Shown here: positions 1 to 63,917 of the stretch, one piece after another | Position numbering within the stretch: the stretch's first letter is position 1 | Layout of the letters: every line of letters begins with the position of its first letter | Source: a virus | Reading direction: 5' to 3' (one strand) | Length of the DNA stretch: 63,917 bases | IMG/VR virus record: IMGVR_UViG_3300022929_002740 | Span: 1-63,917 of that record | Made by a program: the position numbers and the translations under genes | Notes under the pieces: generated by a model | Seen by the model: the letters and a program-made list of their open reading frames with translations, nothing else | The model's database searches: none | Told to the model about the DNA's origin: nothing

Positions 1-778
1 CATGACTTGTACTTACATTTCCCGTTACAAGTATTGTATTAGGATATCCTCCACTGCCACCATTTGATCCAATGTTAACACTACTACCTCTGAGGTATGT
101 TGTACTAGAACCTTGAATAATACTATTACTACTTCCATCAGTTTTTACTTGAAGTGTGTCTGAGCCAAAACTAATTTTCGTAGCATTGTCTAATAGAATA
201 TTGTTTCCGTTTGCATCTAAATCACCACCTAACTGCGGAGTAGTATCTTGTACGACACTTGTAAATGTTTCGCTAGTTAAGTATCCACTTAGATCCGGAG
301 GTGTATATGTAAACACGCCAGTTGAATTATTGTATGCAATTGCACCAGTACCGCTTGCACTTGCAGGAGTGCCTACACTAATATCTGTTAGTGCGATATG
401 ATCTGTAGGTGTGCCGCTGATATCAGCATACGCAATACCTGTGATACTTTTGTTAACAACAAATTTATCAGTTCCGCTGTTGTATGTAAATGTAGCATTA
501 GCGCCATCGATTGTCAAGCCTGCGCCGTTAGCTGCTGATGCATTTGCGGCTCCGTCGGCTAGTGTTAAATTTAAATCATTGATATTTACAGTTGTACTGT
601 TAATAGATGTTTGTGTTCCGTCAACTTGTAAGTCACCTGCAATAACAACTGTACCTGTGTTATCTCCAACTGCCGACGGATCAATTACAAAACTAGCAGG
701 ACCTGCTAAGTAGCCGCCTACAGTAATATGTCCTGCCATTTGAGTATTATTTTTTACTATAAAATCTTTAACTGCCAT
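1..778 (-). CDS. Tail-fibre-like structural protein, C-terminus cut by window edge
   Basis: The minus strand is open from an ATG at 778 to base 1, so at least 259 N-terminal residues are present and the C-terminus lies outside the window. The protein is rich in Gly, Thr, Asn and Ser with short beta-type repeats. It shares blocks with its neighbours: a 'GVFTYTPPD' stretch and a 'DTTPQLGGDLD' stretch both recur in the fibre gene at 6094-7491. This is typical of marine T4-like phage fibre or adhesin proteins. It starts 4 nt after the stop of the 1208-residue fibre gene and is probably in the same transcript. Its role in host attachment is inferred from composition, shared modules and position. 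No enzymatic motif is visible. Confidence 0.75.
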   Translation of the reverse strand, partial: MAVKDFIVKNNTQMAGHITVGGYLAGPASFVIDPSAVGDNTGTVVIAGDLQVDGTQTSINSTTVNINDLNLTLADGAANASAANGAGLTIDGANATFTYNSGTDKFVVNKSITGIAYADISGTPTDHIALTDISVGTPASASGTGAIAYNNSTGVFTYTPPDLSGYLTSETFTSVVQDTTPQLGGDLDANGNNILLDNATKISFGSDTLQVKTDGSSNSIIQGSSTTYLRGSSVNIGSNGGSGGYPNTILVTGNVSTSH

Positions 779-782
779 ACTA

Positions 783-3700
783 TTATACCAATGTGCTTAT
801 TCTTGTAATTTTGTACTGTGTGCTATTTGCACTAGCACCAGTTGCTAGTAATCTAACATTTCCACTGTTTATATCTGCATCAAATGTAACTAATTCGGCA
901 CTGCCTGTAAACATAACACCATATGTGGTCACGTATGCAGTTGTTCCGTCATGTATCAATAACACTTCAACTACTTGATATTCGCTGCTCACTGTATCAG
1001 TTGCTTGTACTGTGTATTTGCAACTTCTAAATTTTGTTGTTGCGAAAGTATCTATTGCAGACTGTGTGGTTGTTGACAACGAAGTGCTTGCTGTTTCTAA
1101 GTTGCTCACTCCGTCTATTCTAATTGCACCATCTACATGCAATGTTTCTAATGGTGTTGCTATACCAACACCAACTCTGTCGTTTGCTTTATCTACTACA
1201 AGTGTGTCAGTATCTACTGTTAGATCACCTGTTACAATTAAGTCGTTGCCAATTGTTACATCATTGGGTAAACCAACTGTGATTGTTTGACCGCTTGCAC
1301 TAGTTTCTATTTCGTTTGTTGTGCCAGCTATTGTTAAACTTTGGCTATCTAAATCTATTGCACCTGTGCCAGTGTCGCCTGCTACATCTAAGTCTTGTGC
1401 AGTAAGTTGTGCATCAACATACTGTTTTGTTGCAGCATGTAAGTTTGCTGTAGGATCACTTGCTAGTGTGAGTGTTCCGGTGAGTGTAACATTTCCACTA
1501 CTGTCTACAGTGATTTCATCGTGATTGTCAATACCCAATGCCGCTAGACTAAACACACTTACATCAGTAGTAAATGCATATACTCTTATTTCATCATTTA
1601 ATAGAGGAGCAACACCAAATGTAATATTACCATTTGCGGCAATGCTATAATCAGCAGCATCTAATAATACACCATTGATATATATTTGCGCATCGCTAAT
1701 TGCTGTGTTACTAGTAACAAATGTTGTTTGACTGCCTGTACCTGTAAAACTGTGTAGTGTGTATGCACTGTTAGATACTGCATCAATCTTTATTACATTG
1801 TTAGTAGTATCAACATCAATATCAACATTTGTGCCTCCTAAAAATGTAAGAGAATCACTGTCTGATACAGCATTCAAACTACCTGTTTGTGAAAATGAAT
1901 ATCCGCTGTTTGTATCTGTAACGTTAATAGTAGCAAATTTATTAACACTTAATGCGGCTGTACTTGCTGCTGTAATACGTCCTTGTTGATCAACAGTAAT
2001 AACAGGAATAGCAGTTGTACTACCATACGCACCCGGAGTAACAGCGGTATTGTCTAATGCAATAGCAACTTGATTATTAGTTACTGTACTGGTTAGTCCA
2101 GTGCCGCCTATAATTGTAAATGTATCATTTTCAACATCAATAGCATCAGTACCACTATCGCCGGCGATGTTTAATGTTCCACCGCCGCCAATAGCACCCC
2201 ATGCTGTTCCGTCATATCCTTCAAAACTACTATCGGTTGTGTTGAAACGTAATTGTCCAGTAGCCGCTGTAGGTCTTTGTGCAGTTGTACCCACAGGAAC
2301 TCTGATACTACTGTTTGTATCAATTACTAAGTCGTTGCCATCAAATGTTAAATTAGCACTATCTTCTAGCTCGCCAGCAGTGCCAGCAATTACTATTCTG
2401 TTATCAGTAAGGTCACTAACCTTAACACTGTTCATAGTTACATTACCGCTAGTGTCAACAACAATAAATCCGTGATTTGCTAATCCTAAACTAGGAAGCG
2501 TAAGTGCGTTTACTTCGCCTGTAACAACAACATCAATTTGATCATTAAGCAATGGAGCTGTCACAAACGTAACAACACCGTTACTTTCCGTGTAGTCATT
2601 GGTTGGCTGAATTAATACACCATTCAAGAATACCATGCTAACAGTGCCTTGTCCGGCTTGTGTATCAAATGCTGTTTGACTTCCTGTTCCAGTAAAGTTT
2701 ACTGTGATAAAACTTGCGTCTGCGCCTGGTGTTGTACTGATCCATTCACTACCTGTATATACATACAGTTCACCAGTAGTTCCTGTATCAAACCAAAGAT
2801 CTCCTGCTGTTACACCAATACTAGGAGCAGTGGTTTGATAGTAAACAGCGGAGCCACCTCCGCCGCCTCCGCCACTAACAGTTTGGAATGTTAAGTTTCC
2901 ACTACCATCTAGTGCTAGTACTTGTCCTGTTGTACCTCTAGCAGTTGGAAATTTGTAGTATGTACTACCAGCTAGATCACCTATTGTTAAAATGCCAGTG
3001 TTGTCAACACTTATACGTTCTGTTCCAGCAGTGGTAAATCTAATAAAATCTTCGTCGCTGTTTGTTTCTACTTTAACATGTGTGTCGCCGTCAGCGTCTT
3101 CAATTTTATCGCTGAATCCTGATCCACCACCGCCACCGGAGTTAGCTACCCATGCATAATCTGTTCCGTCCCAACTTAATACTTCATTTGTACTAGCAGT
3201 GCTAGTATTAAGATGTGTATCAACGTCTGAATCACCATATTGCGCTACACCTGTAATTGTAATTTCATCAGTTGCAGCATTGGTTGTTATTGTAATGCCT
3301 GTTCCAGCTACAAATGTAAGTGTGTCTGTTGGATCGTCTGCAACTACATCACTTTGACCGCTGACACTGATTGTTTTAAATGCTTCGTTGACTGTGCCAG
3401 TTCCGCTGCCTACATCTATCCATCCACTACCGTTATAAATTTCTGCTTTACCACTTGTACTGTTAAAACGTAGCATACCAGTTTGTGCAGTTGGACGTTG
3501 CGCAGTTGTACCGGTTGGTATAACAATAGCATCTGTAGTTGATACTTTGAATATACTTCCATCAAAAGTAAAGTTACTGTCGTCTTCAAGTTCGCCGTTT
3601 GTGCCTGCTACAACAATTCTGTTGTCAGTTAGATCACTCACTGCCATACTAGGTACAACTAAACTACCACTAAGTGTGATTGTAATAGCACCTGTAGTTG

Positions 3701-4409
3701 TGTCTACTACTAATATATCATTATTAGCATCATCCTTAACACTCAGTGCATCTGCTAGATTAGTAGGAACAACTATTTCATTTTCGCCTGTTGCACCTTT
3801 AAAGTTTATGCTTTCAGTTAGATATAGATCTTTCCAAGACTTTGTTGCACTGCCTAAATCGTAACTGTCATTTATGTTTGGAATTAGATCGCTGTTGATA
3901 TCTGCATTGATATTGATGTTATCTGTATCGTCGTCACCTAAATTAATGGTGCCGCCCACAGTAACATTTCCAGTAACATTTATGTTGCCGCCTACATTTA
4001 AATCTTTAACAATGCCTACGCCGCCTGCAATTGTTAGTGCGCCATCATTGAATGTGGTGCTTTGTGTTGCAGTAGAAATAGCAACAATACCTGTGTCACT
4101 GATTGTTATTCTTTCAGAACCTGCTGTAAAAAATCTTAGTACATCATCGTCAGCTGACTGTTCAGCATCAATGAACGTATCACCATCAGTATCACTAACG
4201 CCACCTATGTTTTTCCAAGCAGTGCCGTTGTAACCTTCAAATTCATTTAGTTGTGTATTGAATCGTATTTGCCCAGTTTGTACTACACCACCTTGTGGTC
4301 TCTGGGAAGTGTTACCCACTGGTATACGCAAACTGCCAGCAGTATTGATAGTTATGTTACCAGTACTAGTGGTAATCCTATCTCTTTGATGATCTAAATT
4401 CAACGCCAT
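783..4409 (-). CDS. Large modular tail-fibre/adhesin protein (1208 aa)
   Basis: A long beta-rich structural protein built from repeated modules. A 'TTAQRPTA..G.LRFN' block followed by 'Y.G..W' occurs three times (near residues 30, 300 and 700). A 'VSDLTDNRIV.AGT.GELED' block occurs twice. An 'FTGTGSQT.F...NGVL...APLLND' beta module occurs twice. Glycine runs link some modules, and an 'AATKQYVD' fibre motif lies in the last third. The C-terminal 100 residues look like a separate globular head. The same modules appear in neighbouring fibre genes and some in baseplate genes, so the set has evolved by module shuffling. It sits upstream of the truncated fibre gene at the left edge and downstream of the subtilase. 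Role in host recognition is inferred; an exact T4 counterpart cannot be assigned. Confidence 0.8.
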   Translation of the reverse strand: MALNLDHQRDRITTSTGNITINTAGSLRIPVGNTSQRPQGGVVQTGQIRFNTQLNEFEGYNGTAWKNIGGVSDTDGDTFIDAEQSADDDVLRFFTAGSERITISDTGIVAISTATQSTTFNDGALTIAGGVGIVKDLNVGGNINVTGNVTVGGTINLGDDDTDNININADINSDLIPNINDSYDLGSATKSWKDLYLTESINFKGATGENEIVVPTNLADALSVKDDANNDILVVDTTTGAITITLSGSLVVPSMAVSDLTDNRIVVAGTNGELEDDSNFTFDGSIFKVSTTDAIVIPTGTTAQRPTAQTGMLRFNSTSGKAEIYNGSGWIDVGSGTGTVNEAFKTISVSGQSDVVADDPTDTLTFVAGTGITITTNAATDEITITGVAQYGDSDVDTHLNTSTASTNEVLSWDGTDYAWVANSGGGGGSGFSDKIEDADGDTHVKVETNSDEDFIRFTTAGTERISVDNTGILTIGDLAGSTYYKFPTARGTTGQVLALDGSGNLTFQTVSGGGGGGGSAVYYQTTAPSIGVTAGDLWFDTGTTGELYVYTGSEWISTTPGADASFITVNFTGTGSQTAFDTQAGQGTVSMVFLNGVLIQPTNDYTESNGVVTFVTAPLLNDQIDVVVTGEVNALTLPSLGLANHGFIVVDTSGNVTMNSVKVSDLTDNRIVIAGTAGELEDSANLTFDGNDLVIDTNSSIRVPVGTTAQRPTAATGQLRFNTTDSSFEGYDGTAWGAIGGGGTLNIAGDSGTDAIDVENDTFTIIGGTGLTSTVTNNQVAIALDNTAVTPGAYGSTTAIPVITVDQQGRITAASTAALSVNKFATINVTDTNSGYSFSQTGSLNAVSDSDSLTFLGGTNVDIDVDTTNNVIKIDAVSNSAYTLHSFTGTGSQTTFVTSNTAISDAQIYINGVLLDAADYSIAANGNITFGVAPLLNDEIRVYAFTTDVSVFSLAALGIDNHDEITVDSSGNVTLTGTLTLASDPTANLHAATKQYVDAQLTAQDLDVAGDTGTGAIDLDSQSLTIAGTTNEIETSASGQTITVGLPNDVTIGNDLIVTGDLTVDTDTLVVDKANDRVGVGIATPLETLHVDGAIRIDGVSNLETASTSLSTTTQSAIDTFATTKFRSCKYTVQATDTVSSEYQVVEVLLIHDGTTAYVTTYGVMFTGSAELVTFDADINSGNVRLLATGASANSTQYKITRISTLV

Positions 4410-4449
4410 ATATGTCTCTCACTTATTACATATATTTAGCTGTGAACTA

Positions 4450-6084
4450 CTATGGATTCTGAATTCTAAACTTATATTGTCCTGGAAACGGACTATACAA
4501 ATAACGGTCAGGTGCACCTTGAAGATACCTACCATCTGAGGCCGAACTTCTATAATTTGAATTTGCAATAGTCCATGTTGAATAATTTGGATCTTCTCTA
4601 AGTTTACCCGACTGTGCTTGATTATGTAGGAAAGTTTTTAGCTGTGCAGGAGTCATGTGTGGGTTAACTTGTAATACTAATGCACCTATACCACATACTT
4701 GCGGACTTGCCATACTTGTTCCACTTTTACTGCCAATTTTAAAATTAGCATCACTTGGATAATCACCGTCTGCACCTTCGTTGGTTGTACTCATAGTGCT
4801 TATAATATTATCTCCAGGTGCGTATATATCAACACCCGGGCCACTATTGGAATACGAAGCTCTTTGTTCTAGATTACCAGTAGAATTAACAACATCATCT
4901 ACAGATCCTACCATAAATGCATTTGTACTAAATGGACTGCTTCCTCGACAGTAGTAGATATAACCACCCGGAGTTCCGTATGGATTAACTCTATATCTAT
5001 TATTATAATCAGGACCTCCGTCGACATCAATTGGTAAATTTCTATTACCTGCCGCTATGCACACATGGACACCTGCTGCAATTAATTCTTCTACATCAGT
5101 ATCAACACTAGTATATCTAGGATTTGTTCTCCTAACAGATTGACTGGTATATGCATTCCACAATGGCAGCCCGGTTCTTTGTTGCATTAGTAAAGAACCT
5201 GAAAAACTATTAGCAACACCTGTATTATTATTGTCGTATGTCCACTGTGTTCCTCTATAGTATCCATCATATGGCTCAAAGCTATTATCTACATAATATC
5301 CCCAACTCATATTAACTATTGTAGGACGCTTGTATCCTGTTGCAGGATCAACTGGTTTGTTTTGATGCCAAATTTTTATTGCATCAAATGCATATGTAGA
5401 ACTAATACCTGTTCCACTATCGCCGCTACCTTCAAGCCCACCGAGTTTTTGACTGTATATACGAGCATTTTTAGCCCATCCATATGTAAGACTTGCAGCA
5501 GTTCCTGCACAATGTGTGCCATGTCCATGATAATCTCTATCGTGATTAGCACTTTGTGTAAAACTTAAACCACTTTCAGTTGCCCAGTTAATAGATGTTA
5601 CTCTGCTGTTTCCATCTGCATCGTTGAAATCAGGATGATCAGCTTGAATACCACTATCTTGTATTACTATGTCAACTCCAGTTCCGTCTAAGTTATATTC
5701 ATAATCTCCGCTAACAGTTGTTCCTGCTCCATAATCATTGGTGGTTCTTGAACATCTATGTATTGCCCACGGAAGGTGAGATCCACTACTGCTACTAGTT
5801 TTGGTAAAATCTCCCGACTGAACTGCATAAAGTTCCATTCCAGAATCTGGTATATCATCTGGCGGAACTTCTACATCTAATACTCTATTGTCATTTTTTA
5901 ATGCTTCAGCTTCTTCTGCTGTTAAACTATAATGTGTATTACGCACTGATCCTGGTCTTGGATTTGCAATATCAACACTGCGAGAAGGTATAGACGAATC
6001 TCCAGAATTTTGTGTCATTTCTGCTTGAAAACTACTAGGGTCTGCATCTACTGTTAGTGTAACAATATATTCTTTTTCACTCAT
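4450..6084 (-). CDS. Subtilisin-like serine protease (peptidase S8)
   Basis: A 544-residue protein with a complete subtilase catalytic set: Asp143 in 'VIQDSGIQADHPDF', His188 in 'HGHGTHCAG', Ser457 in 'SGTSMASPQ', and oxyanion Asn347 in 'AAGN'. Residues 1-80 resemble a short inhibitor-I9-like propeptide ('YSLTAEEAEALKNDNRVLDVE'-type segment), so it may be made as a zymogen. No signal peptide is visible, which fits packaging into the virion or action inside the infected cell rather than Sec export. It lies between fibre genes, 9 nt from the upstream one, so it should be expressed late with them. It might process fibres or degrade host surface proteins; both are inference. The family call is secure. 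Confidence 0.93.
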   Translation of the reverse strand: MSEKEYIVTLTVDADPSSFQAEMTQNSGDSSIPSRSVDIANPRPGSVRNTHYSLTAEEAEALKNDNRVLDVEVPPDDIPDSGMELYAVQSGDFTKTSSSSGSHLPWAIHRCSRTTNDYGAGTTVSGDYEYNLDGTGVDIVIQDSGIQADHPDFNDADGNSRVTSINWATESGLSFTQSANHDRDYHGHGTHCAGTAASLTYGWAKNARIYSQKLGGLEGSGDSGTGISSTYAFDAIKIWHQNKPVDPATGYKRPTIVNMSWGYYVDNSFEPYDGYYRGTQWTYDNNNTGVANSFSGSLLMQQRTGLPLWNAYTSQSVRRTNPRYTSVDTDVEELIAAGVHVCIAAGNRNLPIDVDGGPDYNNRYRVNPYGTPGGYIYYCRGSSPFSTNAFMVGSVDDVVNSTGNLEQRASYSNSGPGVDIYAPGDNIISTMSTTNEGADGDYPSDANFKIGSKSGTSMASPQVCGIGALVLQVNPHMTPAQLKTFLHNQAQSGKLREDPNYSTWTIANSNYRSSASDGRYLQGAPDRYLYSPFPGQYKFRIQNP

Positions 6085-6093
6085 TGCAAATCC

Positions 6094-7491
6094 TTAAACA
6101 ATATTAATTGTATTACCCATACCCGAATGTATGGTGCATTGATAATACAATGTCGACGGAGCACTCATAGGCACTTTGAATACAATGTTTCCACTCGAAG
6201 CACTATTGTTAGTCACTCCGGTGTTATATGCCGCTCCACCGGCACTTTGTCTAATTTCAAAAGGATGCCCGCCGCCTGAATTGTTTACAAATATATACTG
6301 TTCACCTCTGCGAAGATATAATACTGGGTCATTTTCAGTAGTCGGAAACCATATGTTTCCTGCATCTGAGAATGTATAATCTGTAGATCCGTTTGATCCT
6401 ATCGTAAATGTATGTGCAATTGTTTTACCATTTACATCTAAGTCACCACCAAGTTGTGGAGTTGTATCTGCTGCTACACTTGCAATGCCACTGCCACTAA
6501 TGTTAGTTAACTGTGATCCATCTACAGCTGGTAATTTTGCTGTTCCGTCTAGCTGTACAATTTTGTTTGCTGTTGTGCCTACGTCAACTGCTAGTGTTTG
6601 TGTATGATCACCTGTTGTTGTATCTTGTGTTCCTGTTAAACCTGTACCTGCTGTAATATTAACTCTTGTGATATCTCCACTAGCGCCGCTACTACCTGCG
6701 GTTGCCACCCAAGCATTGTTTTCATAACTTTCCAATTGATTAGTTGTAGTATTATAAATCATATCTCCATTTGCAGGACTAGAAATAGCATTACGAGTAG
6801 TTGTTGTAAAACTTGCTAATCTAAATGGAGTATCTGTAACTAGTACACGATTTGTTGCGTCTAGTTCTATATTTGCTCCAGCACTGATAGTTGTACTACC
6901 TGATCCTGTTACATTTAAATTTGTTGCTGTAATATTGGGAACAGTTAGTGTATTAGTAGTACTGTTATACGTAAAATCACTGTCGCCTCCAAATGCACCT
7001 GCATTATTAAATTGTACTTGAGTTGTACTGCCTCCTGGTGTGCCTCCGCCACCTGTCTGTGCTACCCATGCATAATCACTTCCGTTCCAACTTAGTACAT
7101 AACCACTGGTTGGATTTGACTGATTTAAATGTGTATCAACGGAGCTGTTTATATCCGGAGGTGTGTATGTAAAAACTCCTGAACTGTTATCATAAGAAAT
7201 AGCGCCATCACCACTTGCTGATCCTTCACTACCAACACTCAAGTCAGTTAACGAAATGCCACCACTTCCTGCAGCATCATTTTGGGGTATCCAATTACTA
7301 CCATTCCATTTTAACACTTGTCCAGTTGAAGGAGCATTTGTAGTTGTATCGACATCTGATAGTGTATCTATACTTCCGATACTAGCTCCACTAAATTGTG
7401 AATTAGCCCAAGACTGAGTGGCAACTAAATTACCAAACATGTTGATGTTTCCGGAAACATCTAGATCGTTATTAAATTTTGTTTCACTCAT
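6094..7491 (-). CDS. Fibre protein with C-terminal cupredoxin (type 1 copper) domain
   Basis: A 465-residue structural protein. The N-terminal two thirds are the same Gly/Thr-rich modules as its neighbours ('TPPDINSSVDTHLN', 'DYAWVAQTGGGG', 'DTTPQLGGDLD'). The last 100 residues form a cupredoxin-like domain: a 'YTFSDAGN' strand, 'GGGHPFEIR' with His409, and a C-terminal loop 'YQCTIHSGMGNTI' with Cys452, His455 and Met458. The C-x2-H-x2-M spacing is that of amicyanin-like proteins, and all four type 1 copper ligands appear intact. A cupredoxin fold could also be used only as a binding head. The ORF is preceded on the minus strand by a near-late-promoter motif (TTTAAATA). Structural role is likely; copper binding is an inference from the ligands. 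Confidence 0.82.
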   Translation of the reverse strand: MSETKFNNDLDVSGNINMFGNLVATQSWANSQFSGASIGSIDTLSDVDTTTNAPSTGQVLKWNGSNWIPQNDAAGSGGISLTDLSVGSEGSASGDGAISYDNSSGVFTYTPPDINSSVDTHLNQSNPTSGYVLSWNGSDYAWVAQTGGGGTPGGSTTQVQFNNAGAFGGDSDFTYNSTTNTLTVPNITATNLNVTGSGSTTISAGANIELDATNRVLVTDTPFRLASFTTTTRNAISSPANGDMIYNTTTNQLESYENNAWVATAGSSGASGDITRVNITAGTGLTGTQDTTTGDHTQTLAVDVGTTANKIVQLDGTAKLPAVDGSQLTNISGSGIASVAADTTPQLGGDLDVNGKTIAHTFTIGSNGSTDYTFSDAGNIWFPTTENDPVLYLRRGEQYIFVNNSGGGHPFEIRQSAGGAAYNTGVTNNSASSGNIVFKVPMSAPSTLYYQCTIHSGMGNTINIV

Positions 7492-7508
7492 TTTTTTTCC
7501 TATTTAAA

Positions 7509-8606
7509 TTAAGCTCTGTCTATAAACCAAAAATGGTTGACTGCATTGCTTACTAAAATTACACCAACACCAGTGATAGCACTACCTGTATTGTTAGTGT
7601 ATGTAGCATAAGCACTTGGACTGTAGTTGTTGTTGATCAATCTATCATTGTTATCGCCGTTACGATATAAAACAGTACCAACACTGTTACCAGATAAATC
7701 TCCTAAGAGCTTGATCACCGCAGTATCTCCGGGATTCAGTGTTTGTGATCCGTTACCACTGTAAATGATTTCGCTTCCGCCACCACCAGCACTTGCTACT
7801 GCGGTATCCACATATGCTTTGGTTGCTGCATGAAGATTACTACTAGGGGCACCGCTTAGTGTTAATGTGCCAGTCATAGTCCCGCCTGATAAATTTAGTT
7901 TGTTATTTGTTAAGTTTGTTACATTTGTATTTGTTGTAGCTAAGTCTGAAGTAAGATTAGTAACATTAGTATTTGTTGTAGCTAAGTCTGAAGTAAGATT
8001 AGTAACATTTGTATTTGTTGTAGTTAAGTCTGAAGTAAGATTAGTAACATTTGTATTTGTTGTAGTTAAGTCTGACTGATTGGCCATTTCAATCCATGCA
8101 CCTGCATGAGCAAAATAACCTTTTCCGGTAGCATGAACATGAGCAAACATACCATGATATGTGCTTGCACTTGGTAAATCTGATAAACCAGAATAAACAT
8201 TCGCAAATAGCACTTTGTTTCCATTGCCATCAATATCACCCGACATTGTACCACCTGCTAGTGGTAGCTTATTTGCTATACTATTTGTTGTTGTAGTTGC
8301 GAAATTAGGATCGTCGCCTAATGCAGCCGCTAGCTCATTTAGTGTATCTAATGTACTAGGAGCACTGTCTACTAGAGCTGCTACTTCGTCTGTAACATTT
8401 TGATCTGATGCTAATGATCTCCATGTGCCATTTTCGTAAACTTCGAATTGATTTATAGTGGAGTTATAAATCATATCTCCATTGCTAGCAGTTAATGCAT
8501 TTCTCTGTGCGGTGGTTAAATTTGCTAATCTTAAACTAGTGTCTTGAACTTCTACTGTGCTAGTAGCATCAAATTTAATCTTATCTGCTGATCTTATTAC
8601 TGTCAT
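7509..8606 (-). CDS. Tail-fibre-like protein with 14-residue coiled-coil repeats
   Basis: A 365-residue protein and the first gene of the fibre operon, 22 nt downstream of a TATAAATA late promoter. Its middle carries four near-identical 14-residue repeats of the type 'DLTTTNTNVTNLTS' (two heptads each), predicted to form a trimeric coiled coil or fibre shaft with Asn/Thr at core positions. An 'AATKAYVD' motif follows, as in the 1208-residue fibre. The C-terminal 100 residues form a separate domain ('GNGSQTLNPGDTAVIKLLGD') that could be the distal tip. N-terminal 'LRLANLTTAQRNAL' and 'GDMIYNST' blocks match the gene at 6094-7491. Fibre function is inferred from repeat architecture and context. 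Confidence 0.8.
   Translation of the reverse strand: MTVIRSADKIKFDATSTVEVQDTSLRLANLTTAQRNALTASNGDMIYNSTINQFEVYENGTWRSLASDQNVTDEVAALVDSAPSTLDTLNELAAALGDDPNFATTTTNSIANKLPLAGGTMSGDIDGNGNKVLFANVYSGLSDLPSASTYHGMFAHVHATGKGYFAHAGAWIEMANQSDLTTTNTNVTNLTSDLTTTNTNVTNLTSDLATTNTNVTNLTSDLATTNTNVTNLTNNKLNLSGGTMTGTLTLSGAPSSNLHAATKAYVDTAVASAGGGGSEIIYSGNGSQTLNPGDTAVIKLLGDLSGNSVGTVLYRNGDNNDRLINNNYSPSAYATYTNNTGSAITGVGVILVSNAVNHFWFIDRA
7909..8076. repeat. Tandem 42-bp repeat, about four copies, coding for coiled-coil heptads
   Basis: Four tandem units of about 42 bp, each containing the plus-strand words 'TTTGTATTTGTTGTAG' and 'TAAGTCTGAAGTAAGATTAG' with one or two substitutions. They are in frame inside the fibre gene on the minus strand, and each encodes a 14-residue segment. 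Near-identity at DNA level suggests recent duplication, so copy number could vary between related phages. Confidence 0.9.
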
Positions 8607-8627
8607 TGAATAAACTCCTGATATACA

Positions 8628-8635
8628 TATTTATA
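8628..8635 (-). promoter_or_regulatory. T4-type late promoter TATAAATA for the fibre operon
   Basis: The plus strand reads TATTTATA, so the minus strand reads TATAAATA, the exact T4 late consensus recognised by RNA polymerase carrying gp55. It lies 22 nt upstream of the ATG at 8606 and just downstream of the head-operon terminator, a sensible position for a promoter driving the minus-strand fibre and subtilase genes. Confidence 0.8.
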
Positions 8636-8650
8636 AACACTAGTCATAAA

Positions 8651-8674
8651 AACAGGGGCCGTAGCCCCTGTTTT
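8651..8674 (-). terminator. Hairpin terminator after the major capsid gene
   Basis: A perfect 9-bp stem, AACAGGGGC (8651-8659) with GCCCCTGTT (8664-8672), and a 4-nt loop. On the minus strand the stem is followed by a run of T residues. It lies 25 nt after the stop of gp23 and before the fibre late promoter, so it should end the head operon. The plus strand also has T residues after the stem, so it could act in both directions. Confidence 0.88.
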
Positions 8675-8698
8675 CTTGTTTAGTAAAACAATTACATA

Positions 8699-9871
8699 TT
8701 ATGTAAATGCAAGTTGACCTGTTGTTACAGCAATTTTTGCTAGGTAGTCAGCAGCATTACCAAGCGAGCTTGCTTGGTTGCTTAGTTCTACATAACCATA
8801 ACGTGTCATGAAGCTAACTACTGGCTCAAATGTACTTGGGTCAAGTACTGTACCGCTTGACATCAGTGGGATGTATGGGCAGTAGAACGCCGCTGCGTCT
8901 GTTTCTGTTGAACCTTTGTAACCAACTAGAACATCGTCGTTAGCTGCATACTGGTTTACATAAACACGCATTGTGCCGTTTAGAGTACCTACAAACTTTG
9001 TGTTTGTTGGTGCTTCAAAAGTACCTTCTGTGCTACGTGCGAATGCTGAAGTTGTAGCACTCTGTAGTACTGTTAGTACTGTTGGGCTAACAACTGCCCA
9101 GTTACCTGCACCACGACGTGTGCGGGCTGCGATTGTGTTCGCATTTTTGTTGATTAGAACTGCAAGAGCTGCATGCTCGTCACCAACAAATGTTGCTGTA
9201 CCACTTACGCTACCTTGTGCGTATGTGTCTGATGCTGCACCAGCAAGACTTGTTAGGCTTGCAATGATTTCTTGATCAATTTCAGCAGTAATTTCTTGTG
9301 CAAGTGCTTGCATAATTTCTGCTTCAACGTCAAGACCATGCATGCTTTGTGCGTCTTGTGCTGCTTCAAATGTCCAACGTGCTGATAGCTTACGTGATTT
9401 AGCTTCAACAGTTTGCTTTAGAACTTGAATGCTTAGTTTCTTACCAGCTTCACCTTCTAATGCGCTTGTTGCAGCCGCTTTATCGTCTACTGCACCTGAA
9501 TAACCAGCTGCGATTTTGAATGGGCTTAGTGCCTCATCGCCTGCTGCTGTATCAATACCACTTGTTGAGTTAAATGCTTCTGCATAACGTACACGTAGTG
9601 TGTGGATTTGTCCAACTGGGCCTGTCATAGGCTGAACACCAACGATTTCGTTGGCGATAACAGTTGGCATAACACGTCTAATCACTGGAAGAATTACTTT
9701 ATTAAGTGTTGCTACGTTTCCTGCTTGAGTTGCACCAGTAGAAGCTGCCTCTGCGAGATAGTTCTTAGTGTTTTCAAGTGTTGTTTCCATCACTTTTTTC
9801 TTAGTCCCAGTTAGACCGTCTGTTAGAGCTACTTTAGTTTCGCTCCAATTTTCCATTAGGTTGTCTGCCAT
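8699..9871 (-). CDS. gp23: Major capsid protein gp23
   Basis: A 390-residue protein with the T4 gp23 signature: 'LNKVILPVIRRVMPTVIANE' followed by 'GVQPMTGPVGQIHTLRVRY' at residues 56-95. It forms the hexamers of the HK97-fold capsid. At 390 residues it is shorter than T4 gp23 (521). A gp21 cleavage motif (hydrophobic-x-Glu) occurs as Leu39-Ala40-Glu41, so maturation by removal of about 41 residues is plausible. The minus-strand start is preceded by a clear ribosome binding site (AAGGAG, 7 nt upstream). It is last in the head operon, 11 nt after gp22, and followed by a strong terminator. Confidence 0.97.
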   Translation of the reverse strand: MADNLMENWSETKVALTDGLTGTKKKVMETTLENTKNYLAEAASTGATQAGNVATLNKVILPVIRRVMPTVIANEIVGVQPMTGPVGQIHTLRVRYAEAFNSTSGIDTAAGDEALSPFKIAAGYSGAVDDKAAATSALEGEAGKKLSIQVLKQTVEAKSRKLSARWTFEAAQDAQSMHGLDVEAEIMQALAQEITAEIDQEIIASLTSLAGAASDTYAQGSVSGTATFVGDEHAALAVLINKNANTIAARTRRGAGNWAVVSPTVLTVLQSATTSAFARSTEGTFEAPTNTKFVGTLNGTMRVYVNQYAANDDVLVGYKGSTETDAAAFYCPYIPLMSSGTVLDPSTFEPVVSFMTRYGYVELSNQASSLGNAADYLAKIAVTTGQLAFT

Positions 9872-9882
9872 TTTCGGTCTCC

Positions 9883-10980
9883 TTAACTAATACCGGCTAG
9901 TTTACGAAGGTAAACAATGTCTGCACCTGATTCAACTTCTGTTGACTCGTTTAGTGCTTTATTTCCAGTGATCTCTTTTGAAGATTCACTAAGTACCTTC
10001 TTTTGGGGTTTTTTAGCATCTTCCTTCAATACTGATGGTAGATACTTGTTAAATGCATTTTGTAGCTTGTCAGTTTTTACACTTTCGAGCAATGCACCCA
10101 TAATTTCTTTATGGTCTTTGCTGAGAGGTTGCATCATTTCTTGCATAATTTGCTTTCTTTCTGCTGTATCAGCGGCAATACGAGCACGTTTTGCACTCTC
10201 TTGTACTAATACTTCTTTCTCAGCAATGGCTTTGTTTTTGTTTTCAATCTCACTTTGTAGACTTTCAACTACTTTTGATAACTTAGAAACTTCTGTTCCT
10301 TCGTTCAAGTAGCTACCCATAAACTCAGCTGCAAACGTTTCGAAAATCTTACGACCAAAGGTATTTTCTTTAGCTGTTTTGATATCTTCACGCAGTGTGT
10401 TAAGTTCACTCTTGAGTGTGTTCTCAAGAATTCCGTTAACTTTTGTTGCGGCTGTTTTAATGAAGTCTGCTTTAGTTTGATTAATAACTTCTTTGCCTTC
10501 TTTAATCATTTTGACTTTTGCTTCAACTAGTGAGCGTTTGTCCTCATGAAACTCATTGAGCTCCTTAGTGAGTTGTTCCATAACAAAGCCTTCCAGCTTT
10601 GACATGTTTGCTTCTTGAACAACTCGGTCTTCGCGAAGTTCATTAATTTCTTTGCGAAGTGTATCCATCACAAATGAATCAAGCAATTTTGCATGCTCTT
10701 TCATGTGCTTGCGATAGGCTACACGATCTTCTGCAACTTTGGCTTTGTCTGCTTGGAACTCTTCAAGTTCTTTTGCAATAACATCACCAATCATTGTATC
10801 TGCGGCTTCAACAATTTGCGCCTTGTCATTTTCATAACGTTGTGCAAATTCTTCTCTAAGTTCAGCTGTGATTGCCTCACGAGCTTCTGTTAGTTGGGTA
10901 TCCCAAGCCTCAGATAATGAAGATCTGACCTCTTCGGAGAGCGTATTTGAGTTTAATAGTTCATCCATTGCATGAGCCAT
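9883..10980 (-). CDS. gp22: Prohead core scaffolding protein gp22-like
   Basis: A 365-residue, highly charged, almost wholly alpha-helical protein with long coiled-coil stretches (residues about 20-280, rich in Glu, Lys, Ala), lying between the prohead protease and the capsid gene exactly where T4 has gene 22. It would form the prohead core around which gp23 assembles and then be digested by gp21. The final residues contain 'VYLRKLAGIS', an ending seen in many marine T4-like homologues. The call rests on position, length and helical composition more than on a sharp motif. Confidence 0.88.
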   Translation of the reverse strand: MAHAMDELLNSNTLSEEVRSSLSEAWDTQLTEAREAITAELREEFAQRYENDKAQIVEAADTMIGDVIAKELEEFQADKAKVAEDRVAYRKHMKEHAKLLDSFVMDTLRKEINELREDRVVQEANMSKLEGFVMEQLTKELNEFHEDKRSLVEAKVKMIKEGKEVINQTKADFIKTAATKVNGILENTLKSELNTLREDIKTAKENTFGRKIFETFAAEFMGSYLNEGTEVSKLSKVVESLQSEIENKNKAIAEKEVLVQESAKRARIAADTAERKQIMQEMMQPLSKDHKEIMGALLESVKTDKLQNAFNKYLPSVLKEDAKKPQKKVLSESSKEITGNKALNESTEVESGADIVYLRKLAGIS

Positions 10981-10981
10981 A

Positions 10982-11623
10982 TTAATCTCTCCTATACTTC
11001 AGGTTTTTTATAAAATTTGTCACCTCTTCCTGGAGATAACGTTGTGCGCCTTTGTCGTGTCTAGTTGCACTAGCGACATCCAATAGTACATTACCCCTAC
11101 TATGATTCATAATTCTTTCATAGATTGGATCGGGGTAAGCATCAGGAGCACTTGGATTTGCTACGATATCTACGGTAATAATTTCAAAATCTTTAACTAT
11201 TCCGTTTTCGTTAACATTGCCACTGCCTCGGCTTGACACGCCTAGTTTGACACCACTCTCTAATAGGGTTTTACAAATGTTTCCCATTGGAGTTGGTAGA
11301 ATTTTAAGTTTGCCGATACCGTTCGCACCATCAGTATCCATTTCAGTGATCATGTGACTTACACGATCTAAATTGATATTGAGGTCATCTGGGTGATCAG
11401 CTTCACCTAATACACTGTACCCACCTTTAATTTTTTCATTGATACTTTTTACAGCACTATGAATTTCTTCTTTGGTGTAGATACGATTGTTTTGATTGCG
11501 TACATCGCCTTCAATAAAGATACCTTTCATATACAGGCTTTTGCCACCGTTCGCTTCTTCAATAGCTTCAGTGACAATGTTTGCCTGATTAAATGTTAAG
11601 TGTTCTTTTAGCGAGGTAAACAT
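10982..11623 (-). CDS. gp21: Prohead core protein protease gp21
   Basis: A 213-residue protein with the T4 gp21 protease pattern: 'MKGIFIEGDVRNQNNRIYT' (residues 32-50), 'GEADHPDDLNINLDRVSH' with probable catalytic His77, and 'GVSSRGSGNV' with the serine at 130-131, followed by 'DIVANPSAPDAY'. It cleaves gp22, gp23 and other head proteins after a hydrophobic-x-Glu motif during prohead maturation. Length matches T4 gp21 (212). It is separated from gp22 by one base and from the acidic core gene by one base, so translation is probably coupled. Confidence 0.95.
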   Translation of the reverse strand: MFTSLKEHLTFNQANIVTEAIEEANGGKSLYMKGIFIEGDVRNQNNRIYTKEEIHSAVKSINEKIKGGYSVLGEADHPDDLNINLDRVSHMITEMDTDGANGIGKLKILPTPMGNICKTLLESGVKLGVSSRGSGNVNENGIVKDFEIITVDIVANPSAPDAYPDPIYERIMNHSRGNVLLDVASATRHDKGAQRYLQEEVTNFIKNLKYRRD

Positions 11624-11624
11624 A

Positions 11625-12446
11625 TTACTTCATTCCTCTGATTGGACTGTCTGACTTTGTGTCTTCACGCTTTGGTGCAGGTGCTGCACTTGGCGATCCA
11701 GCTTCTTGAGGACCATCTACGCCCATGTCTTTTACAGCAGGAGCACTAGCTTTAGCGCCTTCTGATGTATCTGTTGGGTGTGGTTTAGCATGTGCATTAC
11801 CAGCGCCTTTGGCTACTGGACTGCCTTTGTCACTGTTATCACTGTGTGATACACTAACTGCTGACATTGTAGCGCCTTCTTCCATTGCTTCAACTTCGTC
11901 TGCTTCAAAAGCAATTGCTTCTTCTGCTGGCTCGTCTTCTGCTGGCTCGTCGCCCATCATGTCTGCAAATGCTGCACGTAGTTCTGCAATTGCGTCTTCT
12001 ACGTTGTCCATTGCTTCTTCTGCATCTGATTCTTCACCTTCTGGTTCGTCATCCATGTCTGCATCCATGTCCATAGCTAGATCCATTTCTGGTTCTGCCA
12101 TTTCTTCGTCATCCATGTCCTCATCGTCCATGATTTCTTCGTCTGCGATCTCGTCTTCGGCTGTTTCGATATCATCAAGGAAATCTTCTTCAGCATCAGA
12201 AGCATCAATTGCCTCTTCTACTTCGTCGTCCTCTGAATCATCGTCAGCTTCATCAAGATCGATAGTCTCATCAAGATCTTCTTCTTGAATCTCGTCTTCT
12301 ACTACTTCATCGCTTTCAGTGATACTTGCCCAATGGTTTTTGGCTTTCTCAACAAATACGCTGTGTAGGAGATCAGCAGCTTTGTCCTGCTCATCGTTGA
12401 CGATGTATTCAAGGACCTTAACTAAAGATTCCTTGTGTTCGCTCAT
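11625..12446 (-). CDS. Acidic prohead core protein, gp68-position
   Basis: A 273-residue protein. Residues 1-45 form a helical head ('SLVKVLEYIVNDEQDKAADLL') followed by a very acidic stretch of Asp, Glu, Met and Ala (residues about 45-200) and a Pro/Ser/Lys tail. Such N-terminal helices and acidic tails are known in core or scaffold proteins between gp20 and gp21 in T4-like phages (T4 genes 67 and 68). A strong ribosome binding site (AAGGAG) precedes the ATG at 12446. It probably joins the prohead core and is degraded by gp21. Assignment rests on synteny and composition. Confidence 0.75.
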   Translation of the reverse strand: MSEHKESLVKVLEYIVNDEQDKAADLLHSVFVEKAKNHWASITESDEVVEDEIQEEDLDETIDLDEADDDSEDDEVEEAIDASDAEEDFLDDIETAEDEIADEEIMDDEDMDDEEMAEPEMDLAMDMDADMDDEPEGEESDAEEAMDNVEDAIAELRAAFADMMGDEPAEDEPAEEAIAFEADEVEAMEEGATMSAVSVSHSDNSDKGSPVAKGAGNAHAKPHPTDTSEGAKASAPAVKDMGVDGPQEAGSPSAAPAPKREDTKSDSPIRGMK

Positions 12447-12592
12447 ATCATTTCTCCTTAAAAAATTACAGGCTTACCAAGATGGTTTACATCTATATTT
12501 ACAATACCAAGACGTTTCGCTTGATAAAAGGCCCAAAAAATGGGTATTTTATGATTTTGCTCATAAGATAAGTAAAATTTAACTGAAAATTA
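12447..12592. other. Intergenic 146 bp inside the head operon
   Basis: No ORF with start and ribosome binding site is visible. On the minus strand a weak hairpin (CCCA/TGGG around a T-rich loop, near 12531-12545) is followed by a few T residues and could attenuate transcription between the gp67-like and gp68-like genes. A CATAAAATA motif nearby misses the late consensus by one inserted base, so I do not call a promoter. Confidence 0.4.
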
Positions 12593-12796
12593 TTAAGTTG
12601 CAGCAGGTCTTGCGTAAATTTTCTTTACACGTTTTGTTCTATTTGCATGCTCAATATTATGCACTTCACGCTGTTTTCTTAGTCGATTAAGGTGCTTTAG
12701 TGTTAGTCGTTGCTTGCGCACATCGTCTATTTTTCTATTTGCATAGTTGTTTTCTTCAGCGTCATAATACTCTTTTAAAAATTCTGCGTCACGCAT
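12593..12796 (-). CDS. Small basic protein, gp67-position
   Basis: A 67-residue, charged, helical protein beginning 'MRDAEFLKEYYDAEE' and ending in a basic tail. The start at 12796 is preferred over an upstream alternative because a good ribosome binding site (AGGAG, 6 nt spacing) precedes it and it overlaps the gp20 stop by 8 nt, implying translational coupling. In T4 the small core gene 67 lies directly after gene 20, so this is the positional equivalent. Sequence identity to gp67 is not evident: T4 gp67 is acidic, whereas this one is basic at its C-terminus. Function is therefore open. Confidence 0.7.
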   Translation of the reverse strand: MRDAEFLKEYYDAEENNYANRKIDDVRKQRLTLKHLNRLRKQREVHNIEHANRTKRVKKIYARPAAT

Positions 12797-14465
12797 TTTG
12801 GTCTCCTGTTGGTGCAGCTTCTGCACCACTTATCGGGCTAGCGCCTGATTCTGTATCGTCAGTGGGTGCATCTACATCCATATCAATGTCACTGCCATCC
12901 GGAACATCAAAGCCACGTACTCCTACGTTGCCTAATCCTGGCATTGAATCTCCGTCTGGAGTTACACCACTTTCGTTTTCTTCTTCCCACATACGCTCAT
13001 TCTTTAGAATCTCATCTTCAGTTAAGCCTAAATATTTCTCCATTAAGAAACGTCTGCTCATGTAGTTTACGCCTTCTAAGCTACCAAATACATTTGCTCT
13101 TGCGCTGTGGATTTCAATCTCTTTGTATTGACTAAAGCTCTGAGGCTCTACAAATTTTAAATCAAACAAACTTGCGTCAATACTCAAACCTTTGTTTTTC
13201 ATAAACAGTTTGAATTCTTTGTCCATGGTAGGTGCTAGTGCATTTTGTAGTCTCATACAGTATTGATTGAATCTGTATTCTTGAATAAATGCTGTGCCTA
13301 CTCTACCATCCACGTATGTTGCTGTTCCATCATCTGGACCTGTTGGCAAGTAACTACTAGGCACACGCAATGCTCTTAGCATTTTGTTTGTGAAATAACG
13401 CAAGTCATCAATTTGACCTAAGTTATCTCCGCCTGGTAACACTTCAACTTTACTACCTCTGCCTTCAGCAGTTTGTGCAAAGAAGTAGTCTTCCATGATG
13501 CTAAGTGGATTGTATGCGGCATCCATAATAGTTGTGCCGCCACCAGTTTTGTTTGGAATACGCTTTTGGTGAATTTCGTTTTTAACACGCTCAACAAAAC
13601 CCATAGCTTTGTTGGGAGGCATATTACCTACATCAACATAAAACACTCTGCGTTCCGGAGCACGTTGTACTCTATAAATGATAATACTGTCTTCAAGCAA
13701 TTCTTTTTGCTTGTATGTTTTGAAAATCGGATCTAAGATACTGCTACCAAACGGCCAGTTCATGTCCATGCCTTCTGTCATACCCAAGTGTACAACATGG
13801 CTTGCGTCTACTGTGTACTCTTGAATGTTGCCTGTGCCTGGATCATACTGTCCTGCTTGTTGTCCATAAGCACTTTTGTCCACTGCTTGTCCACGCATCA
13901 TACTGTTTACACTACTGTATGTTTGACTGTGTTGCACTGGTTGGCTTACAGTTTTTTCTTGCATGTTGAGATCAATGTTTTTAACAATGTACTGCTCAGG
14001 CTTTTTGCCTTTGGCTTCGTTTACAACTGCTTTGGTAACATCAACAGGATTTACATAATATAATTCCCATGTTTCTGGATCTCTAATAAAGAACTGATCT
14101 CCGTACTTGATGCTGTTTCTAAACATACGAAAGATACGTTTGTCCCAGTCTTGTAGGTTACACCATTGGTTAAGTGTTGACTCTAGTATCTTTGCTTCGC
14201 TTTCTGTAGCAGTTTCTTTGTATTCAATTCTAAAAGGAACACCTGTTACTTCATCTACTTGTGTACTGAATTCGCTAATAATGTCAAGAGCAGCGTTAAT
14301 CTCACTGTCCATGTCCATTTGATCATACTGTGCATAACGCTCAACTCTATTAGGTTGCCCACTGTAAACTTCAGGCAACCAGCTCTGAAAGCGGCTAGCA
14401 CTGCTAGGCTTCATACTATCAGTAGCTTGCCCGCCGTATGCTGTAAAATGTTTCTTCCAACTCAT
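12789..14465 (-). CDS. gp20: Portal vertex protein gp20
   Basis: A 558-residue protein with clear gp20 features: 'DSEINAALDIISEFSTQVDE' near residue 53, 'GDQFFIRDPETWELYYVNP' near 120, 'YRVQRAPERRVFYVDVGN' near 265, and a long helical region ending in an acidic tail. Twelve copies form the portal through which DNA enters and leaves the head. T4 gp20 has 524 residues. It is first in the head operon, 28 nt downstream of a late promoter, and overlaps the start of the small gp67-position gene. Confidence 0.96.
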   Translation of the reverse strand: MSWKKHFTAYGGQATDSMKPSSASRFQSWLPEVYSGQPNRVERYAQYDQMDMDSEINAALDIISEFSTQVDEVTGVPFRIEYKETATESEAKILESTLNQWCNLQDWDKRIFRMFRNSIKYGDQFFIRDPETWELYYVNPVDVTKAVVNEAKGKKPEQYIVKNIDLNMQEKTVSQPVQHSQTYSSVNSMMRGQAVDKSAYGQQAGQYDPGTGNIQEYTVDASHVVHLGMTEGMDMNWPFGSSILDPIFKTYKQKELLEDSIIIYRVQRAPERRVFYVDVGNMPPNKAMGFVERVKNEIHQKRIPNKTGGGTTIMDAAYNPLSIMEDYFFAQTAEGRGSKVEVLPGGDNLGQIDDLRYFTNKMLRALRVPSSYLPTGPDDGTATYVDGRVGTAFIQEYRFNQYCMRLQNALAPTMDKEFKLFMKNKGLSIDASLFDLKFVEPQSFSQYKEIEIHSARANVFGSLEGVNYMSRRFLMEKYLGLTEDEILKNERMWEEENESGVTPDGDSMPGLGNVGVRGFDVPDGSDIDMDVDAPTDDTESGASPISGAEAAPTGDQNA

Positions 14466-14492
14466 ATGAATCTCTTTTTCTTTATTATAGTG

Positions 14493-14500
14493 TATTTATG
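14493..14500 (-). promoter_or_regulatory. Late promoter CATAAATA for the head operon
   Basis: The minus strand reads CATAAATA, which fits the NATAAATA late consensus reported for T4-like marine phages. It lies 28 nt upstream of the gp20 ATG in a 58-nt intergenic gap. It should drive gp20 through gp23 to the terminator at 8651-8674. Confidence 0.7.
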
Positions 14501-14523
14501 TGTTTTGTCAAGTCAGTATATTG

Positions 14524-16392
14524 TCACCGATTCGATTCCTGTCTAAAGAATTCAAGGATATCTCGCATCGAGTTTGTAAGCCCAGATACTAACGAAGCCA
14601 CACTCGTCGGAGATAAGTTAAATTCTCTAGCACCTTCAAATGCATTTCTGAGATCTAACTTAGCTTGATCTTCTTCACTGTATTCTGGGTTACCATCTGC
14701 GTCCGTTCCTATCTGTGTTGGCTCAAAGTCTTTGAAGAATGCTGCACCGCCTGCACCTAGTGCATTTACCGCTGCATTCATTTGTAGAATTTTACCAATC
14801 TTATCTTGTCCGATGGATCTTGCAACAACACCGCCTAAAAAGGCTTCACTTGCAAAATCAATCTCATTGCCTGCTCCAAGATTCAGTAGTGCTTGTGGTC
14901 CAAGTTCTCCAAGTGCTGCACCTATGCCTTCTGCTAAACTGCTTGCCATGTCACTTGATAAAAAGTTATTAATGTTTTTAGTAAAATCACTAAACGCTTT
15001 GCCTAAATCGTTTGCTTCATCACCAACAATATTTAATGCTGTGTCTAGTCTTAGAGCAGCTACTAATTTTGCCTGTTCCTCTAATTCGAGTGTCAATGTC
15101 TGCAACTCTTTTCCTGAGCCTTCGACACCTTCAGTCAATTCATTGTATGCACTTTCAAAGTTTTCCCTCATATTATCTTGAGTGTTTACCATGCGCTGTT
15201 GCACTGTGAGTATTTCTTCTGCAACACTGTCTCCAAGTGCAGCTTGTGTTCTCAGTACATTACTGCTTTGTCCTACATCTGAGGCAACATTTTGTACCAT
15301 CGACTGTAGTGTTGTCATATCTAAATCACCGCCATTGGCAAATCCTTGATTAATAAAATTAATTAATTCCTCTGCGCCGCCGCCTAGACGTGCAATCAAT
15401 TCAGGAGCAAAAGCATTAGCAGGCAAGTCAGTAGCAATGCCATTGATAATAGCTTCACCTAGTGCTTTACCTCCCGGCAATTGACTGAGTGCTCCTGTCA
15501 TTGCTTCGAATTTTTTACGAGTATCTTCGCTTTGTTCGCTGAGAAAGCTCTGTGCAATTACACTTTTCTTGGCTTCCATCTGTGCTTTAATTCGTTCTCT
15601 TACATCTTGTCCTGTTACTTTAGCCATAGCTTGTTGTTGTTTTAGATTTTCTAACATAGCAGCAGAAAATTGTTCTGTTGTTGCATTTCTAAACTGTTCT
15701 TGATTCATGCTATCACGTCTAATCTGTAACTCTTCTCCCAAGTACTCTGACATCTCTGCACTGGTCATACTAAATCCGCCAGCGGCTATAGCACCTTTTC
15801 TAAACTGTTCGTTTAATTTTAAAAATTCCATACTGCCGGATTGTGTGCTATCGCTAAGACTTCTGATTGCAGCTTGGTTGGTTGCAATAATTTTACTAAA
15901 TTCCGTAAAGTCTAAACCAACACCTGCAAGTCTCTTGTTAACATCTAAAAAATTATTTCCAAAGTCTAATCCAAATCTACTTGCAAATCTGAAACTTTCA
16001 CCTAGATCAATAGCAGCTTGGTTAGCCATTCCAAACGCAGTTGCAATAACACTAGATCCAAGTCCTGAAAAGAATCCACTGAGTGCGCTGTTGAATGTAG
16101 TTGCACTTTGAGAAGATTGTATAGCTTGATTGCCTATATTTCCAGCACCCTGACGCATTTGTCTCATCAATGTTATATTGTCTTTTTCGTTGTTTTTATT
16201 GCCTTCTTGTATGCCTCTGCGTATTCCAGATAGTATATTATTACTTTGATTGCCTTCTTCTTTGACTGCACCTAGTGCAGCATTAAGTGATTTTTGTGCA
16301 CCTAATAATTCATTGAGTGTGCTTTCACTAGCAAGTTCACTAGCGTTGACTTCAACACTCTGTCCACCAAATTGAAAATATATGCTTGCCAT
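14524..16392 (-). CDS. Probable tail tape-measure protein (gp29-like position)
   Basis: A 622-residue protein. A short beta start ('MASIYFQFGGQSVEV') leads to a helical coiled-coil stretch (about 20-85) and then a Gly/Ala-rich hydrophobic segment at about 105-135 ('SGFFSGLGSSVIATAFGMAN'), as in tape-measure proteins that insert into the host membrane. The rest is mostly amphipathic helices with further hydrophobic patches. Length is close to T4 gp29 (590). It lies back to back with the gp26-like gene that has a probable frameshift extension; tail chaperone genes of that type usually sit next to the tape measure. No strong sequence motif confirms the call, so a large baseplate or hub protein remains possible. 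Confidence 0.6.
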   Translation of the reverse strand: MASIYFQFGGQSVEVNASELASESTLNELLGAQKSLNAALGAVKEEGNQSNNILSGIRRGIQEGNKNNEKDNITLMRQMRQGAGNIGNQAIQSSQSATTFNSALSGFFSGLGSSVIATAFGMANQAAIDLGESFRFASRFGLDFGNNFLDVNKRLAGVGLDFTEFSKIIATNQAAIRSLSDSTQSGSMEFLKLNEQFRKGAIAAGGFSMTSAEMSEYLGEELQIRRDSMNQEQFRNATTEQFSAAMLENLKQQQAMAKVTGQDVRERIKAQMEAKKSVIAQSFLSEQSEDTRKKFEAMTGALSQLPGGKALGEAIINGIATDLPANAFAPELIARLGGGAEELINFINQGFANGGDLDMTTLQSMVQNVASDVGQSSNVLRTQAALGDSVAEEILTVQQRMVNTQDNMRENFESAYNELTEGVEGSGKELQTLTLELEEQAKLVAALRLDTALNIVGDEANDLGKAFSDFTKNINNFLSSDMASSLAEGIGAALGELGPQALLNLGAGNEIDFASEAFLGGVVARSIGQDKIGKILQMNAAVNALGAGGAAFFKDFEPTQIGTDADGNPEYSEEDQAKLDLRNAFEGAREFNLSPTSVASLVSGLTNSMRDILEFFRQESNR

Positions 16393-16411
16393 TAACTGCT
16401 CACTTAATTTA

Positions 16412-16419
16412 GATAAATA
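16412..16419 (+). promoter_or_regulatory. Late promoter GATAAATA for the gp26-like gene
   Basis: GATAAATA on the plus strand fits NATAAATA and lies 30 nt upstream of the ATG at 16450. It forms a divergent pair with the minus-strand TATAAATA at 16434-16441. Confidence 0.65.
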
Positions 16420-16433
16420 CTTTTATACACAGT

Positions 16434-16441
16434 TATTTATA
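16434..16441 (-). promoter_or_regulatory. Late promoter TATAAATA for the tape-measure gene
   Basis: The plus strand reads TATTTATA, so the minus strand has the exact late consensus. It is 41 nt upstream of the ATG at 16392. The two divergent late promoters in this 57-nt gap would each run past the other's start region. Confidence 0.75.
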
Positions 16442-16449
16442 GGCGAAAA

Positions 16450-17292
16450 ATGAACAATCCACTAGCTAATCACTTTAGACAAAAAGAAATCTATGTCAGA
16501 CTGCCAACTCAAGGCAAATGGCTATCTAACAAGCCCAAACTCACCCAAGATGGCGAGATTGGTATTATGCCAATGACACTACAAGATGAAATACTACTGA
16601 GTATACCTGACAGCTTGTACAACGGAGAAAGTTTGTTTAAACTGATATCCAGTATTGTTCCTGACATCGCAGATCCTTACGAACTCAGTTTACCAGACTT
16701 TGATGTGATACTGCTAGCCAGTAGAGCTGCAACGTATGACAAAAAAATGAGTGTGGAAAGTTTTTGCACACACTGCAACGAACCAAACATGTATGAAATA
16801 GACTTGCCTAGTATTTTAAGCAAAGTTAGATTAATTGGGCAAGACAACATATTTGAAATAGACGGTTTGGTTTTTGAACTAAGACCTAATACAGTAGCCG
16901 CACTTAATACATTTCATATTAAAAATATACAAAGTACAAGTTTGCTGAGACAGTTACACAATTCATCTGATCAAGATAAACTTATACACAGTGAAGAATA
17001 TCAAAATAACTTATCTATAGTAAGTGCCGCAAATATTGCGTTGATTGCCGACGCTATTGTTTGTGTAACAACACCTGACGGAACACAAGTTAAAGACATG
17101 CAACACATCATCGAATATGTCAACAATGCCAAACGTCATGTGATTACAAAAATCGAAGAGAAAGCAAAAGCATTGAACAACAATGGACTAAACAAAACAT
17201 TTAATTTTACTTGTAGTCATGAAGAATGCTTAAAAGATTTTGAAGGTGCTATAGAATTTAACCCAGCTTTTTTTTTCAGAAATATATCCTAG
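16450..17292 (+). CDS. Baseplate hub/tail-assembly protein, gp26-like
   Basis: A 280-residue protein starting 'MNNPLANHFRQKEIYVRLPT' with 'GIMPMTLQDEILLSIPDSLYNGE' near residue 38, the pattern of the T4 baseplate gp26 family. Two cysteine pairs, 'CTHC' near 107-110 and 'CSHEEC' near 256-261, may hold a metal. The reading frame ends in a T9 run and stops at 17290. A second frame, -1 relative to this one, is open through the same run to 17534 and has no credible start of its own, so a frameshifted longer product is likely. It would act in hub assembly or as a tail-assembly chaperone. An 'AGGCG' 6 nt upstream may serve as ribosome binding site. Confidence 0.8.
   Translation: MNNPLANHFRQKEIYVRLPTQGKWLSNKPKLTQDGEIGIMPMTLQDEILLSIPDSLYNGESLFKLISSIVPDIADPYELSLPDFDVILLASRAATYDKKMSVESFCTHCNEPNMYEIDLPSILSKVRLIGQDNIFEIDGLVFELRPNTVAALNTFHIKNIQSTSLLRQLHNSSDQDKLIHSEEYQNNLSIVSAANIALIADAIVCVTTPDGTQVKDMQHIIEYVNNAKRHVITKIEEKAKALNNNGLNKTFNFTCSHEECLKDFEGAIEFNPAFFFRNIS
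17268..17277 (+). promoter_or_regulatory. Candidate -1 ribosomal frameshift site (T9C run)
   Basis: In the gp26-like frame the codons are GCT TTT TTT TTC, which gives T TTT TTT and T TTT TTC heptamers of the X XXY YYZ type. Slipping back one base at this run joins the gp26-like frame to the downstream open frame. A small stem might form downstream but none is strong. Confidence 0.6.
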
Positions 17293-17534
17293 CAAGCATA
17301 GGTGATGCTAGTAAAGTTGAAGAAATTATCCAACGATACGAAAATGCACAAAAGAGATTGAGAAGTCAAGTCAACAGCATTGTGATATATTCACAAGGAA
17401 GTTTTACACTTCAAGAATTATACAAAATGCCAATGCATTACATCAAAGAGATCGAAGAAGCATTAATTGAAAAGAACGAAAAGGAAAAGCAGATGATAGA
17501 ACAAGCAAAGGGAAAGAATAGACAAACATTCTAA
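17274..17534 (+). CDS. Frameshift-dependent C-terminal extension of the gp26-like protein
   Basis: An open frame of about 86 codons, -1 relative to gp26, continuing from the T9 run to a TAA at 17532-17534. It encodes a helical, Lys/Glu-rich segment ('IGDASKVEEIIQRYENAQ' at its start, 'FTLQELYKMPMHYIKEIEEA' in the middle) with normal codon use. It has no ATG or GTG with a ribosome binding site before its middle, which argues it is made only as a fusion. The layout mirrors the G/GT tail-assembly chaperones of other tailed phages. An alternative is a T4 gp51-like gene read from a rare start codon. Confidence 0.65.
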   Translation, partial: FQKYILASIGDASKVEEIIQRYENAQKRLRSQVNSIVIYSQGSFTLQELYKMPMHYIKEIEEALIEKNEKEKQMIEQAKGKNRQTF

Positions 17535-17929
17535 TGTTTCTTCGAAGAGCTAACGCTCATCGTCATACTCATTTCATTTCGTATGATATTTCTTTCTTAG
17601 ATATAATTTTTATTATGATTAGTTATTACCCTGTTTTCAGTCGCACTTAGCTTGTTACAGCCAAGTGCAAAAAAAAGCTAAAGGTCATTACCCCGCTCCA
17701 GATCGCTCCGTTATAGTGAAACCTAATATAGGCAGAGGCGGTCTTGCGCTACCCCTTTACTCACTGCTTAAGACGCAGAAACTCCAGATGCTATAACGTC
17801 AACATTACTGGATATCCGTGGGTTACAATGGCACAGTAGAGCCCACTCTTTTGGTTTGTTTTGCCTCAGCAAGATCCGACGGTACATATTACTACGCACA
17901 ATCTCAATGCTTTTGATTAGGAGGCTATA
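17535..17929. ncRNA. Gene-free 395 bp with inverted repeats, candidate structured RNA
   Basis: No credible ORF lies between these two convergent genes, and base composition is less AT-rich than the flanks. Inverted repeats seen: GCACTTaGC (17643-17651) with GCcAAGTGC (17660-17668); an alternative pairing TTAGCTT (17647-17653) with AAGCTAA (17675-17681) that excludes the first; CGTTATAG (17709-17716) with CTATAACG (17791-17798) closing an inner stem GC-g-GTCTT (17738-17745) with AAGACGC (17770-17776); and GTGGGTT (17818-17824) with AGCCCAC (17840-17846). CTCCAGAT occurs twice (17696 and 17782). A TATAAT at 17602-17607 could be a -10 box for a plus-strand RNA. I find no tRNA T-arm, tmRNA or RNase P signature. 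RNA identity and strand are inference. Confidence 0.45.
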
Positions 17930-18358
17930 TTATGACTGGTGTCTATTAAGGGATTCTACGAGTGCCTTGGATCCGCCTACACGGACGTTTATGATGCCGT
18001 TGTAATATTCATCTGTTTCTAGCACTTTACGATCGAACTGTTCACGAGCTTCTAAGTAACTCATTTCACCTCTGCCTGTGCAGAAGTAAAGTATTTCTCT
18101 TGTAAAGTTCTCTGGGCCTAATTCTTTTACATCTGCGTTCAACTTGTCACTGCTTCCCCAATAGGTACGCCAGTCACTTTCTTTAGTTGATCGTCTCTTG
18201 TTCTTTTTGCCTTTGAGGGGGTTTTTAGTTACTTTAAATTGTGCCAGTTTTTTGCCAATGTACTTTTTGCCATTCGTGGTGTTGGTAATGAGATATACGA
18301 AACCTACGTATTCCTCTGGTATTTGTTCAATAAGTTTGCCTTGATAAGTCCATTGCAT
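17930..18358 (-). CDS. GIY-YIG family endonuclease
   Basis: A 142-residue protein with the GIY-YIG signature as 'GFVYLI' (residues 19-24) and 'KYIGKK' (32-37), then an Arg- and Lys-rich segment with 'DWRTYWGSS' and a downstream Glu in 'SYLEAREQFDRKVL', matching the catalytic Arg and Glu order of the fold. The ATG at 18358 is chosen over a TTG further upstream. There is no clear ribosome binding site, but a good sigma70-type promoter lies just upstream. It could be a free-standing homing endonuclease or a host-DNA-cutting enzyme. It is the last gene of the minus-strand early block and converges on the structured gap at 17535-17929. Confidence 0.85.
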   Translation of the reverse strand: MQWTYQGKLIEQIPEEYVGFVYLITNTTNGKKYIGKKLAQFKVTKNPLKGKKNKRRSTKESDWRTYWGSSDKLNADVKELGPENFTREILYFCTGRGEMSYLEAREQFDRKVLETDEYYNGIINVRVGGSKALVESLNRHQS

Positions 18359-18375
18359 GTTAGTATATAGCAACT

Positions 18376-18405
18376 AGTATATATGCCGAACTTAGCTAAT
18401 GTCAA
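18376..18405 (-). promoter_or_regulatory. Sigma70-type early promoter for the GIY-YIG gene
   Basis: On the minus strand: TTGACA (18405-18400), an 18-nt spacer, then TATACT (18381-18376), one mismatch from the -10 consensus. Predicted transcription start is about 10 nt before the ATG at 18358. It lies in the short gap after the phosphomannomutase-like gene, giving the nuclease its own early expression. Confidence 0.72.
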
Positions 18406-18406
18406 C

Positions 18407-19099
18407 CTAAATATACCTCTTTTTTAAGATTTCCCAAGTTTGTTGATATCCTCGGTCAATTTGATAAAAATGTGTACTGGCTTGTGCCGCACTATAATCA
18501 TTACCGCCTGGGTAACAATTGTCTCCAAAGAAGATTGTTCTTGTGTCTGTATAGTGTTTTAGTACTTGACTTTTATCACAATCAATGGGGAAGATATCTA
18601 TACTGGTTTCTCCTGCTACTTGTGCTACAGCATCATCAAACATTTCATTGAACGCCAATGACACCAACTGTCTTCCGTGATGGTGTTGTTCCCATTCAGC
18701 ATATCTAGCACGTTGATCCCAGTCTGCATTTCTTCCTACAATACTAAAGTTTGCAGTACCAGTTCTTTGTTCAATATGGTTACCAGTTTTCTCTGGATAA
18801 TCTATACTGTCTACTTGTTGTTGTAAAAAGTCATATTGTTGTTGAGTGAGTGTCCATGGATTTTTATGGTGTTCTCGATCTCCGATAAACACATGATTGC
18901 CGCTACAATGATATACCCTTTCAAATGCATTAGTGAGCTTTAAACCAATCTGTTCTACAGTTTTTGGTCTGTCACTGCCTGTTACAATTACACATTGATG
19001 ATTGTTTACAAACTCCAGCATCACTTGTTCAAACTTAGGATCTATTTGTTTTCTTGGATCAGTTAATGTACCGTCTACATCAAAAAGGAACTTCGTCAT
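18407..19099 (-). CDS. Eukaryotic-type phosphomannomutase-like HAD protein
   Basis: A 230-residue HAD-superfamily protein with nucleophile motif 'DVDGTLTDPR' (Asp7 and Asp9). It continues with 'GTANFSIVGRNADWDQRARY' around residue 114, 'ETSIDIFPIDCDKSQVLKH' around 167 and 'FFGDNCYPGGNDYS' near 190. These are the marks of alpha-phosphomannomutase (PMM1/PMM2 family), which interconverts mannose-6-phosphate and mannose-1-phosphate, rather than of the usual bacterial ManB type. It is close to the PMM length (about 245). It overlaps the 3' end of the upstream 102-residue gene by 20 nt. It may supply mannose-1-phosphate to the sugar genes at 47886-63917. Plain phosphatase activity is possible. Confidence 0.82.
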   Translation of the reverse strand: MTKFLFDVDGTLTDPRKQIDPKFEQVMLEFVNNHQCVIVTGSDRPKTVEQIGLKLTNAFERVYHCSGNHVFIGDREHHKNPWTLTQQQYDFLQQQVDSIDYPEKTGNHIEQRTGTANFSIVGRNADWDQRARYAEWEQHHHGRQLVSLAFNEMFDDAVAQVAGETSIDIFPIDCDKSQVLKHYTDTRTIFFGDNCYPGGNDYSAAQASTHFYQIDRGYQQTWEILKKRYI

Positions 19100-19388
19100 C
19101 GTTTTCTAACTCTTTCATTTGTTCAGGATACCATTTGTAAAGCATGTCTATTGGCATAGTGTATTTGAGTGATTTTACATTGATATACTTGAAAGATTTG
19201 TTGTAGTTACTGTTTAATGTAATAGTAGTAGTGCTATCATATGTTCCTTGATAGGTATCATCTGTGCTTATCAAAGGTGCAGTAACAAGCCAATCTTCAA
19301 AATCGTCATCGCCTTTGTCAGCTTTGTTGTTGAAACTGTTTATGTTGATATCGGTTATATTGTAATCATATTCGTCTTTAGGATTCAT
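19080..19388 (-). CDS. Unknown acidic protein (102 aa)
   Basis: Starts 'MNPKDEYDYNITD' at 19388, preceded by a GGAAAG ribosome binding site; an upstream TTG in frame is less likely. Overlaps the stop of the 57-residue gene and the start of the phosphomannomutase-like gene, so it belongs to the same transcript. The N-terminal half is acidic and probably disordered. The C-terminal half ends 'MLYKWYPEQMKELENDDEVPF'. I do not recognise a family. Confidence 0.65.
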   Translation of the reverse strand: MNPKDEYDYNITDININSFNNKADKGDDDFEDWLVTAPLISTDDTYQGTYDSTTTITLNSNYNKSFKYINVKSLKYTMPIDMLYKWYPEQMKELENDDEVPF

Positions 19389-19551
19389 TTTGCTTTCCAA
19401 ATAGTTTATAGAATACGTCTATAGGTAATATCTTTTTTGTTAGTAGTTCTTGCGGGTGTATTACTTTTTCTCTGATGTTAGAACCAAAGTCTCTTCGATA
19501 TACTGTTTTGCCTCCGTCTGGGCTTTCAAATATCTTAGGATTACTCGGCAT
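19378..19551 (-). CDS. Small conserved-looking unknown protein (57 aa)
   Basis: Read directly from the minus strand: ATG at 19551, stop at 19378-19380. The protein starts 'MPSNPKIFESPDGGKTVYRR' and ends 'FYKLFGKQNES'. Its start overlaps the gp46 stop by 11 nt and its end overlaps the next gene by 11 nt, giving the tight coupling expected of a real gene and filling what would otherwise be a 152-nt gap. Small proteins with a similar 'ESPDGGKTVYRR' segment are familiar next to gp46/gp47 in marine T4-like phages. Function unknown. Confidence 0.75.
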   Translation of the reverse strand: MPSNPKIFESPDGGKTVYRRDFGSNIREKVIHPQELLTKKILPIDVFYKLFGKQNES

Positions 19552-21310
19552 CTACAAACTCTGTATCTGTGCTAAACGTAGTAAAGCCACCTTCTTTGAT
19601 AACTTGTAGTATTGTGTTTACACGACCTACTAGTTCATCTCTGTGTGAGATTAGGAAGATATTTTTGTTGCGTTCACGTTCAATCTTTTTGAGAACACTT
19701 AGTGCAGCATCTACACCATTTGTATCCATGCCACTGTCAATGAGTTCGTCAATAGCAAGGAAGTTTATGGGTGTGTTCATACTTTCAAACACATCTCTAA
19801 ACGCCCAACTAAGGCCAAGTATAAGTCTGTTACGTTCGCCTCTGCTCAAGTTATCAAAGTCTAGTTCTCTGCCTAGCTCTGTGATTTCAACTGTAAGATC
19901 AGGTTGGAACTGCACCTCATGCGGTAATCCTAGTTTAGTCAAGTAGTAAGCAAGCCTGCTGTTTAGATACTGTAAGTTTTGTTCAATAATACGTTTGCGA
20001 ATAAAACTATCTTTGTTTGTTAACAGTTTGTACAAGAAATCCTGATGATCTTTCATTACTGTTAGATCATTCATATTATCCCAATCAACTTCTTGTAGTC
20101 CAGTTTCTTTTAGTGTATCAACTTGTTCTTGATACATGTCAGTTTCGTTGGCAATACGTTTTGCTTCTGTTTTTAGATTATTAACAGTGTTTTGATGCTC
20201 TAGTGCTTCTTGTAGTGTGTTATAGTGTGTAACTGGAATTTGTCCAAGTTCTCCTAGTTGTACTAGTGCATCCTCGTATTCTACTTTGAGATTTGTATCA
20301 TCGTCAATATGCTGTTGAGATTCTTTTACTGCTTCTTGTTTTGTCGCAAGAATCTCTTCGTGCTGTGCATCGTGGATACTTTGCCCGCATGCATAACATT
20401 GATGTTGTTCGGTTGCTAACAGATCTTTTTGTGCTTTTTCTAAACGCTTTTGTTCTCTAGTAATACTGTTTACTAGCTTTGTAATTTCTGCTTCTAATGT
20501 GTTTACTTGTGTTTTCTTGTCGAGGTAATCATTTAGTAGCGCATGATTGTTAAGCTCTGTTTGTATGTCTATCTTTTCGAGTGTGTTGACTTGCTGTTGG
20601 ATACTTTCGACATCAGACGTTTGTTTATCTCGCCATATTTTTTGCCGTCGTTCCAGATCACCAATACTTTTTTCAATTCTGGCATTTGCTTCTTCAACTG
20701 CGTTAATTCGATATTCTTCTTGCTTGATTGCATCTTTGGTCAGCCTTTGCTGTTCTTTTAGTGCCTCTGCTTTTTCACTAAGCATTGTTATGCCCAGTAA
20801 TTGCTCGATGATCGCTCTTTGATCATTTGCCCTCATACTGAGGAAAGGCTCTGTGTATGTGTTAAGTGCAACAATGTGCTTGAACATGTCATGACTCATA
20901 CCAAACAGTTTTTCTATTTGTGCTTGAGTTTGACGATTCTCACCTTGTGCTTCGTCTTCGTCAACGTTCTGTTCGTTGACATAGTATTTAAGCACATTGG
21001 GCTTACGACCTCTTTCAATGCGATATTTTGTGCCTTCTACTTCAAAATCCAGTGTAACCAGCATGCTTTTGCTGTTTGTTTTGTTTACAAGGTTATCCTT
21101 GCGTATGTTAGTGAGTGCGTTTCCATATATAGCATAACTCAGTGCATTGATGATAGTGGTTTTGCCTGTACCATTACGACTACCATCTCCACCAAGGTCT
21201 AGGTTATTGCCCAACACCAGTGTTAGACCGTTGTCAGTAAAACGCACAGACTGCGTTACATTACCAACACTCATAAAATTCTTTACGGTAATATTGTTAA
21301 GTGTAATCAT
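19541..21310 (-). CDS. gp46: Recombination endonuclease subunit gp46 (SbcC/Rad50-like)
   Basis: A 589-residue SMC-type ATPase: Walker A in 'GDGSRNGTGKTT' (41-52), long coiled-coil arms either side of a zinc hook 'CYACGQ' (Cys305, Cys308), ABC signature 'NLSRGERNR' (487-495), Walker B 'NFLAIDEL' (516-523) and a conserved H-loop 'LISHRDEL'. With gp47 it forms the Mre11/Rad50-like complex that resects DNA ends for recombination-dependent replication and host DNA breakdown. T4 gp46 has 560 residues. Its start overlaps the gp47 stop by 4 nt (ATGA). Confidence 0.97.
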   Translation of the reverse strand: MITLNNITVKNFMSVGNVTQSVRFTDNGLTLVLGNNLDLGGDGSRNGTGKTTIINALSYAIYGNALTNIRKDNLVNKTNSKSMLVTLDFEVEGTKYRIERGRKPNVLKYYVNEQNVDEDEAQGENRQTQAQIEKLFGMSHDMFKHIVALNTYTEPFLSMRANDQRAIIEQLLGITMLSEKAEALKEQQRLTKDAIKQEEYRINAVEEANARIEKSIGDLERRQKIWRDKQTSDVESIQQQVNTLEKIDIQTELNNHALLNDYLDKKTQVNTLEAEITKLVNSITREQKRLEKAQKDLLATEQHQCYACGQSIHDAQHEEILATKQEAVKESQQHIDDDTNLKVEYEDALVQLGELGQIPVTHYNTLQEALEHQNTVNNLKTEAKRIANETDMYQEQVDTLKETGLQEVDWDNMNDLTVMKDHQDFLYKLLTNKDSFIRKRIIEQNLQYLNSRLAYYLTKLGLPHEVQFQPDLTVEITELGRELDFDNLSRGERNRLILGLSWAFRDVFESMNTPINFLAIDELIDSGMDTNGVDAALSVLKKIERERNKNIFLISHRDELVGRVNTILQVIKEGGFTTFSTDTEFVDAE

Positions 21311-22314
21311 AGGGAATTATAAATGTCTACTAGGATCTTTTTGTTTATCATTTCGCTGTCTACAGCGTTTAAACTATTGTACACTATCTGGTCTACATTC
21401 TCAACCTCGATATCGTCTACAACTTTCCAATCCTGTGCATGCTCTTCCTTTTTGCTGGGGATCAACGCTATCTCTCTAACGTTGTACTGTTGGCTGAAAG
21501 TTTCTTTAATAAAACTTGCTTCTTCGTAACTGATATTGATATCCAATGTAGCACGACAATATGTGTGTTCATTTAGAATCTTTTCAGGTTCATCTATTAG
21601 TCTACTCAGAGGCACAGTTCTATAGCGTGGTCCAGGGTAATCAATATACTCTGGAACGCCATTCCATTCTAACTTCATCATGCCTCTATCGTCGTCCCAT
21701 GTGTCTGCATAGTTGTGACCAAACGGACTACCTAAGTAATGTACATTGCCCTTGGCTTGACGTTTGTGAAAGTGTCCACTAAACACATACTCTGGACCTT
21801 GTAGATGTTCTGCATTTAGACTACCGTGATCTGGCATTTCTACCATAGCATTCATTTTAAAGAACGGAAGTTCGAAATGACCAAACATATATCTACACTT
21901 GGTCTTTTGTAAATTTTTCCATTCATCTCCTACTAACCAAGGCACAAGTGCAACGTCATCTTGCACTAACATATCTTCAACTAGTGTAACATTATCAAAC
22001 AATCCTGCATATGGTAAACTGTTTAAGTCACGTTTCTCACGATAGTATAGATCATGATTACCCATGATCATATACACATGTTTGAATGCACGACTGAGTT
22101 TGCCTACATTTTCTACACTGTGATTGAGTGTACTAACGTTTACACTTGATCTGTGATGATGCCAATCTCCAAGAAAGATGCAAGTTTCGCAATCTTCGCT
22201 TTGTTCAATGAACCAATCTACAAAGTCAGCACAATCTCGATTGTGTTGTTTGCTGTTGTTTTTGTTGCCAAAATGTATGTCTGTAAAACATGCGGCTCTA
22301 TTAAAGAATGTCAT
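21307..22314 (-). CDS. gp47: Recombination endonuclease subunit gp47 (SbcD/Mre11-like)
   Basis: A 335-residue calcineurin-like phosphoesterase with motifs 'DIHFGN' (12-17), 'GDWHHHR' (49-55), 'GNHD' (85-88) and 'SGHFHKRQ' near 180, the metal-binding set of Mre11 nucleases. It partners gp46, whose gene overlaps its stop. T4 gp47 has 339 residues. A TTGACA with a weaker -10 lies upstream (22348-22376), consistent with early expression. Confidence 0.96.
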   Translation of the reverse strand: MTFFNRAACFTDIHFGNKNNSKQHNRDCADFVDWFIEQSEDCETCIFLGDWHHHRSSVNVSTLNHSVENVGKLSRAFKHVYMIMGNHDLYYREKRDLNSLPYAGLFDNVTLVEDMLVQDDVALVPWLVGDEWKNLQKTKCRYMFGHFELPFFKMNAMVEMPDHGSLNAEHLQGPEYVFSGHFHKRQAKGNVHYLGSPFGHNYADTWDDDRGMMKLEWNGVPEYIDYPGPRYRTVPLSRLIDEPEKILNEHTYCRATLDINISYEEASFIKETFSQQYNVREIALIPSKKEEHAQDWKVVDDIEVENVDQIVYNSLNAVDSEMINKKILVDIYNSL

Positions 22315-22347
22315 GGGTCTCCGTTCAAAGAAGTTATAACTTCTCTT

Positions 22348-22376
22348 ATACTACTGTCGATAATTGAGGATGTCAA
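22348..22376 (-). promoter_or_regulatory. Possible early promoter for gp47-gp46
   Basis: Minus strand TTGACA (22376-22371), 17-nt spacer, TAGTAT (22353-22348; four of six matches). A TATAAG three bases further on is an alternative with a 20-nt spacer. The -35 box overlaps the region just after the gp55 stop. Weaker than the other early promoters here. Confidence 0.45.
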
Positions 22377-22377
22377 C

Positions 22378-23253
22378 CTATATGTTGAAGCCGTGTTCTT
22401 TGCGTTCTTTGTCGGCTTGTTCGTCCCATTTAGCACGTTCTGCCATTTCGTGTTCGATTTGGCGTGTCCAACTGGGCATTTGTCCATTTTGTTGTAGTAG
22501 GTCATCTCTAATGTTTTGATTACGCTTTTCCAAGTTCAACACTCTTGTAAAACTGTTGGTAACTGCGGCTGTGTAGTAAGCAAATGGGTTTTGACTTTTA
22601 AGTTCATTGAACTGTAGTCCAATTTGACTTAGTTGTAGCAGTGCATGACTGCGCATTTCGTCTACATATGTATAGCCACGCCAGTTACTGCGCATACTGT
22701 AACGTTCACACAGTTTGATATACATCTTTGCTAGATTGTTTGTGATCTTGCCATGCTGTGTATTAAACTTTCCGTTATCAAATCCACCTTCCCAGTGACT
22801 TCTAACACATTCTCTGAGTTCACCATTTACATATGCATAGTGTTTGAATGGAGGGAAGTTACATTTGCTGTGATGATCTGCCACAGTTTTAGGCTTGCTT
22901 TTTCTGCCAGGCTCTAGTGGTACATGATCAAATGTCATTAATCTAAACACAAGACTTTTTTCGTCAATTGTGTCTGGGTCTACTTTGTAACTGATTTGTT
23001 TGGGTTTTTGACTAGCTTTACGAGCACCATCATACCATTCATGGAATGCAGCTTCGTATGCTTGCACACTCAATTGATGTGCTCTATTTTCTTTAGCTAA
23101 CTGTATAAATTCTGGATTATTAATATCTTCAATGTTTTCTACTATTACATCAAATCTTGCATACTCGTCGTCTATAACACTACAAAAGGTAAGTTTACTT
23201 TTGTGTATCTCTTTGAGCATGTCTTTGTTGTTTAAATAATTTTGTTTCCTCAT
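22378..23253 (-). CDS. gp55: Late-transcription sigma factor gp55
   Basis: A 291-residue protein whose C-terminal half has the gp55/sigma region 2-like sequence 'DEMRSHALLQLSQIGLQF' then 'NPFAYYTAAVTNSFTRVLN', as in T4-like marine phages. It directs host RNA polymerase to TATAAATA late promoters. It is longer than T4 gp55 (185), mainly by an N-terminal extension. It is the first gene of the minus-strand early block and has a strong TTGACA promoter, as needed for a regulator made before late transcription. Late promoters of the matching type occur at 8628, 14493, 16412, 16434, 23324, 30005 and 45119. Confidence 0.92.
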   Translation of the reverse strand: MRKQNYLNNKDMLKEIHKSKLTFCSVIDDEYARFDVIVENIEDINNPEFIQLAKENRAHQLSVQAYEAAFHEWYDGARKASQKPKQISYKVDPDTIDEKSLVFRLMTFDHVPLEPGRKSKPKTVADHHSKCNFPPFKHYAYVNGELRECVRSHWEGGFDNGKFNTQHGKITNNLAKMYIKLCERYSMRSNWRGYTYVDEMRSHALLQLSQIGLQFNELKSQNPFAYYTAAVTNSFTRVLNLEKRNQNIRDDLLQQNGQMPSWTRQIEHEMAERAKWDEQADKERKEHGFNI

Positions 23254-23273
23254 TGTAGTTCCTTATTTTCTAT

Positions 23274-23302
23274 AGTATAATGTCAATAAACTAAGATGTC
23301 AA
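23274..23302 (-). promoter_or_regulatory. Sigma70-type early promoter for gp55
   Basis: Minus strand TTGACA (23302-23297), exactly 17 nt, TATACT (23279-23274), one mismatch from consensus. A second TTGACA lies inside the spacer (23286-23281). It is 21 nt upstream of the gp55 ATG and back to back with the plus-strand late promoter at 23324. Confidence 0.8.
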
Positions 23303-23323
23303 TCAGTACGCATTTAATTCAGC

Positions 23324-23331
23324 TATAAATA
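23324..23331 (+). promoter_or_regulatory. T4-type late promoter TATAAATA for the baseplate block
   Basis: Exact TATAAATA 18 nt upstream of the ATG at 23350, with ATAGGAG as ribosome binding site in between. It should drive the baseplate genes in the late phase. It is divergent from the gp55 early promoter, so gp55 and its target lie side by side. Confidence 0.85.
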
Positions 23332-23349
23332 CATATATAGGAGAATCCA

Positions 23350-23943
23350 ATGAGATATGTACAACTGACAGAAGATGTGGCTACGGATATTGCTGTTTTT
23401 TATGGCGGTAGATTTCAGCCTATGCACAAAGGTCATCATAAAGTTTATATGGATCTAGTGGAACAGTTTGGTTCCTCTAACGTATTTATCGCTACTACAA
23501 TAGCCAAGAATGCAACACCTGAAAAGGATCCATTTAGTTATGAAGAGAAAACTGGCATTATGCAAAACATGTTTGGTATACCTGCTAAACAAATTGTACA
23601 AACTAGTCCATACAGACCTGATGTTAGTTTAACAGGCAAAGACCCTGCAAACACCGCAATTGTATTAGTGTTCAGTGCCAAAGATGCAGGAAGACTAAAA
23701 GGCGGAAACTATCTTAGAGATTATGAACCAGGAGCAGAAATGGTTCCAGGTGACCAAGCAGGATATATACTAGAAGTACCAATACAAGAAGGTGGCATGA
23801 GTGCTACTGATTTTAGAAACGCAATGAAAAATGATAGTCTAAACGATAATCAAAAGATGATGAAGTTTAGAGAATTTTTTGGAAGTATTAATCAACAAGT
23901 GTACGAATTTATTAAAGGAAAACTAAATGGCAGTGCTAGCTGA
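23350..23943 (+). CDS. Nucleotidyltransferase (HxGH family)
   Basis: A 197-residue protein with the nucleotidyltransferase signature 'GGRFQPMHKGHHK' (His26-Lys-Gly-His29), then 'FSYEEKTGIMQNMF' and a 'GGMSATDFRNAM' segment that resembles the substrate-closing 'ISSTxxR' loop. The family includes NMN and pantetheine-phosphate adenylyltransferases and glycerol-3-phosphate cytidylyltransferases; the substrate cannot be chosen from sequence. It is first in the late baseplate transcript, preceded by AGGAG, and overlaps the next gene by 17 nt. Lying in front of structural genes is odd for a metabolic enzyme and may mean a virion role. Confidence 0.82.
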   Translation: MRYVQLTEDVATDIAVFYGGRFQPMHKGHHKVYMDLVEQFGSSNVFIATTIAKNATPEKDPFSYEEKTGIMQNMFGIPAKQIVQTSPYRPDVSLTGKDPANTAIVLVFSAKDAGRLKGGNYLRDYEPGAEMVPGDQAGYILEVPIQEGGMSATDFRNAMKNDSLNDNQKMMKFREFFGSINQQVYEFIKGKLNGSAS

Positions 23944-24553
23944 AAATAGAGCGAGACTTACACTTGCACCTGGCGGCGCTTCTCAGAGAAGTTCTCGCAA
24001 TCAGTTTTACTTTAATGGACCGGCGAGTCCACTGAGGCAACACAATGGTATACTGTTTCCTTATCAGCCTGATATAACTTACAGTCAAAGTGTAAACTAT
24101 AGTCCTTATGATATGACACACACCAACTATACATTTAATGCTTATAGAAATACACCTAGTCCTACTATACAAATGACAGTACAATTTGCAAGTATTACAC
24201 AAGAAGAAGGCGAGTACACACTTGGTGCGCTACATTTTTTGCGTAGTGTTAGCAAGATGTTTTTTGGCTTAAATGATCTAGGAGGAAATCCTAGTTCAGG
24301 TACTCCTCCTCCCGTACTGCGTTTTAGTGCATTTGGAGAACAACAATTTAACAACATACCTGTTGTATTAGAAAGTTTTAGTACAACATATGATAGTGGT
24401 GTAGATCTCAAAGATATTAACGGAACACAAGTTCCTACATTAATGAACTTCTTTATTGGTATGAGCATACAAATTAATCCTGACAGACAAAAGAATGTGT
24501 ATAGTACACACAATTTTATCAACGGGTCCGGATATAAACAAGGATTCATTTAA
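23927..24553 (+). CDS. Baseplate tail-tube cap protein, gp48/gp54-like
   Basis: A 208-residue protein with 'YQPDITYSQSVNYSPYDMTH' near residue 46 and 'PTIQMTVQFASITQEE' near 85, a tail-tube-like beta pattern seen in the tube initiator or cap proteins of T4-like phages. It lies directly before gp53 and the hub genes, where gp48 or gp54 is expected. It is shorter than T4 gp48 (364) or gp54 (320). It overlaps the upstream nucleotidyltransferase by 17 nt and its stop overlaps the ATG of gp53. The choice between gp48 and gp54 is not resolved. Confidence 0.72.
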   Translation: MAVLAENRARLTLAPGGASQRSSRNQFYFNGPASPLRQHNGILFPYQPDITYSQSVNYSPYDMTHTNYTFNAYRNTPSPTIQMTVQFASITQEEGEYTLGALHFLRSVSKMFFGLNDLGGNPSSGTPPPVLRFSAFGEQQFNNIPVVLESFSTTYDSGVDLKDINGTQVPTLMNFFIGMSIQINPDRQKNVYSTHNFINGSGYKQGFI

Positions 24554-24855
24554 TGGCAGTTGAATACAAAGCATCAAGCAGTTATAGTAATACAAGTGTT
24601 AACAGAAAATACTTGGATCTTTTTCAACCTGTAATTGTACAAGACGAACTTGATCAGGATCAGACAACAATGGTTATTCAACCCAAGCATCATAAGAGAC
24701 CTGATTTATTAGCATACGATTTGTATGGTAGTAGTAGACTATGGTGGATATTTGTACACTATAATAGAGATACTATCAAAGATCCGATTATGGACTTTAA
24801 AAGTGGAACAAAGATTCAAGTACCGAGAACATATAAATCATCAGGAAACAACTGA
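24553..24855 (+). CDS. gp53: Baseplate wedge protein gp53
   Basis: A 100-residue protein with the gp53 core 'RPDLLAYDLYGSSRLWWIF' near residues 50-68, followed by 'DTIKDPIMDFKSGTKIQVP', a LysM-like fold that helps close the baseplate wedges. It is shorter than T4 gp53 (196). Start and stop overlap its neighbours by a few bases, giving coupled translation. Confidence 0.9.
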   Translation: MAVEYKASSSYSNTSVNRKYLDLFQPVIVQDELDQDQTTMVIQPKHHKRPDLLAYDLYGSSRLWWIFVHYNRDTIKDPIMDFKSGTKIQVPRTYKSSGNN

Positions 24856-27515
24856 TGCAATCAATATACCAAGATAATGTCCTTAACACATACGACAGCT
24901 ACACATACAAATGGACCATGTATATGGTACATCCTGTTAACGCACATAAATTCGAAGCTAACATTGCACAAAACAATGTTGTGGTGATTGCTGAAAGTGG
25001 TGTTGAAAGTGAAATAAACATACAAAGTGTAGAACAGAATCTTGTGCTTGCTTTTAAAAAAGCCAAAGATCGTAATGGATTAGCAAACATGTTTGTGTTT
25101 AATCTAGTAGAACCAGGCGGAGCTACACTTTTCAACAGAATATTAGAAGGTGCAAGACGACTTAGAATAGAAAATCACTTGCATGCATGTTTCCTATTAG
25201 AACTTCGATTCGTTGGCTATGATCAAAATGGTAATGCTACTAATAATATTGCAGGTCCTTTTTACTACATGACCACTATGACCGGTCTCACATTTGATTA
25301 CAGAGAAGGCGCGACACAGTATACAGCTAATCTAGTAGAAACACATCAAGATGCTTATAAAACACTTAACTTATACACCAAGCAACAACTCACAGTGAAT
25401 AGTGTAAACACATTTGGTGAATTTTTACAGCAACTACAAGAAAAAGTAAATGAACAAGAAAGAGAAAGTACTGCACTTAGTCCAAGTAAACTTTTTAGTA
25501 CGTTATATAACTTTGGTGCAGTAGACGATACAGCAGAATGGCTCAACTGGAAATTCGGAGCCTCTGCCGCCAGTGGGGACACCAGTCTAAAAAGCACCAG
25601 TGTCACAGGTGACGGCACACTTACATTTACTTTTAAACAAGGCACAGGTATAAACACAGCAATTGTAGTAGCTCTGATGCAAACAGATAATTTTAGAAAA
25701 ATGCCTACATTCGAAGGAGGCTTCCACAAAGATAATGCAGATGATGGAGAAGCAAAAGCACCAACTTTTGCAGAACTTAGCAGTTGGTTTATTTTTGATA
25801 ACGATACAGAATTTCTAAGATATGATCCAGTAGCTCGTTCTTATCAAAAACGCATCACATTTAATCTCAAAAAGTTTGCAACACAAGAATTAGTACATGA
25901 TGCAATCAGTTATGAAAATTTAATATTCAACAAAAATATTCAAGAAGACAGACTTAAAAAAATCATCAGAGAAGGACTATTACGCAAACGGTTTGACTAC
26001 ACTCACACAGGATTAAACACAGAAGTCTTAAATTTAGATGTTAGTTTACACAACACTTATTTCCAACTTCAAGCTATTAATCATGGTAAAACAGAAAACA
26101 GAGCACAAGGATTTGCTGGTATGAGCGAAGATCAGCAACAGTTGTCTATACTACAAACTGATGTGCAAGAAATAAAAGGTGATCTTAATGCACTGAATGC
26201 AAGAAAAAACATACTAACTAAAGAACTAGAAAATTTAGATGAATATCAACTTGCTAGTGATGTAGGCGGGCAACAACAAGAACTTGCAGAAATAGATCAG
26301 CAAATACAAAAGAAAGAAGAAGAATTAAGTTTAGCTTTGATAAGTGCAACTGAGTTGGAAAAAATACTTAATCAAGATATTAAAGGATCTAGATTACCGC
26401 CTGTTGCAAGAAGATACATAACACAAAGTGAAGTTAGAAAAAATAATAAAGCATTTGAGCAAAAAGGCGAAGACATGCCCACGGTGTTCGACACAGGCCC
26501 TGTCACAAGCAATGCTACTGTAGGACCTGATGATGGGGATACCGCAGGTGCTGCAATGTTGGGTGCAGTTGAACTAAATTTAAACAGTTTAAGTGACTTG
26601 GTTCAACAACAAATACAAGTTAGGGGAGATCCTTATTGGTTGGGCAGACCTAAGGGATCTGAATCGAGACTGGACGGAGCACAATATACCCGCGGCGGCT
26701 GTAACTATTTTTTAAATCTAAATTTTCCAACGTATCCTGATCACCAATCAGGATTAATGGATATCAGTGAACAAAACTTTGGAATAATTGGACTGTATCG
26801 TGTTACCAGAGTTGATGCTAGTTACAGTGATGGTCAATTTACAATGACACTGGATGCATTCAGAGATACAAACACTAATATTGGGCTAACATATGATATT
26901 CTTACTACAGGACTTATTGAAGAACAAGACACAAGAACACAAGCTGAGCGTTTTGCAGCCGAAGCGGATGCAGAAGAACCACCAGAAGCTGATTTTGGTG
27001 CAGGCGATGATACAACTGGAGATGAAACAGCTCCGCCAGCTAGTGCTGACGGCACAGGTGTAGTTACAGAAAGTCAATCAAGTGTAGCCGCAACAAGAAC
27101 ATTACCTATCGATCCTGAACTAAAATCTATACTAGCTAACGCCGGCGCTGCCGCTGGCGTAAATGTTGATGTTCGCAGTGGTGGACAAGATAGTAGCACA
27201 GGCTTTACAGGAAGTTCTAGACACAACAACGGAATGGCAGCAGATGTAGCACTCAGAGATAGCACAGGAAGAAGATTAAGTTTAGACAATCCAGCAGATG
27301 TTCCTATCATACAAAACTTTATAGCGCAAACCAAACGTTACGGTGCTACAGGTATAGGAGCAGGAAATGGCTACATGGGAGACAACACATTTCACATTGA
27401 TATAGCTGATAGTGTAGGACAAGGAGCTCCAGGATACTGGGGAGGACAACTAGACAATGGCACATATAGAGCAAGAAATGCACCGCCTTGGTTACGAGAT
27501 ATTTTTATAGGATAA
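24855..27515 (+). CDS. Baseplate hub protein with C-terminal M15-like peptidase domain
   Basis: An 886-residue protein. Residues 1-210 are a folded beta-rich part likely to be hub structure ('MYMVHPVNAHKFEANIAQ' early on). About 410-520 is coiled coil. A Glu/Asp/Ala/Thr linker at about 690-750 precedes a C-terminal domain (about 755-886) with the M15-type zinc peptidase pattern: 'SSRHNNGMAADVAL' (His790, Asp797) and 'NTFHIDIAD' (His847). M15 enzymes cut the peptide stems of peptidoglycan, so this domain may help the tail tip cross the cell wall. It directly precedes gp5, which lacks its lysozyme domain. The N-terminal part may be a gp27-like hub; that is inference. Confidence 0.75.
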   Translation: MQSIYQDNVLNTYDSYTYKWTMYMVHPVNAHKFEANIAQNNVVVIAESGVESEINIQSVEQNLVLAFKKAKDRNGLANMFVFNLVEPGGATLFNRILEGARRLRIENHLHACFLLELRFVGYDQNGNATNNIAGPFYYMTTMTGLTFDYREGATQYTANLVETHQDAYKTLNLYTKQQLTVNSVNTFGEFLQQLQEKVNEQERESTALSPSKLFSTLYNFGAVDDTAEWLNWKFGASAASGDTSLKSTSVTGDGTLTFTFKQGTGINTAIVVALMQTDNFRKMPTFEGGFHKDNADDGEAKAPTFAELSSWFIFDNDTEFLRYDPVARSYQKRITFNLKKFATQELVHDAISYENLIFNKNIQEDRLKKIIREGLLRKRFDYTHTGLNTEVLNLDVSLHNTYFQLQAINHGKTENRAQGFAGMSEDQQQLSILQTDVQEIKGDLNALNARKNILTKELENLDEYQLASDVGGQQQELAEIDQQIQKKEEELSLALISATELEKILNQDIKGSRLPPVARRYITQSEVRKNNKAFEQKGEDMPTVFDTGPVTSNATVGPDDGDTAGAAMLGAVELNLNSLSDLVQQQIQVRGDPYWLGRPKGSESRLDGAQYTRGGCNYFLNLNFPTYPDHQSGLMDISEQNFGIIGLYRVTRVDASYSDGQFTMTLDAFRDTNTNIGLTYDILTTGLIEEQDTRTQAERFAAEADAEEPPEADFGAGDDTTGDETAPPASADGTGVVTESQSSVAATRTLPIDPELKSILANAGAAAGVNVDVRSGGQDSSTGFTGSSRHNNGMAADVALRDSTGRRLSLDNPADVPIIQNFIAQTKRYGATGIGAGNGYMGDNTFHIDIADSVGQGAPGYWGGQLDNGTYRARNAPPWLRDIFIG

Positions 27516-27519
27516 AAAC

Positions 27520-29085
27520 ATGAGAAGAAGTGGATTAAACACATTTGCCCAAAGAGTTCCTGACAATTACAAAAATAAAGGTAATGTTTCAGGCTTTAGC
27601 AATTTTGAAGGATTGTATATTGGAAAAGTTATCGAAATTGTAGATGATAGATATGAGGGTTATTGTTATGTTGAAATTATAGGACAACAACAACTGTCTA
27701 GCACTACTGGCAATCCTGAAGATAGAAAAAATTATGTCAGATGTAGACGAGCCATGCCTTATGGCGGTAGCTATCAAGCCACAGATCACACAAGAAGCTA
27801 TGGTATGAGTACACACCCGCCTGCTCCTGGAACAGAAGTTATAGTTGCATTTACAACAGAAAATCAAGAAGGCATTATACTTGGAATTCTAGCAGATACA
27901 GGAAGAAACAGCAGTTATCCTGACAATGCTGCTGGTTTTGTACAAGGCGAAGACAATTCAGTTGCTCCTACATTTGACCAAGGCGTAGGCAAGAGGCAAG
28001 AAAAGAACACTAGACCTAGACATCCTCTTGCTGGTGCATTAGGAAAACAAGGACTACAGCTAGACAGTGTTCGAGGACTCAGCAGTAGCAGTGCTAGAAG
28101 AGAATCACCTAGTAATGTATTTGGGTTTAACACTCCTAGCGGTCACAGTTTGGTACTTGATGATGGTACAGTAAGTAAAAGTGAAAGAAGTTTAAGTCCT
28201 GATCCTAATAGACAAGCAGGTAATAGTAATTTAGTGAGACTGCGCAGTGCTGGCGGCGCTCAAATGTTGTTCAATGATACTGCTGGTATTGTTTACGTAA
28301 TTAATCAAGCAGGCAACAGTTGGGTACAACTAAGCAGTGATGGTAAAATTGATATCTACAGCCAGGGTGATATTAGTATGCACACTGAAACAGACTTTAA
28401 CTTGCATGTAGGCGGCGATTTTAATTTAGATGCCGAGTGTGTGAATATTAAATCCAGAGGCGATTGTGGAACAAAATTTGAAACTGTTACAGGTGAGTTT
28501 AATTTACACAGTGCTAAAGATATTAAATTCACCACAGACTTAAATCATCATCTAGTTGCCAAAGGCACAAGTAGAACAACTGCTCCATTGATAGACTTAA
28601 ATGGTCCTGCTGCAACGGCGGCAACAAAGACCACAAACAACAACATTACAGTCAACAAAACAGTAAAGCAAAGTATTACTAGCAGAGTTCCAGAAGCTGA
28701 ACCTTGGGGAGGGCATGCCGAACAACAGACTCCTATTGCAAGTTGTGCAAGTACTAATCTAGACCTTAAAGGTGTTGACATAGATCTCAGTAACATTAAT
28801 AATACTAATAAAGATTCTAGCAATCGAGTTGGACGTAGATCTGGTTCTGGAGTAACAGACGATGGTTTTGACAGTAATGCAAAATATCCATCTTATGCAC
28901 CTCCAGGCACTACTCCTAATTTAGATGACGAAGATTCTGAAAATGTAGGAGTAGCTGTAGGAGCATTAGTTGCTGAGGAAGAACTGAGATTTGGTACGAC
29001 ACAAGATAATCAAGTATACGGTACTCTCAGAAGTGCTACACCTGAAGAACTTAATGTTAATCCTAGAAAAGGGAGACCTTTTTAA
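27520..29085 (+). CDS. gp5: Central spike protein gp5-like (OB fold and beta-helix, no lysozyme)
   Basis: A 521-residue protein. Residues 30-125 match the gp5 OB-fold domain ('FEGLYIGKVIEIVDD', 'THPPAPGTEVIVAF', 'GIILGILAD'). Residues about 240-345 carry the repeating 'D.Y..G......T..DFNLHVGGDFNL' pattern of the triple-stranded beta-helix spike. T4 gp5 has a lysozyme domain between these parts; here that place holds a low-complexity linker ('GLSSSSARRESPSN'). Lytic functions seem moved to the M15-like domain upstream and the GH24-like protein downstream. The C-terminal 100 residues are acidic and probably disordered. Confidence 0.88.
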   Translation: MRRSGLNTFAQRVPDNYKNKGNVSGFSNFEGLYIGKVIEIVDDRYEGYCYVEIIGQQQLSSTTGNPEDRKNYVRCRRAMPYGGSYQATDHTRSYGMSTHPPAPGTEVIVAFTTENQEGIILGILADTGRNSSYPDNAAGFVQGEDNSVAPTFDQGVGKRQEKNTRPRHPLAGALGKQGLQLDSVRGLSSSSARRESPSNVFGFNTPSGHSLVLDDGTVSKSERSLSPDPNRQAGNSNLVRLRSAGGAQMLFNDTAGIVYVINQAGNSWVQLSSDGKIDIYSQGDISMHTETDFNLHVGGDFNLDAECVNIKSRGDCGTKFETVTGEFNLHSAKDIKFTTDLNHHLVAKGTSRTTAPLIDLNGPAATAATKTTNNNITVNKTVKQSITSRVPEAEPWGGHAEQQTPIASCASTNLDLKGVDIDLSNINNTNKDSSNRVGRRSGSGVTDDGFDSNAKYPSYAPPGTTPNLDDEDSENVGVAVGALVAEEELRFGTTQDNQVYGTLRSATPEELNVNPRKGRPF

Positions 29086-29984
29086 TGGCACTTGAACAAG
29101 TTGATAGAAAGTTTCAAATTGTATGGGAAGATTTTATTGTACAAAATACATCATTGTACAATACTCAGTTGCTATTGTCAGATTTGACTGCAAGTGACGA
29201 TTGTAAACTTACTGCACTTAATTTTAGTAGATACAACGGATATGTTGGCACAGGTTACGGAGAAAGTTCAACCAGTGATGGTGTAACTGAACAACAAGCA
29301 TATGATATTTGGGACAGTGAATTTAATAGATATCAAAAAATTGTAAAAAAACAATTGATTTCTAAAAATATTGTGCAAATGAGCCAAACAATGTATGATG
29401 CGCTTGTGTTGTTCAACTGGACAACAGGCAATTTATTTTACAGCAATGCTACTGAAGGTCAGTACAACATGACCAACGCAATTGTAACAAAAGACACAGA
29501 TACAGTAGCAAACATGATGTCGAGAAGTGTTTTAAACAAAGAAAAGTGTATGCGTTGTGCTAGTGTATTGAGGCTTGCAGACTACGGAAACAATAAAAAC
29601 AGATCTTGGATGCGCACCAACGGCATATACTACATGAGAGATCAGAATGAAAAGAACTTGCTGACTGACGCACAACTCAAACGTGCAAGATTTGCATACT
29701 ATGCAGAGACACTGAAGTTTTTACCATTTACTCCTGAAAGTATTAAACGAGACATTGCCAAACGCTACAATAAAACCCTTGTCAATCAAACATTCACATA
29801 CAGCGGAACTAACACCTTTACTATGGATACTAATTTTAGCATGGATCCAATTGAAAAACTAGAAGTAAGACTCAACGGAGAGATACTAGATCACTTATTT
29901 GATTTTACAGTGAGTGATTTAGTTGTTACTATCACAAAAAACATGACAAATGGCGATATTATACGTACTCAGATCAAAATATAA
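29085..29984 (+). CDS. Lysozyme-fold (GH24-like) baseplate protein, possibly inactive
   Basis: A 299-residue protein. Residues about 36-170 follow the phage T4 lysozyme pattern: 'YNGYVGTGYG' (compare GYYTIGIGH), 'GVTEQQAYDIWDSEF' (70s) and 'MSQTMYDALVLFNWTTGNLF' (99-118). The catalytic Glu of T4 lysozyme is replaced in the best alignment by Asp38 or Asp39 ('ASDDCKL' for DEGLRL), and the second catalytic Asp is not obvious, so activity is doubtful. A C-terminal beta module (about 230-299) resembles the dispersed 'FTGTGSQT...NG...' module of fibre genes. It sits right after gp5, as if the gp5 lysozyme domain had become a separate gene. Fold call by eye. Confidence 0.65.
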   Translation: MALEQVDRKFQIVWEDFIVQNTSLYNTQLLLSDLTASDDCKLTALNFSRYNGYVGTGYGESSTSDGVTEQQAYDIWDSEFNRYQKIVKKQLISKNIVQMSQTMYDALVLFNWTTGNLFYSNATEGQYNMTNAIVTKDTDTVANMMSRSVLNKEKCMRCASVLRLADYGNNKNRSWMRTNGIYYMRDQNEKNLLTDAQLKRARFAYYAETLKFLPFTPESIKRDIAKRYNKTLVNQTFTYSGTNTFTMDTNFSMDPIEKLEVRLNGEILDHLFDFTVSDLVVTITKNMTNGDIIRTQIKI

Positions 29985-30004
29985 AAAGTAGCAGTTAATT
30001 TTGC

Positions 30005-30012
30005 CATAAATA
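30005..30012 (+). promoter_or_regulatory. Late promoter CATAAATA directly before gp25
   Basis: CATAAATA ends 5 nt before the gp25 ATG. T4 late transcripts start about 6 nt after this motif, so the RNA would begin at or beside the start codon. No ribosome binding site is visible upstream of the ATG. Confidence 0.6.
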
Positions 30013-30017
30013 TTAGT

Positions 30018-30380
30018 ATGGCAACATACATCGGATATAGCACAATAGACACAGTCACAGGCAGTAAAACATTGGAAGATGTTGATATTGCAAAACGTGA
30101 CTTGATGAATCATTTTTACACTCGCAGAGGCGAACGTGTAATGAATCCAACATTTGGTAGCATACTACCCGAGTTGGTGTTTGAACCACTGGATTATACA
30201 ACAGAAGCAGAAGCACTAGACGATGTGAACAGAATAGTGACCAACGATCCTAGATGGAAAGTTATAGAAACACTATTGAACAAGCCCACCGAGCATACAC
30301 TAGAAGTGCGTGTGAGAATGGAATATATTGATACAGGAACAGCAGAAGAACTGTTGTTAACATATGTAGGTGAAGAATAA
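30018..30380 (+). CDS. gp25: Baseplate wedge protein gp25
   Basis: A 120-residue protein of the gp25/GPW family: 'AKRDLMNHFYTRRGERVMNP' (residues 27-46), 'FGSILPELVFEPLD' (48-61) and 'LEVRVRMEYIDTGTAEELLL' near the end. It has a lysozyme-like fold without activity and binds the wedge and sheath. T4 gp25 has 132 residues. Its stop overlaps the ATG of gp6 (TAATG). The start has no Shine-Dalgarno sequence and sits 5 nt after a late promoter motif. Confidence 0.95.
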   Translation: MATYIGYSTIDTVTGSKTLEDVDIAKRDLMNHFYTRRGERVMNPTFGSILPELVFEPLDYTTEAEALDDVNRIVTNDPRWKVIETLLNKPTEHTLEVRVRMEYIDTGTAEELLLTYVGEE

Positions 30381-33300
30381 TGGCACAAGGCGCAAGACAG
30401 AGCAGTTTATTTGCTGCTGAAGATTTCAGCGTAGTGTACGAAAGTTTTAGTGAAGCTAATTTTCAGGCTTATGACTTTGAAACTATTCGTAACGCTATGG
30501 TTGATTATATTAACAACAACTATCCAGAAAACTTTAATGACTGGATCAACTCAAGTGAATTTGTAAGTTTGTTAGAACTTATGGCTTTCTTAGGTCATAA
30601 CTTAGCATACAGAGCAGACTTAGCCAGCAGAGAAAATTATCTAAGCACAGCAGAACGCAGAGAAAGCGCCTTACGTATTGCTGACTTCTTAGGATATACA
30701 CCTACTAGAAATGTTGTTGCCAACGGATTTTTAAAGATAGACAGTGTGAGAACAAACGAACCTGTGTTTGATGCAAATGGTAATAGTTTAGCAAACATAT
30801 CAGTGCAGTTTGATGACACAACTGATCCCAACAGTTACAAAAACTTTTTAACTATTATGAACAGCATGTTTCAAAGCAGTAGTCAGTTTGGATCTCCTTA
30901 TAGTAAAGTTACAATAGGTGGCGTAAGCAACGAAATTTATAGAACTAATAGTGTAAACAATTTGTCGACTCGTAACTTTCAAAACAGAATCAACAACAAA
31001 AATACAACTTTTAGTTTTTACAGTAGTAAAACTACTTCACAGAACACAATAATTGAAAAATCACCTGACCCGTACAGTGTTGTTGACTTGCTATACAAAA
31101 ATGATAACAGTGGTAATAGTAGTGCAAACACAGGTTTCTTTGTAGGATTCAAGCAAGGTGCAATGGAATACAAAGATTTTAATATTACCAATGGTTTACC
31201 TAATATGGTACTTGATATTAATGTAGACAACATTGCAAATGGAAATATTTGGGTACAAACAATCGACGAAGTAGGTCAAGTACAGAAAACTTGGACACAA
31301 GTTGATAAACTATTTGGAAACAGTGCTATATTCAATAGTACTAGTAATGCTATCAGAGATATTTACAGTGTTGCAAGTAGAGAGAGTGATCAAGTAAGTA
31401 TTGTTTTTGGAGACGGTTCATTTGGTAATATTCCACGTGGTAATATCAGAGTTTGGTATCGCACAGGACTAAATGAATCTTATAGCCTTAATCCTGATAC
31501 ATTTAATAGTACAAGTATGAACATTGATTATCAAGGAGCTGACGGTAATACATACAATGCACTTTTTACTCTCAGTTTGAAAAACAATGTAACCAACGCT
31601 AGTGCAAGAGAAAGTGTTGCTAGTATCAAAGCCAATGCTCCAAGATTCTTTGCCGCACAAGACAGAATGGTTACTGCTGCTGATTACAGTATTTTTCCTG
31701 TAACAGTAAGTGAAAACATTCGCAAGATTAAAAGTATTAACCGTGTACACAGTGGCCATAGTAGATTCCGTGATTTGTATGATCCTACAGCAACCTATAA
31801 TGATGCAACACAATACACAGACGACGGATATGTGTATGAAAATAATGTGACCAATAGAAGTCTTGTTAGTTTGCCTAACTCGTTGAACGGTGAACAGATT
31901 TATAAAAAGTATATCAGACCAATGCTGGGCAATGCAGAAGTTAAAAACTTTTACTACACAAGACAAGGTTACACAAGCACAACGTTCAATAGCAATTCAG
32001 ATTTTAACAATACAACAAGTGGTATTGTGTTTAGAAATGCAACAGAAACAGACATCACTGGAGTATTCCGCTGGAACCAAGTTACAAAAGCAAGCGGAAG
32101 TAGCAGTGGATATTTTACCAAAGACAGTATTGTACAGCGTACAGGACTTGTACAAACCAACAGTTTGAAAAAGGCAAGTTTAAACAGCTTGGTAGAATTT
32201 ATTAGTGCGCCTTATCAGATGGGGTATGTAAAAACTATCACAGTAGTAAACGGCGGCACAGGATACACAGGTATTCCCACAGTTACAGTTAACGGTGTTG
32301 GATCAGGCGCAACAGCCACAGCCACAGTTACAAGTGGCGCAGTTACAGCTATTGCAATTACCAATGCAGGAAGCGGATATGAGAACGGTACTACAGTTAC
32401 AATTACAGGCGGCGGCGGTAGCAATGCTACTGCTAAAGTAACACTAGCTGACAGTAACACACAATGGGTCAAAGTTGATAGACTTTACAAAGATGGCTTG
32501 GGCGACGACACAGCAGACGGTATTCCAACAGGAAATGACAACACAGGTAAAGGTGCTGTAGTACTGAGTGGTGTAGTAGAAGATGGTGCAAGAGTTAGAC
32601 GTATTGTTCCTGTGTTTGCTAAAGATTTTACAGACACAATCAAAACACAAGTTGTAAACAAGATAGATTCAAAAGTAAGTTTTGCACTGAGATACAACAG
32701 CGATACACAACAATGGCACATCATTGAAAGTGGAGACATTCCTGCTAACACAACCACACTTAATGCAGTAAGTAGTTGGAGTAGACAGTACGAAGGTAAT
32801 ACGAGCGGTACTGGCATAGACAACAGTTGGCTTATACGCTTTAACTATAGCAGTACACAGTGGGAAATACTTACTCGCAAAACACAAATGGTATTTGGCA
32901 GTAGTGCTAAACTTAAATTTAGCAACTTAAACTTCAACAGTACATTCAGCAGTGAAACACAAAAACCTTTAAGAGATTGTTTGAAAGTGTTGAGAATAAA
33001 TCCTGTTAGTGAACTAGATTCAACTGCTTTAGGCAGAGACTATAAGTTTAATTTGTTTGGATATTTTGTATATCAAGATGGCTACACAGATCCTCACAAT
33101 GTGAGAGTTACACTTGCTGATCCTAACAACGGAGACTATCCTACTAATCCAGAAGCATTCAACAATGTATTAGCTGGACAAACTATTAAACTAGGAACAA
33201 AAACTGTAGACGGATTTGACTATGTGTGTTATGATGCCAATGGCACTACCATTGTAAACGGTAAAGCTAATTTGCACACACAGTATGACAGAATCAGTGA

Positions 33301-33907
33301 CATCAACAATGTAATTGATCCTGCTATCACAAACATTGTGGACACATATGTATTGATGTCAAGTTATGATAGACAGTTTAGAACTTGGGCAAAATACGAC
33401 GGCAGAACAGAAACTAAACCTAATCCGCCGACTATCAGTGAACTTACAAACATGTTTGAAATATTAGAAAATAAAAAGAGTATCAGTGATCAGGTTATTT
33501 ACAGACCAGTTAAGTATAAAATACTATTTGGTGATTTAGCCAGCAGCGAACTACAAGCTAGATTTAATGTAACCAAAACTGCAAACAGTACACTCAGTGA
33601 CACTGAAGTGAAACAGCAGGTAATAAGACTTATCAATGATTACTTTGCTGTTGAAAACTGGGACTTCGGTGAAGACTTTTACTTTACTGAAATGGCAGCA
33701 TATATTCACAATAACATGATTGGCGAAATAAGTCAAGTTACAATTCAACCAGTTGGTAATAGCACAGACACCAAAGAACTATTCGAAATAACTAGTGCAG
33801 GAGACGAACTATTTCTTCCTGTAGTTGAAGCATCAAACATTATTGTATCTAACAGTATTGTTTCCAACAGCACAACAATAGCTGAAAGCACTGGAGTATC
33901 CTACTAA
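30380..33907 (+). CDS. gp6: Baseplate wedge protein gp6
   Basis: A 1175-residue protein whose N-terminus ('FSEANFQAYDFETIRNAMVD', 'SLLELMAFLGHNLAYRADLA', 'SALRIADFLGYTPTR') and C-terminal third match the gp6/baseplate J-like family. T4 gp6 has 660 residues; the excess includes a Gly/Thr/Ala-rich beta insert at about residues 618-690 ('VNGGTGYTGIPTVTVNGVG', 'NAGSGYENGTTVTITGGGG'), a repeat also found in the giant gene downstream. It forms the ring that joins the wedges. Start overlaps gp25 and stop overlaps the giant gene (TAATG), giving coupled translation. Confidence 0.93.
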   Translation: MAQGARQSSLFAAEDFSVVYESFSEANFQAYDFETIRNAMVDYINNNYPENFNDWINSSEFVSLLELMAFLGHNLAYRADLASRENYLSTAERRESALRIADFLGYTPTRNVVANGFLKIDSVRTNEPVFDANGNSLANISVQFDDTTDPNSYKNFLTIMNSMFQSSSQFGSPYSKVTIGGVSNEIYRTNSVNNLSTRNFQNRINNKNTTFSFYSSKTTSQNTIIEKSPDPYSVVDLLYKNDNSGNSSANTGFFVGFKQGAMEYKDFNITNGLPNMVLDINVDNIANGNIWVQTIDEVGQVQKTWTQVDKLFGNSAIFNSTSNAIRDIYSVASRESDQVSIVFGDGSFGNIPRGNIRVWYRTGLNESYSLNPDTFNSTSMNIDYQGADGNTYNALFTLSLKNNVTNASARESVASIKANAPRFFAAQDRMVTAADYSIFPVTVSENIRKIKSINRVHSGHSRFRDLYDPTATYNDATQYTDDGYVYENNVTNRSLVSLPNSLNGEQIYKKYIRPMLGNAEVKNFYYTRQGYTSTTFNSNSDFNNTTSGIVFRNATETDITGVFRWNQVTKASGSSSGYFTKDSIVQRTGLVQTNSLKKASLNSLVEFISAPYQMGYVKTITVVNGGTGYTGIPTVTVNGVGSGATATATVTSGAVTAIAITNAGSGYENGTTVTITGGGGSNATAKVTLADSNTQWVKVDRLYKDGLGDDTADGIPTGNDNTGKGAVVLSGVVEDGARVRRIVPVFAKDFTDTIKTQVVNKIDSKVSFALRYNSDTQQWHIIESGDIPANTTTLNAVSSWSRQYEGNTSGTGIDNSWLIRFNYSSTQWEILTRKTQMVFGSSAKLKFSNLNFNSTFSSETQKPLRDCLKVLRINPVSELDSTALGRDYKFNLFGYFVYQDGYTDPHNVRVTLADPNNGDYPTNPEAFNNVLAGQTIKLGTKTVDGFDYVCYDANGTTIVNGKANLHTQYDRISDINNVIDPAITNIVDTYVLMSSYDRQFRTWAKYDGRTETKPNPPTISELTNMFEILENKKSISDQVIYRPVKYKILFGDLASSELQARFNVTKTANSTLSDTEVKQQVIRLINDYFAVENWDFGEDFYFTEMAAYIHNNMIGEISQVTIQPVGNSTDTKELFEITSAGDELFLPVVEASNIIVSNSIVSNSTTIAESTGVSY

Positions 33908-36900
33908 TGAGCGAACGCAGTCCACGACCTATAAAGGCACCGATGATCACAAGACCAGGTGAGTCTAACGAACACTTTGGTACACGTAATATCTCAAACT
34001 TTTTACCAGAGATATTTCAAACACAGGTCAACAGACAGTTTTTAGATACTACTATGGAGCAATTACTCAGCAGTGGTAGCTTACAGCCTATTAGGAATTA
34101 TATAGGGCAACAGTATCTTAAAAATACTGTAGCTGACAACTACATCATTGATGATAGAAGCAATGACACATATCAGTTTACACCTGGACTTGTAAACAAA
34201 GATTCAGATCAAAACATACAAGGTGCAATGCCTTATGATGATCTTATTAATGCAATGAAATTTAATGAAGTTGATGTCAACAATCACAATAAGATACTAA
34301 ATGAAACTGCTTATACATTAGACTTGCCAATTAACTATGATATGTTTATAAACTATCACAAGTACTTTTGGCTGACTGATATTCTTCCGCCATGTAGTTT
34401 AAGTGCAGTGCTTGCTAATCCTATTGACATTGATACTATTATTGGCAGAACTTCTTATACTACACCTACACTAGTGAATGGTAAAACTCTCACACTACAA
34501 AACGGTATGAGAATTCGATTTACTCAATCTCAGTTTACTGAATTTACACAAACAGTTCCTGGTAATACAACATTCACAGTGGGTGCTTATTCTAACACTG
34601 TAAAAGTTTTTAAAAATAATCTAATACAAACAGTTACAACCGATTATACATATAACACTAATACTGGATTGATAACATTTACTACTGCACCAGCAGTAAA
34701 CGATGTAATACGAGTAACTAATTTTCATTCTTATAGTACAAGTGGGAATTATGAAGTTGACAGCATTTATATTGTGGATGGTGTAGGCACAGGTATTAAG
34801 TTAACTAAACAATACGAAGCAACTAGATATAATCATTATGCAAGACATTTTATTAATACAGCGATTTATGATACTCAGAATAGAAATGACTTTGTAGAAA
34901 CTCCTACGACATTCAGCTTTGATCCTACTGATACGGATCAATACAAAAACACAAAGCGTGACTATGTTGTTGAAGAGAGATGGGCAGCAGATCACAGTGC
35001 ATGGGCTAGAAGCAATTTATGGATACATGAAGATAGTGCGCAGGCTATGTGTGCATATCAAGATTTAACAGCTGGTGATTATATTGTTGATACATTCAGG
35101 GCTGTACGTCCTATCATTGAATACAAAGCAGGAATAGAAAAATATAACTTTGGTAAAAATCATATCTCATATGTTGATCATCTAGTAGAAGATAATATTG
35201 ATCCAGCCACAGCTATTGTTGGACAAACAGATTGGGATTGGACTATTTCTGGTATTACTACTCAATGGAGTTCTGGCAGTGGTTACGAACCAGGCGACTT
35301 AGTTTATTTGTCAGTAAACAGCAACATCACTTACTATGAATGTATTGCCAAACACACTGATCCAAAAGACCCTTCGCAGTCACAGAATTACAATTTTTGG
35401 AAAAGGATTGTGCCACAAGCACTGCAAAATAATGATATTGTAATGTTCTTGCAAACAACCAACAGTGTTTATAATAACAAAATTTTTAGAGTAAGTGGTG
35501 TAGGTACCAGCATTGTTTTAACAGAAATTTATGGCAGCGGAAGTACAGCTATTAATACCAATGACAAAGTTGTGATTATCAATGGTCACAATTCAATGAA
35601 GTTTGGTACAACTAACGAATTATCAGAGCCGTATGATGGAAGTGAATGGTATTGGAATGGCAGTGCATGGATTTATGGACAGCAAAAAACTGCACGTAGT
35701 TTTGGTATGCTGGCACAACTGTATGATATCAACAATGTAAAATTAGACAATACTGCTACATATCCTAACAGTAATTTCAAAGGTGGTTACATTTTTGATT
35801 ATGTTCATAACACAGCAAACCCAATAGATGCTGCACTAGGGTTTGGTGTCGATTATGTTGATTATGGTAACAGTCCGGGTATTAACTTTTCAGTTGATTT
35901 AGTAAACAAAAAATTCAAGTATACACAAAGCAGTCCAAACACTGAAAAGAGTCTTACACGATCAATAACTGGATACTATTATTATAAAATGTTAGATGGT
36001 ACTGCACACAACGGATGGGTAACTATTAGAAATAGCCAGCCAGTAAAACGTGTAGTAAGAAAAACAATAACAAAAGAAACAGCAGGGCAAACACTAAAAT
36101 TTGATCTAGGTCATAATAGTTTTGACAAAGACAAGTATTTTGTATTCACGAAAACCAGCGACGATAAACTTAAAGTAAGCAGTCAGAAAGATAGCAGTCT
36201 TACAAATAGACTAAATCTCATCAATGGCACATTACCTACACTGTTTATGAACACAGGAACAACATACACATTCCAAACACAATTTGCACAGAATCAAATT
36301 GAATTTGTAGATTTTGATGGCACAGCATTGGGCAGTGGGTTTACAAGAAGTTCTGGCACAGGCGATGTGTTTACATTTGCAATTGCAACACCAAGTCAAA
36401 CAGCAATCAAATATCGTGTTGTTGGCACAACTAACAAAGAAGGTATAATTTATATCAACACTGTTAGCGATTATACCAACATCACAGTATACCGAAACAG
36501 AACAAAAATAAGTGCATACAGTTTAAGTGGCAACATTCTTAGCATCACAGGTGCATCAGCTATAGATGATATTTACGAAGTAGAGTATTATACAGAAGCA
36601 GATTATAGTGATACAGTAGAAGGGTCACAACTGATAGCTGACACACAAACACATAATGCGCAAAATTTAGATTTTGCAAATATCAGTTTTGGAGATCTAG
36701 TAGAACACATTAGACAACAGATGACTGGGATCCCAGGATTTACAGGCGATTATTTTGGTATTAACAATTATAGACAACTACCGCATGTGCATGAATTTGG
36801 CGGTACTATTAGACAACAGCCATACAGTACAGAACTAGTAAATCAATTATTAATGGACAAAGATACTAATCCATACAGTAGTATTAAGTTTAATGCCAAT

Positions 36901-39900
36901 CAATACAGCATATTCAAAAAACAATTCAAACTCAAAGCAGCACAACTGCACAACACATTAGATATCACACAGTCTGTTTATACACTAGTGGATCGTACAT
37001 TAGAAGCAATGTTTGTAGGTAAAAATAAAAGTACACTGTTTGCCAACAGCAATATGGCTATGTACAGAGATTACGAAAGTGCAGACTATGGTTGGAACAA
37101 TCCTACAACACCTGTGTTCGATTTACCTGAAAGTGTTAACACATATGACGATGAACAAAATCATATACAGGTTTGGTTAAATGATGATGACGGTGCTGGA
37201 AACACCCGCTGGAGAGCTTTGATCAAAGATCAAGATTATACGCTAGGCAGTAACAAAATTACAGTGACAACAAACCCAACATTCCCATCAGGAGGACAAG
37301 CACAGTTACACGTAAGATGGTATCCTAGAGCAAGTGTTAGCTTTGTGCCACCTAGTGCAGTTAAACTAGGATTGTGTAAAAGTTACTTGCCTGAGCTACG
37401 CAGTGATTACAGCAAAGATAGCACAGGAACAGCCACAGATACAGTAATTGTTGGACATGACGGCAGTGTACATGTTCGCAATGGTACTGAACTATATGAT
37501 AGAAGTAAAGCAGGATTTGATCCTGTAGATGCTGCTCTGTGGGATCTAGAGTGTAGAATTTACAACAACATACAACATACAAAATTAGATAATGTAAAAA
37601 GTATAAAAACTTATACGCCTAATGCACACAGAGCAAATGTATACACATGGAACAAATTCCAAGACACTGTAAAAAGCGAATTTAACAAATGGAAAGTAGC
37701 TAATAATGTTACTGCTCTACAAAGTGATACCTACTATGATGCTAGTGACAAATGGACATGGAACTACAGCGATGTAACTCCGGGTATTGGCGGCTGGAGA
37801 GGATTGTATCATTACTTCTTTAACACAGATAGACCGCACACACATCCTTGGGAAATGATGGGATACAATCGCAAACCTAGCTGGTGGGACGCAAACTATA
37901 GCTGGACAGATGCTACTGAAAGAGCAAACTTAATCAATGCACTCAAGTACGGTAAAATTAATAATCCAGCACTAGACGCTGTATATGATATCAATTACAG
38001 CTATAACAATTATGATTGGGCAACCAACACATTAGTAACAAATGCAGGTGTACTAAATGATCCAGACACAGCTGGTGTTGTTGCTACGCCAACAGATCCT
38101 GCTCGTGCATTTGAGTTTGGAGACTGGGGTCCGGTAGAAGCTGAATGGAGACGCAGTGCTGAGTATAAAATTGTAGAATTTTTAGCACTACTTAAAGCAA
38201 GACCATTGATTGCTACCAACAACTATTTTGCTGTCAATGAAAGAAAAGAATCTACTCTCAGTAGTTTCGATAATGCACAATTGTATAATGGTACTGCAAA
38301 TCAACTAACAAGTTGGAATTCACATCAACTGAGTGGTAATATGCAAACTGGTAAAATTATTGAGGCTGTAAGAGTTGTCAATGGCGGTACAGGTTATACC
38401 AGTGCGCCTACAGTAAGTGTATATGATAACTTTGGACAAGATGCACAAATACAAACACACATCACAGGAGGTGTAGTTACAAGTGCTAGTGTGATCAATC
38501 CTGGTAAAAATTACTACAATAGACCAACATTAATATTAAGCACAGGTGCAGCAAAACTAGAGCCTATTCTAGCTGAAGATAGCAAACGCTACTTTATCGG
38601 TATGCAAAACAGTGTGATCGATTTTGCAAAAAGCAATAGTACAACAGTTGAAGAACTTCAAACTAGATTAGAAAATATGTCGTTTAGTACTGTAGCTAAA
38701 GCAGGCGGCTTTGTAAACAGCAATCAAAAATTTATGTTAGAAAGCAGTCAAGGCAAAGGTCGTGTATTTGTTCCAGAAGAAAACTTTAATACAATACTGT
38801 TTACAAACAGTCCTAATACTGAATACTTCTTTGGCGGAATTAAAATTGATAAAACAGCAAACGGGTATAAGATTGCAGGCTATGACAACAGTAAACTTAC
38901 ATTCAAATATTATGCTCCTGTAACCAGTAGTAATAAAATTAGTGCAGTTATAAGCAGTACTGAAGTGTTTAGATATACAGACTTTGAAACTGCTGAAAGT
39001 ACATTAGATTATAATACAGAACTATCAAGTATACAAGAAGTTTATAACTTTATTGTAGGGTATGGTTATTATCTAAACACAATTGGATTTACACAGCAAT
39101 GGCGTAGTGCTGCAAATGATTTTGTAACATGGGCATCCAGTGAAACAACTATTCAACTTAAAATTATTCCAGATAACACAAAGATCACAGTGCAAGATAG
39201 TACAAATGGATACTTTGATAATATCAATAATAGATATGATGGTATCTATAATGTTAACGATAGCAATGGAAATCAAATACAAACCAGCAAGTTGCTCATT
39301 GATAGAAATATATTAAGTCTTGACAAGGAAACAACATTTAGTGTAAAAGATAGTAGTGACGAAATATATGGAATAAGATTATACAAAACACAAGTAGAAC
39401 ATTTAATTGTGTTTGATAATATTACAAACTTTGATGATGTAGTGTATGATCCTGCTATTGGACAGCGTCATAATAGAATTGTGTGGCAAGGTACAAGAAC
39501 CAAAGACTGGAACGGACGATTCTACAGTCCGGGTTTTGTAATCACTGATAATACAATTATTCCAAACTATGACACAGTTGCAAAAGAACTTGATCAATAC
39601 TACGGAAGAACTGCAAATCTTAGCAATAGTCAAATCAGTAACGTTGCAAAATACAACAGCGGATACAATAAACCACAATGGGCAGATAATTTAGATATCG
39701 ACGATGATACATTGTTTGAATTTGTACAAGGCAGTCTCAAGTATAAAGGTACCAAGTATGCACTAGATGCATTTGCAAGAAACAAAAGTTTATTTGATGC
39801 TGATGCTACGATTGACCTACACGAAGAATGGGCTATTAGAATTGCAGACTTTGGAGATACAAGAAGCAGAGATACAATAGAGTTTCAACTGACTCCAGAC

Positions 39901-42900
39901 TTGCTTACCACTAGTCCTCAATCTATTAGATTTACAAAAGGTGAATTAAATGATACGCTTACAGATTTAACAATTGACGTTGATAGTAATAGTCCGTTAC
40001 TTGTAACTGGATCTCCAGGCAACAACTTTACAACAAGAGCGGTAAACACTTATTCGGGCAGTACAGCTGATGAATATCACAGCGACTTTGTAAACAGCGG
40101 GTTACCACTTACAACAGAAACAGACTATCAAGTTATTAATAGACAAGATATGTTATCTCTAGTAGAAAACTCAAATGATACATACGACTTCAGCGGCAAC
40201 TGGAGAGATGTACTACCTTGGGATCCTTATATTAGTTACAAATACAATGACAAAGTACTGTATGAAGGACGTAGCTGGGCGATGCTAGATCCAGATGGTA
40301 GTAGTGGTATTAGTACAGGCAACGATCCAATTGAAGTTATAGGAACAATTACACTTCCTACTGTGCCTGCAAGCGGTGGCACATTGGTGTTAGACAATAC
40401 AACAGTAACACTATCTAAAACTTCTACAACAACAACACTTGGTGTTATTAACATTATTGGAACGCAAGATATTGCCAGCAGTAATGTTGTAACACATGGT
40501 AGTACAGTTGTACTAGGAGAAACAAGTGCGCTAGCTCAAACTATTACATTTAGCAATCCAGTAACAACTACAACTTATAATGATGTTGTTAAAACAGGAA
40601 CTGTGAGTAATCCTAACTTTGTAGGCAGTGCAACCAAAACATTAATCATTGACGGACAAACAGTTACGTTTAATGATACTGTGGCAACCACAACAAATAT
40701 TACTGCCCAAGCAGCATTGGAAAACGGTTTCAATGCAAACAGTTTTAATAATGCAGTAAGTTTAGCTACCAACAGGATCAATGCCTTAGAAGCATTGAGA
40801 ACAGCATACATTAGTGCAAACAGCAGTAGTGCTTGGCAAACATTTATTACAACTTATTTTACAAATAATGCTGGTATAAATTTAAGTCAACTGTTAGTTG
40901 AACACGGGACCAGTCCAAGTTACGTCACACAGCTAGAAAGTTTAATTACAAATGATGTTGCTCTTATCAATGAGCAAACAGGAAACAGTTACGTAGCAAG
41001 TGCAGTAATTAGTGGCAGCACAGTAATACCAAACAGTGATATTGTAGCAACACAAAACGCTGTAGACAATGGTGTATACATCGACGATTTTGCTACATAT
41101 GTTAAAGGTAATCCAAGTGTAACTCTTGCTACAACTACTGTGGTTGCTACACAAAGCGGTACAACTTTTAAAACTTATACTTTGGCAGGAATTGTACAAG
41201 AAATTAATGACGCAGGTATTCCCAACGTTGTTGCAACCAATACAGGTACATTTTTAAGATTGACAAAAACAACCAGTACACCTACTGTAGCATTTGATTT
41301 AACACTCAGTGTAGGAACTGCAAATAACGATGTAGGTTTTAGCACACAAACAGAAACAATTGCTGCAACAAGTAGTACCTCAACTGGCTTCCCTAATTTA
41401 ACACTACAACAAACTGTTGATCAAATTAATGCTGCTGGTATTACAGGTATAACAGCAAGTATCAATGCAAACAACACAAACCTATTACAGATTAACAGCA
41501 ACAGAGCAACACTGTACATAGGTAACGGAACTGCAAACAGTGTAATAGGTGTTACACCAGGCGTTACACCTGCAGGATCTACTACAACCACAAGTAACAT
41601 AAGTCTTGATATTAACGATATTGTTGATAAAATTAATCAAGCTGGCATCAGTGGAGTAAGTGCAAGCAACAGTAACAACAGACTAAAACTGGTTAGTGTT
41701 AACAGTCAGTTTGTGATTGGCGCAGGATCAAGTAACGGTCAAGTGGGATTGGTTGCACAAACATACAACAGTGCAACGGTACAAGTTGGCAATGTGTTTA
41801 ATGCTATTGTAGGCAGTGACAACAATCAAGTGTTTAGAGAAATGACAAATGATCCAAACATTTTTAGTATTCATATTGCAGATGACAGCGTTGAAAGCAA
41901 CTACAATTTAGGATATCAAGTATATCAAACAATGGATCTAAGCATGTATGTTAATTATAGTTGTGCAGGAATTATTGATGCTGACGAAGCTGAAATAACT
42001 GTTGCAAGATACCCTAGTAATTTAACACAAGCACACAATTTGTCTGTTGGCGATTATGTGTTGATCAGAGGTAGTACAACTATTCCTAGCATTGATGGTA
42101 TTCACAGAGTACACAAAGTAGACAGTGACAATGTAACCAAGTTTTATATTGATCAATATATTACACAAGAAGGCAGCGGCGGAAACATTTATCCTCTGCG
42201 TCCTGTGAGATTCAGCACTTTCAATGAACTAGACAGTGTAAAGAACAATCAAGTTAATGGTGTGTACAAATATAACTTTGGTGGTTTCAGACAAAACAAC
42301 ACATCTCAGCCAATATATGCATATGTGGACAATGACGGTACAAACAAAAGTGCAGTTTACAAATGGAGTGGGTTGTGGACCAATGCCAATGGACATTACA
42401 ATGGAGTATTTGAAAAAGTACGCACAGGTAATACACAAGCAAGAAATGATTTAATAGAAAATGTAAAAATATACGATGCACTTAATAGAAGTAGTATTGC
42501 AAATATTGAGACATGGGATCCAGCAAAAGGCATTATATTTGGATTTGTTGACAAGGAAATCGATTATAAATTAGCAAGTGATATTGCCAGCTACAATTAT
42601 AATAGTATCGACGGCGAAGTTGTAAACACTAGTTCATGGACAGAAGAATATGTTGGTGTGCGTTGGTGGGATATAAGCACAGCGATTTATTTAGATTACG
42701 AACAAAGCACAATAGACTATCAACAGATGAACTGGGGTAGACTTGCAACAGGTGCTAGTATTGATATATACGAATGGACACGTAGTCCTGTGCTTCCAGA
42801 ACAATGGCAAGATGCAGTAGATGCAGAAATAGTTATCGATGGTAATGTTGCAAGTGGACAAGCACACTTTACAGTAGTTGATAACGAACGTATATACAAT

Positions 42901-45123
42901 TGGACAGAGCAAGTTTATTACAATCCTAAAACACGTAGAAATGAAACTGTTTACTATTTCTGGGTAAAAAATAAATTAAGTTTCAGTGGTATAAGACAAT
43001 ACAATGTTACACAACTCAGTCAGATACTTGCCAATCCAGAAGCATTTGGATTGAGCTGGGCTGCGGCTAGTGGCAGTAGTCAACTGTTTTTGAGTAATGT
43101 AAGCAACTATGTAACCAAATACAGTGTAGTGCAGATTAACCAGCGTTATCCAGATAGTAACAGTATGCCGTTGAATGAATGGACACTGTTAGCAGAAAAC
43201 GATCCTAACACAACTATTCCAGAATACTTGCACATTAAAATGCGTGATAGTCTAACAGGATTCAACAACTATTCAATTGATAGTACATATACAACTTGGG
43301 GTAGCAGCACAGTATATGCCAAAGATGCAGTTGTTAAAGAAGGTAATGATTACTATATCAGCTTACAGTCTAACAATCAGTCACAACAACCAAGTTTAGA
43401 CACAGATATGAGTCACTGGAGTAAAATTTACGATTACAGTTTTGTAGACGGAACACAAGTAGATGATATACGAATTTGGAGAGGACAACATGTTCCAGAT
43501 TTAGATTTACACGAATACAATCGTTACGGTCATCTTGTGCGTCCAAGACAAAGTTTGTTTAGAGACTTAGTTGAAGCAAGACACAACTTCGTTTATACAG
43601 TAAACGATATGCTGAGTCAAGTAAACGTTGTAGACGAATTGCAAAATTGGGAAGATACATTTGAAACTACATTTAGCAGAGGCGCAGTAACATATGATGT
43701 TAAAGACTATGTAAATTTAACAGACTTTAAACTGATAGAAAAGAATTCAGCAGGCACTGTAACATATAGATTTGATACAAACACTGTTCCTGACTTTGTA
43801 TATGATTCGGATCAAGAATATTTGAATGCAGGCGAACCGCCAGAAGGCAGTTATGTTTTAATCAAACATGACTTGGGTTCAGATTTAGTTGACAGGAAAA
43901 AAATGTATCACTTTGTTGGTGGGACAGATAAACTTGTTTTCAAAGAAAAGTCAACAGTACAACTCAGTGAAGAGATGTGGTTACAAAGTAAGTTTGGACA
44001 CGGGTTTGACAGTATGAGCTATGATCTTATGCCGTTTGACAGTGATAGCAGTATTGTAATAGGACATTTAATGGATCTATTGCGTAAAAATGTTTTTGTA
44101 GGCAGACATCATGTGATGTATAACAAGCTATGGTTTAAGTTATTATACAGTGCAGTATTACAAAACACCACAGACGATTTTGCATTCAAAACAACTTATG
44201 TTAGATTGCGTGTTAATCATCCTCTATTACTCAACAAATCAACTTATCAAAGATTTGGTGTAGATGTTGTTGAAAAATACTTTGACACAATCAAACCTTT
44301 CCATACAAAACTACTAGACTTGGTGGATAGTAACACACATGGTGAAGCTACAAACATCGAGATCGACGAGCAAAGCAGAAATACTGATATTACTATGGTG
44401 TATGGTGATCACACACTTAGAGATTGGGCATGTGATCAAGTGTTGCTAGGCGGCGACTTTACAAGTACACCCACTGGAAATGAGGATATTTCCACATTCA
44501 CTACTCTTGACGCAAACTTAGATTACATATATAATGGAAATCTGTTTGACCAACCTGCGTGTGAAGGATGGGGTGAAGAACTTTACCCAACTGACTTTGT
44601 AGAAAACATTAGTATAGCAGTACAAACAAACGCTAGCGGAAGCACAGAAACCGCAGATACTAGAACTTATAGAATGACGCAATATCAACCAATGGACATA
44701 CACATAAGTAATGTTATTGTTGATGCTAATAAAACTACAACCACTGCAAATGTTTCTGGTACAGATACAATAATTCCAGTAACAAATGCTGCACTGCTTG
44801 ATGATCCAAACACTGTGTTTGGAAAAGGTGAAGTACCATGTGTGGTATATATAGATGGTGAACGTATTGAATACAACGCAATAAGTGGAAACAACTTATT
44901 GTTCTGTATTAGAGGTACATTAGGTACAAGTGCAAAAGCACATAATAGTGGTGCAACTGTAATTAACAGTGGCCCAACAACACGTATACCTACGCTAGAG
45001 AAGTTCTCTGATCACGGAGATAACTTGCGTATGGCATACAATGATAGCGGTGTTAGTCTTAGTGCCGCAGGAATTTCGCCCGAGCATGCATTTATAAGAA
45101 ATGCGGGTCAAGGATCGATATAA
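33907..45123 (+). CDS. Giant baseplate wedge protein, gp7-position (3738 aa)
   Basis: A single uninterrupted frame of 3738 codons after gp6, where T4 has gene 7 (1032 aa). The N-terminus ('GTRNISNFLPEIFQTQVNRQ' and 'PINYDMFINYHKYFWL') resembles large baseplate proteins of marine T4-like phages. Modules seen: a 'TFTVGA...NN.IQTVTTDY' fibre-type beta module (about 220-275); carbohydrate-binding-like W/Y/GD segments near 455-500, 2100-2125 and 3130-3175; a 'VNGGTGYTSAPTVSV' repeat near 1490, as in gp6; and three flagellin-hook IN-like repeats (about 2410-2620). The stop overlaps a late promoter. It probably extends the wedge periphery and binds host glycans; both roles are inferred. No frameshift or stop is seen. 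Confidence 0.82.
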   Translation: MSERSPRPIKAPMITRPGESNEHFGTRNISNFLPEIFQTQVNRQFLDTTMEQLLSSGSLQPIRNYIGQQYLKNTVADNYIIDDRSNDTYQFTPGLVNKDSDQNIQGAMPYDDLINAMKFNEVDVNNHNKILNETAYTLDLPINYDMFINYHKYFWLTDILPPCSLSAVLANPIDIDTIIGRTSYTTPTLVNGKTLTLQNGMRIRFTQSQFTEFTQTVPGNTTFTVGAYSNTVKVFKNNLIQTVTTDYTYNTNTGLITFTTAPAVNDVIRVTNFHSYSTSGNYEVDSIYIVDGVGTGIKLTKQYEATRYNHYARHFINTAIYDTQNRNDFVETPTTFSFDPTDTDQYKNTKRDYVVEERWAADHSAWARSNLWIHEDSAQAMCAYQDLTAGDYIVDTFRAVRPIIEYKAGIEKYNFGKNHISYVDHLVEDNIDPATAIVGQTDWDWTISGITTQWSSGSGYEPGDLVYLSVNSNITYYECIAKHTDPKDPSQSQNYNFWKRIVPQALQNNDIVMFLQTTNSVYNNKIFRVSGVGTSIVLTEIYGSGSTAINTNDKVVIINGHNSMKFGTTNELSEPYDGSEWYWNGSAWIYGQQKTARSFGMLAQLYDINNVKLDNTATYPNSNFKGGYIFDYVHNTANPIDAALGFGVDYVDYGNSPGINFSVDLVNKKFKYTQSSPNTEKSLTRSITGYYYYKMLDGTAHNGWVTIRNSQPVKRVVRKTITKETAGQTLKFDLGHNSFDKDKYFVFTKTSDDKLKVSSQKDSSLTNRLNLINGTLPTLFMNTGTTYTFQTQFAQNQIEFVDFDGTALGSGFTRSSGTGDVFTFAIATPSQTAIKYRVVGTTNKEGIIYINTVSDYTNITVYRNRTKISAYSLSGNILSITGASAIDDIYEVEYYTEADYSDTVEGSQLIADTQTHNAQNLDFANISFGDLVEHIRQQMTGIPGFTGDYFGINNYRQLPHVHEFGGTIRQQPYSTELVNQLLMDKDTNPYSSIKFNANQYSIFKKQFKLKAAQLHNTLDITQSVYTLVDRTLEAMFVGKNKSTLFANSNMAMYRDYESADYGWNNPTTPVFDLPESVNTYDDEQNHIQVWLNDDDGAGNTRWRALIKDQDYTLGSNKITVTTNPTFPSGGQAQLHVRWYPRASVSFVPPSAVKLGLCKSYLPELRSDYSKDSTGTATDTVIVGHDGSVHVRNGTELYDRSKAGFDPVDAALWDLECRIYNNIQHTKLDNVKSIKTYTPNAHRANVYTWNKFQDTVKSEFNKWKVANNVTALQSDTYYDASDKWTWNYSDVTPGIGGWRGLYHYFFNTDRPHTHPWEMMGYNRKPSWWDANYSWTDATERANLINALKYGKINNPALDAVYDINYSYNNYDWATNTLVTNAGVLNDPDTAGVVATPTDPARAFEFGDWGPVEAEWRRSAEYKIVEFLALLKARPLIATNNYFAVNERKESTLSSFDNAQLYNGTANQLTSWNSHQLSGNMQTGKIIEAVRVVNGGTGYTSAPTVSVYDNFGQDAQIQTHITGGVVTSASVINPGKNYYNRPTLILSTGAAKLEPILAEDSKRYFIGMQNSVIDFAKSNSTTVEELQTRLENMSFSTVAKAGGFVNSNQKFMLESSQGKGRVFVPEENFNTILFTNSPNTEYFFGGIKIDKTANGYKIAGYDNSKLTFKYYAPVTSSNKISAVISSTEVFRYTDFETAESTLDYNTELSSIQEVYNFIVGYGYYLNTIGFTQQWRSAANDFVTWASSETTIQLKIIPDNTKITVQDSTNGYFDNINNRYDGIYNVNDSNGNQIQTSKLLIDRNILSLDKETTFSVKDSSDEIYGIRLYKTQVEHLIVFDNITNFDDVVYDPAIGQRHNRIVWQGTRTKDWNGRFYSPGFVITDNTIIPNYDTVAKELDQYYGRTANLSNSQISNVAKYNSGYNKPQWADNLDIDDDTLFEFVQGSLKYKGTKYALDAFARNKSLFDADATIDLHEEWAIRIADFGDTRSRDTIEFQLTPDLLTTSPQSIRFTKGELNDTLTDLTIDVDSNSPLLVTGSPGNNFTTRAVNTYSGSTADEYHSDFVNSGLPLTTETDYQVINRQDMLSLVENSNDTYDFSGNWRDVLPWDPYISYKYNDKVLYEGRSWAMLDPDGSSGISTGNDPIEVIGTITLPTVPASGGTLVLDNTTVTLSKTSTTTTLGVINIIGTQDIASSNVVTHGSTVVLGETSALAQTITFSNPVTTTTYNDVVKTGTVSNPNFVGSATKTLIIDGQTVTFNDTVATTTNITAQAALENGFNANSFNNAVSLATNRINALEALRTAYISANSSSAWQTFITTYFTNNAGINLSQLLVEHGTSPSYVTQLESLITNDVALINEQTGNSYVASAVISGSTVIPNSDIVATQNAVDNGVYIDDFATYVKGNPSVTLATTTVVATQSGTTFKTYTLAGIVQEINDAGIPNVVATNTGTFLRLTKTTSTPTVAFDLTLSVGTANNDVGFSTQTETIAATSSTSTGFPNLTLQQTVDQINAAGITGITASINANNTNLLQINSNRATLYIGNGTANSVIGVTPGVTPAGSTTTTSNISLDINDIVDKINQAGISGVSASNSNNRLKLVSVNSQFVIGAGSSNGQVGLVAQTYNSATVQVGNVFNAIVGSDNNQVFREMTNDPNIFSIHIADDSVESNYNLGYQVYQTMDLSMYVNYSCAGIIDADEAEITVARYPSNLTQAHNLSVGDYVLIRGSTTIPSIDGIHRVHKVDSDNVTKFYIDQYITQEGSGGNIYPLRPVRFSTFNELDSVKNNQVNGVYKYNFGGFRQNNTSQPIYAYVDNDGTNKSAVYKWSGLWTNANGHYNGVFEKVRTGNTQARNDLIENVKIYDALNRSSIANIETWDPAKGIIFGFVDKEIDYKLASDIASYNYNSIDGEVVNTSSWTEEYVGVRWWDISTAIYLDYEQSTIDYQQMNWGRLATGASIDIYEWTRSPVLPEQWQDAVDAEIVIDGNVASGQAHFTVVDNERIYNWTEQVYYNPKTRRNETVYYFWVKNKLSFSGIRQYNVTQLSQILANPEAFGLSWAAASGSSQLFLSNVSNYVTKYSVVQINQRYPDSNSMPLNEWTLLAENDPNTTIPEYLHIKMRDSLTGFNNYSIDSTYTTWGSSTVYAKDAVVKEGNDYYISLQSNNQSQQPSLDTDMSHWSKIYDYSFVDGTQVDDIRIWRGQHVPDLDLHEYNRYGHLVRPRQSLFRDLVEARHNFVYTVNDMLSQVNVVDELQNWEDTFETTFSRGAVTYDVKDYVNLTDFKLIEKNSAGTVTYRFDTNTVPDFVYDSDQEYLNAGEPPEGSYVLIKHDLGSDLVDRKKMYHFVGGTDKLVFKEKSTVQLSEEMWLQSKFGHGFDSMSYDLMPFDSDSSIVIGHLMDLLRKNVFVGRHHVMYNKLWFKLLYSAVLQNTTDDFAFKTTYVRLRVNHPLLLNKSTYQRFGVDVVEKYFDTIKPFHTKLLDLVDSNTHGEATNIEIDEQSRNTDITMVYGDHTLRDWACDQVLLGGDFTSTPTGNEDISTFTTLDANLDYIYNGNLFDQPACEGWGEELYPTDFVENISIAVQTNASGSTETADTRTYRMTQYQPMDIHISNVIVDANKTTTTANVSGTDTIIPVTNAALLDDPNTVFGKGEVPCVVYIDGERIEYNAISGNNLLFCIRGTLGTSAKAHNSGATVINSGPTTRIPTLEKFSDHGDNLRMAYNDSGVSLSAAGISPEHAFIRNAGQGSI
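41160..41770 (+). repeat. Three protein-level repeats resembling the flagellin hook IN motif
   Basis: Inside the giant gene, three units about 220 bp apart encode 'IVQEINDAGIPNVVAT', 'TVDQINAAGITGITAS' and 'IVDKINQAGISGVSAS', each followed by a short 'LRL' or 'LKL' strand and an 'IG.GTAN..IG'-type segment. The pattern matches the IN repeats of flagellar hook-associated proteins. DNA identity is low, so these are old duplications. Confidence 0.65.
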
Positions 45124-45126
45124 ATA
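45119..45126 (+). promoter_or_regulatory. Late promoter TATAAATA overlapping the giant gene's stop codon
   Basis: TATAAATA uses the TAA stop of the 3738-codon gene (45121-45123). It lies 20 nt upstream of the ATG at 45146 and would give the small tail genes a transcript independent of the 11-kb gene. Confidence 0.78.
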
Positions 45127-45145
45127 TTATAAATTGGAAAAGACT

Positions 45146-45748
45146 ATGAGTTTAGAACAACATATTGAAACACCTTTAATAGGTATTGAAGGACATATTA
45201 AGATTTGGGATCCAGAGTCAGGCGAAGTTCTGGTTCGTAGACGCAACGCTGTGAACTACGAAAACATGAGCATTGCAATTGCAAATCTACTAGCTAGCGA
45301 AGCTGGATCAACAAGCACATACGAAGTAAGCACTATGCGTTTTGGAAATGGCGGGACAAGTATTGATGGTTTAGGTGCAGTTACATATAAAGCAACTAAC
45401 ACAAACAGTAGTACAGGTGCGCTGTATAATCAGACGTTTAGTCAAGCAGTTGATGAATCTGTTACAGGTAGCGCAGACAATAGTGTAGAAGCAAGTCATA
45501 CTAGCCCCAACACATACAGCGATGTAATTGTAACATGCACATTGGATTATGCAACACCTAGTGGACAAGATACATTAGACACAGCAACAAATATGAATGG
45601 TACATATGTATTTGACGAACTAGCACTGTACACAGCCAACAACGATTTGTTGACTCACGTAATTTTTCACCCTGTACAAAAAAGTGCAAACAGAAAAATA
45701 CAAGTTGTTTACACACTAAGAATAAGAAGTTCGTTTGCGGACTTATAA
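45146..45748 (+). CDS. Baseplate or fibre-attachment structural protein (200 aa)
   Basis: The start at 45146 follows a GGAAAAG ribosome binding site and the late promoter; an earlier in-frame ATG lies inside the giant gene. Sequence: 'IGIEGHIKIWDPESGEVLVR' near residue 11, 'STMRFGNGG' near 68 and an ending 'FDELALYT...HVIFHPVQKS...IQVVYTLRI', common in wedge or fibre-attachment proteins of marine T4-like phages. A gp8-like role is possible from its position but not shown. Confidence 0.72.
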   Translation: MSLEQHIETPLIGIEGHIKIWDPESGEVLVRRRNAVNYENMSIAIANLLASEAGSTSTYEVSTMRFGNGGTSIDGLGAVTYKATNTNSSTGALYNQTFSQAVDESVTGSADNSVEASHTSPNTYSDVIVTCTLDYATPSGQDTLDTATNMNGTYVFDELALYTANNDLLTHVIFHPVQKSANRKIQVVYTLRIRSSFADL

Positions 45749-45760
45749 TAGGAAGACGAT

Positions 45761-46678
45761 ATGCCATATACAGTAGATTATAGCGACAGTGCAAAGACAG
45801 CAATCGTAGTAAACGACGGTACAGTTGACACCAGCACTAGTTTAGGACTAATTGGTAAAAACTACACAAACTTCGGTGAACTACTCAACGAGGACTTGTT
45901 GCATCTGCTAGAAAACTTTAGTGATGCTAACGCACCAAGCAACCCCACTGAAGGACAACTTTGGTACGATACAGGTAACAGTAAACTTATGATATATGAC
46001 AACGGTCAATGGTATCAAATTGGTGCGCCTGCAAGTACTACAAGATTTGAATATAGATATAGACAGGATACGCTAGGCACATATCACAACACAATTGAGT
46101 GTTTGGTAGACAATGTTATTGTTTGGATTTGTACAGATGATGCAACAGTATGGACACCACATGCCACTGAATATTTAGAAGATGGGTCAACTGCACTCAC
46201 AACACAGTTTCCAACTATTCAAGCTGGTATCCAAATGAACAACACAACAAACTTTAAGTTTAGAGGTATAGCAACTAGTGCAGAATACGCTGACTTAGCA
46301 GAACGCTATGCAAGTGATCAGACTTATGCACATGGTACAGTTGTACGTCTAGGCGGCACACATGAAATTACACAAACACTACAAGAAGGTGATATTGACG
46401 TATTTGGAATCGTAAGTACACAACCTGGATTTGAAATGAATGCGGCGGCAGGTACAGACGAAACACACCCTTATGTAGCACTAGCTGGGCGTGTACCTTG
46501 TTTGGTAGTAGGTACTGTAGCCAAAGGAGATAGACTGGTAAGTAGTAATATGCCAGGACATGCAAGAAGAGCGCACCCAGCTGAACTTAACGATTATAGA
46601 AGGATCATTGGCAGAGCTCTTGCAAGCAAAGATACTGATGTTGCAGGCACAGTCGAAGTAGTAGTAGGAGCAAAGTAA
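45761..46678 (+). CDS. Short tail-fibre-like protein (305 aa)
   Basis: The N-terminus has 'SLGLIGKNYTNFGELLNEDL' and 'PTEGQLWYDTGNSKLMIYD', a head seen in marine T4-like fibre proteins. The C-terminal half has 'ATSAEYADLAERYASDQTYA', 'GTVVRLGG', 'VFGIVSTQPGF' and 'VALAGRVPCLVVGTVAKGDR', a C-terminal domain found on many phage fibres and neck proteins. It follows an AGGAAG ribosome binding site and is joined directly to the next gene. Likely a fibre or a gp10-like baseplate spike; the exact role is not resolved. Confidence 0.75.
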   Translation: MPYTVDYSDSAKTAIVVNDGTVDTSTSLGLIGKNYTNFGELLNEDLLHLLENFSDANAPSNPTEGQLWYDTGNSKLMIYDNGQWYQIGAPASTTRFEYRYRQDTLGTYHNTIECLVDNVIVWICTDDATVWTPHATEYLEDGSTALTTQFPTIQAGIQMNNTTNFKFRGIATSAEYADLAERYASDQTYAHGTVVRLGGTHEITQTLQEGDIDVFGIVSTQPGFEMNAAAGTDETHPYVALAGRVPCLVVGTVAKGDRLVSSNMPGHARRAHPAELNDYRRIIGRALASKDTDVAGTVEVVVGAK

Positions 46679-47827
46679 ATGGTAGTGTCTGTTGGCCAAT
46701 TAGCAGAAGCCTCACACTATAATACGGTAGCAGAAGATGTCAACAAAGTTTTTGGTGACAAGTACAACACTGCGGCTGTAACTGATTCTAATAGAAAAGC
46801 AACCCATAAATTTGGTTGGGGAGCAGTAAACATCGACGATGCTGTTCCAATTGGTGATTTGATAACAGCTCAAAGACTGCAATATCTAGTAGACAGAACC
46901 AATGTAAGTGTAGATCATATCAATGTTACAGACAGTTTGCTTGTGTTTGCTGTTCCCACAGGCAGAGATGATGTTACAGTAAACACACCTATTAGAGCAG
47001 AAGATTTAAACATTGTTGAAAGCAAGTTTAACACAACTATACTTGTAAATGATGCACACACCACAGTAGATCCAACAAACGCAAGTGCGTTGAGTGCAAC
47101 ACCTACAAGTGGCGGCCCACTACAAAGAACCAATAGTTGGCAACATCAACTAACAGGCGAATACTACTGGGACTTTGACAGCTACAATCATTGCAGATAT
47201 TTTTTTAACAGCGGCGGACAACTTCGGGTGAGCTTGTCAATGAGCGGTGGCAGTACAGCAGGTTACTACAACTGGGCAGATGTTATCAATGAGATGGGAA
47301 CACTCAGCTTTACTTGGAACAATGTAATACAAAGTAATAGTATTACAGTTGGCACCAGTGAGAACAAAGGCGTTTATGACCTAACAGAGCTATATGGCGA
47401 CGGTGACGGTGCTACAGATGATCAAGGACTATTGTTTACCAGTAGCGGTGTTACACTTAGTGGAACAGGATATGGTTACGGTTATGGTGCAAGCAGTCCA
47501 TATGGATTTATTACTGGACCAGGTAGTTATCCAGCGTATGCTAACTTTTATGCAAATACTGCTTATACCAGTAGTTACAGTACATATAGCAGTTATCAGA
47601 ACTTAAAATTTAAATTATACGGCAAATACAGCTTGAATGGAAGACGTTTACATTTTAAACTAGTACTAGATGATACTAGTTTTGATCAAGTAATCGACGG
47701 CACAGTTAGTGCAAGCCTCAGTTATCTTATGCCCGACACACTTACAAGAGGATCTGCAACGTTTGATGTAAACCCAGATCCAACAGTTGCTATCTCAGAT
47801 GATTTCAATGGCGTATTTGATTCATAA
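46679..47827 (+). CDS. Structural protein with Tyr/Gly/Ser-rich beta domain (382 aa)
   Basis: The N-terminal 70 residues are a small helical domain ('QLAEASHYNTVAEDVNKVFG'). Residues 140-382 are beta-rich with a pronounced 'YGYGYGASSPYGF' stretch near 270. Proteins of this layout occur at the end of the tail gene block in marine T4-like phages and are virion components. It is the last late gene before the sigma70 promoter of the accessory cassette. A ribosome binding site is not obvious; the ATG follows directly after the upstream stop. Function beyond virion structure is unknown. Confidence 0.7.
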   Translation: MVVSVGQLAEASHYNTVAEDVNKVFGDKYNTAAVTDSNRKATHKFGWGAVNIDDAVPIGDLITAQRLQYLVDRTNVSVDHINVTDSLLVFAVPTGRDDVTVNTPIRAEDLNIVESKFNTTILVNDAHTTVDPTNASALSATPTSGGPLQRTNSWQHQLTGEYYWDFDSYNHCRYFFNSGGQLRVSLSMSGGSTAGYYNWADVINEMGTLSFTWNNVIQSNSITVGTSENKGVYDLTELYGDGDGATDDQGLLFTSSGVTLSGTGYGYGYGASSPYGFITGPGSYPAYANFYANTAYTSSYSTYSSYQNLKFKLYGKYSLNGRRLHFKLVLDDTSFDQVIDGTVSASLSYLMPDTLTRGSATFDVNPDPTVAISDDFNGVFDS

Positions 47828-47830
47828 TAC

Positions 47831-47859
47831 TTGACATCTGAGAATAGATAAATTATAAT
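47831..47859 (+). promoter_or_regulatory. Perfect sigma70 promoter for the accessory cassette
   Basis: TTGACA (47831-47836), 17-nt spacer, TATAAT (47854-47859): both hexamers exact. It lies in the 58-nt gap after the late tail genes and 26 nt upstream of an ATG with an AAGGAGA ribosome binding site. It should give strong early transcription of the genes to the right, independent of gp55. Confidence 0.92.
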
Positions 47860-47885
47860 ATAGCACATATAAGGAGAAACTCACT

Positions 47886-48233
47886 ATGGATGAGAGACTT
47901 GAACGTGCGTTAGAATTTGCTAACTATCGCATTACTCTGAGCAATCAGAAAAGAAACATTCGAACTCGAATGCAAATCTTACAAACAGTACACTATAACA
48001 AAGGCAGTTTTCTTGCTGATCCTATAACAATTGGACTTGTAAGTGGTTTGCTAACAGCAGGTAAAACTAGTGCTGTTGTAGTAGATACCAAAGAAAATCC
48101 AATTGAAATTGAATATCTTCAAGAATTTTTAGAAACACTAATCGAAAAATACACAGAAGCCAGTAATGAATACAAGGTACAAATTGACAAAGTCAACAAA
48201 GCAAGAAATATTAAAAAACTAATGGATTGGTAG
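47886..48233 (+). CDS. Unknown small protein common in marine T4-like phages (115 aa)
   Basis: Starts 'MDERLERALEFANYRITLSN' and is helical throughout, with 'PIEIEYLQEFLETLIEKYTE' in the second half. Short proteins with this start and a similar '...NPIEI..LQEFL' part are frequent in marine T4-like phages, with no known function. It has a strong ribosome binding site (AAGGAG) and is the first gene after the sigma70 promoter, so it is an early protein. Confidence 0.75.
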   Translation: MDERLERALEFANYRITLSNQKRNIRTRMQILQTVHYNKGSFLADPITIGLVSGLLTAGKTSAVVVDTKENPIEIEYLQEFLETLIEKYTEASNEYKVQIDKVNKARNIKKLMDW

Positions 48234-48236
48234 TAA

Positions 48237-49145
48237 ATGGCAGAACCAACTAAAGGTGTTTGCATAATTGCTTACAATAACAATCAGTTAGACTATATTC
48301 AGTTTGCAAGTCTAGCGGCAGCTTATGTAAAAACACATATGAAAAACAACAATGTTACATTATTGACAGATCAAGGAACAAGTGATTGGATGGAAACCAG
48401 TGTTCCTGAAACATTACAAGACGCTTGTTTTGATCAAGTAATAGTACAAGATATTATTCATGAAGACAATCCACGTAAACACATGGACAGTCCGTGGACT
48501 GAGTTTAATGCACAGTTCAGCAACAAGAATAAAAACAATGTAGTAAACATAACTCCATATGATAAGACACTGCTAATAGACAGTGATTATTATATTATGA
48601 ATGACTTTTATGATTATTTGTTTGATAGTGATGTTGGTGTAGGATTACACAGAGATGCAATTTACCTAGAAGGCCAAATGCCTTACTTGAATGAAATACA
48701 GTTGAATGAAGGCGGCATACATCATTGGTGGAGTACCGCTGTGTACTTTGACAAGAACAATTATGAATCGCAGATCTTTTTTGATATATGGGCGCACGTA
48801 AAAGAGAATTGGGATTATTATGCACTGTTGTATCAGTTCCCTCCAGCACTATTTAGAACTGACTTTTGTGTAAGCATTGCATGTCATATGATGAACGGAT
48901 TCAATAACGGAAGTTTTGTACATGACTTTGGTGGAGTACCTCTACTAAACATGGATCAAAAAGATGACATTGTTGAAGTTAAGTCCGTTGACGATTGGAT
49001 CATGCTTAGTCATGATAGAAAAGAGCCTTGGAAAAACATATTAACAAGGCTACAAAAGCAAAATATTCATGCTATGAACAAACGTGCAGTTAGCCGCAAC
49101 AGTGAAGACATGTGGAAACACATAGGAAAGGTACTGAATGTCTAG
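48237..49145 (+). CDS. GT-A-like glycosyltransferase (302 aa)
   Basis: An N-terminal beta-alpha start ('GVCIIAYNNNQLDYIQFASL') and a DxD motif in 'KTLLIDSDYYI' (Asp115, Asp117), followed by 'DVGVGLHRDAIYLEG' and 'NEGGIHHWWSTAVYFDKNN', the pattern of GT8-type and related nucleotide-sugar transferases where the acceptor loop names a visible tally of residues after the DxD. Donor and acceptor are unknown. It overlaps the next gene by 8 nt. Likely cytosolic; no membrane segment. Confidence 0.75.
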   Translation: MAEPTKGVCIIAYNNNQLDYIQFASLAAAYVKTHMKNNNVTLLTDQGTSDWMETSVPETLQDACFDQVIVQDIIHEDNPRKHMDSPWTEFNAQFSNKNKNNVVNITPYDKTLLIDSDYYIMNDFYDYLFDSDVGVGLHRDAIYLEGQMPYLNEIQLNEGGIHHWWSTAVYFDKNNYESQIFFDIWAHVKENWDYYALLYQFPPALFRTDFCVSIACHMMNGFNNGSFVHDFGGVPLLNMDQKDDIVEVKSVDDWIMLSHDRKEPWKNILTRLQKQNIHAMNKRAVSRNSEDMWKHIGKVLNV

Positions 49146-50016
49146 AGGATTTATAACAATAGGTATTGATACTGAAGAAGATAGAATCAAATACAGCTAT
49201 GCCCTTGCCTTAAGTATTAAACAGTGTGATCCCAACAGTGAGTTTTGTCTTGTGGTAGACAAAGATGCTAGCGATAAAGTCCCTACAAAATATCATCATG
49301 CATTTGATTATATTGTAGAACTGCCGTTTGGTAACACAGCATACAAAGATGGGTTTCATGGCATGAACTTGTGGCAACTATTACATTGTAGTCCATTTGA
49401 AGAAACAATTTATGTAGACAGTGACACAATGTTTAAAAACATAAACATTGAAACTCTATGGGATCAATTCGAAACTTATGATCTAGCAATTAGTCCAATA
49501 GCAAGAACATACAGAGATTATCTCACAAATAAAATATACAGATTTGAAATTGAAATGCACTACGAATTGCCACAATTATACAACAATCTTATCTATTTTA
49601 AAAGAGACAGTCAGCTTGCAATTGAATGGTTTAAGATGGCAGATCCAGTTTTTCAAAATTGGAGACAAGTTTATCAAACCATGTTCAAAGAAAAGAAGCC
49701 ATTGACATTTGACAAAAACTTGTTAGCAAATATTACAACTCATTTGTGCGATATAGAAAATTTAGTAAGTTGTCCCATAAACAATCATTATGATTTTCAT
49801 AACTTGAGTCAACGACATTGGGGAGATGATATTCCTGAAAACTGGACTGACATGCTCAACTACTGGTATACAGATCAACATAAACTTATGATTGAAAACA
49901 GTGTAGTAAACAGTGGAATTATTCACTACCAAGACGAAAACTTTTTAACCGAGGACATAATCGATGCAATTAAAGCCGTTGTTGAAATCAGCGATCGAAG
50001 AAACGCCTCCGCATAA
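49138..50016 (+). CDS. GT8-like glycosyltransferase (292 aa)
   Basis: Residues 5-40 form a nucleotide-binding start ('ITIGIDTEEDRIKYSYALAL'). The DxD motif is 'ETIYVDSDTMFKN' (Asp94, Asp96), followed by 'LYNNLIYFKRDSQLAIEWF', as in GT8 enzymes. A C-terminal 'SGIIHYQDENF' may complete the metal site. It resembles the preceding gene in layout, so the two may be old paralogues. It has an AAAGG ribosome binding site and overlaps its neighbours at both ends. Substrate unknown. Confidence 0.78.
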   Translation: MSRGFITIGIDTEEDRIKYSYALALSIKQCDPNSEFCLVVDKDASDKVPTKYHHAFDYIVELPFGNTAYKDGFHGMNLWQLLHCSPFEETIYVDSDTMFKNINIETLWDQFETYDLAISPIARTYRDYLTNKIYRFEIEMHYELPQLYNNLIYFKRDSQLAIEWFKMADPVFQNWRQVYQTMFKEKKPLTFDKNLLANITTHLCDIENLVSCPINNHYDFHNLSQRHWGDDIPENWTDMLNYWYTDQHKLMIENSVVNSGIIHYQDENFLTEDIIDAIKAVVEISDRRNASA

Positions 50017-50941
50017 GTTCTGTGTTTATTATGACGAGTGGAGCGGCGAGATCATACAGATCACTAATCGTCCCAAAGATAGTCGTCATCCTCATATAGA
50101 AACTCCTGATGAAACAGCCAAAAAGCTGATGATGGGAGAACTTAGTTTTAGCAAGTATCAAGTTGCACAGTTGGTTGATGGGCCTAGACTTATGCCCAAA
50201 GACAATGTGATTAGATTACGACAAGCAGAAAACGTTCTCAGTCAAATCGAAAGTGTAAAATTTGAAATACAAAGTGATATCAATATAATTTTCTATATCA
50301 ATGATTGGAAACTTGAAATTAACTTTAGTCAAGATACTATGTTTAGAATGACAGGAGCAAGGGACAGTAGAAATGCGAGAATACAAAGTGATCAAACAAA
50401 ACCGTTTGATTTTTATCTTATCAAAGGCAATGATCCTACATTCTTGCTCAAGCACATCAAAATAGATCCAATAGATTTAATGAGTTCAGGTTATATACTT
50501 TACGACTTGAGTGAACTAAGAACTATATGTGGACTAGGAGATATCAATGTATTGACCAAACGTATCTTCAAAAGTTATGGTATTAAATACAAGCAACACT
50601 ACACAGGAAGTGATTATCACAGAAGAAAAACACAGCGTAGAGTCCACAAACAAATTGAAACACATGAAGAATATGCAACCTTTAGCATCAGTAAAGCAAA
50701 CACAGGTTGGATATTTAAAAGTAACTTTGACGATCCAAAAGAACAAAAAATATACAGAGATATGACTTTATTTTTTACCAAAGATGATCCAACATATCTC
50801 ACACACAGAATAAAAATACCATTTGATAATATCGGATGGAGACAAGAATACATAGTCGACACTGAACTAAATTTTGAAGACAAAATATTGCTAGGTGAAA
50901 ACGCCAAAAACATTACGTTTAAAATTGAGGAAATGAAATGA
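49964..50941 (+). CDS. Unknown protein in the glycan cassette (325 aa)
   Basis: Starts inside the end of the previous gene (53-nt overlap) at an ATG preceded by GAGG. Opening 'HKFCVYYDEWSGEIIQITNR' and later 'GYILYDLSELRTICGLGD' do not match a family I know. Predominantly beta strands with charged loops, no membrane segment, no cysteine cluster. The opening resembles the small beta domains found at the start of some phage structural or scaffolding proteins. Its place between glycosyltransferases suggests a binding or accessory role, but no function is claimed. Confidence 0.6.
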   Translation: MQLKPLLKSAIEETPPHKFCVYYDEWSGEIIQITNRPKDSRHPHIETPDETAKKLMMGELSFSKYQVAQLVDGPRLMPKDNVIRLRQAENVLSQIESVKFEIQSDINIIFYINDWKLEINFSQDTMFRMTGARDSRNARIQSDQTKPFDFYLIKGNDPTFLLKHIKIDPIDLMSSGYILYDLSELRTICGLGDINVLTKRIFKSYGIKYKQHYTGSDYHRRKTQRRVHKQIETHEEYATFSISKANTGWIFKSNFDDPKEQKIYRDMTLFFTKDDPTYLTHRIKIPFDNIGWRQEYIVDTELNFEDKILLGENAKNITFKIEEMK

Positions 50942-51918
50942 CGAATCTAGTACCTATTACAGAATTTGATATTGTGTTTATCAGCTATGACGAACCAAAT
51001 GCAGATGAAAATTACAGCGACCTATTAGAAAAATGCCCGTGGGCAAAACGCAGTCACGGAGTATGGGGCAGTGATGCTGCACACAAAGCCGCAGCCGCAT
51101 TAAGTGAAACAGACCGCTTTATTACTGTAGACGCTGACAACATTGTTAGAGAAGACTTCTTTAATATTGAAGTTGATATGGATCGTGTTAGAGATGCAGA
51201 TGTTATTAGTTGGGCAGGTAAGAATACTATTAACGGTCTAGTATACGGCAACGGCGGTATCAAGTGTTGGCCCGTTGATGTTGTTAATCGTATGCGTACA
51301 CACGAAGCTGCACCAGCCAATGACAAAGCCGCACAAGTAGATTTTTGCTGGAACATACACTATGTACAAATGAACAATATCTACTGTGATGTTATGAATA
51401 ACGGAAGTCCGCTACAAGCATGGAGAGCTGGATTTCGTGAAGGCGTTAAGATGGGATTAGAAGGCGGTGATGTAGTTGATCCTGATAGAATCAAACATAT
51501 TTTTAGAGAAAATTACAAACGCTTAATGGTATGGATGACAGTTGGTGAAGATGTTACCAATGGACTATGGGCAATATATGGTGCTAGACTTGGATGCCAT
51601 ATGACTAACATTGTAAGAAATGATTGGGATTGGAAAAACGTTAGAGACTTTGATTGGCTCACGGAATATTTTAACAAAGAACTTGCTCCACAATTTGAAG
51701 GCGGCGAACAGTTGTGTCCACGTACAGGTATGATGTGGGATATGCAAAAACTAAAACAAGAAACTGTTAGATTAGGAGACGACATCAGAGGAAAGTTAGA
51801 TTTAGAGATAGCTGATATTGGCGTAGACGGAAGTAGATTCTTCAAAACTGTGTATAAAAATCCTGCTAGACTTGGTGCTATGGTCAGAGAAGATCAAGTG
51901 GAAGACAGCCTTGAATAA
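50938..51918 (+). CDS. GT2-like glycosyltransferase (326 aa)
   Basis: The N-terminus 'FDIVFISYDEPNADENYSDL' followed by 'SDAAHKAAAALSETDRFITV' and the DxD-type 'DADN' (Asp65, Asp67) are a GT-A core. The rest is less conserved, with 'GNGGIKCWPVDVV' and several Trp-rich segments. Marine phages carry many proteins of this kind. Substrate unknown. It overlaps the previous gene (ATGA) and its stop overlaps the TTG start of the next. Confidence 0.72.
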   Translation: MTNLVPITEFDIVFISYDEPNADENYSDLLEKCPWAKRSHGVWGSDAAHKAAAALSETDRFITVDADNIVREDFFNIEVDMDRVRDADVISWAGKNTINGLVYGNGGIKCWPVDVVNRMRTHEAAPANDKAAQVDFCWNIHYVQMNNIYCDVMNNGSPLQAWRAGFREGVKMGLEGGDVVDPDRIKHIFRENYKRLMVWMTVGEDVTNGLWAIYGARLGCHMTNIVRNDWDWKNVRDFDWLTEYFNKELAPQFEGGEQLCPRTGMMWDMQKLKQETVRLGDDIRGKLDLEIADIGVDGSRFFKTVYKNPARLGAMVREDQVEDSLE

Positions 51919-52696
51919 AACCGTTGTACTTGTAACAGGAGGATTTGATCCGTTACATTCAGGTCATATTGAATATTTTAAAGCCGCTAAACAACTAGGC
52001 GACAAACTAGTTGTGGGTTTGAACAGCGACGAATGGTTAATTCGTAAAAAAGGCAGACCTTTTATGTCTTTCCAAGAACGTAGTAAGATTATAAGTGCGC
52101 TAGAGTGCGTTGACACAGTAATTAGTTTTGATGACAGCGACGATACTGCCTGCGGAGCCATTTATAAAACTCTTGCTACACACGGAAATATAAAAGTTAT
52201 CTTTGCTAACGGTGGTGATAGGAACAATATTACTACACCAGAATACAAAACTTGGGGAGATCATCCCGATGTGAAATTTGCCTGGGGTGTTGGAGGAGAC
52301 TACAAAGCCAACAGTAGTAGTTGGATATTAGACGAGTGGAAGACACAAAAGACTGAACGTGAATGGGGGTACTGGCGTGTACTAGATGACAAAGGCACAG
52401 TCAAAGTAAAAGAACTTGTGATCAATCCAGGATGCAGTCTAAGTGATCAACGTCATATGCACAGGCGTGAACATTGGTATATACTAAGTGGAAGTTGTAA
52501 AATAGAAATAGAGAAGGATGATATTATACAAACAAATGCAGGTAGAGATCAAACTGTTCTATTGACACAAAACAAAACACATGTTATTAATGTATATGAC
52601 TGGCATCGAGCGTACAATCCTTATGACGAACCTTGTCACATATTAGAAGTTCAATACGGTAAAAAATGTATTGAAGAGGATATTGAACGTAGATGA
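51911..52696 (+). CDS. Fusion of sugar nucleotidyltransferase and mannose-6-phosphate-isomerase-like cupin
   Basis: With a TTG start at 51911 the protein has 261 residues. Domain 1 (about 1-140) is an RfaE/TagD-type nucleotidyltransferase: 'TGGFDPLHSGHIEYFKAAKQ' (His16, His19) and 'VVGLNSDEWLIRKKGRPFM'. Domain 2 (about 150-261) is a cupin of the type II mannose-6-phosphate isomerase kind: 'WGYWRVLDD', 'KVKELVINPG' and 'HMHRREHWYILSG', with metal ligands His182, His184 and His188 and a Glu at 187. The longer frame begins at another TTG, but TTG 51911 overlaps the upstream stop and puts the first strand in the normal place. The fusion suggests sugar-phosphate activation and isomerisation in one protein; the substrate is inferred. 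Confidence 0.85.
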   Translation: MNKTVVLVTGGFDPLHSGHIEYFKAAKQLGDKLVVGLNSDEWLIRKKGRPFMSFQERSKIISALECVDTVISFDDSDDTACGAIYKTLATHGNIKVIFANGGDRNNITTPEYKTWGDHPDVKFAWGVGGDYKANSSSWILDEWKTQKTEREWGYWRVLDDKGTVKVKELVINPGCSLSDQRHMHRREHWYILSGSCKIEIEKDDIIQTNAGRDQTVLLTQNKTHVINVYDWHRAYNPYDEPCHILEVQYGKKCIEEDIERR

Positions 52697-54153
52697 CAGA
52701 TAAAAATAACTATGAGTTAGACCCAGATCCAGAAACAGCGGCAGAGTTAGTAAAGCCAAAACTAGACGAAATTAGCCCTACTATGTGTATGGCTAAATGG
52801 TTGTGGACTAGTGTTCATTTAACTAACGGAACTACCAACAGTTGTTTCCTTCCACCTATACACAAAATTGAAGTAGATAATATTGTAAACAATCCTAAAG
52901 GATTGCACAATACTCCACAGAAAAAAGAGCAACGTCAGATGATGCTAGACGGTGAACAGCCGGATGGTTGTAGCTACTGTTGGAACATCGAAAAGATGGA
53001 CAGATCATTTAACAGTGATCGTCACTATCGCAGTAGCGAGCCTTGGGCTCAGGCTGGATGGGATGATGTAATACAAACAGGAGCGCAAGGAGATATTGAG
53101 CCACGCTTTATGGAGATCAATTTTAATCATGCTTGTAACTTAGCATGTAGTTATTGTAGTCCACATTTAAGCAGTAAGTGGGCAGAAGATATTGAACAGC
53201 ATGGTCCTTATCCTACTAAAGTACCGCACAACAGCATTGACTATTTCAAACAAATAGGGCAGTACCCTATTCCAAACAGAGAACACAATCCATATGTGGA
53301 AGCATTTTGGCAATGGTGGCCTGAACTATATCCTAAGCTACAAAACTTTCGCATGACAGGCGGCGAGCCGCTTATGGATAAGAATACATTTCGTGTACTA
53401 GATTATGTAATAGACAACGGCAGAGATGATTTAGAAATGGCTGTTACAACCAATGCTAGTGTTCCTGATAAACTGTGGAATAACTTTGTAGACAAAGTTA
53501 GTTTTATCAGTGAGTATAAAAAACTCAAACGTTTTAGAATATTTGTTAGTGTCGACGGATGGGGCGATCAAGCTGAATATATGCGTCATGGATTAGATTT
53601 TGATCGCATGTGGAACAATGTGCATAATTACTTGAGTAGAGTAGACGAAGGTCTTGTTACGTTTATTGTAACATTTAACATGCTTAGTTTACCCAGCATT
53701 CAGAAATTATTAGAGGGCATATTAGAACTACAAAGGGTACACAATGTAACTAAAAGTAGACGTGATGCAGATGGCAATATTGTAGTGTATGGACATCACA
53801 AAGTATTTTTGGATACACCTATGCTACGTTATCCTGAATGGCAAAGTTTACAACTTACACCAGAAAGTCATTGGCACTACGCAGATGAAGCACTAGAATT
53901 TATGAAAGCAAACGAAGATCAACATAGAAAAAGTAGATGGGTAGGATTTAAACCGCATCAAATCGAACGTTTTGATCGCAGTATTGAGTTTATGAAACAA
54001 GGCTTTGATAGCAGTGAACAAAAACAAGAAGCACAAGAAAACTTTATAAGATTCTTTGGTGCACACGACTACAGAAGAAACACAGACTTTAGTGCAACAT
54101 TCCCTGAATTTGCAGAAGTGTTTGCTAAATGGAAAGAGAAATATAATGTTTAA
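52693..54153 (+). CDS. Radical SAM protein 1 of 7, N-terminal SPASM/twitch-like domain
   Basis: A 486-residue enzyme. The core has C148-x3-C152-x2-C155 in 'CNLACSYC' and the SAM-binding 'MTGGEPLMD'. Before the core are Cys32, Cys51, Cys93 and Cys96 ('GCSYCW'), a set expected to hold an auxiliary iron-sulfur cluster. This is the layout of twitch-domain radical SAM proteins of phages. 'RIFVSVDGWGDQAEYMRHG' later in the barrel is shared with the sister proteins. Starts with an ATGA overlap with the cupin fusion. The reaction is unknown; the family abstracts hydrogen atoms from sugars or peptides. Confidence 0.9.
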   Translation: MTDKNNYELDPDPETAAELVKPKLDEISPTMCMAKWLWTSVHLTNGTTNSCFLPPIHKIEVDNIVNNPKGLHNTPQKKEQRQMMLDGEQPDGCSYCWNIEKMDRSFNSDRHYRSSEPWAQAGWDDVIQTGAQGDIEPRFMEINFNHACNLACSYCSPHLSSKWAEDIEQHGPYPTKVPHNSIDYFKQIGQYPIPNREHNPYVEAFWQWWPELYPKLQNFRMTGGEPLMDKNTFRVLDYVIDNGRDDLEMAVTTNASVPDKLWNNFVDKVSFISEYKKLKRFRIFVSVDGWGDQAEYMRHGLDFDRMWNNVHNYLSRVDEGLVTFIVTFNMLSLPSIQKLLEGILELQRVHNVTKSRRDADGNIVVYGHHKVFLDTPMLRYPEWQSLQLTPESHWHYADEALEFMKANEDQHRKSRWVGFKPHQIERFDRSIEFMKQGFDSSEQKQEAQENFIRFFGAHDYRRNTDFSATFPEFAEVFAKWKEKYNV

Positions 54154-55810
54154 AAATGTAGACTATATACGTGAACGTGAAAATATGAAAGAGCGTTATG
54201 GCTGTGATACTATGTGTACAGCTAAATTCTTTACTAGTACAATATATCTACAAAGTGGTCAAACACACAGTTGTTATCATCCATTGCCACATCAGATTCC
54301 ATTGGAAGAAATTAAAGATAACCCTAGCGCACTGCACAATACCAAACATAAAATTGAACGCCGCAAACAAATGATCTTAGGAGAGCGTCCTAGTGAATGT
54401 AATTACTGCTGGCGTGTAGAAGATATGGGCGACGAATACATCAGCGACAGAGTAATCAAAAGTAAAAATGAACTATTGCTTACTCCAAATGCACATGAAA
54501 AAATACAAGAAATGGGATGGGATCACAACTATCAGCCCACTTATCTAGAAATTAGTTTTGGCAATGAGTGTAATATGAAATGTGCATACTGTCATCCCAA
54601 GGCTAGCAGTGCATGGCAAAAAGAAATGATGCAAGGTCCATTGGAAAATGCAGAACATTTACAAGTATTGGATGAGAAAATCTATCCAGAAGATGATAAC
54701 CCATATGTAGAAGCATTTTGGGAATGGTGGCCATACCTGCGCAAGTCACTCAAAGTAATTCGTGTCACAGGCGGCGAACCACTGCTACAACAAAACGTTT
54801 GGAAGTTTTTTGACAGACTCGAGAAAACAAACGAATGTGCTGATATGATTGTACAGCTCAATACAAATCTAAATGTAAAGACCAAATTGGTCGAGCGAAT
54901 GATTACCAAAGTAAACAAATTGTTAACAGAGAAAAAGATCAAAAAATTTGCACTGTACAGCAGCATTGAAAGTTGGGGCGATAGAGCCACTTATGCCAGA
55001 AGCGGATTAAACTTAGAATTATTTGAAACAAATCTCAAACTTATTATGCAAAAGCTAGGACATCATCATGTAGACGACTTTAGCGGCATACAGATTATGA
55101 ACACATTTAATATCATGTGTGTTACCAGCTATGTAGAGTTTTTAAAGAAAATCGACGAGTGGAGAAGAGAACTACAACACGGAAAAGAATATCCTAAGGT
55201 AATGTTTGACATTCCACACTGCACTGAACCTAATCATTGGACACTAGTAGGATTACCGGATCGTTATGATGAATATTTTGATCTAGTAACTGCTTATTTT
55301 GAAAAAAACAAATGGAAAAGCAACTGGCAAAAATATCCCAAGGATCAACACGACGATAATTATTTTAACTACTACAGTGAAGAAGAAGTAAAAAGCTGGC
55401 AACGAGTTGTGAGTATGTGGAAAACAATATGTGAAAAACGTAGTAAAGTAAATACTGATGCATACTTACAGCCCAGAGAAATAGATGATGCAAGACGTAA
55501 CTGGATATTGTTTATTAAAGCCACAGACAAACGTAGAAACACAAACTTCAAAAATATCTTTCCTGAAATGAGTGACTATTACGATTTGTGTAGTACACTA
55601 GAAGATATTAGGTTTATGGAATACAACAGACAGTGTAAAGATGATCTGTTATCTGAAGACGAAATAGATTTTCATTGGGACGATGATTTTGTATGGCATC
55701 ATCCAGGCTTAGCTAATGCACTAATAAACTACAGAAAAGTTAGGAACTATCCTACTAAGATGTACAGTCATGATGAGCTGGTTGGAGAATTTGGACATGA
55801 CGAAGAATAA
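54146..55810 (+). CDS. Radical SAM protein 2 of 7 (554 aa)
   Basis: The start at 54146 is preceded by GGAAAGAG and overlaps the previous stop by 8 nt. Auxiliary cysteines 24, 43, 85 and 88; radical SAM motif C142-x3-C146-x2-C149 ('CNMKCAYC'); 'VTGGEPLLQ' follows. It is closest to protein 1 in layout: both share 'NPYVEAFW.WWP' between the core motif and GGEP, suggesting a duplication. It is the longest of the set, with an extra C-terminal region of about 100 residues with acidic and Trp/His-rich stretches ('DFHWDDDF'-type). Confidence 0.9.
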   Translation: MFKNVDYIRERENMKERYGCDTMCTAKFFTSTIYLQSGQTHSCYHPLPHQIPLEEIKDNPSALHNTKHKIERRKQMILGERPSECNYCWRVEDMGDEYISDRVIKSKNELLLTPNAHEKIQEMGWDHNYQPTYLEISFGNECNMKCAYCHPKASSAWQKEMMQGPLENAEHLQVLDEKIYPEDDNPYVEAFWEWWPYLRKSLKVIRVTGGEPLLQQNVWKFFDRLEKTNECADMIVQLNTNLNVKTKLVERMITKVNKLLTEKKIKKFALYSSIESWGDRATYARSGLNLELFETNLKLIMQKLGHHHVDDFSGIQIMNTFNIMCVTSYVEFLKKIDEWRRELQHGKEYPKVMFDIPHCTEPNHWTLVGLPDRYDEYFDLVTAYFEKNKWKSNWQKYPKDQHDDNYFNYYSEEEVKSWQRVVSMWKTICEKRSKVNTDAYLQPREIDDARRNWILFIKATDKRRNTNFKNIFPEMSDYYDLCSTLEDIRFMEYNRQCKDDLLSEDEIDFHWDDDFVWHHPGLANALINYRKVRNYPTKMYSHDELVGEFGHDEE

Positions 55811-57098
55811 AGACTATCTTGTTAATGAAAGCAAACATTTTTGCATGGCACCATGGGTAACAATGCATTTGTGGCCCAGTGGGGAAGCAATGCCATGCTG
55901 TGTGGTTGTACCAGATGAAGACACACCGTTTAGTGGCAAACTTGGAAACATACAAGACAACAGTATAAGTGACTTATGGAACAGTTCATTGATGAAGGAA
56001 CTGAGAACTAACATGCTAGCTGACAAACCCAGTCAGACATGTGAACGTTGTATCAAACAAGAAGCCGCAGGCAACCAATACACACTTAGACGAGAATTAA
56101 ACAAAGACTTTTCTGATTATTTTTATAGAACACAAGACACTAATCAAGACGGCAGTCATGATGATCCTAAAATTTATTATTGGGATGTAAGATTCAATAA
56201 CTTGTGCAATTTACGTTGTTTGAGTTGTAGTGTAAAGTTTAGCAGTAGTTGGTATAACGATAGTGTTAAAAGACACGAGTACGATGGACCTGCACTGCTA
56301 CAGTTACCAAAAAGTTTTTGGGAAGAAGCATTGCCTCTGATTGGCGAAGTGCAACATGCGTACTTTGCAGGCGGCGAGCCATTGATGACAGAAGAACATT
56401 ATCGTATGCTAGATACATGGATTGAAGCAGGTAATACTGATTTAAAAATAAGTTATACCACAAACTTTACAAAAACTAGATTAGGCAATCGTTATATCTT
56501 TGACTATTGGAATAAGTTTAGCAATGTACATGTGGGTGCAAGTTTAGATGACAATTGGGAACGTGCAGAATATTTGCGTAAGGATACAGTATGGACTGAT
56601 ATTGTACAAAATCGCAAAGACATGATTAAAGACAGTCCTGATACAAGATTCTTTTTGAGCAGTACAATAGGTATTTTTAATGTACTACATTGGCCTGACT
56701 TTCACAAGGAATGGATTGAAGAAGAACTAGTAGATCCTATCGACTTTAACTTAACTCTACTCACACATCCTGAGTATTTGAGTATGACAGTGATGCCAAC
56801 TGAATTTAAAAAACGTGTAGAAAAACGTTGGTTAGAACACAGAGACTATATTGAAAAAGCATTTTATCATGCTCATCCTGATTGGGACTATAGACCAGAT
56901 CACATGCAAAGTATGATTGATGGATTGCTTAAATATCTATGGAGCGAAGATAATTCTCAACTAATAGATAGATTTCACGATGAACAACGCTGGATGGATA
57001 AGATCCGCAATAACAATTGCTATGATGTCTATACTGAATTAGAAGAACTTAAAACATATGGCGATCATTATGAAAAAGTAGCAAACCGAGGATGGTAA
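55797..57098 (+). CDS. Radical SAM protein 3 of 7 (433 aa)
   Basis: The start at 55797 follows GGAGA and overlaps the end of protein 2. The N-terminal SPASM-like part reads 'FCMAPWVTMHLWPSGEAMPC' (Cys16, Cys34, Cys35) then 'GKLGNIQDNSISDLWNS' and 'CERC' (82, 85). Core C137-x3-C141-x2-C144 ('CNLRCLSC') and 'FAGGEPLMT'. It is clearly paralogous to protein 4 through 'FCMAPW', 'LWNS', 'LR.NMLADK' and 'W...RKxTVW.DI'. Confidence 0.9.
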   Translation: MTKNKDYLVNESKHFCMAPWVTMHLWPSGEAMPCCVVVPDEDTPFSGKLGNIQDNSISDLWNSSLMKELRTNMLADKPSQTCERCIKQEAAGNQYTLRRELNKDFSDYFYRTQDTNQDGSHDDPKIYYWDVRFNNLCNLRCLSCSVKFSSSWYNDSVKRHEYDGPALLQLPKSFWEEALPLIGEVQHAYFAGGEPLMTEEHYRMLDTWIEAGNTDLKISYTTNFTKTRLGNRYIFDYWNKFSNVHVGASLDDNWERAEYLRKDTVWTDIVQNRKDMIKDSPDTRFFLSSTIGIFNVLHWPDFHKEWIEEELVDPIDFNLTLLTHPEYLSMTVMPTEFKKRVEKRWLEHRDYIEKAFYHAHPDWDYRPDHMQSMIDGLLKYLWSEDNSQLIDRFHDEQRWMDKIRNNNCYDVYTELEELKTYGDHYEKVANRGW

Positions 57099-58372
57099 TG
57101 CAAAACGAAAAATATAATTTAACAGAGAGCAAAACCTTTTGCATGGCACCATGGATACACATGCATGTGTGGCCCAATGGTCGTGCTTTTCCTTGTTGTT
57201 TGGCTGATCACAGTTATGGCAATGACTACGGAAATACTAACACTAATACACTAAGTGAACTGTGGAACAGCGATCTAGCAAGAACACTTAGAAGCAATAT
57301 GTTGGCTGATAAAAAGACCAGTGCATGTAATCGTTGCTATGAACTAGAAGCAGATAGTAATGCATACACACTGCGAAAAAATATGAATAATCGTTTTGCA
57401 CATCATTATTGGAGAACCAATGATACACAACAAGATGGTACTTATGACACTGTAAACTTTACATATATGGATTTTAGATTTAGTAATATGTGTAATATGA
57501 GTTGCCGTAGTTGTAGTCCTACATTTAGTACACAATGGTATGACGACTTTATGAAAGAATTTGGACATGTTCCAGATGATGTTGCACCTCAAAAGTTTAT
57601 CCAACTCAAAAACAAACCAGGCTTCTTAGAAGAATTGCGTCCTTATTTAGACACAGTTGAAGAAGTATATTGGGCAGGCGGTGAGCCAATGGTCACTGAC
57701 ATGCACTGGGATATTATGAATCATTGGGTTGAAACAGGACATGCAGAAAATGTAAGCATACTGTATACCACAAACTTTAGTCAACTTACATATAAAAATC
57801 AACACATATTTGACCTATGGCGCAAATTTAAAAGTGTAAAAGTTAGTGCTAGTTTAGATGGCATGGGCAGTCGTGCTGAGTACATTAGAAAAGGCACAGT
57901 GTGGCAAGATATAGAAGATAATCGTATTGCAATGAAAGAACAATTGCCCAACATCTTCTTTGATATTTGTCCTACAGTAAGCATGATGAATATTTTACAC
58001 TTACCTGATTTCTTTGAAAACTGGACTGAAAGAGGATTGCTTAACGCTGGAGAAGTAAGACTAAACAATCTACTAGATCCGAAGTTTTTAAGTGTACAAA
58101 CACTTCCTACAGAATATAAAAAGCGTGTAACAGATAGATGGGAACAGCATTTAGAATGGTTACTAAAACGAGATGACTTTTGTCCAGATCATTGGCCCGC
58201 CAATGAAATTATTGATAGTGGACAGGGTACTATAAACTTTATGAATAAAACTGATAGGACTGAATTACTGCCTGAAACTATCAAAGAGTTTGAAAGATGG
58301 GATCGTATTAGGAATGAAAATTGGCTAGAAGCACTTCCTGAATTAGAATGTATTGGAGCATATCGTGAGTAG
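57098..58372 (+). CDS. Radical SAM protein 4 of 7 (424 aa)
   Basis: The start at 57098 is chosen because GAGG lies at the right distance and TAATG overlaps the previous stop; an ATG 6 nt earlier is possible. Cysteines 15, 33, 34, 77 and 80 in the N-terminal domain; core C132-x3-C136-x2-C139 ('CNMSCRSC'); 'WAGGEPMVT'. Close relative of protein 3. The barrel contains 'KVSASLDGMGSRAEYIRKG', shared in form with proteins 1, 2 and 3. Confidence 0.9.
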   Translation: MQNEKYNLTESKTFCMAPWIHMHVWPNGRAFPCCLADHSYGNDYGNTNTNTLSELWNSDLARTLRSNMLADKKTSACNRCYELEADSNAYTLRKNMNNRFAHHYWRTNDTQQDGTYDTVNFTYMDFRFSNMCNMSCRSCSPTFSTQWYDDFMKEFGHVPDDVAPQKFIQLKNKPGFLEELRPYLDTVEEVYWAGGEPMVTDMHWDIMNHWVETGHAENVSILYTTNFSQLTYKNQHIFDLWRKFKSVKVSASLDGMGSRAEYIRKGTVWQDIEDNRIAMKEQLPNIFFDICPTVSMMNILHLPDFFENWTERGLLNAGEVRLNNLLDPKFLSVQTLPTEYKKRVTDRWEQHLEWLLKRDDFCPDHWPANEIIDSGQGTINFMNKTDRTELLPETIKEFERWDRIRNENWLEALPELECIGAYRE

Positions 58373-59654
58373 CACTTATTGTTTATATCCTTTTACTAAT
58401 CTAAACAGCAACACAGAAGGCAGTGTAAAACTGTGTTGTAGTATCAATGAAAACATTCATGCAACAGGTGGCGATGGCCAAGAACTAAACTTCGGCACAC
58501 ACAGTATTGACGAGATATGGAACAGCGATTATATGACAACTGTTCGTAAGCAAATGCTAAATGGTGAACGTCCAGAAGCGTGTGCCGTTTGTTGGAGACT
58601 AGAAGACAAAGGTATACAAAGCAGTAGACAAAGTGCATTTGGTGAGCTAAAAGAATGGGCTAATCCAAAACACTATCAAGTTGTTAAACCTCCATTACCA
58701 CAAAGTTTAGAACTTAGACTAGGACACTTTTGTAATCTACGTTGCAATAGTTGCTGGAGTTTAAGCAGTGATAGAATTTATAATGAACGTAAAAAAATTC
58801 TAGCAGTTGATAAGAATCTACCAGGATGGATGCGCAACGAATGGTCATATGAAATTGATCTAGCTGATGCTAGTAATTGGAATTGGTGGATGAGTGATGA
58901 GTTTGATAAAACTATACGCAAACTTGCTCCCACCCTTAAACGTTTGTATCTCACAGGCGGTGAACCTACACTTATTAAACGTAATATCGAAATTATGCAA
59001 ATGATATTAGAAAGTGGAAACACTGATTGTTATATTGCACTTACAACAAATTTAACAACTTGGAATGAAATATTTTTCCAAACAATGAGACGCTTTAAAC
59101 ACGGAGAGTTTCAGATCAGCATTGATCATTTATATGACAGGAACTATTACATACGTTATCCTACTCAGTGGGAAAAGATAGAAACGCACATGGTGCATAT
59201 CTATGACAACTTCCCTCCAAGTTGGAAAATTAAACACTACACAGTATTTCAAAATTACAATTGGGACGCAATTCCTGATATGTTAGATTGGGTACACAAA
59301 CACAGAAGTTATTGGAGCAAAGAAGAACATCAGCGTCAATATATTTGGAGTCCTATTATACTTGATAGTCCAAATTATTTGGATGTTCGAACTATTCCTT
59401 TGCATATTAGACAAGAAGCTGCGGATATACTGGAACAGTATAAACCTAACTATGATGTTCCAAATATATATTGGCAACATGGTAGTCAACAAGCAATTAA
59501 AATCCTCAGAGATGATACACTAGATGAAGAAGTAAGAATTGAAAGATTGCAAAAGTTTAGAGAATACTGCGACACAATGGATAGAAATAGAGGAACAGTT
59601 TGGTACAAAACTTTTTTAAATATTGCACAAAAGGTACTAAACGATGACGCATGA
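58365..59654 (+). CDS. Radical SAM protein 5 of 7 (429 aa), GTG start
   Basis: GTG at 58365 is preferred to an upstream TTG because GGAG sits 6 nt before it and the protein then begins just before the first conserved cysteine. Cysteines 6, 24, 25, 73 and 76; core C123-x3-C127-x2-C130 ('CNLRCNSC'); 'LTGGEPTLI'. The barrel has 'EFQISIDHLYDRNYYIRYPT', distinct from proteins 1-4, so its substrate probably differs. Its stop overlaps the next gene by 11 nt. Confidence 0.88.
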   Translation: MSSTYCLYPFTNLNSNTEGSVKLCCSINENIHATGGDGQELNFGTHSIDEIWNSDYMTTVRKQMLNGERPEACAVCWRLEDKGIQSSRQSAFGELKEWANPKHYQVVKPPLPQSLELRLGHFCNLRCNSCWSLSSDRIYNERKKILAVDKNLPGWMRNEWSYEIDLADASNWNWWMSDEFDKTIRKLAPTLKRLYLTGGEPTLIKRNIEIMQMILESGNTDCYIALTTNLTTWNEIFFQTMRRFKHGEFQISIDHLYDRNYYIRYPTQWEKIETHMVHIYDNFPPSWKIKHYTVFQNYNWDAIPDMLDWVHKHRSYWSKEEHQRQYIWSPIILDSPNYLDVRTIPLHIRQEAADILEQYKPNYDVPNIYWQHGSQQAIKILRDDTLDEEVRIERLQKFREYCDTMDRNRGTVWYKTFLNIAQKVLNDDA

Positions 59655-60645
59655 ACTTATCAGGATTGAACAAGCAGGCGAACCGTTTGTAAACATAACA
59701 TGGCAAGTTAGCAATTTGTGTAACTTTCGTTGCACATACTGTAATGAAAACAATTGGAATGGAAGCAATTTAAATTTAGACATAGAAGCTGTTAAGCAAG
59801 GTTTAACAAAGATCATAGACTATGAACTAAGCAGAGGTTATACTAGACTAAAAGTTTTCTTCTCAGGTGGTGAACCTTGTTATTGGAAGCCTTTGATTCC
59901 TGTTATGGATCACATACTAGCTAGTGGAATGAGTGAAGTCAAGTTTGCAGTAAACACAAATCTAAGTAGCAAAATGTCGTGGTGGGAAAAGAATGTACAC
60001 TATTTTGATGATGTTGTTGCTAGTTACCATCCTGAGTTTGTAGACAGTGATCACTATATGGAAATCTATAAATTTTTAAGTGATAAAGTAAACTATCTAT
60101 GTGGGCGTATGATGATGCACGAACCAACTTGGGATGAAGTTATTGACTTTAGTAAAAGACTAAAAACAGAAATGAGTGAACACAACTGGCGTGTAGAGTA
60201 TGTACCTATCTTCGAAGAGCTCAGTCACACAACAAGGCCTTACAATTATAAAAATCCAGAACACAAGAAGTTTTTAGAAACAACCAACTTAGAACAAGAT
60301 ATTAAATACAACGTGCCTGCAAAAGCAGAAGGCATGGGCAGTATAGAAGTATACAATGACGGATCTACTCAGCCTATTAATTGTAACAGACTAGTAGCAG
60401 AAAGCAAAAACTTCTTCAAAGGATGGAAATGTCTAATACCAATGGAGAGTATCTTTATCAATTGTGAAGGCAAAATAGATATGGGTAGTTGTGGAGTTAT
60501 GCCACAAGTTGGTAATTTATATGATCCTGAATTACAATTGGATTTACCTGACAGTATAATTTGTCCTAAGAGCCATTGTCACTGTGGTACAGACATTTAT
60601 ATTACAAAATACAAGGATAAAAATTATGAAGCAATTAGCACTTAA
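59644..60645 (+). CDS. Radical SAM protein 6 of 7, C-terminal auxiliary-cluster domain
   Basis: A 333-residue protein of different build. The core motif is close to the N-terminus (C26-x3-C30-x2-C33, 'CNFRCTYC') and 'FFSGGEPCYW' follows. There is no cysteine set before the core. Instead the C-terminal 100 residues have 'NCNRL', 'KCLIP', 'INCEGKIDMGSCG' and 'CPKSHCHCGTD', the usual C-terminal SPASM/twitch position. It is the only member of the cassette with standard order. It overlaps proteins 5 and the NTF2-like gene. Confidence 0.88.
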   Translation: MTHELIRIEQAGEPFVNITWQVSNLCNFRCTYCNENNWNGSNLNLDIEAVKQGLTKIIDYELSRGYTRLKVFFSGGEPCYWKPLIPVMDHILASGMSEVKFAVNTNLSSKMSWWEKNVHYFDDVVASYHPEFVDSDHYMEIYKFLSDKVNYLCGRMMMHEPTWDEVIDFSKRLKTEMSEHNWRVEYVPIFEELSHTTRPYNYKNPEHKKFLETTNLEQDIKYNVPAKAEGMGSIEVYNDGSTQPINCNRLVAESKNFFKGWKCLIPMESIFINCEGKIDMGSCGVMPQVGNLYDPELQLDLPDSIICPKSHCHCGTDIYITKYKDKNYEAIST

Positions 60646-60946
60646 TTACTTTGCTGCATGGAATGCACAGGATGCACGTTGGCTTACACATTTATTCGAC
60701 AATGATGTTACACTAGTTGATTGGGATAACAGTGTGAGTGGGTTAATTGATGTAGTAGAGATGAATAGAAAAATATGGGCAGACGTTCCAGACATTAAAG
60801 CAACAGTACTAGACATTGCTGAAAGTGAACAACACTGTATTGCAAAACTACTGATACAAATAGACGATGATACTAGCATCGATGTAGTAGATGTGTTTAC
60901 AATGAAAGACGGCAAGATCACCAGTATCAAAGCCTACAAAGGATAA
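60626..60946 (+). CDS. NTF2/SnoaL-like protein (106 aa)
   Basis: The start at 60626 is preceded by AAGGAT; the frame is open further upstream but lies inside the previous gene. 'NYFAAWNAQDARWLTHLFDN' then 'VTLVDWDNSVSG' and an ending 'VVDVFTMKDGKITSIKAYKG' are typical of the SnoaL-like cone-shaped fold. Members include isomerases, cyclases and non-catalytic subunits. Lying between two radical SAM genes it may be an isomerase or a product-binding partner; this is inference. Confidence 0.82.
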   Translation: MKQLALNYFAAWNAQDARWLTHLFDNDVTLVDWDNSVSGLIDVVEMNRKIWADVPDIKATVLDIAESEQHCIAKLLIQIDDDTSIDVVDVFTMKDGKITSIKAYKG

Positions 60947-60947
60947 C

Positions 60948-62174
60948 ATGGATAAACAAACTTATTGCGTACTACCTTACAATCACCTTAGCATTGATCC
61001 TCAAGGTCAAGTACGTCCTTGCTGTAACTATAACTTTCATAAACAAAGTTTTAAAGACACAGGATGGAAATTTAAAAGCATATGGGATAGTGATAACTTA
61101 AATGAGTTGTTGCAAGGTGAACCGCATATTGAATTAAGAAAAGATGTTGAAGCTAATCATAAGCATAGTTTCTGTGATAGATGTTGGGTAAGCGAAGATA
61201 ATGGCGGTGAAAGCTATAGAAATATGTGGAACAATAGTTTTGGTTGCACTACACCCGAAACGTTTCAAAGACAAGTTAAGATTGAATATGTAGAATTTAC
61301 ACTAGGTAATAAGTGTAATATTCAGTGTAGAATGTGCAATCCTTGGAGTAGCAGTATGTGGGCAGACGAGATCTATAAAAACCCACAGCTGGACTTTTGG
61401 GAAACAGGAGCACATTTAGACAAAACAAAATTTGAATGGTATGATACGCCACAGTTTGATAAAATCTTCAATGAGATATTACCAACACTTAAACATGTAA
61501 ACATGTTAGGTGGTGAACCTTTGTTTAATGCAAAGTATTATGACATACTACAAAAGATAATTGACAGTGGTAGAGCAGGTGAGATTGTACTACAGTTCAA
61601 CAGTAATATGCTGGCTATTCAAGACAAAGTATATGATCTATGGCAACACTTTAAACTTGTGCAGATTAATATGAGTTGTGACGGTGTAGAAGGCGTAAAC
61701 GAATATGTAAGGTGGCCTGGTAAATGGAGTAAGTGGGAACGTAATCTCAACAGAGTTTTTGAGTGGCAACAAAAGTTAGGCTCAGATAAACTAAGTTTAC
61801 AGATACACAGTACACTCAGCAGTTTAACCTGGCTAGACTTAGGAAATTTGTATAGATACACACAAACGCTACCTATTATGTTCCAACTTCCGTTTTTAAT
61901 TCAAGTAACACAACCAGCAATGATGGATGCAATCCACTTGCCGCAACCTATCAAAGACAAAGGATACGAGCAGGCTATACAAGCACTAGAGAACAGTGGT
62001 GCAGAAGAGTGGGAAGTAAGTAATAATCGCAGTTTGTTAGAACATGTAATGAATACAGAACGCAATCCTGATTTATGGGAAATGTTTATTAACGAAACTA
62101 ATAAACTAGACAAAGTGAGAAATCAAAGCATACTAACATATGTTCCGGAGTATCAAGAATACTGGCATGAATAA
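60948..62174 (+). CDS. Radical SAM protein 7 of 7 (408 aa)
   Basis: N-terminal SPASM-like part with Cys7, 25, 26, 76 and 79 ('YCVLPYNHLSIDPQGQVRPC' then 'FKSIWDSDNLNELLQ' and 'CDRCW'). Core C123-x3-C127-x2-C130 ('CNIQCRMC'); 'MLGGEPLFN'. Closest in form to protein 5 in the SPASM part. AAAGGAT provides the ribosome binding site. The C-terminus overlaps the next gene by 8 nt. Substrate unknown. Confidence 0.9.
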   Translation: MDKQTYCVLPYNHLSIDPQGQVRPCCNYNFHKQSFKDTGWKFKSIWDSDNLNELLQGEPHIELRKDVEANHKHSFCDRCWVSEDNGGESYRNMWNNSFGCTTPETFQRQVKIEYVEFTLGNKCNIQCRMCNPWSSSMWADEIYKNPQLDFWETGAHLDKTKFEWYDTPQFDKIFNEILPTLKHVNMLGGEPLFNAKYYDILQKIIDSGRAGEIVLQFNSNMLAIQDKVYDLWQHFKLVQINMSCDGVEGVNEYVRWPGKWSKWERNLNRVFEWQQKLGSDKLSLQIHSTLSSLTWLDLGNLYRYTQTLPIMFQLPFLIQVTQPAMMDAIHLPQPIKDKGYEQAIQALENSGAEEWEVSNNRSLLEHVMNTERNPDLWEMFINETNKLDKVRNQSILTYVPEYQEYWHE

Positions 62175-63333
62175 TATAATACCTGCAACTGATTTGTATA
62201 GACCGTTACGTGATCTAATAAGAGACCAAGGGTTAATCAGACAACTGATTAACCAAGGTAATAAAAAGTGTTTGGTAATGGATACACCATATAATAGACC
62301 AGATGCAAATGGCGTTCCATTTGATCAAATAACACACTTTGAACAATTAGATCAGATACACAGCGATATCTGGCCAGACGTGATTACAGGAGAAATAAAA
62401 CTAGTATTCATGTTTACAGATTGGTGGCATACAGTAAATCAACATGAAACCAATTTACAAAAAAGTGGCAACTTGTTGAGCATTGATCTTTACAATGTTT
62501 GCTATAGACTTTGCAAACAACACAACATACTAAACAACAGTGTGTTTATAAGTCCTAGCAGTATCAAAGATGTTGTACAACATGAAGATTGGCCCATTGT
62601 ACACTACAATGAACCTTTTAATAGATATTTTGAATATACCAATGGTTACACCATACAAAATGTAGATAAATTTAACAAACATTTTTTATGGCTAAACAGA
62701 CGTTGCAGAGAACATAGACTGTATGCACTGCATCAAGCAAATCAAATGAATCTGTTTGATAATTGTATATACAGTTTACATGACTTTAGTGAACAGCCAT
62801 GGCAAGATGAAGATATAATTAGATTTCTCAGAGAATATTTGCCTGAAGATCAAATTGATCTCGGGTTTAGAACACTAACTAAAACACTAGATCAAAACTA
62901 CGATCCTGTTGAAGATATACAATACAAAGAACAAATACATGACTTAGATTACTTTAGTGAACGCACATATTTGCACATTGTCGGCGAGTTTAATTGCAGT
63001 AATCAAAAAGTATTCTTGACAGAAAAAGCTAGTAGACCAATAGTAATGGGCAAACCATTTGTTATGTTCGGTGACCGCGGCGGGTTAGATGAGTTACGCA
63101 GTTTAGGATTTAAAACGTTTGATAAATTTTGGGATGAAAGTTATGACACACTGCCTACTGCTAAACAGCGCATGGACGGCATGTTGCAAACACTAGACTA
63201 CATAAGAAACAACATAGATATTCAACAAGGATATTCTAACGAAATGTTACAAGTGTTACAACACAATATGGATTTGTATCACAATGAATACAAACAGCAA
63301 CAAATAAAAAAACTAGAGCAAGTATTTCAATGA
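62167..63333 (+). CDS. Glycosyltransferase-like protein (388 aa)
   Basis: The start at 62167 overlaps the previous stop; no strong ribosome binding site, so translation is probably coupled. The C-terminal half has 'FLWLNRRCREHRLYALHQAN', 'FSERTYLHIVGEFNCSNQ', 'VFLTEKASRPIVMGKPFVMF' and 'LRSLGFKTFDKFWDESYDTL'. The 'TEK..rPI..G.PFV..G' segment recalls the donor-binding part of fucosyltransferase-like (GT10-type) and related GT-B enzymes common in phage and surface-polysaccharide clusters. The N-terminal half is unlike anything I recognise. Donor and acceptor unknown. Confidence 0.68.
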   Translation: MNNIIPATDLYRPLRDLIRDQGLIRQLINQGNKKCLVMDTPYNRPDANGVPFDQITHFEQLDQIHSDIWPDVITGEIKLVFMFTDWWHTVNQHETNLQKSGNLLSIDLYNVCYRLCKQHNILNNSVFISPSSIKDVVQHEDWPIVHYNEPFNRYFEYTNGYTIQNVDKFNKHFLWLNRRCREHRLYALHQANQMNLFDNCIYSLHDFSEQPWQDEDIIRFLREYLPEDQIDLGFRTLTKTLDQNYDPVEDIQYKEQIHDLDYFSERTYLHIVGEFNCSNQKVFLTEKASRPIVMGKPFVMFGDRGGLDELRSLGFKTFDKFWDESYDTLPTAKQRMDGMLQTLDYIRNNIDIQQGYSNEMLQVLQHNMDLYHNEYKQQQIKKLEQVFQ

Positions 63334-63917
63334 AACCCAAACACGTTATACAACAAGTATCTGATATGAATATATGGCATGATGCAGTGTGGGTAAACAT
63401 TCAACAACAAACATTCTTTGTGCCTATATGGCGTAATGGTAACACAGAATTTATGCATCTAGCAGAGCAGTTTGGCTATACATTAGAAAAGTATTTTGAT
63501 CTTACTGGTTATACGGGTTATGCATTTGTGAGACATCCTAGTAAAAGACTAGCAGGACAAATATGGAGAGCAATGCAAAATCAACAGTTTAGTTTTGAAC
63601 AGTGTGTTGATTATATTATGCAGGGAGACTTGTCTAAAGATCCTCATTTTAGAACACAACAAAGTTTCTTACAAGACTATGATGTTGAATACCTAATAGA
63701 CTTAGACGATATGCAACCCACAGGACATCAACATATCGACGCAGTGATCAAACATATGAAACAGCCCAAAGAGATTGTACGCAGTGCAATTGATCAACAA
63801 CAACGACAAGAGATTCAACAGCAATTGGACAACACACAAATAATCAACAAGTATCAACAAGACTGTGATCTAGTAATGCCAACAGTTGGCCTAGTAGGTG
63901 TAGGAAATATTGGCAGT
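63330..63917 (+). CDS. Sulfotransferase-like protein, cut by the window edge
   Basis: The frame starts with ATG overlapping the previous stop (ATGA) and remains open for 196 codons to the end. 'GYTGYAFVRHPSKRLAGQIW' at about residues 66-85 resembles the 'F.RdP..R..S' PAPS-binding segment of phage and bacterial sulfotransferases. The last residues before the edge, 'MPTVGLVGVGNIGS', look like the GxGxxG start of a Rossmann NAD-binding domain in the same frame, so a fusion, or a second gene starting at the in-frame ATG 63878, is possible. The call is tentative because the C-terminus is missing. Confidence 0.55.
   Translation, partial: MKPKHVIQQVSDMNIWHDAVWVNIQQQTFFVPIWRNGNTEFMHLAEQFGYTLEKYFDLTGYTGYAFVRHPSKRLAGQIWRAMQNQQFSFEQCVDYIMQGDLSKDPHFRTQQSFLQDYDVEYLIDLDDMQPTGHQHIDAVIKHMKQPKEIVRSAIDQQQRQEIQQQLDNTQIINKYQQDCDLVMPTVGLVGVGNIGS

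Follow-up and report, generated by a model that had tools for sequence, protein, structure and literature searches.

The window, the whole 63,917-nucleotide stretch of viral DNA analyzed here, carries an intact gene for a tail-fibre-like protein (Table 1). The N-terminal three quarters of the protein consist of fibre-like repeats, and a distinct domain makes up the final ~105 residues. T4-like structural genes surround the fibre gene: those for the portal, the prohead protease and the major head protein lie upstream, and a subtilase gene followed by a further fibre-like reading frame of 1208 aa lies downstream. Because the major head protein is closest to those of the Pseudomonas jumbo phage PA5oct (68%) and a Vibrio phage, we assign the window, on sequence grounds, to a fragment of a PA5oct-like myovirus; a cyanophage identity was dropped for the same reason. 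The fibre protein is presumably a component of the virion. Elsewhere in the window, radical SAM/SPASM genes and one for a nucleotidyltransferase-cupin protein form a run at positions 51872-62174.

Table 1. The fibre gene, its C-terminal domain, the predicted copper ligands and the adjoining subtilase gene in the window.
Feature	Position	Strand	Basis
Tail-fibre-like protein, 465 aa	6094..7491	-	Intact ORF; phrog_677 and other tail-fibre PHROGs
Cupredoxin domain, C-terminal, residues ~352-465	6097..6438	-	AlphaFold2 (AF2) model; Foldseek and VIA matches in the PDB; profile-PDB matches
His409 codon, predicted equatorial Cu ligand (HPF motif)	6265..6267	-	Aligned with amicyanin His53; conservation
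Cys452 codon, predicted Cu thiolate ligand	6136..6138	-	Aligned with amicyanin Cys92; conservation
His455 codon, predicted Cu ligand	6127..6129	-	Aligned with amicyanin His95; conservation
Met458 codon, predicted axial Cu ligand	6118..6120	-	Aligned with amicyanin Met98; invariant even in the ligand-loss clade
Subtilase (S8), 544 aa, adjoining the fibre gene	4450..6084	-	PF00082, E 4e-37

The C-terminal domain was modelled with AF2 from a 25-sequence alignment, and the fold was predicted with high confidence (pLDDT 94.5, pTM 0.86). The best PDB matches found by Foldseek were rusticyanin, three-domain Cu nitrite reductase (CuNIR), AcoP, plastocyanin, amicyanin and other cupredoxin folds, and the top Foldseek and VIA matches listed were all of the cupredoxin fold, nearly all of them copper proteins. 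The best match with VIA was the N-terminal domain of three-domain CuNIR (Z 10.8, rmsd 2.1 Å, 94 aligned residues, 23% identity), and rusticyanin gave a Z of 9.8. The CuNIR domain is part of an enzyme, whereas the phage domain has no catalytic partner domain. In the model the first His immediately precedes a strand, the Cys ends the penultimate strand, and the loop leading into the last strand contains the second His and the Met, a predicted placement that is consistent with the cupredoxin arrangement. The domain is thus a Greek-key beta-sandwich that matches solved cupredoxins, as members of the cupredoxin superfamily do. The first-pass annotation had recognized a cupredoxin at the tip of the fibre; its identity as a cupredoxin is supported, and the AF2 fold, the structure matches and the profile matches to copper proteins (below) all bear this out; the span it had given, 6094-6480, does contain the domain but is slightly wide. 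Predicted viral structures in BFVD agree with a cupredoxin domain and reach giant viruses weakly. The BFVD matches A0A481Z7Q7 and A0A481YVH3 are pithovirus/marseillevirus 'beta-sandwich proteins'.

Scored as a single sequence, the domain stayed below the cut-offs of known families. The Pfam family Copper-bind (PF00127, plastocyanin/azurin) gave 15.7 bits (E 0.021) against a gathering threshold of 21.2, and the NCBIfam plastocyanin model TIGR02656 failed with 13.8 bits against a cut-off of 87.85. The At5g54830-like family PF25489, which is named after a plant protein, covered most of the domain but also remained below threshold (16.4 bits against 27; E 0.009, best member 5e-4). Because of these scores, we did not assign the fibre domain to PF00127. 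Single-sequence searches of the PDB and Pfam were borderline only (E 0.009-0.8), and we therefore used profiles. A profile of 35 diverse members of the domain (A2, mean column identity 45%) gave 46 matches in the PDB, nearly all of them copper proteins, with CuNIR at E 2.2e-4, amicyanin at 4.8e-4 and plastocyanin at 1.4e-3.

We then examined the residues that would bind the metal. His409, Cys452, His455 and Met458 had been proposed as ligands with amicyanin-like spacing; their numbering is correct, the reading frame that encodes them is intact, and the C-x2-H-x2-M loop has the amicyanin length. In an hhalign profile-sequence alignment all four residues fell in register with amicyanin, and plastocyanin and rusticyanin also aligned across the ligand region. 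The distance from the first His to the Cys is 43 residues; in amicyanin it is 39 and in plastocyanin 47. The three equatorial ligands and the axial Met occur in the canonical order, His, Cys, His and Met, and loop spacing of a type-1 (blue) copper site, as far as sequence can indicate one. The beta-sandwich and the His...Cys-x2-His-x2-Met pattern are common to the phage domain and the type-1 cupredoxins amicyanin, plastocyanin, pseudoazurin and rusticyanin. The phage domain differs from these in being fused to a fibre, in having no signal peptide and in scoring below the Pfam and NCBIfam cut-offs.

A pattern of this kind could be a chance motif or the product of a misread frame, with no real domain behind it, and the bare motif is indeed common in random frames: the expression H-x(30-60)-CxxHxxM matched 14 times in 127,830 six-frame residues, mostly in out-of-frame or stop-containing frames, and is not significant by itself. 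Evidence beyond chance comes from the fold, from the match of the profile to copper proteins and from the conservation of the ligands. An origin by chance is refuted by the high-confidence fold, by the profile matches in the PDB and by conserved relatives that number in the hundreds, and we give it practically no credence.

Our first scan for homologues used patterns that included the ligands, so that it was unable to test their conservation, and its count of 81/81 domains with His, Cys, His and Met (HCHM) proves little. For this reason we rescanned with the ligand-free N-terminal 55 residues of the domain as the only query. This ligand-blind scan returned 59 distinct domains, two of them cut by contig ends, and HCHM was kept in 54 of the 57 complete ones. 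The other three, from six loci that form one clade (L162-L166 and L169), read N/D, S, N and M at the four positions. Thirty columns are invariant in the 54; at these columns the exceptions all differ at the three equatorial ligands and at one end-gap column, and at no others. The concentration of changes at the ligands has a hypergeometric P of ~1e-3, a value that rests on one clade, and hence one event, noticed post hoc. The clade has the same downstream gene as its ligand-bearing sisters L149-L153, suggesting that the two groups are likely orthologous. The first-pass annotation had named loss of ligands in close homologues as evidence against the site. Such loss does occur, in one clade out of an otherwise ligand-keeping set, and it is concerted, as would be expected for a metal site; the joint loss of His, Cys and His thus argues for a metal site in the other members. 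Among the 35 members of profile A2 the Met was invariant and His, Cys and His were near-invariant, and conservation extended down to ~25-30% identity. In the alignment, an apparent 'LCHM' row from P-SSM2 was rejected as a ligand variant, since it is an alignment slip in which LTHQLRFY carries the His; the S-CAM1 rows are split alignments.

Fully ligand-less relatives were also found in related phages, one in a 4896-codon frame (L095) and three in 629-aa proteins (L097, L098 and L099). Because these and the ligand-loss clade exist, copper is apparently not required for the fold in every case. The same relatives lend some weight to the view that the domain is an ordinary beta-sandwich in which the conserved Cys, His, His and Met serve folding or bind zinc, with copper uninvolved. 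This would leave unexplained why exactly His, Cys and His were lost together, why the loop spacing and register of amicyanin are matched exactly, and why conservation persists among such distant members, and we consider it unlikely. Copper is the simplest reason for the pattern of conservation and concerted loss, and we think it quite probable that the domain binds copper.

Next, we asked how widely the domain occurs. With tblastn it was found in 369 isolate-phage records. Almost all of these are marine cyanophages, the remainder being two Pelagibacter phages plus a small number of others, and a divergent query added Methylophilales phages. In isolate phages the domain is carried by gp9-type connectors, (proximal) fibres, gp7 of P-HM2, a protein of the podovirus P-GSP1, and subtilases. 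In cyanophages it terminates the gp9-type baseplate connector. The corresponding profile, phrog_677 ('baseplate wedge tail fiber protein connector'), matched fibre residues 263-465 over profile positions 229-409 of 412 (E 3.6e-43); the C-terminal cupredoxin domain and its ligands are the same in both, whereas the N-terminus of the window protein is unmatched and the window phage is PA5oct-like rather than a cyanophage. In nearly every fibre from the ligand-blind set the domain continues up to the stop codon, which makes the earlier placement at the tip of a fibre plausible as a deduction from C-terminal position, but in P-GSP1 and P-SSM2 it is N-terminal or internal.

The domain is also associated with subtilases. 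The subtilase of the window has the D/H/S catalytic motifs (DSG, HGTH and GTSMA), and in 40 of 68 related loci the next gene downstream encodes a subtilase. In ACG-2014e subtilase and cupredoxin are one protein, in locus L082 the cupredoxin is inserted in the subtilase, and phrog_9158 covers both. This recurrence in connectors, fibres, gp7 and subtilases, including the fusions and the insertion, suggests from sequence that the domain is a mobile virion-type module that is widespread in marine phages and not peculiar to one phage or fibre. In GTDB only five loci with the domain were found, of which L082 and L083 lie within fibre-like proteins and look phage-derived. L084, a Bacteroidetes MAG protein with collagen-like repeats, and L085, a large repetitive protein from a Prochlorococcus single-cell genome, are relatives of the domain that keep the ligands.

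Taken together, we favour as the best explanation, with somewhat better than even confidence, that the domain is a modular copper-binding cupredoxin with a metal-stabilized attachment or structural role. One copper ion would be bound in a type-1-like site by His409, Cys452 and His455, with Met458 as the axial ligand. The copper would hold the loops in place at one end of the beta-sandwich and lend rigidity to the exposed end, which touches the surface of the host or an adjacent protein of the tail. Marine phages would move the domain between proteins of the adsorption apparatus. Against this reading, phages assemble in the cytoplasm, which contains little free copper, and this bears on when the metal would be loaded.

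The first-pass annotation had raised electron exchange with host surface proteins. Electron carriers do share the fold and the ligands, and two large relatives encode a separate pseudoazurin-like gene, so that a redox-active site in the virion, exchanging electrons with surface or periplasmic proteins of the host, may be considered. However, the proposal has no support here: we identified neither a redox partner nor a docking patch or chain of cofactors, and a site on a fibre gives no hint of a circuit. Moreover, the Asn that follows the first ligand His in amicyanin and plastocyanin (HN), where it is conserved, is replaced by Pro in the phage domain (HPF). We regard a redox function as very improbable. 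We consider electron transfer less likely than a metal-stabilized module for attachment or structure, since the domain recurs at the ends of adsorption proteins and a clade seems able to drop the metal yet keep the fold sequence.

Fibres of T4 (gp37) and of Alteromonas phage R22Y have HxH iron sites, proposed or shown (PMC11705849). As in the present case, the metal site is in a fibre of the adsorption apparatus, but these fibres bind iron through HxH, whereas ours is a predicted copper-type site in a separate folded domain. Such iron-binding HxH fibres, of T4 gp37 and of marine phages, are the nearest precedent for the idea that copper is used to exploit or contact copper-handling surface proteins of the host, a copper analogue of the iron 'Ferrojan/Trojan Horse' idea. 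The marine distribution of the isolates with the domain and its presence in adsorption-type proteins fit this idea. The window phage, however, has no known host or receptor, and the domain extends beyond receptor-binding tips to gp9, gp7 and subtilases; we rate the idea as rather doubtful, if less so than a redox role.

Since virion-type proteins from many marine phages contain the domain, copper may well be present in the particles of these phages. A wider proposal, which we offer tentatively, is that several marine phage lineages carry copper in the adsorption apparatus through a shared module, for host recognition or particle stability, and that the ligand-loss clade represents a switch away from it. 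Cupredoxin domains are familiar from the periplasm, from thylakoids and from enzymes. In the open-access papers searched, we found no description of a cupredoxin in a phage tail protein, a virion or a cyanophage. If the domain does bind copper in these adsorption proteins, copper would join iron among the metals discussed for marine virus particles, with a bearing on trace-metal binding by viruses, and a domain of the virion could be followed by simple spectroscopy. With a clade that lacks the ligands by nature, the part played by copper can be tested directly.

The two relatives with a pseudoazurin-like gene are L222 and L224 (contigs 3300046171_000193 and _000182), whose fibres carry the cupredoxin domain. 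The pseudoazurin-like protein has 143 aa and a likely signal peptide, and it matches TIGR02375 with E 3e-28, just under the cut-off. A relative is present in 246 IMG/VR contigs, and no match was found among isolate phages. In L222 the gene lies at 4001-4432, and a gene for a T4-like DNA polymerase follows immediately downstream.

Follow-up and report, generated by a model that had tools for sequence, protein, structure and literature searches.

The window, that is, the whole 63,917-nt stretch of viral DNA analysed here, carries a gp26-like gene that is overlapped at its 3′ end by an open -1 frame and flanked by genes on the opposite strand (Table 1). The zero-frame product matches the Pfam family PF12322 (T4_baseplate) with an E value of 1.1e-11 and 45.3 bits, against a Pfam gathering cut-off of 24.5, and phrog_150 (baseplate hub) with an E value of 1.1e-12. 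T4 gp26 and T4 gp51 both match the same Pfam family (E 9e-64 and 4e-52, respectively). The zero-frame ORF ends in GCT TTT TTT TTC AGA AAT ATA TCC TAG, and the -1 frame is free of stop codons across the T run as far as its TAA. An earlier note on this DNA had described both features, and its 86 additional codons correspond to 85 sense codons plus the stop. The 85 codons are counted from the CAG at 17277, and 80 codons of the extension lie past the zero-frame stop.

Table 1. Features of the chaperone locus and its surroundings (positions in the window)
Feature	Position	Strand	Remarks
Portal protein, T4 gp20-like	12789..14465	-	PF07230, E 5e-111; fixes the T4-like context
Divergent neighbour, 622 aa, candidate tape measure	14524..16392	-	hhalign E 3.5e-14 to jumbo-phage set
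Short form TAC-N, gp26-like, 280 aa	16450..17292	+	Zero frame; TAG stop at 17290-17292
Long form TAC-NC, putative GT-like fusion, 276 + 85 = 361 aa	16450..17534	+	Deduced product; counterparts in jumbo phages and cyanophages; T4 gp51 is a fused homologue of the cyanophage form
Slip site GCT TTT TTT TTC (T9C)	17266..17277	+	Tandem zero-frame heptamers T_TTT_TTT and T_TTT_TTC, within 17268-17277
-1 frame extension, helical, 85 sense codons + TAA	17277..17534	+	TAA at 17532-17534
SegE-type GIY-YIG homing endonuclease	17933-18373	-	PF19835, E 2e-36; adjoins the chaperone gene
Phosphomannomutase/HAD-like protein	18410-19099	-	PF03332, E 1.5e-22

The 12-mer at the slip site is unique within the 63.9-kb record, and its run of nine Ts (T9) is the longest run of A or T in the window, where it occurs once. 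Across 45 ORFs (20,490 codons), an in-frame T_TTT_TTY is found in only one other ORF (46679-47824, plus strand), which has TAT TTT TTT AAC in mid-gene; this second occurrence is probably incidental.

Both the site and the extension recur in homologues. All 11 IMG/VR relatives, with protein identities of 39-100%, have an identical CTTTTTTTTTC and a conserved -1 extension, and a run of exactly nine Ts is shared by all 17 distinct rows of the window clade. The gene also has matches in 12 large phage genomes: PA5oct, Atu_ph07, Phosso, XaC1, Vibrio 2.275.O, CBB, Munch, SCTP-2, RAS14, GAP32, XacN1 and the uncultured LR756508. All of these except LR756508 carry, at the same Phe-Phe, NNT TTT TTC or T TTT TTT, and the -1 extensions of these 11 genomes span 70-80 codons. 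Synechococcus phage S-PM2 reads TCT TTT TTC GCA TAA and likewise has a -1 extension, and other T4-like isolates, one of them a Schizotequatrovirus (the genus of KVP40), have T_TTT_TTC. The survey covers 100 distinct loci (31 clusters at 70% identity) from marine contigs, cyanophages and jumbo phages, and every one of them has an in-frame T_TTT_TTY at the same Phe-Phe, a -1 extension of 59-86 codons and a zero-frame stop within about 20 codons of the site. The scans of viral contigs were made with single sequences; a profile scan with the full diverse alignment was unproductive, as conserved blocks are lacking. Because 100 of 100 distinct homologous loci conserve the site, the T run and the open -1 frame of the window are not due to chance, and the comparison of homologues proposed in the earlier note comes out in favour of both elements.

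A few lineages depart from this pattern. Phage RHph_N34 has T_TTT_TTG at the site. Serratia phage 3M (Ackermannviridae; L152:1195-1956) reads CAG GTT TTC ATC TGA without the heptamer and nonetheless keeps a conserved-looking -1 extension. The PF12322 gene of LR756508, an uncultured 484-kb phage (L021:4272), lacks a T run, and its +1 frame holds a comparable helical extension, possibly reached by a +1 or -2 shift.

Codon usage at the site points to selection on the nucleotide sequence. All 31 clusters have a T as the last base of the codon preceding the Phe pair and TTT as the first Phe codon, and 29 of 31 have TTC as the second, compared to 215 TTT and 107 TTC (33% TTC) in the rest of these genes. 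The 31 clusters are related and hence are not independent trials, while synonymous sites are near saturation between them. Given this choice of codons per cluster, the slip site is constrained as a nucleotide sequence, beyond the needs of the protein. The extension is also, by its substitution pattern, evidently under purifying selection: past the zero-frame stop, dN/dS is 0.02-0.14 where measurable and 0.07-0.12 among the closest relatives of the window.

We next consider what the extension is related to. The extensions of the window clade and of the jumbo phages are homologous (hhalign E 2.7e-16). Those of the cyanophages match phrog_634 ('baseplate hub assembly catalyst') with an E value of 3e-28; the T4 gp51 C-terminus matches it as well (E 1e-23), and the cyanophage extensions also align with this C-terminus directly (hhalign E 1e-9). 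Jumbo and cyanophage extensions are connected by a weak profile match (E 3.6e-4). Compared directly by profile, the window extension and the gp51 C-terminus gave no significant match, and a tblastn search with the window extension gave no match in isolate phages; homology is seen only at the same locus or by profile. The window would thus be linked to gp51 in steps: to the jumbo phages by profile, from these to the cyanophages weakly by profile together with the shared locus and slip site, and from the cyanophages to gp51 by profile.

Structure prediction gives a model of the short form with a pLDDT of 82.5 (AlphaFold) and a mostly helical domain for the extension (pLDDT 79.5). In a Foldseek search of the PDB, the HK97 tail assembly chaperone (2ob9) was the second-best match to the predicted short form (E 0.6). 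Compared by VIA, the two align over 94 of the 107 residues of the HK97 protein with an rmsd of 4.0 and a Z of 6.3, which is within the coincidental range. The likeness to HK97 gp13 is one of predicted fold and is suggestive only.

Taken together, the conserved site and extension, the codon choice, the purifying selection and the homology of cyanophage extensions to the gp51 C-terminus support the -1 programmed frameshift of the G/GT type put forward in the earlier note. It is highly probable that ribosomal -1 frameshifting makes the tail assembly chaperone in a short form of 280 aa and a long form of 361 aa, in the manner of lambda G/GT. The locus would be the tail assembly chaperone gene of a T4-related marine phage. 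Most ribosomes would produce the short form, and a minority, presumably small, would move one base back on the U run, with tRNA-Phe in the P and A sites pairing anew on U_UUU_UUC or on the overlapping U_UUU_UUU. These ribosomes would bypass the UAG and add 85 residues to give the long form. If the two forms act like lambda gpG/gpGT, the short form may coat the tape measure protein in many copies, and the rarer long form may recruit tail tube or hub subunits through its helical extension. Ribosomal rather than transcriptional slippage, the low efficiency and the division of labour between the two forms are all what we infer from these comparisons.

In some cyanophages and jumbo phages the site is preceded, some 10 bases away, by a GGAGG or followed by a strong hairpin, and folding z-scores near the site range from +0.8 to -5.4 among lineages. 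The window clade has neither a conserved downstream stem-loop nor an upstream Shine-Dalgarno-like element, with a structure z-score of -1.0 for the window, a point against the proposed shift. Stimulators, being present in the former and not in the latter, are therefore lineage-specific. A conserved stimulatory RNA structure was considered and rejected, as the members of the window clade do not consistently form a hairpin.

The same fusion could also come from transcription, through insertion of an extra U by RNA polymerase at the T9 run, followed by normal translation: one inserted U yields A-F-F-F-Q, a protein identical to that of the ribosomal shift. For the same reason a peptide crossing the junction, which the earlier note had suggested seeking by mass spectrometry, would not discriminate between the two routes. 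Bacterial RNA polymerase slips efficiently on nine As or Ts, and Thermus dnaX uses a T9 productively (PMC5009743); the T9 found in all 17 distinct rows of the window clade exceeds what a ribosomal heptamer needs. Other lineages, however, have only six or seven Ts, in the phase of the zero-frame heptamer, which is too short for efficient polymerase slippage, and the TTC favoured at the last position fits re-pairing of tRNA-Phe. Since most lineages have six Ts followed by C, we regard transcriptional slippage as improbable and disfavour it as the general mechanism. In the window clade alone, T9 could allow both kinds of slippage. One may further imagine that the run was lengthened and kept at exactly T9 in this clade, which yields two overlapping heptamers and a homopolymer sufficient for slippage by the polymerase too, and that a mixed ribosomal and transcriptional mechanism sets the amount of long form, substituting for the hairpins or Shine-Dalgarno-like elements of some cyanophages and jumbo phages; we consider this idea rather unlikely.

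The extension might instead be a separate small protein with a start of its own, and annotators have indeed called it as such, under the name 'gp51' or hub assembly protein in phiM12, CZ01, RHph_N34 and Melnitz and as a hypothetical protein in CBB and Phosso. In Atu_ph07 and Phosso, a -1 frame ATG overlaps the stop (ATGA), and coupled initiation is possible in these two phages. In the window clade, however, the first ~50 codons of the extension contain no ATG and no convincing ribosome-binding site. This bears out the lack of a start asserted for the window, in whose -1 frame no ATG precedes the one at 17427, roughly 50 codons into the extension, and the sole candidate starts ahead of it, TTG at 17358 and GTG at 17382, both have no convincing ribosome-binding site. 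Moreover, the annotated starts mostly omit conserved N-terminal parts of the extension, homology of the extension begins at the slip site, and T4 gp51 has both domains fused. Independent initiation is accordingly very improbable as an account of the extension. Finally, an error in the homopolymer of a single long gene, a type of sequence prone to sequencing and assembly mistakes and named in the earlier note as a possible refutation, has practically no chance of being right and is refuted by independent genomes, as an identical -1 relation, at T6C or T9C, is seen at 100 distinct loci, and numerous isolate genomes from separate laboratories are among them.

Ribosomal frameshifting would have consequences for annotation. 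In several genomes the ORF after gp26 bears the label 'gp51', 'baseplate hub assembly catalyst' or hypothetical, and such ORFs most likely represent the latter half of a single frameshifted protein. The family phrog_634, and phrog_18291 in the case of the CBB type, seem to have been assembled for the most part from such fragments of the extension. Four small ORFs (L142:1908-2069, L148:2022-2189, L153:1896-2075 and L141:1944-2087) sit inside the -1 extension and carry the annotation gp51, baseplate hub assembly (catalyst) or PHA02078.

T4 itself is organised differently, with two genes and no slip site, compared to a single gene with a slip site for the window and the majority of the wider group. 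The 3′ end of T4 gp26, which is the counterpart of the short form, reads GAG TTC TTT GAG TTA CTA TAA, with neither the heptamer nor a -1 extension, and gp51 carries the extension fused. Each T_TTT_TTN-bearing genome searched has one PF12322 gene, except SCTP-2, in which the profile finds none. Complete genomes with a single PF12322 gene include PA5oct, CBB, GAP32, Atu_ph07 and S-PM2; the 63.9-kb window record, which may be a fragment, also has one match. T4 and Klebsiella phage PWKp16, by contrast, have two PF12322 genes without the slip site. In a midpoint-rooted tree, the gp26 and gp51 of T4 and PWKp16 group together (support 93/93, below the strict threshold) and are nested among frameshifting phages, the topology predicted by a duplication in that lineage as the origin of the two-gene state. 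From these sequences, the T4 arrangement looks derived, a duplicated and fused gene having replaced the frameshift. Whether gene duplication replaced a recoding event can thereby be put to the test in a model phage.

The survey indicates that relatives of T4 (cyanophages, phages of the KVP40 type, jumbo phages and marine uncultured phages) use a T_TTT_TTY -1 shift in their PF12322 gene. The remark in the earlier note that such a frameshift is not a textbook feature of T4-like phages holds for T4 itself, whereas most of the wider group appears to have the frameshift, as has partly been published. A 2016 review described the G-T frameshift as widely conserved among long-tailed phages 'except T4' (PMC5009743), and a review of T4 tail assembly lists both gp26 and gp51 as hub assembly chaperones (PMC3004832). 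Vladimirov et al. (2022), as cited in PMC10885494, described T4 gp26/gp51 as short and long chaperone genes, and according to papers that cite this work poly-T sites have been reported before in T4-like phages. Chaperone genes of the Vandenendeviridae and Andersonviridae, such as that of phage Adele (PMC12846349), have a GTTTTT-type poly-T -1 slip site like that of the window, and their extension too is routinely annotated as a separate gene, although these families differ from that of the window. The lambda gpG/gpGT chaperones also arise by a -1 frameshift, whereas the window has the heptamer T_TTT_TTY and the family PF12322. The window locus is therefore a further example of an already known type of frameshifted chaperone; the breadth of the survey, the contrast in copy number and the constant T9 of the window clade may be new.

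The position of the gene also differs from lambda, where the chaperone gene lies directly upstream of the tape measure; here it is divergent from its structural neighbour. This 622-aa ORF is homologous to a virion structural protein located between portal and gp26 in jumbo phages, and the order portal, structural protein, gp26 is common to PA5oct, Phosso, CBB, GAP32, XaC1 and SCTP-2. It matches neither T4 gp29 nor the downstream ORFs of cyanophages, and identification as tape measure through gp29 homology was dropped. The probable tape-measure gene of the earlier note lies on the opposite strand and has a structural homologue in jumbo phages, and its identity as tape measure is plausible. Between the extension and the endonuclease, some 390 bases (17540-17930) contain no called gene, with a minus-strand folding z-score of -1.4. 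An Rfam search of the window gave no match, a weak hit in this downstream intergenic stretch being due to chance. The segE gene of T4 is likewise found within a few kb of genes 26 and 51.

Follow-up and report, generated by a model that had tools for sequence, protein, structure and literature searches.

The question posed by this locus is why a virus should carry seven radical SAM (rSAM) genes side by side, and on which substrate their products would act. The window, by which we mean the whole 63,917-nt stretch of viral DNA, probably represents part of a jumbo T4-like phage genome: matches to T4-type head, portal, protease, baseplate, sigma and SbcCD-like proteins are found among the genes in front of the array, and the major head protein of the window shares 68% identity with PA5oct-type phages (~285 kb) and is close to that of other jumbo phages. 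Among the matches listed, drawn from a collection that may omit near records, this head protein was nearest to PA5oct-type jumbo phages and not to pelagimyophages. No tRNA was found in the window, so tRNAs give no clue to the host. The array comes after the tail and tail-fibre genes, and just upstream of this tail-fibre/array module lies an ORF of 3738 aa (33907-45123) that matches nothing in Pfam and likely encodes a giant protein of the tail or baseplate. A second cytidyltransferase-like gene (23350-23943, phrog_395) is located away from the array.

The array and its genes

A continuous run of overlapping or abutting genes begins at ~48237 and reaches the window's end, in the order Y48, Y49, X49, GTA, nucleotidyltransferase-cupin, R1-R6, SnoaL-like gene, R7, X62 and a further open gene. 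Together with the two genes in front of them, the features are:

46679..47827, + strand: Y46, putative tail-fibre-like protein directly behind baseplate/tail genes; homologues upstream of many arrays
47886..48233, + strand: conserved protein of 115 aa; most viral loci have a homologue at this position
48237..49145, + strand: Y48, probable GT-A/GT8-like glycosyltransferase; LLIDSDY motif by inspection
49138..50016, + strand: Y49, GT8-like glycosyltransferase; IYVDSD; profile matches glycogenin-1 (E 1e-4)
49964..50941, + strand: X49, restricted to the closest phages
50938..51918, + strand: GTA, glycosyltransferase with a GT-A fold (AlphaFold2 pLDDT 87.5), located immediately or a short way upstream of R1
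51872..52696, + strand: nucleotidyltransferase (HldE domain II-like) fused to a mannose-6-phosphate-isomerase-type cupin; PF01467, PF01050
52693..54153, + strand: R1, N-terminal-twitch rSAM; NF033640 345 bits; 7/7 cluster cysteines
54146..55810, + strand: R2, N-terminal-twitch rSAM; NF033640 251 bits; 7/7 cluster cysteines
55797..57098, + strand: R3, N-terminal-twitch rSAM; NF033640 341 bits; SPASM PF13186 46 bits; 7/7 cluster cysteines
57098..58372, + strand: R4, N-terminal-twitch rSAM, sister of R3; NF033640 380 bits; AlphaFold2 pLDDT 89.7
58365..59654, + strand: R5, N-terminal-twitch rSAM; NF033640 292 bits; 7/7 cluster cysteines
59644..60645, + strand: R6, rSAM of another type; under the cut-off in the protein scan for both PF04055 (27 bits) and NF033640 (36 bits)
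60626..60946, + strand: SnoaL-like small protein of 106 aa, between R6 and R7; PF12680 49 bits
60948..62174, + strand: R7, N-terminal-twitch rSAM; NF033640 297 bits; 7/7 cluster cysteines
62140..63333, + strand: X62, possible GT-B/GT10-like glycosyltransferase; C-terminal TEK...GKPFVxxGDRGxLxELRxLGFxTF, by inspection only

The seven rSAM ORFs (52693-62174, + strand) are intact and form one overlapping run. The Pfam Radical_SAM profile found all of them independently (seven matches, no internal stops), and five exceed its curated cut-off; R3 and R4 score below it, yet have strong NF033640 support. CxxxCxxC and GGEP occur once each in every one of R1-R7, so that all seven carry in the barrel the CxxxCxxC and GGEP-type motifs by which the superfamily is recognized, in R4 also according to its model. 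This agrees with the sequence-only reading, which had described seven tandem rSAM genes with both motifs in a phage operon and had regarded copies without iron-sulfur or SAM-binding residues as one ground for doubt. Its description of the genes as consecutive or near-consecutive holds, with the SnoaL-like gene splitting the sixth from the seventh.

Six of the proteins, R1-R5 and R7, belong to the NCBIfam family NF033640 (N_Twi_rSAM), with full-length scores of 251-380 bits against a curated cut-off of 170 bits, whereas R6 gives a partial match of 35.8 bits and falls outside the family of the other six. The earlier claim that genes 5, 6 and 7 differ from the rest is thus right for R6 alone, as R5 and R7 are of the same family as R1-R4. 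Each of the six has all seven cluster cysteines (four in an N-terminal twitch domain and three of the SAM cluster), which are kept, position by position, in 38-41 of 41 relatives; with all of these cysteines kept, decayed copies are ruled out. In these six the twitch domain is N-terminal, unlike the C-terminal placing of SPASM/twitch domains, and the extra cysteines of R6 are, by inspection, C-terminal. R2 and R3 probably start at ATG 54146 and ATG 55797, respectively.

Compared with a relative of 63-88% protein identity, dN/dS was 0.02-0.16 for six array genes, and for R2, in which dS was saturated, pN/pS was 0.27. These ratios show clear purifying selection on all seven array genes, which are therefore working genes. 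Since neighbours overlap or abut, and the array region has about as many promoter- and terminator-like sites as expected from shuffled sequence, a single transcript for the array is plausible. No known RNA families were found in the operon region.

Recurrence in other viruses

A search of viral contigs with R1 gave 120 related stretches, from which 79 loci were kept. At least five rSAM genes (5-7 at the array site) were present in 56 of ~80 fetched viral contigs, a count in which near-identical contigs are merged only partly and many contigs are cut by their ends. The order R1-R2-R3-R4-R5-R6-SnoaL-R7-X62, whose presence in other aquatic phage contigs had been set as a test, recurs in five of them (loci L001, L002, L003, L004 and L011), L001 being an almost identical phage to that of the window. 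Other loci keep the rSAM order but have R5 and R6 separated by an insert (L006, L008) or have R5 preceding R3/R4 (L014, L033, L034), and freshwater-type relatives possess a different conserved five-gene set, in which X62 homologues are often interleaved with the rSAM genes. The arrays therefore recur as sets, and not as scattered unrelated genes, which would have made a joint pathway doubtful.

Two viral records of 57.7 and 67.8 kb contain 18 and 16 NF033640-family matches, respectively. The 57.7-kb relative has a second array ~20 kb downstream of the first, with further N-twitch and R6-like genes; this array (L173 and L174, ~36-48 kb of the contig) is divergent, with a GTA-like gene at its start. 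CxxxCxxC is missing from one, and GGEP from few, of the 414 N-twitch ORFs that the viral loci contain. Three loci filed under bacteria (L099, L100 and L131, from Flavobacterium, Rickettsiales and Rhodobacteraceae MAGs) hold phage-type arrays, and we regarded them as phage contigs that had probably been misbinned; L100 and L131 have Y46-Y48-Y49-GTA upstream of the array, which is the phage neighbourhood.

Phylogeny and bacterial relatives

A FastTree phylogeny of 196 rows, in which long branches are present and the deep order is unsafe, placed R1, R2, R3, R4, R5 and R7 in separate phage clades with high local support (100%). Only R3 and R4 are sister clades (96%), so of the two duplicated pairs proposed earlier, 3/4 is upheld by the tree and 1/2 is not. 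Recent tandem duplication as the main origin is ruled out by this tree, and the distinct clades agree with the proposal that the members serve different steps rather than dosage.

Bacterial sequences, many of them from Bdellovibrionota, branch between the phage clades, and in some Bdellovibrionota an R6 orthologue (256-292 bits) comes immediately after an R3/R4-type gene. This interleaving, and these pairs, indicate that the rSAM set predates this phage lineage and was transferred between bacteria and phages, in one direction or the other. In L094, L096 and L097 (Bdellovibrionota) more rSAM genes adjoin the pair. Such arrays are not unique to phages, with up to eight clustered copies in Bdellovibrionota. 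The statement that such an array is rare in any genome was too strong, given the eight N-twitch genes within 12 kb of a Bacteriovoracaceae contig and the 58 N_Twi_rSAM matches, in tandem, of Elusimicrobia MAG bin-0981 (2.9 Mb; L114, L117, L123; G038). Many of the latter genes are fused to long TPR repeats, and an N-twitch rSAM is fused to Sel1 repeats in L101 and to an FkbM methyltransferase in a Hyphomicrobiales MAG (L166:8948-11194). The tally of neighbouring families in bacterial genomes was mixed, with no strong theme and a weak share of glycosyltransferases; the clustered Bdellovibrionota genes adjoin apparent housekeeping genes, and no tail genes were seen beside bacterial arrays.

Neighbouring genes

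Search of the PDB with the GTA sequence returned nothing meaningful, so its fold was predicted instead, and Foldseek with this model gave, among the matches listed, the glycosyltransferases SunS, TarP, WrtF, RmlT and TarS. GTA is present upstream of R1, across lineages, in the phage loci covering that region; Y49 is upstream of nearly all arrays, and Y48 of nearly all that are not cut by a contig end. As the phage lineages are related, this shared neighbourhood does not amount to many independent observations. Matches of Y48 to glycogenin were weak (E 0.64), the nucleotidyltransferase-cupin scored 79 bits against TIGR02199, which is under the cut-off, and X62 had no match in Pfam/family libraries or PDB profile searches, leaving its glycosyltransferase identity unconfirmed. 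In 50,697 phage records there were no matches to GTA or R6. The sole small ORF upstream of the array (47886-48233) encodes the conserved protein listed above, which is without cysteines.

Comparison with known enzymes and systems

The enzymes are known in kind, whilst the system as such is undescribed in the open-licence literature. A fold search with the R4 model matched CteB, BlsE and anSME, which include sugar- and peptide-acting enzymes, so the fold does not decide the class of substrate. In a sequence-profile search of the PDB with the N-terminal domain, the first match was the twitch domain of BtrN, and BlsE was among the top matches by sequence and by fold. BtrN acts on an aminocyclitol and BlsE on a sugar nucleoside. 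With BtrN, SpeY and BlsE, which act on sugars, sugar nucleosides and cyclitols, the array shares the radical SAM core, and the BtrN twitch aligns to the array N-terminal domain, but the twitch of BtrN is C-terminal and identity is low. With the peptide/protein-acting SPASM enzymes anSME and CteB the likeness lies in the fold of the core region, but no peptide substrate or leader-binding domain was seen in the array. The array genes overlap or abut, and no RiPP precursor ORF was found among them, in keeping with the earlier remark that there is no room for one; matches of the array proteins to RiPP maturase equivalogs were all far under the cut-offs.

NF033640 is a family name without a function, and its definition includes neither phage tandem sets with glycosyltransferases nor R6. 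We know of no substrate for any member of this orphan enzyme family. A virome study found rSAM and glycosyltransferase genes to be enriched, and in the same literature we found nothing that describes an ordered array of many paralogues or connects it with NF033640. Cassettes of rSAM genes in the host recognition cluster of pelagimyophages have been mentioned in passing (PMC7029224). Those phages resemble the window in being T4-like, with a variable tail-fibre island of glycosyltransferase and rSAM genes (PMC7029224), but no array was analyzed there, and the head protein of the window is nearest to that of PA5oct-type jumbo phages among the matches listed.

Possible functions of the array

On balance, we lean towards a multi-step glycan-tailoring operon acting on the host envelope or the virion, with a sugar as the presumed substrate. 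The ordered, distinct rSAM genes are surrounded by three to four putative glycosyltransferases, a sugar-nucleotide-type nucleotidyltransferase-cupin and the SnoaL-like protein, in what appears to be a tail-fibre/host-interaction module. In such a pathway the glycosyltransferases would assemble one oligosaccharide, and each rSAM would perform a different C-H step (oxidation, epimerization, dehydration or similar) on its sugars, the SAM cluster making the 5'-deoxyadenosyl radical and the auxiliary twitch cluster accepting an electron or holding the substrate. The product would most likely be placed on the host envelope during infection, and second most likely on the virion; an envelope glycan would hide or change receptors against rival phages.

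This reading is favoured because GTA, with its GT-A fold, precedes R1, because Y48 and the glycogenin-matching Y49 lie further upstream, and because the nucleotidyltransferase/Man6P-isomerase cupin adjoins R1. The rSAM genes of Vibrio phages K566 and KVP40 (see below) likewise lie with or near glycosyltransferase genes, and further reasons are the receptor switch in the lineage that gained the K566/K567 island, the BtrN and BlsE matches, the bacterial FkbM fusion, the distinct R1-R5 and R7 clades and the lack of space for a peptide precursor. Against it stand the fold search, which equally returns CteB and anSME, the mixed bacterial neighbours, the unconfirmed X62 and the unmatched GTA and R6. 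Of the sugar, glycan or large virion protein first suggested as substrate, the adjoining glycosyltransferases thus favour a glycan, on which the fold matches are divided.

The main rival, itself rather unlikely, is that the enzymes are SPASM-type modifiers which introduce cross-links, epimers or oxidized side chains into a large virion protein, such as the tail fibre or the 3738-aa protein. Peptides or proteins are the substrates of most characterized SPASM/twitch rSAMs, the fold search placed CteB and anSME among its best matches, and the array is directly behind tail genes. Its companions, however, are glycosyltransferases and not proteases, leader-binding proteins or transporters, no precursor lies in the array, the N-terminal twitch is unlike known peptide maturases, and the bacterial arrays have no adjoining tail genes.

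Seven rSAMs with a SnoaL-like protein also resemble a biosynthetic cluster, but it is improbable that the array makes a natural product or cofactor which diffuses and serves host takeover, as carrier proteins, synthetases, transporters and precursor peptides are absent from the operon and glycosyltransferases are conserved beside the array. Slightly less credible still is the decoration of hydroxymethylated phage DNA bases. Phage glycosyltransferases often act on DNA, and rSAMs take part in some thymidine hypermodification pathways; yet the array is in the tail module and not with DNA metabolism genes, and of 14 array-bearing viral records (86-236 kb, fragments) one has a gene of the thymidylate synthase family, from which hydroxymethyl bases usually derive. 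Redundant copies from ordinary duplication, with little functional meaning, are the least credible of all, for apart from the R3/R4 sisters the clades lie far apart, with bacterial relatives branching in between, all cluster cysteines are kept, the genes are under purifying selection, and the sets recur in dozens of contigs.

A bolder extension of glycan tailoring, which we put forward tentatively, is that aquatic T4-like phages possess a multi-step radical pathway of up to ~16-18 rSAMs per virus which may successively remodel one surface glycan (or tail protein) by a chemistry without known cellular counterpart; the pathway would be a modular tool for masking receptors or for disguise, passed between phages and bacteria such as Bdellovibrionota. 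If the glycan substrate is true, phages would rewrite cell-surface or virion sugars by radical chemistry, which is relevant to superinfection exclusion and to the recognition of hosts by phages in natural waters. NF033640 in any case gains a biological setting, as ordered, conserved and distinct paralogues found with glycosyltransferases in widespread aquatic phages.

Cultured Vibrio phages

In the only distantly related Vibrio phage K566 (OZ196521.1 161548-172827; L175), four N-twitch rSAMs alternate with two GT8 genes and one GT4-like gene, and in KVP40, which has three weaker rSAM relatives (61-94 bits), one of these sits two genes from a glycosyltransferase-like gene. Like the window, the K566/K567 island (VPK566_0302-0314) and KVP40 unite glycosyltransferases with several N-twitch-type rSAMs in a T4-like phage, here with a genome of ~250 kb, but they differ in having three to four rSAMs of low identity (22-25%) and, in K566, LpxC (140 bits) and PagP. 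The closeness of these two genes to the rSAM-glycosyltransferase island speaks for the glycan reading, and their place on a separate transcription unit counts against it. Sister phage 6E351A carries another island at this site.

Passages of PMC12028318 report that the K566/K567 subclade gained the island at its founding, in place of an anti-defence island, and that the lineage switched its receptor to LamB from OmpK; these passages name the glycosyltransferase and lipid A genes of the island and make no mention of the rSAM genes. The K566 region is a phage-encoded lipid A/glycan island in a cultured jumbo phage and so offers a laboratory model, and it is above all in K566, with four members and three glycosyltransferases, that the substrate of NF033640 becomes testable.
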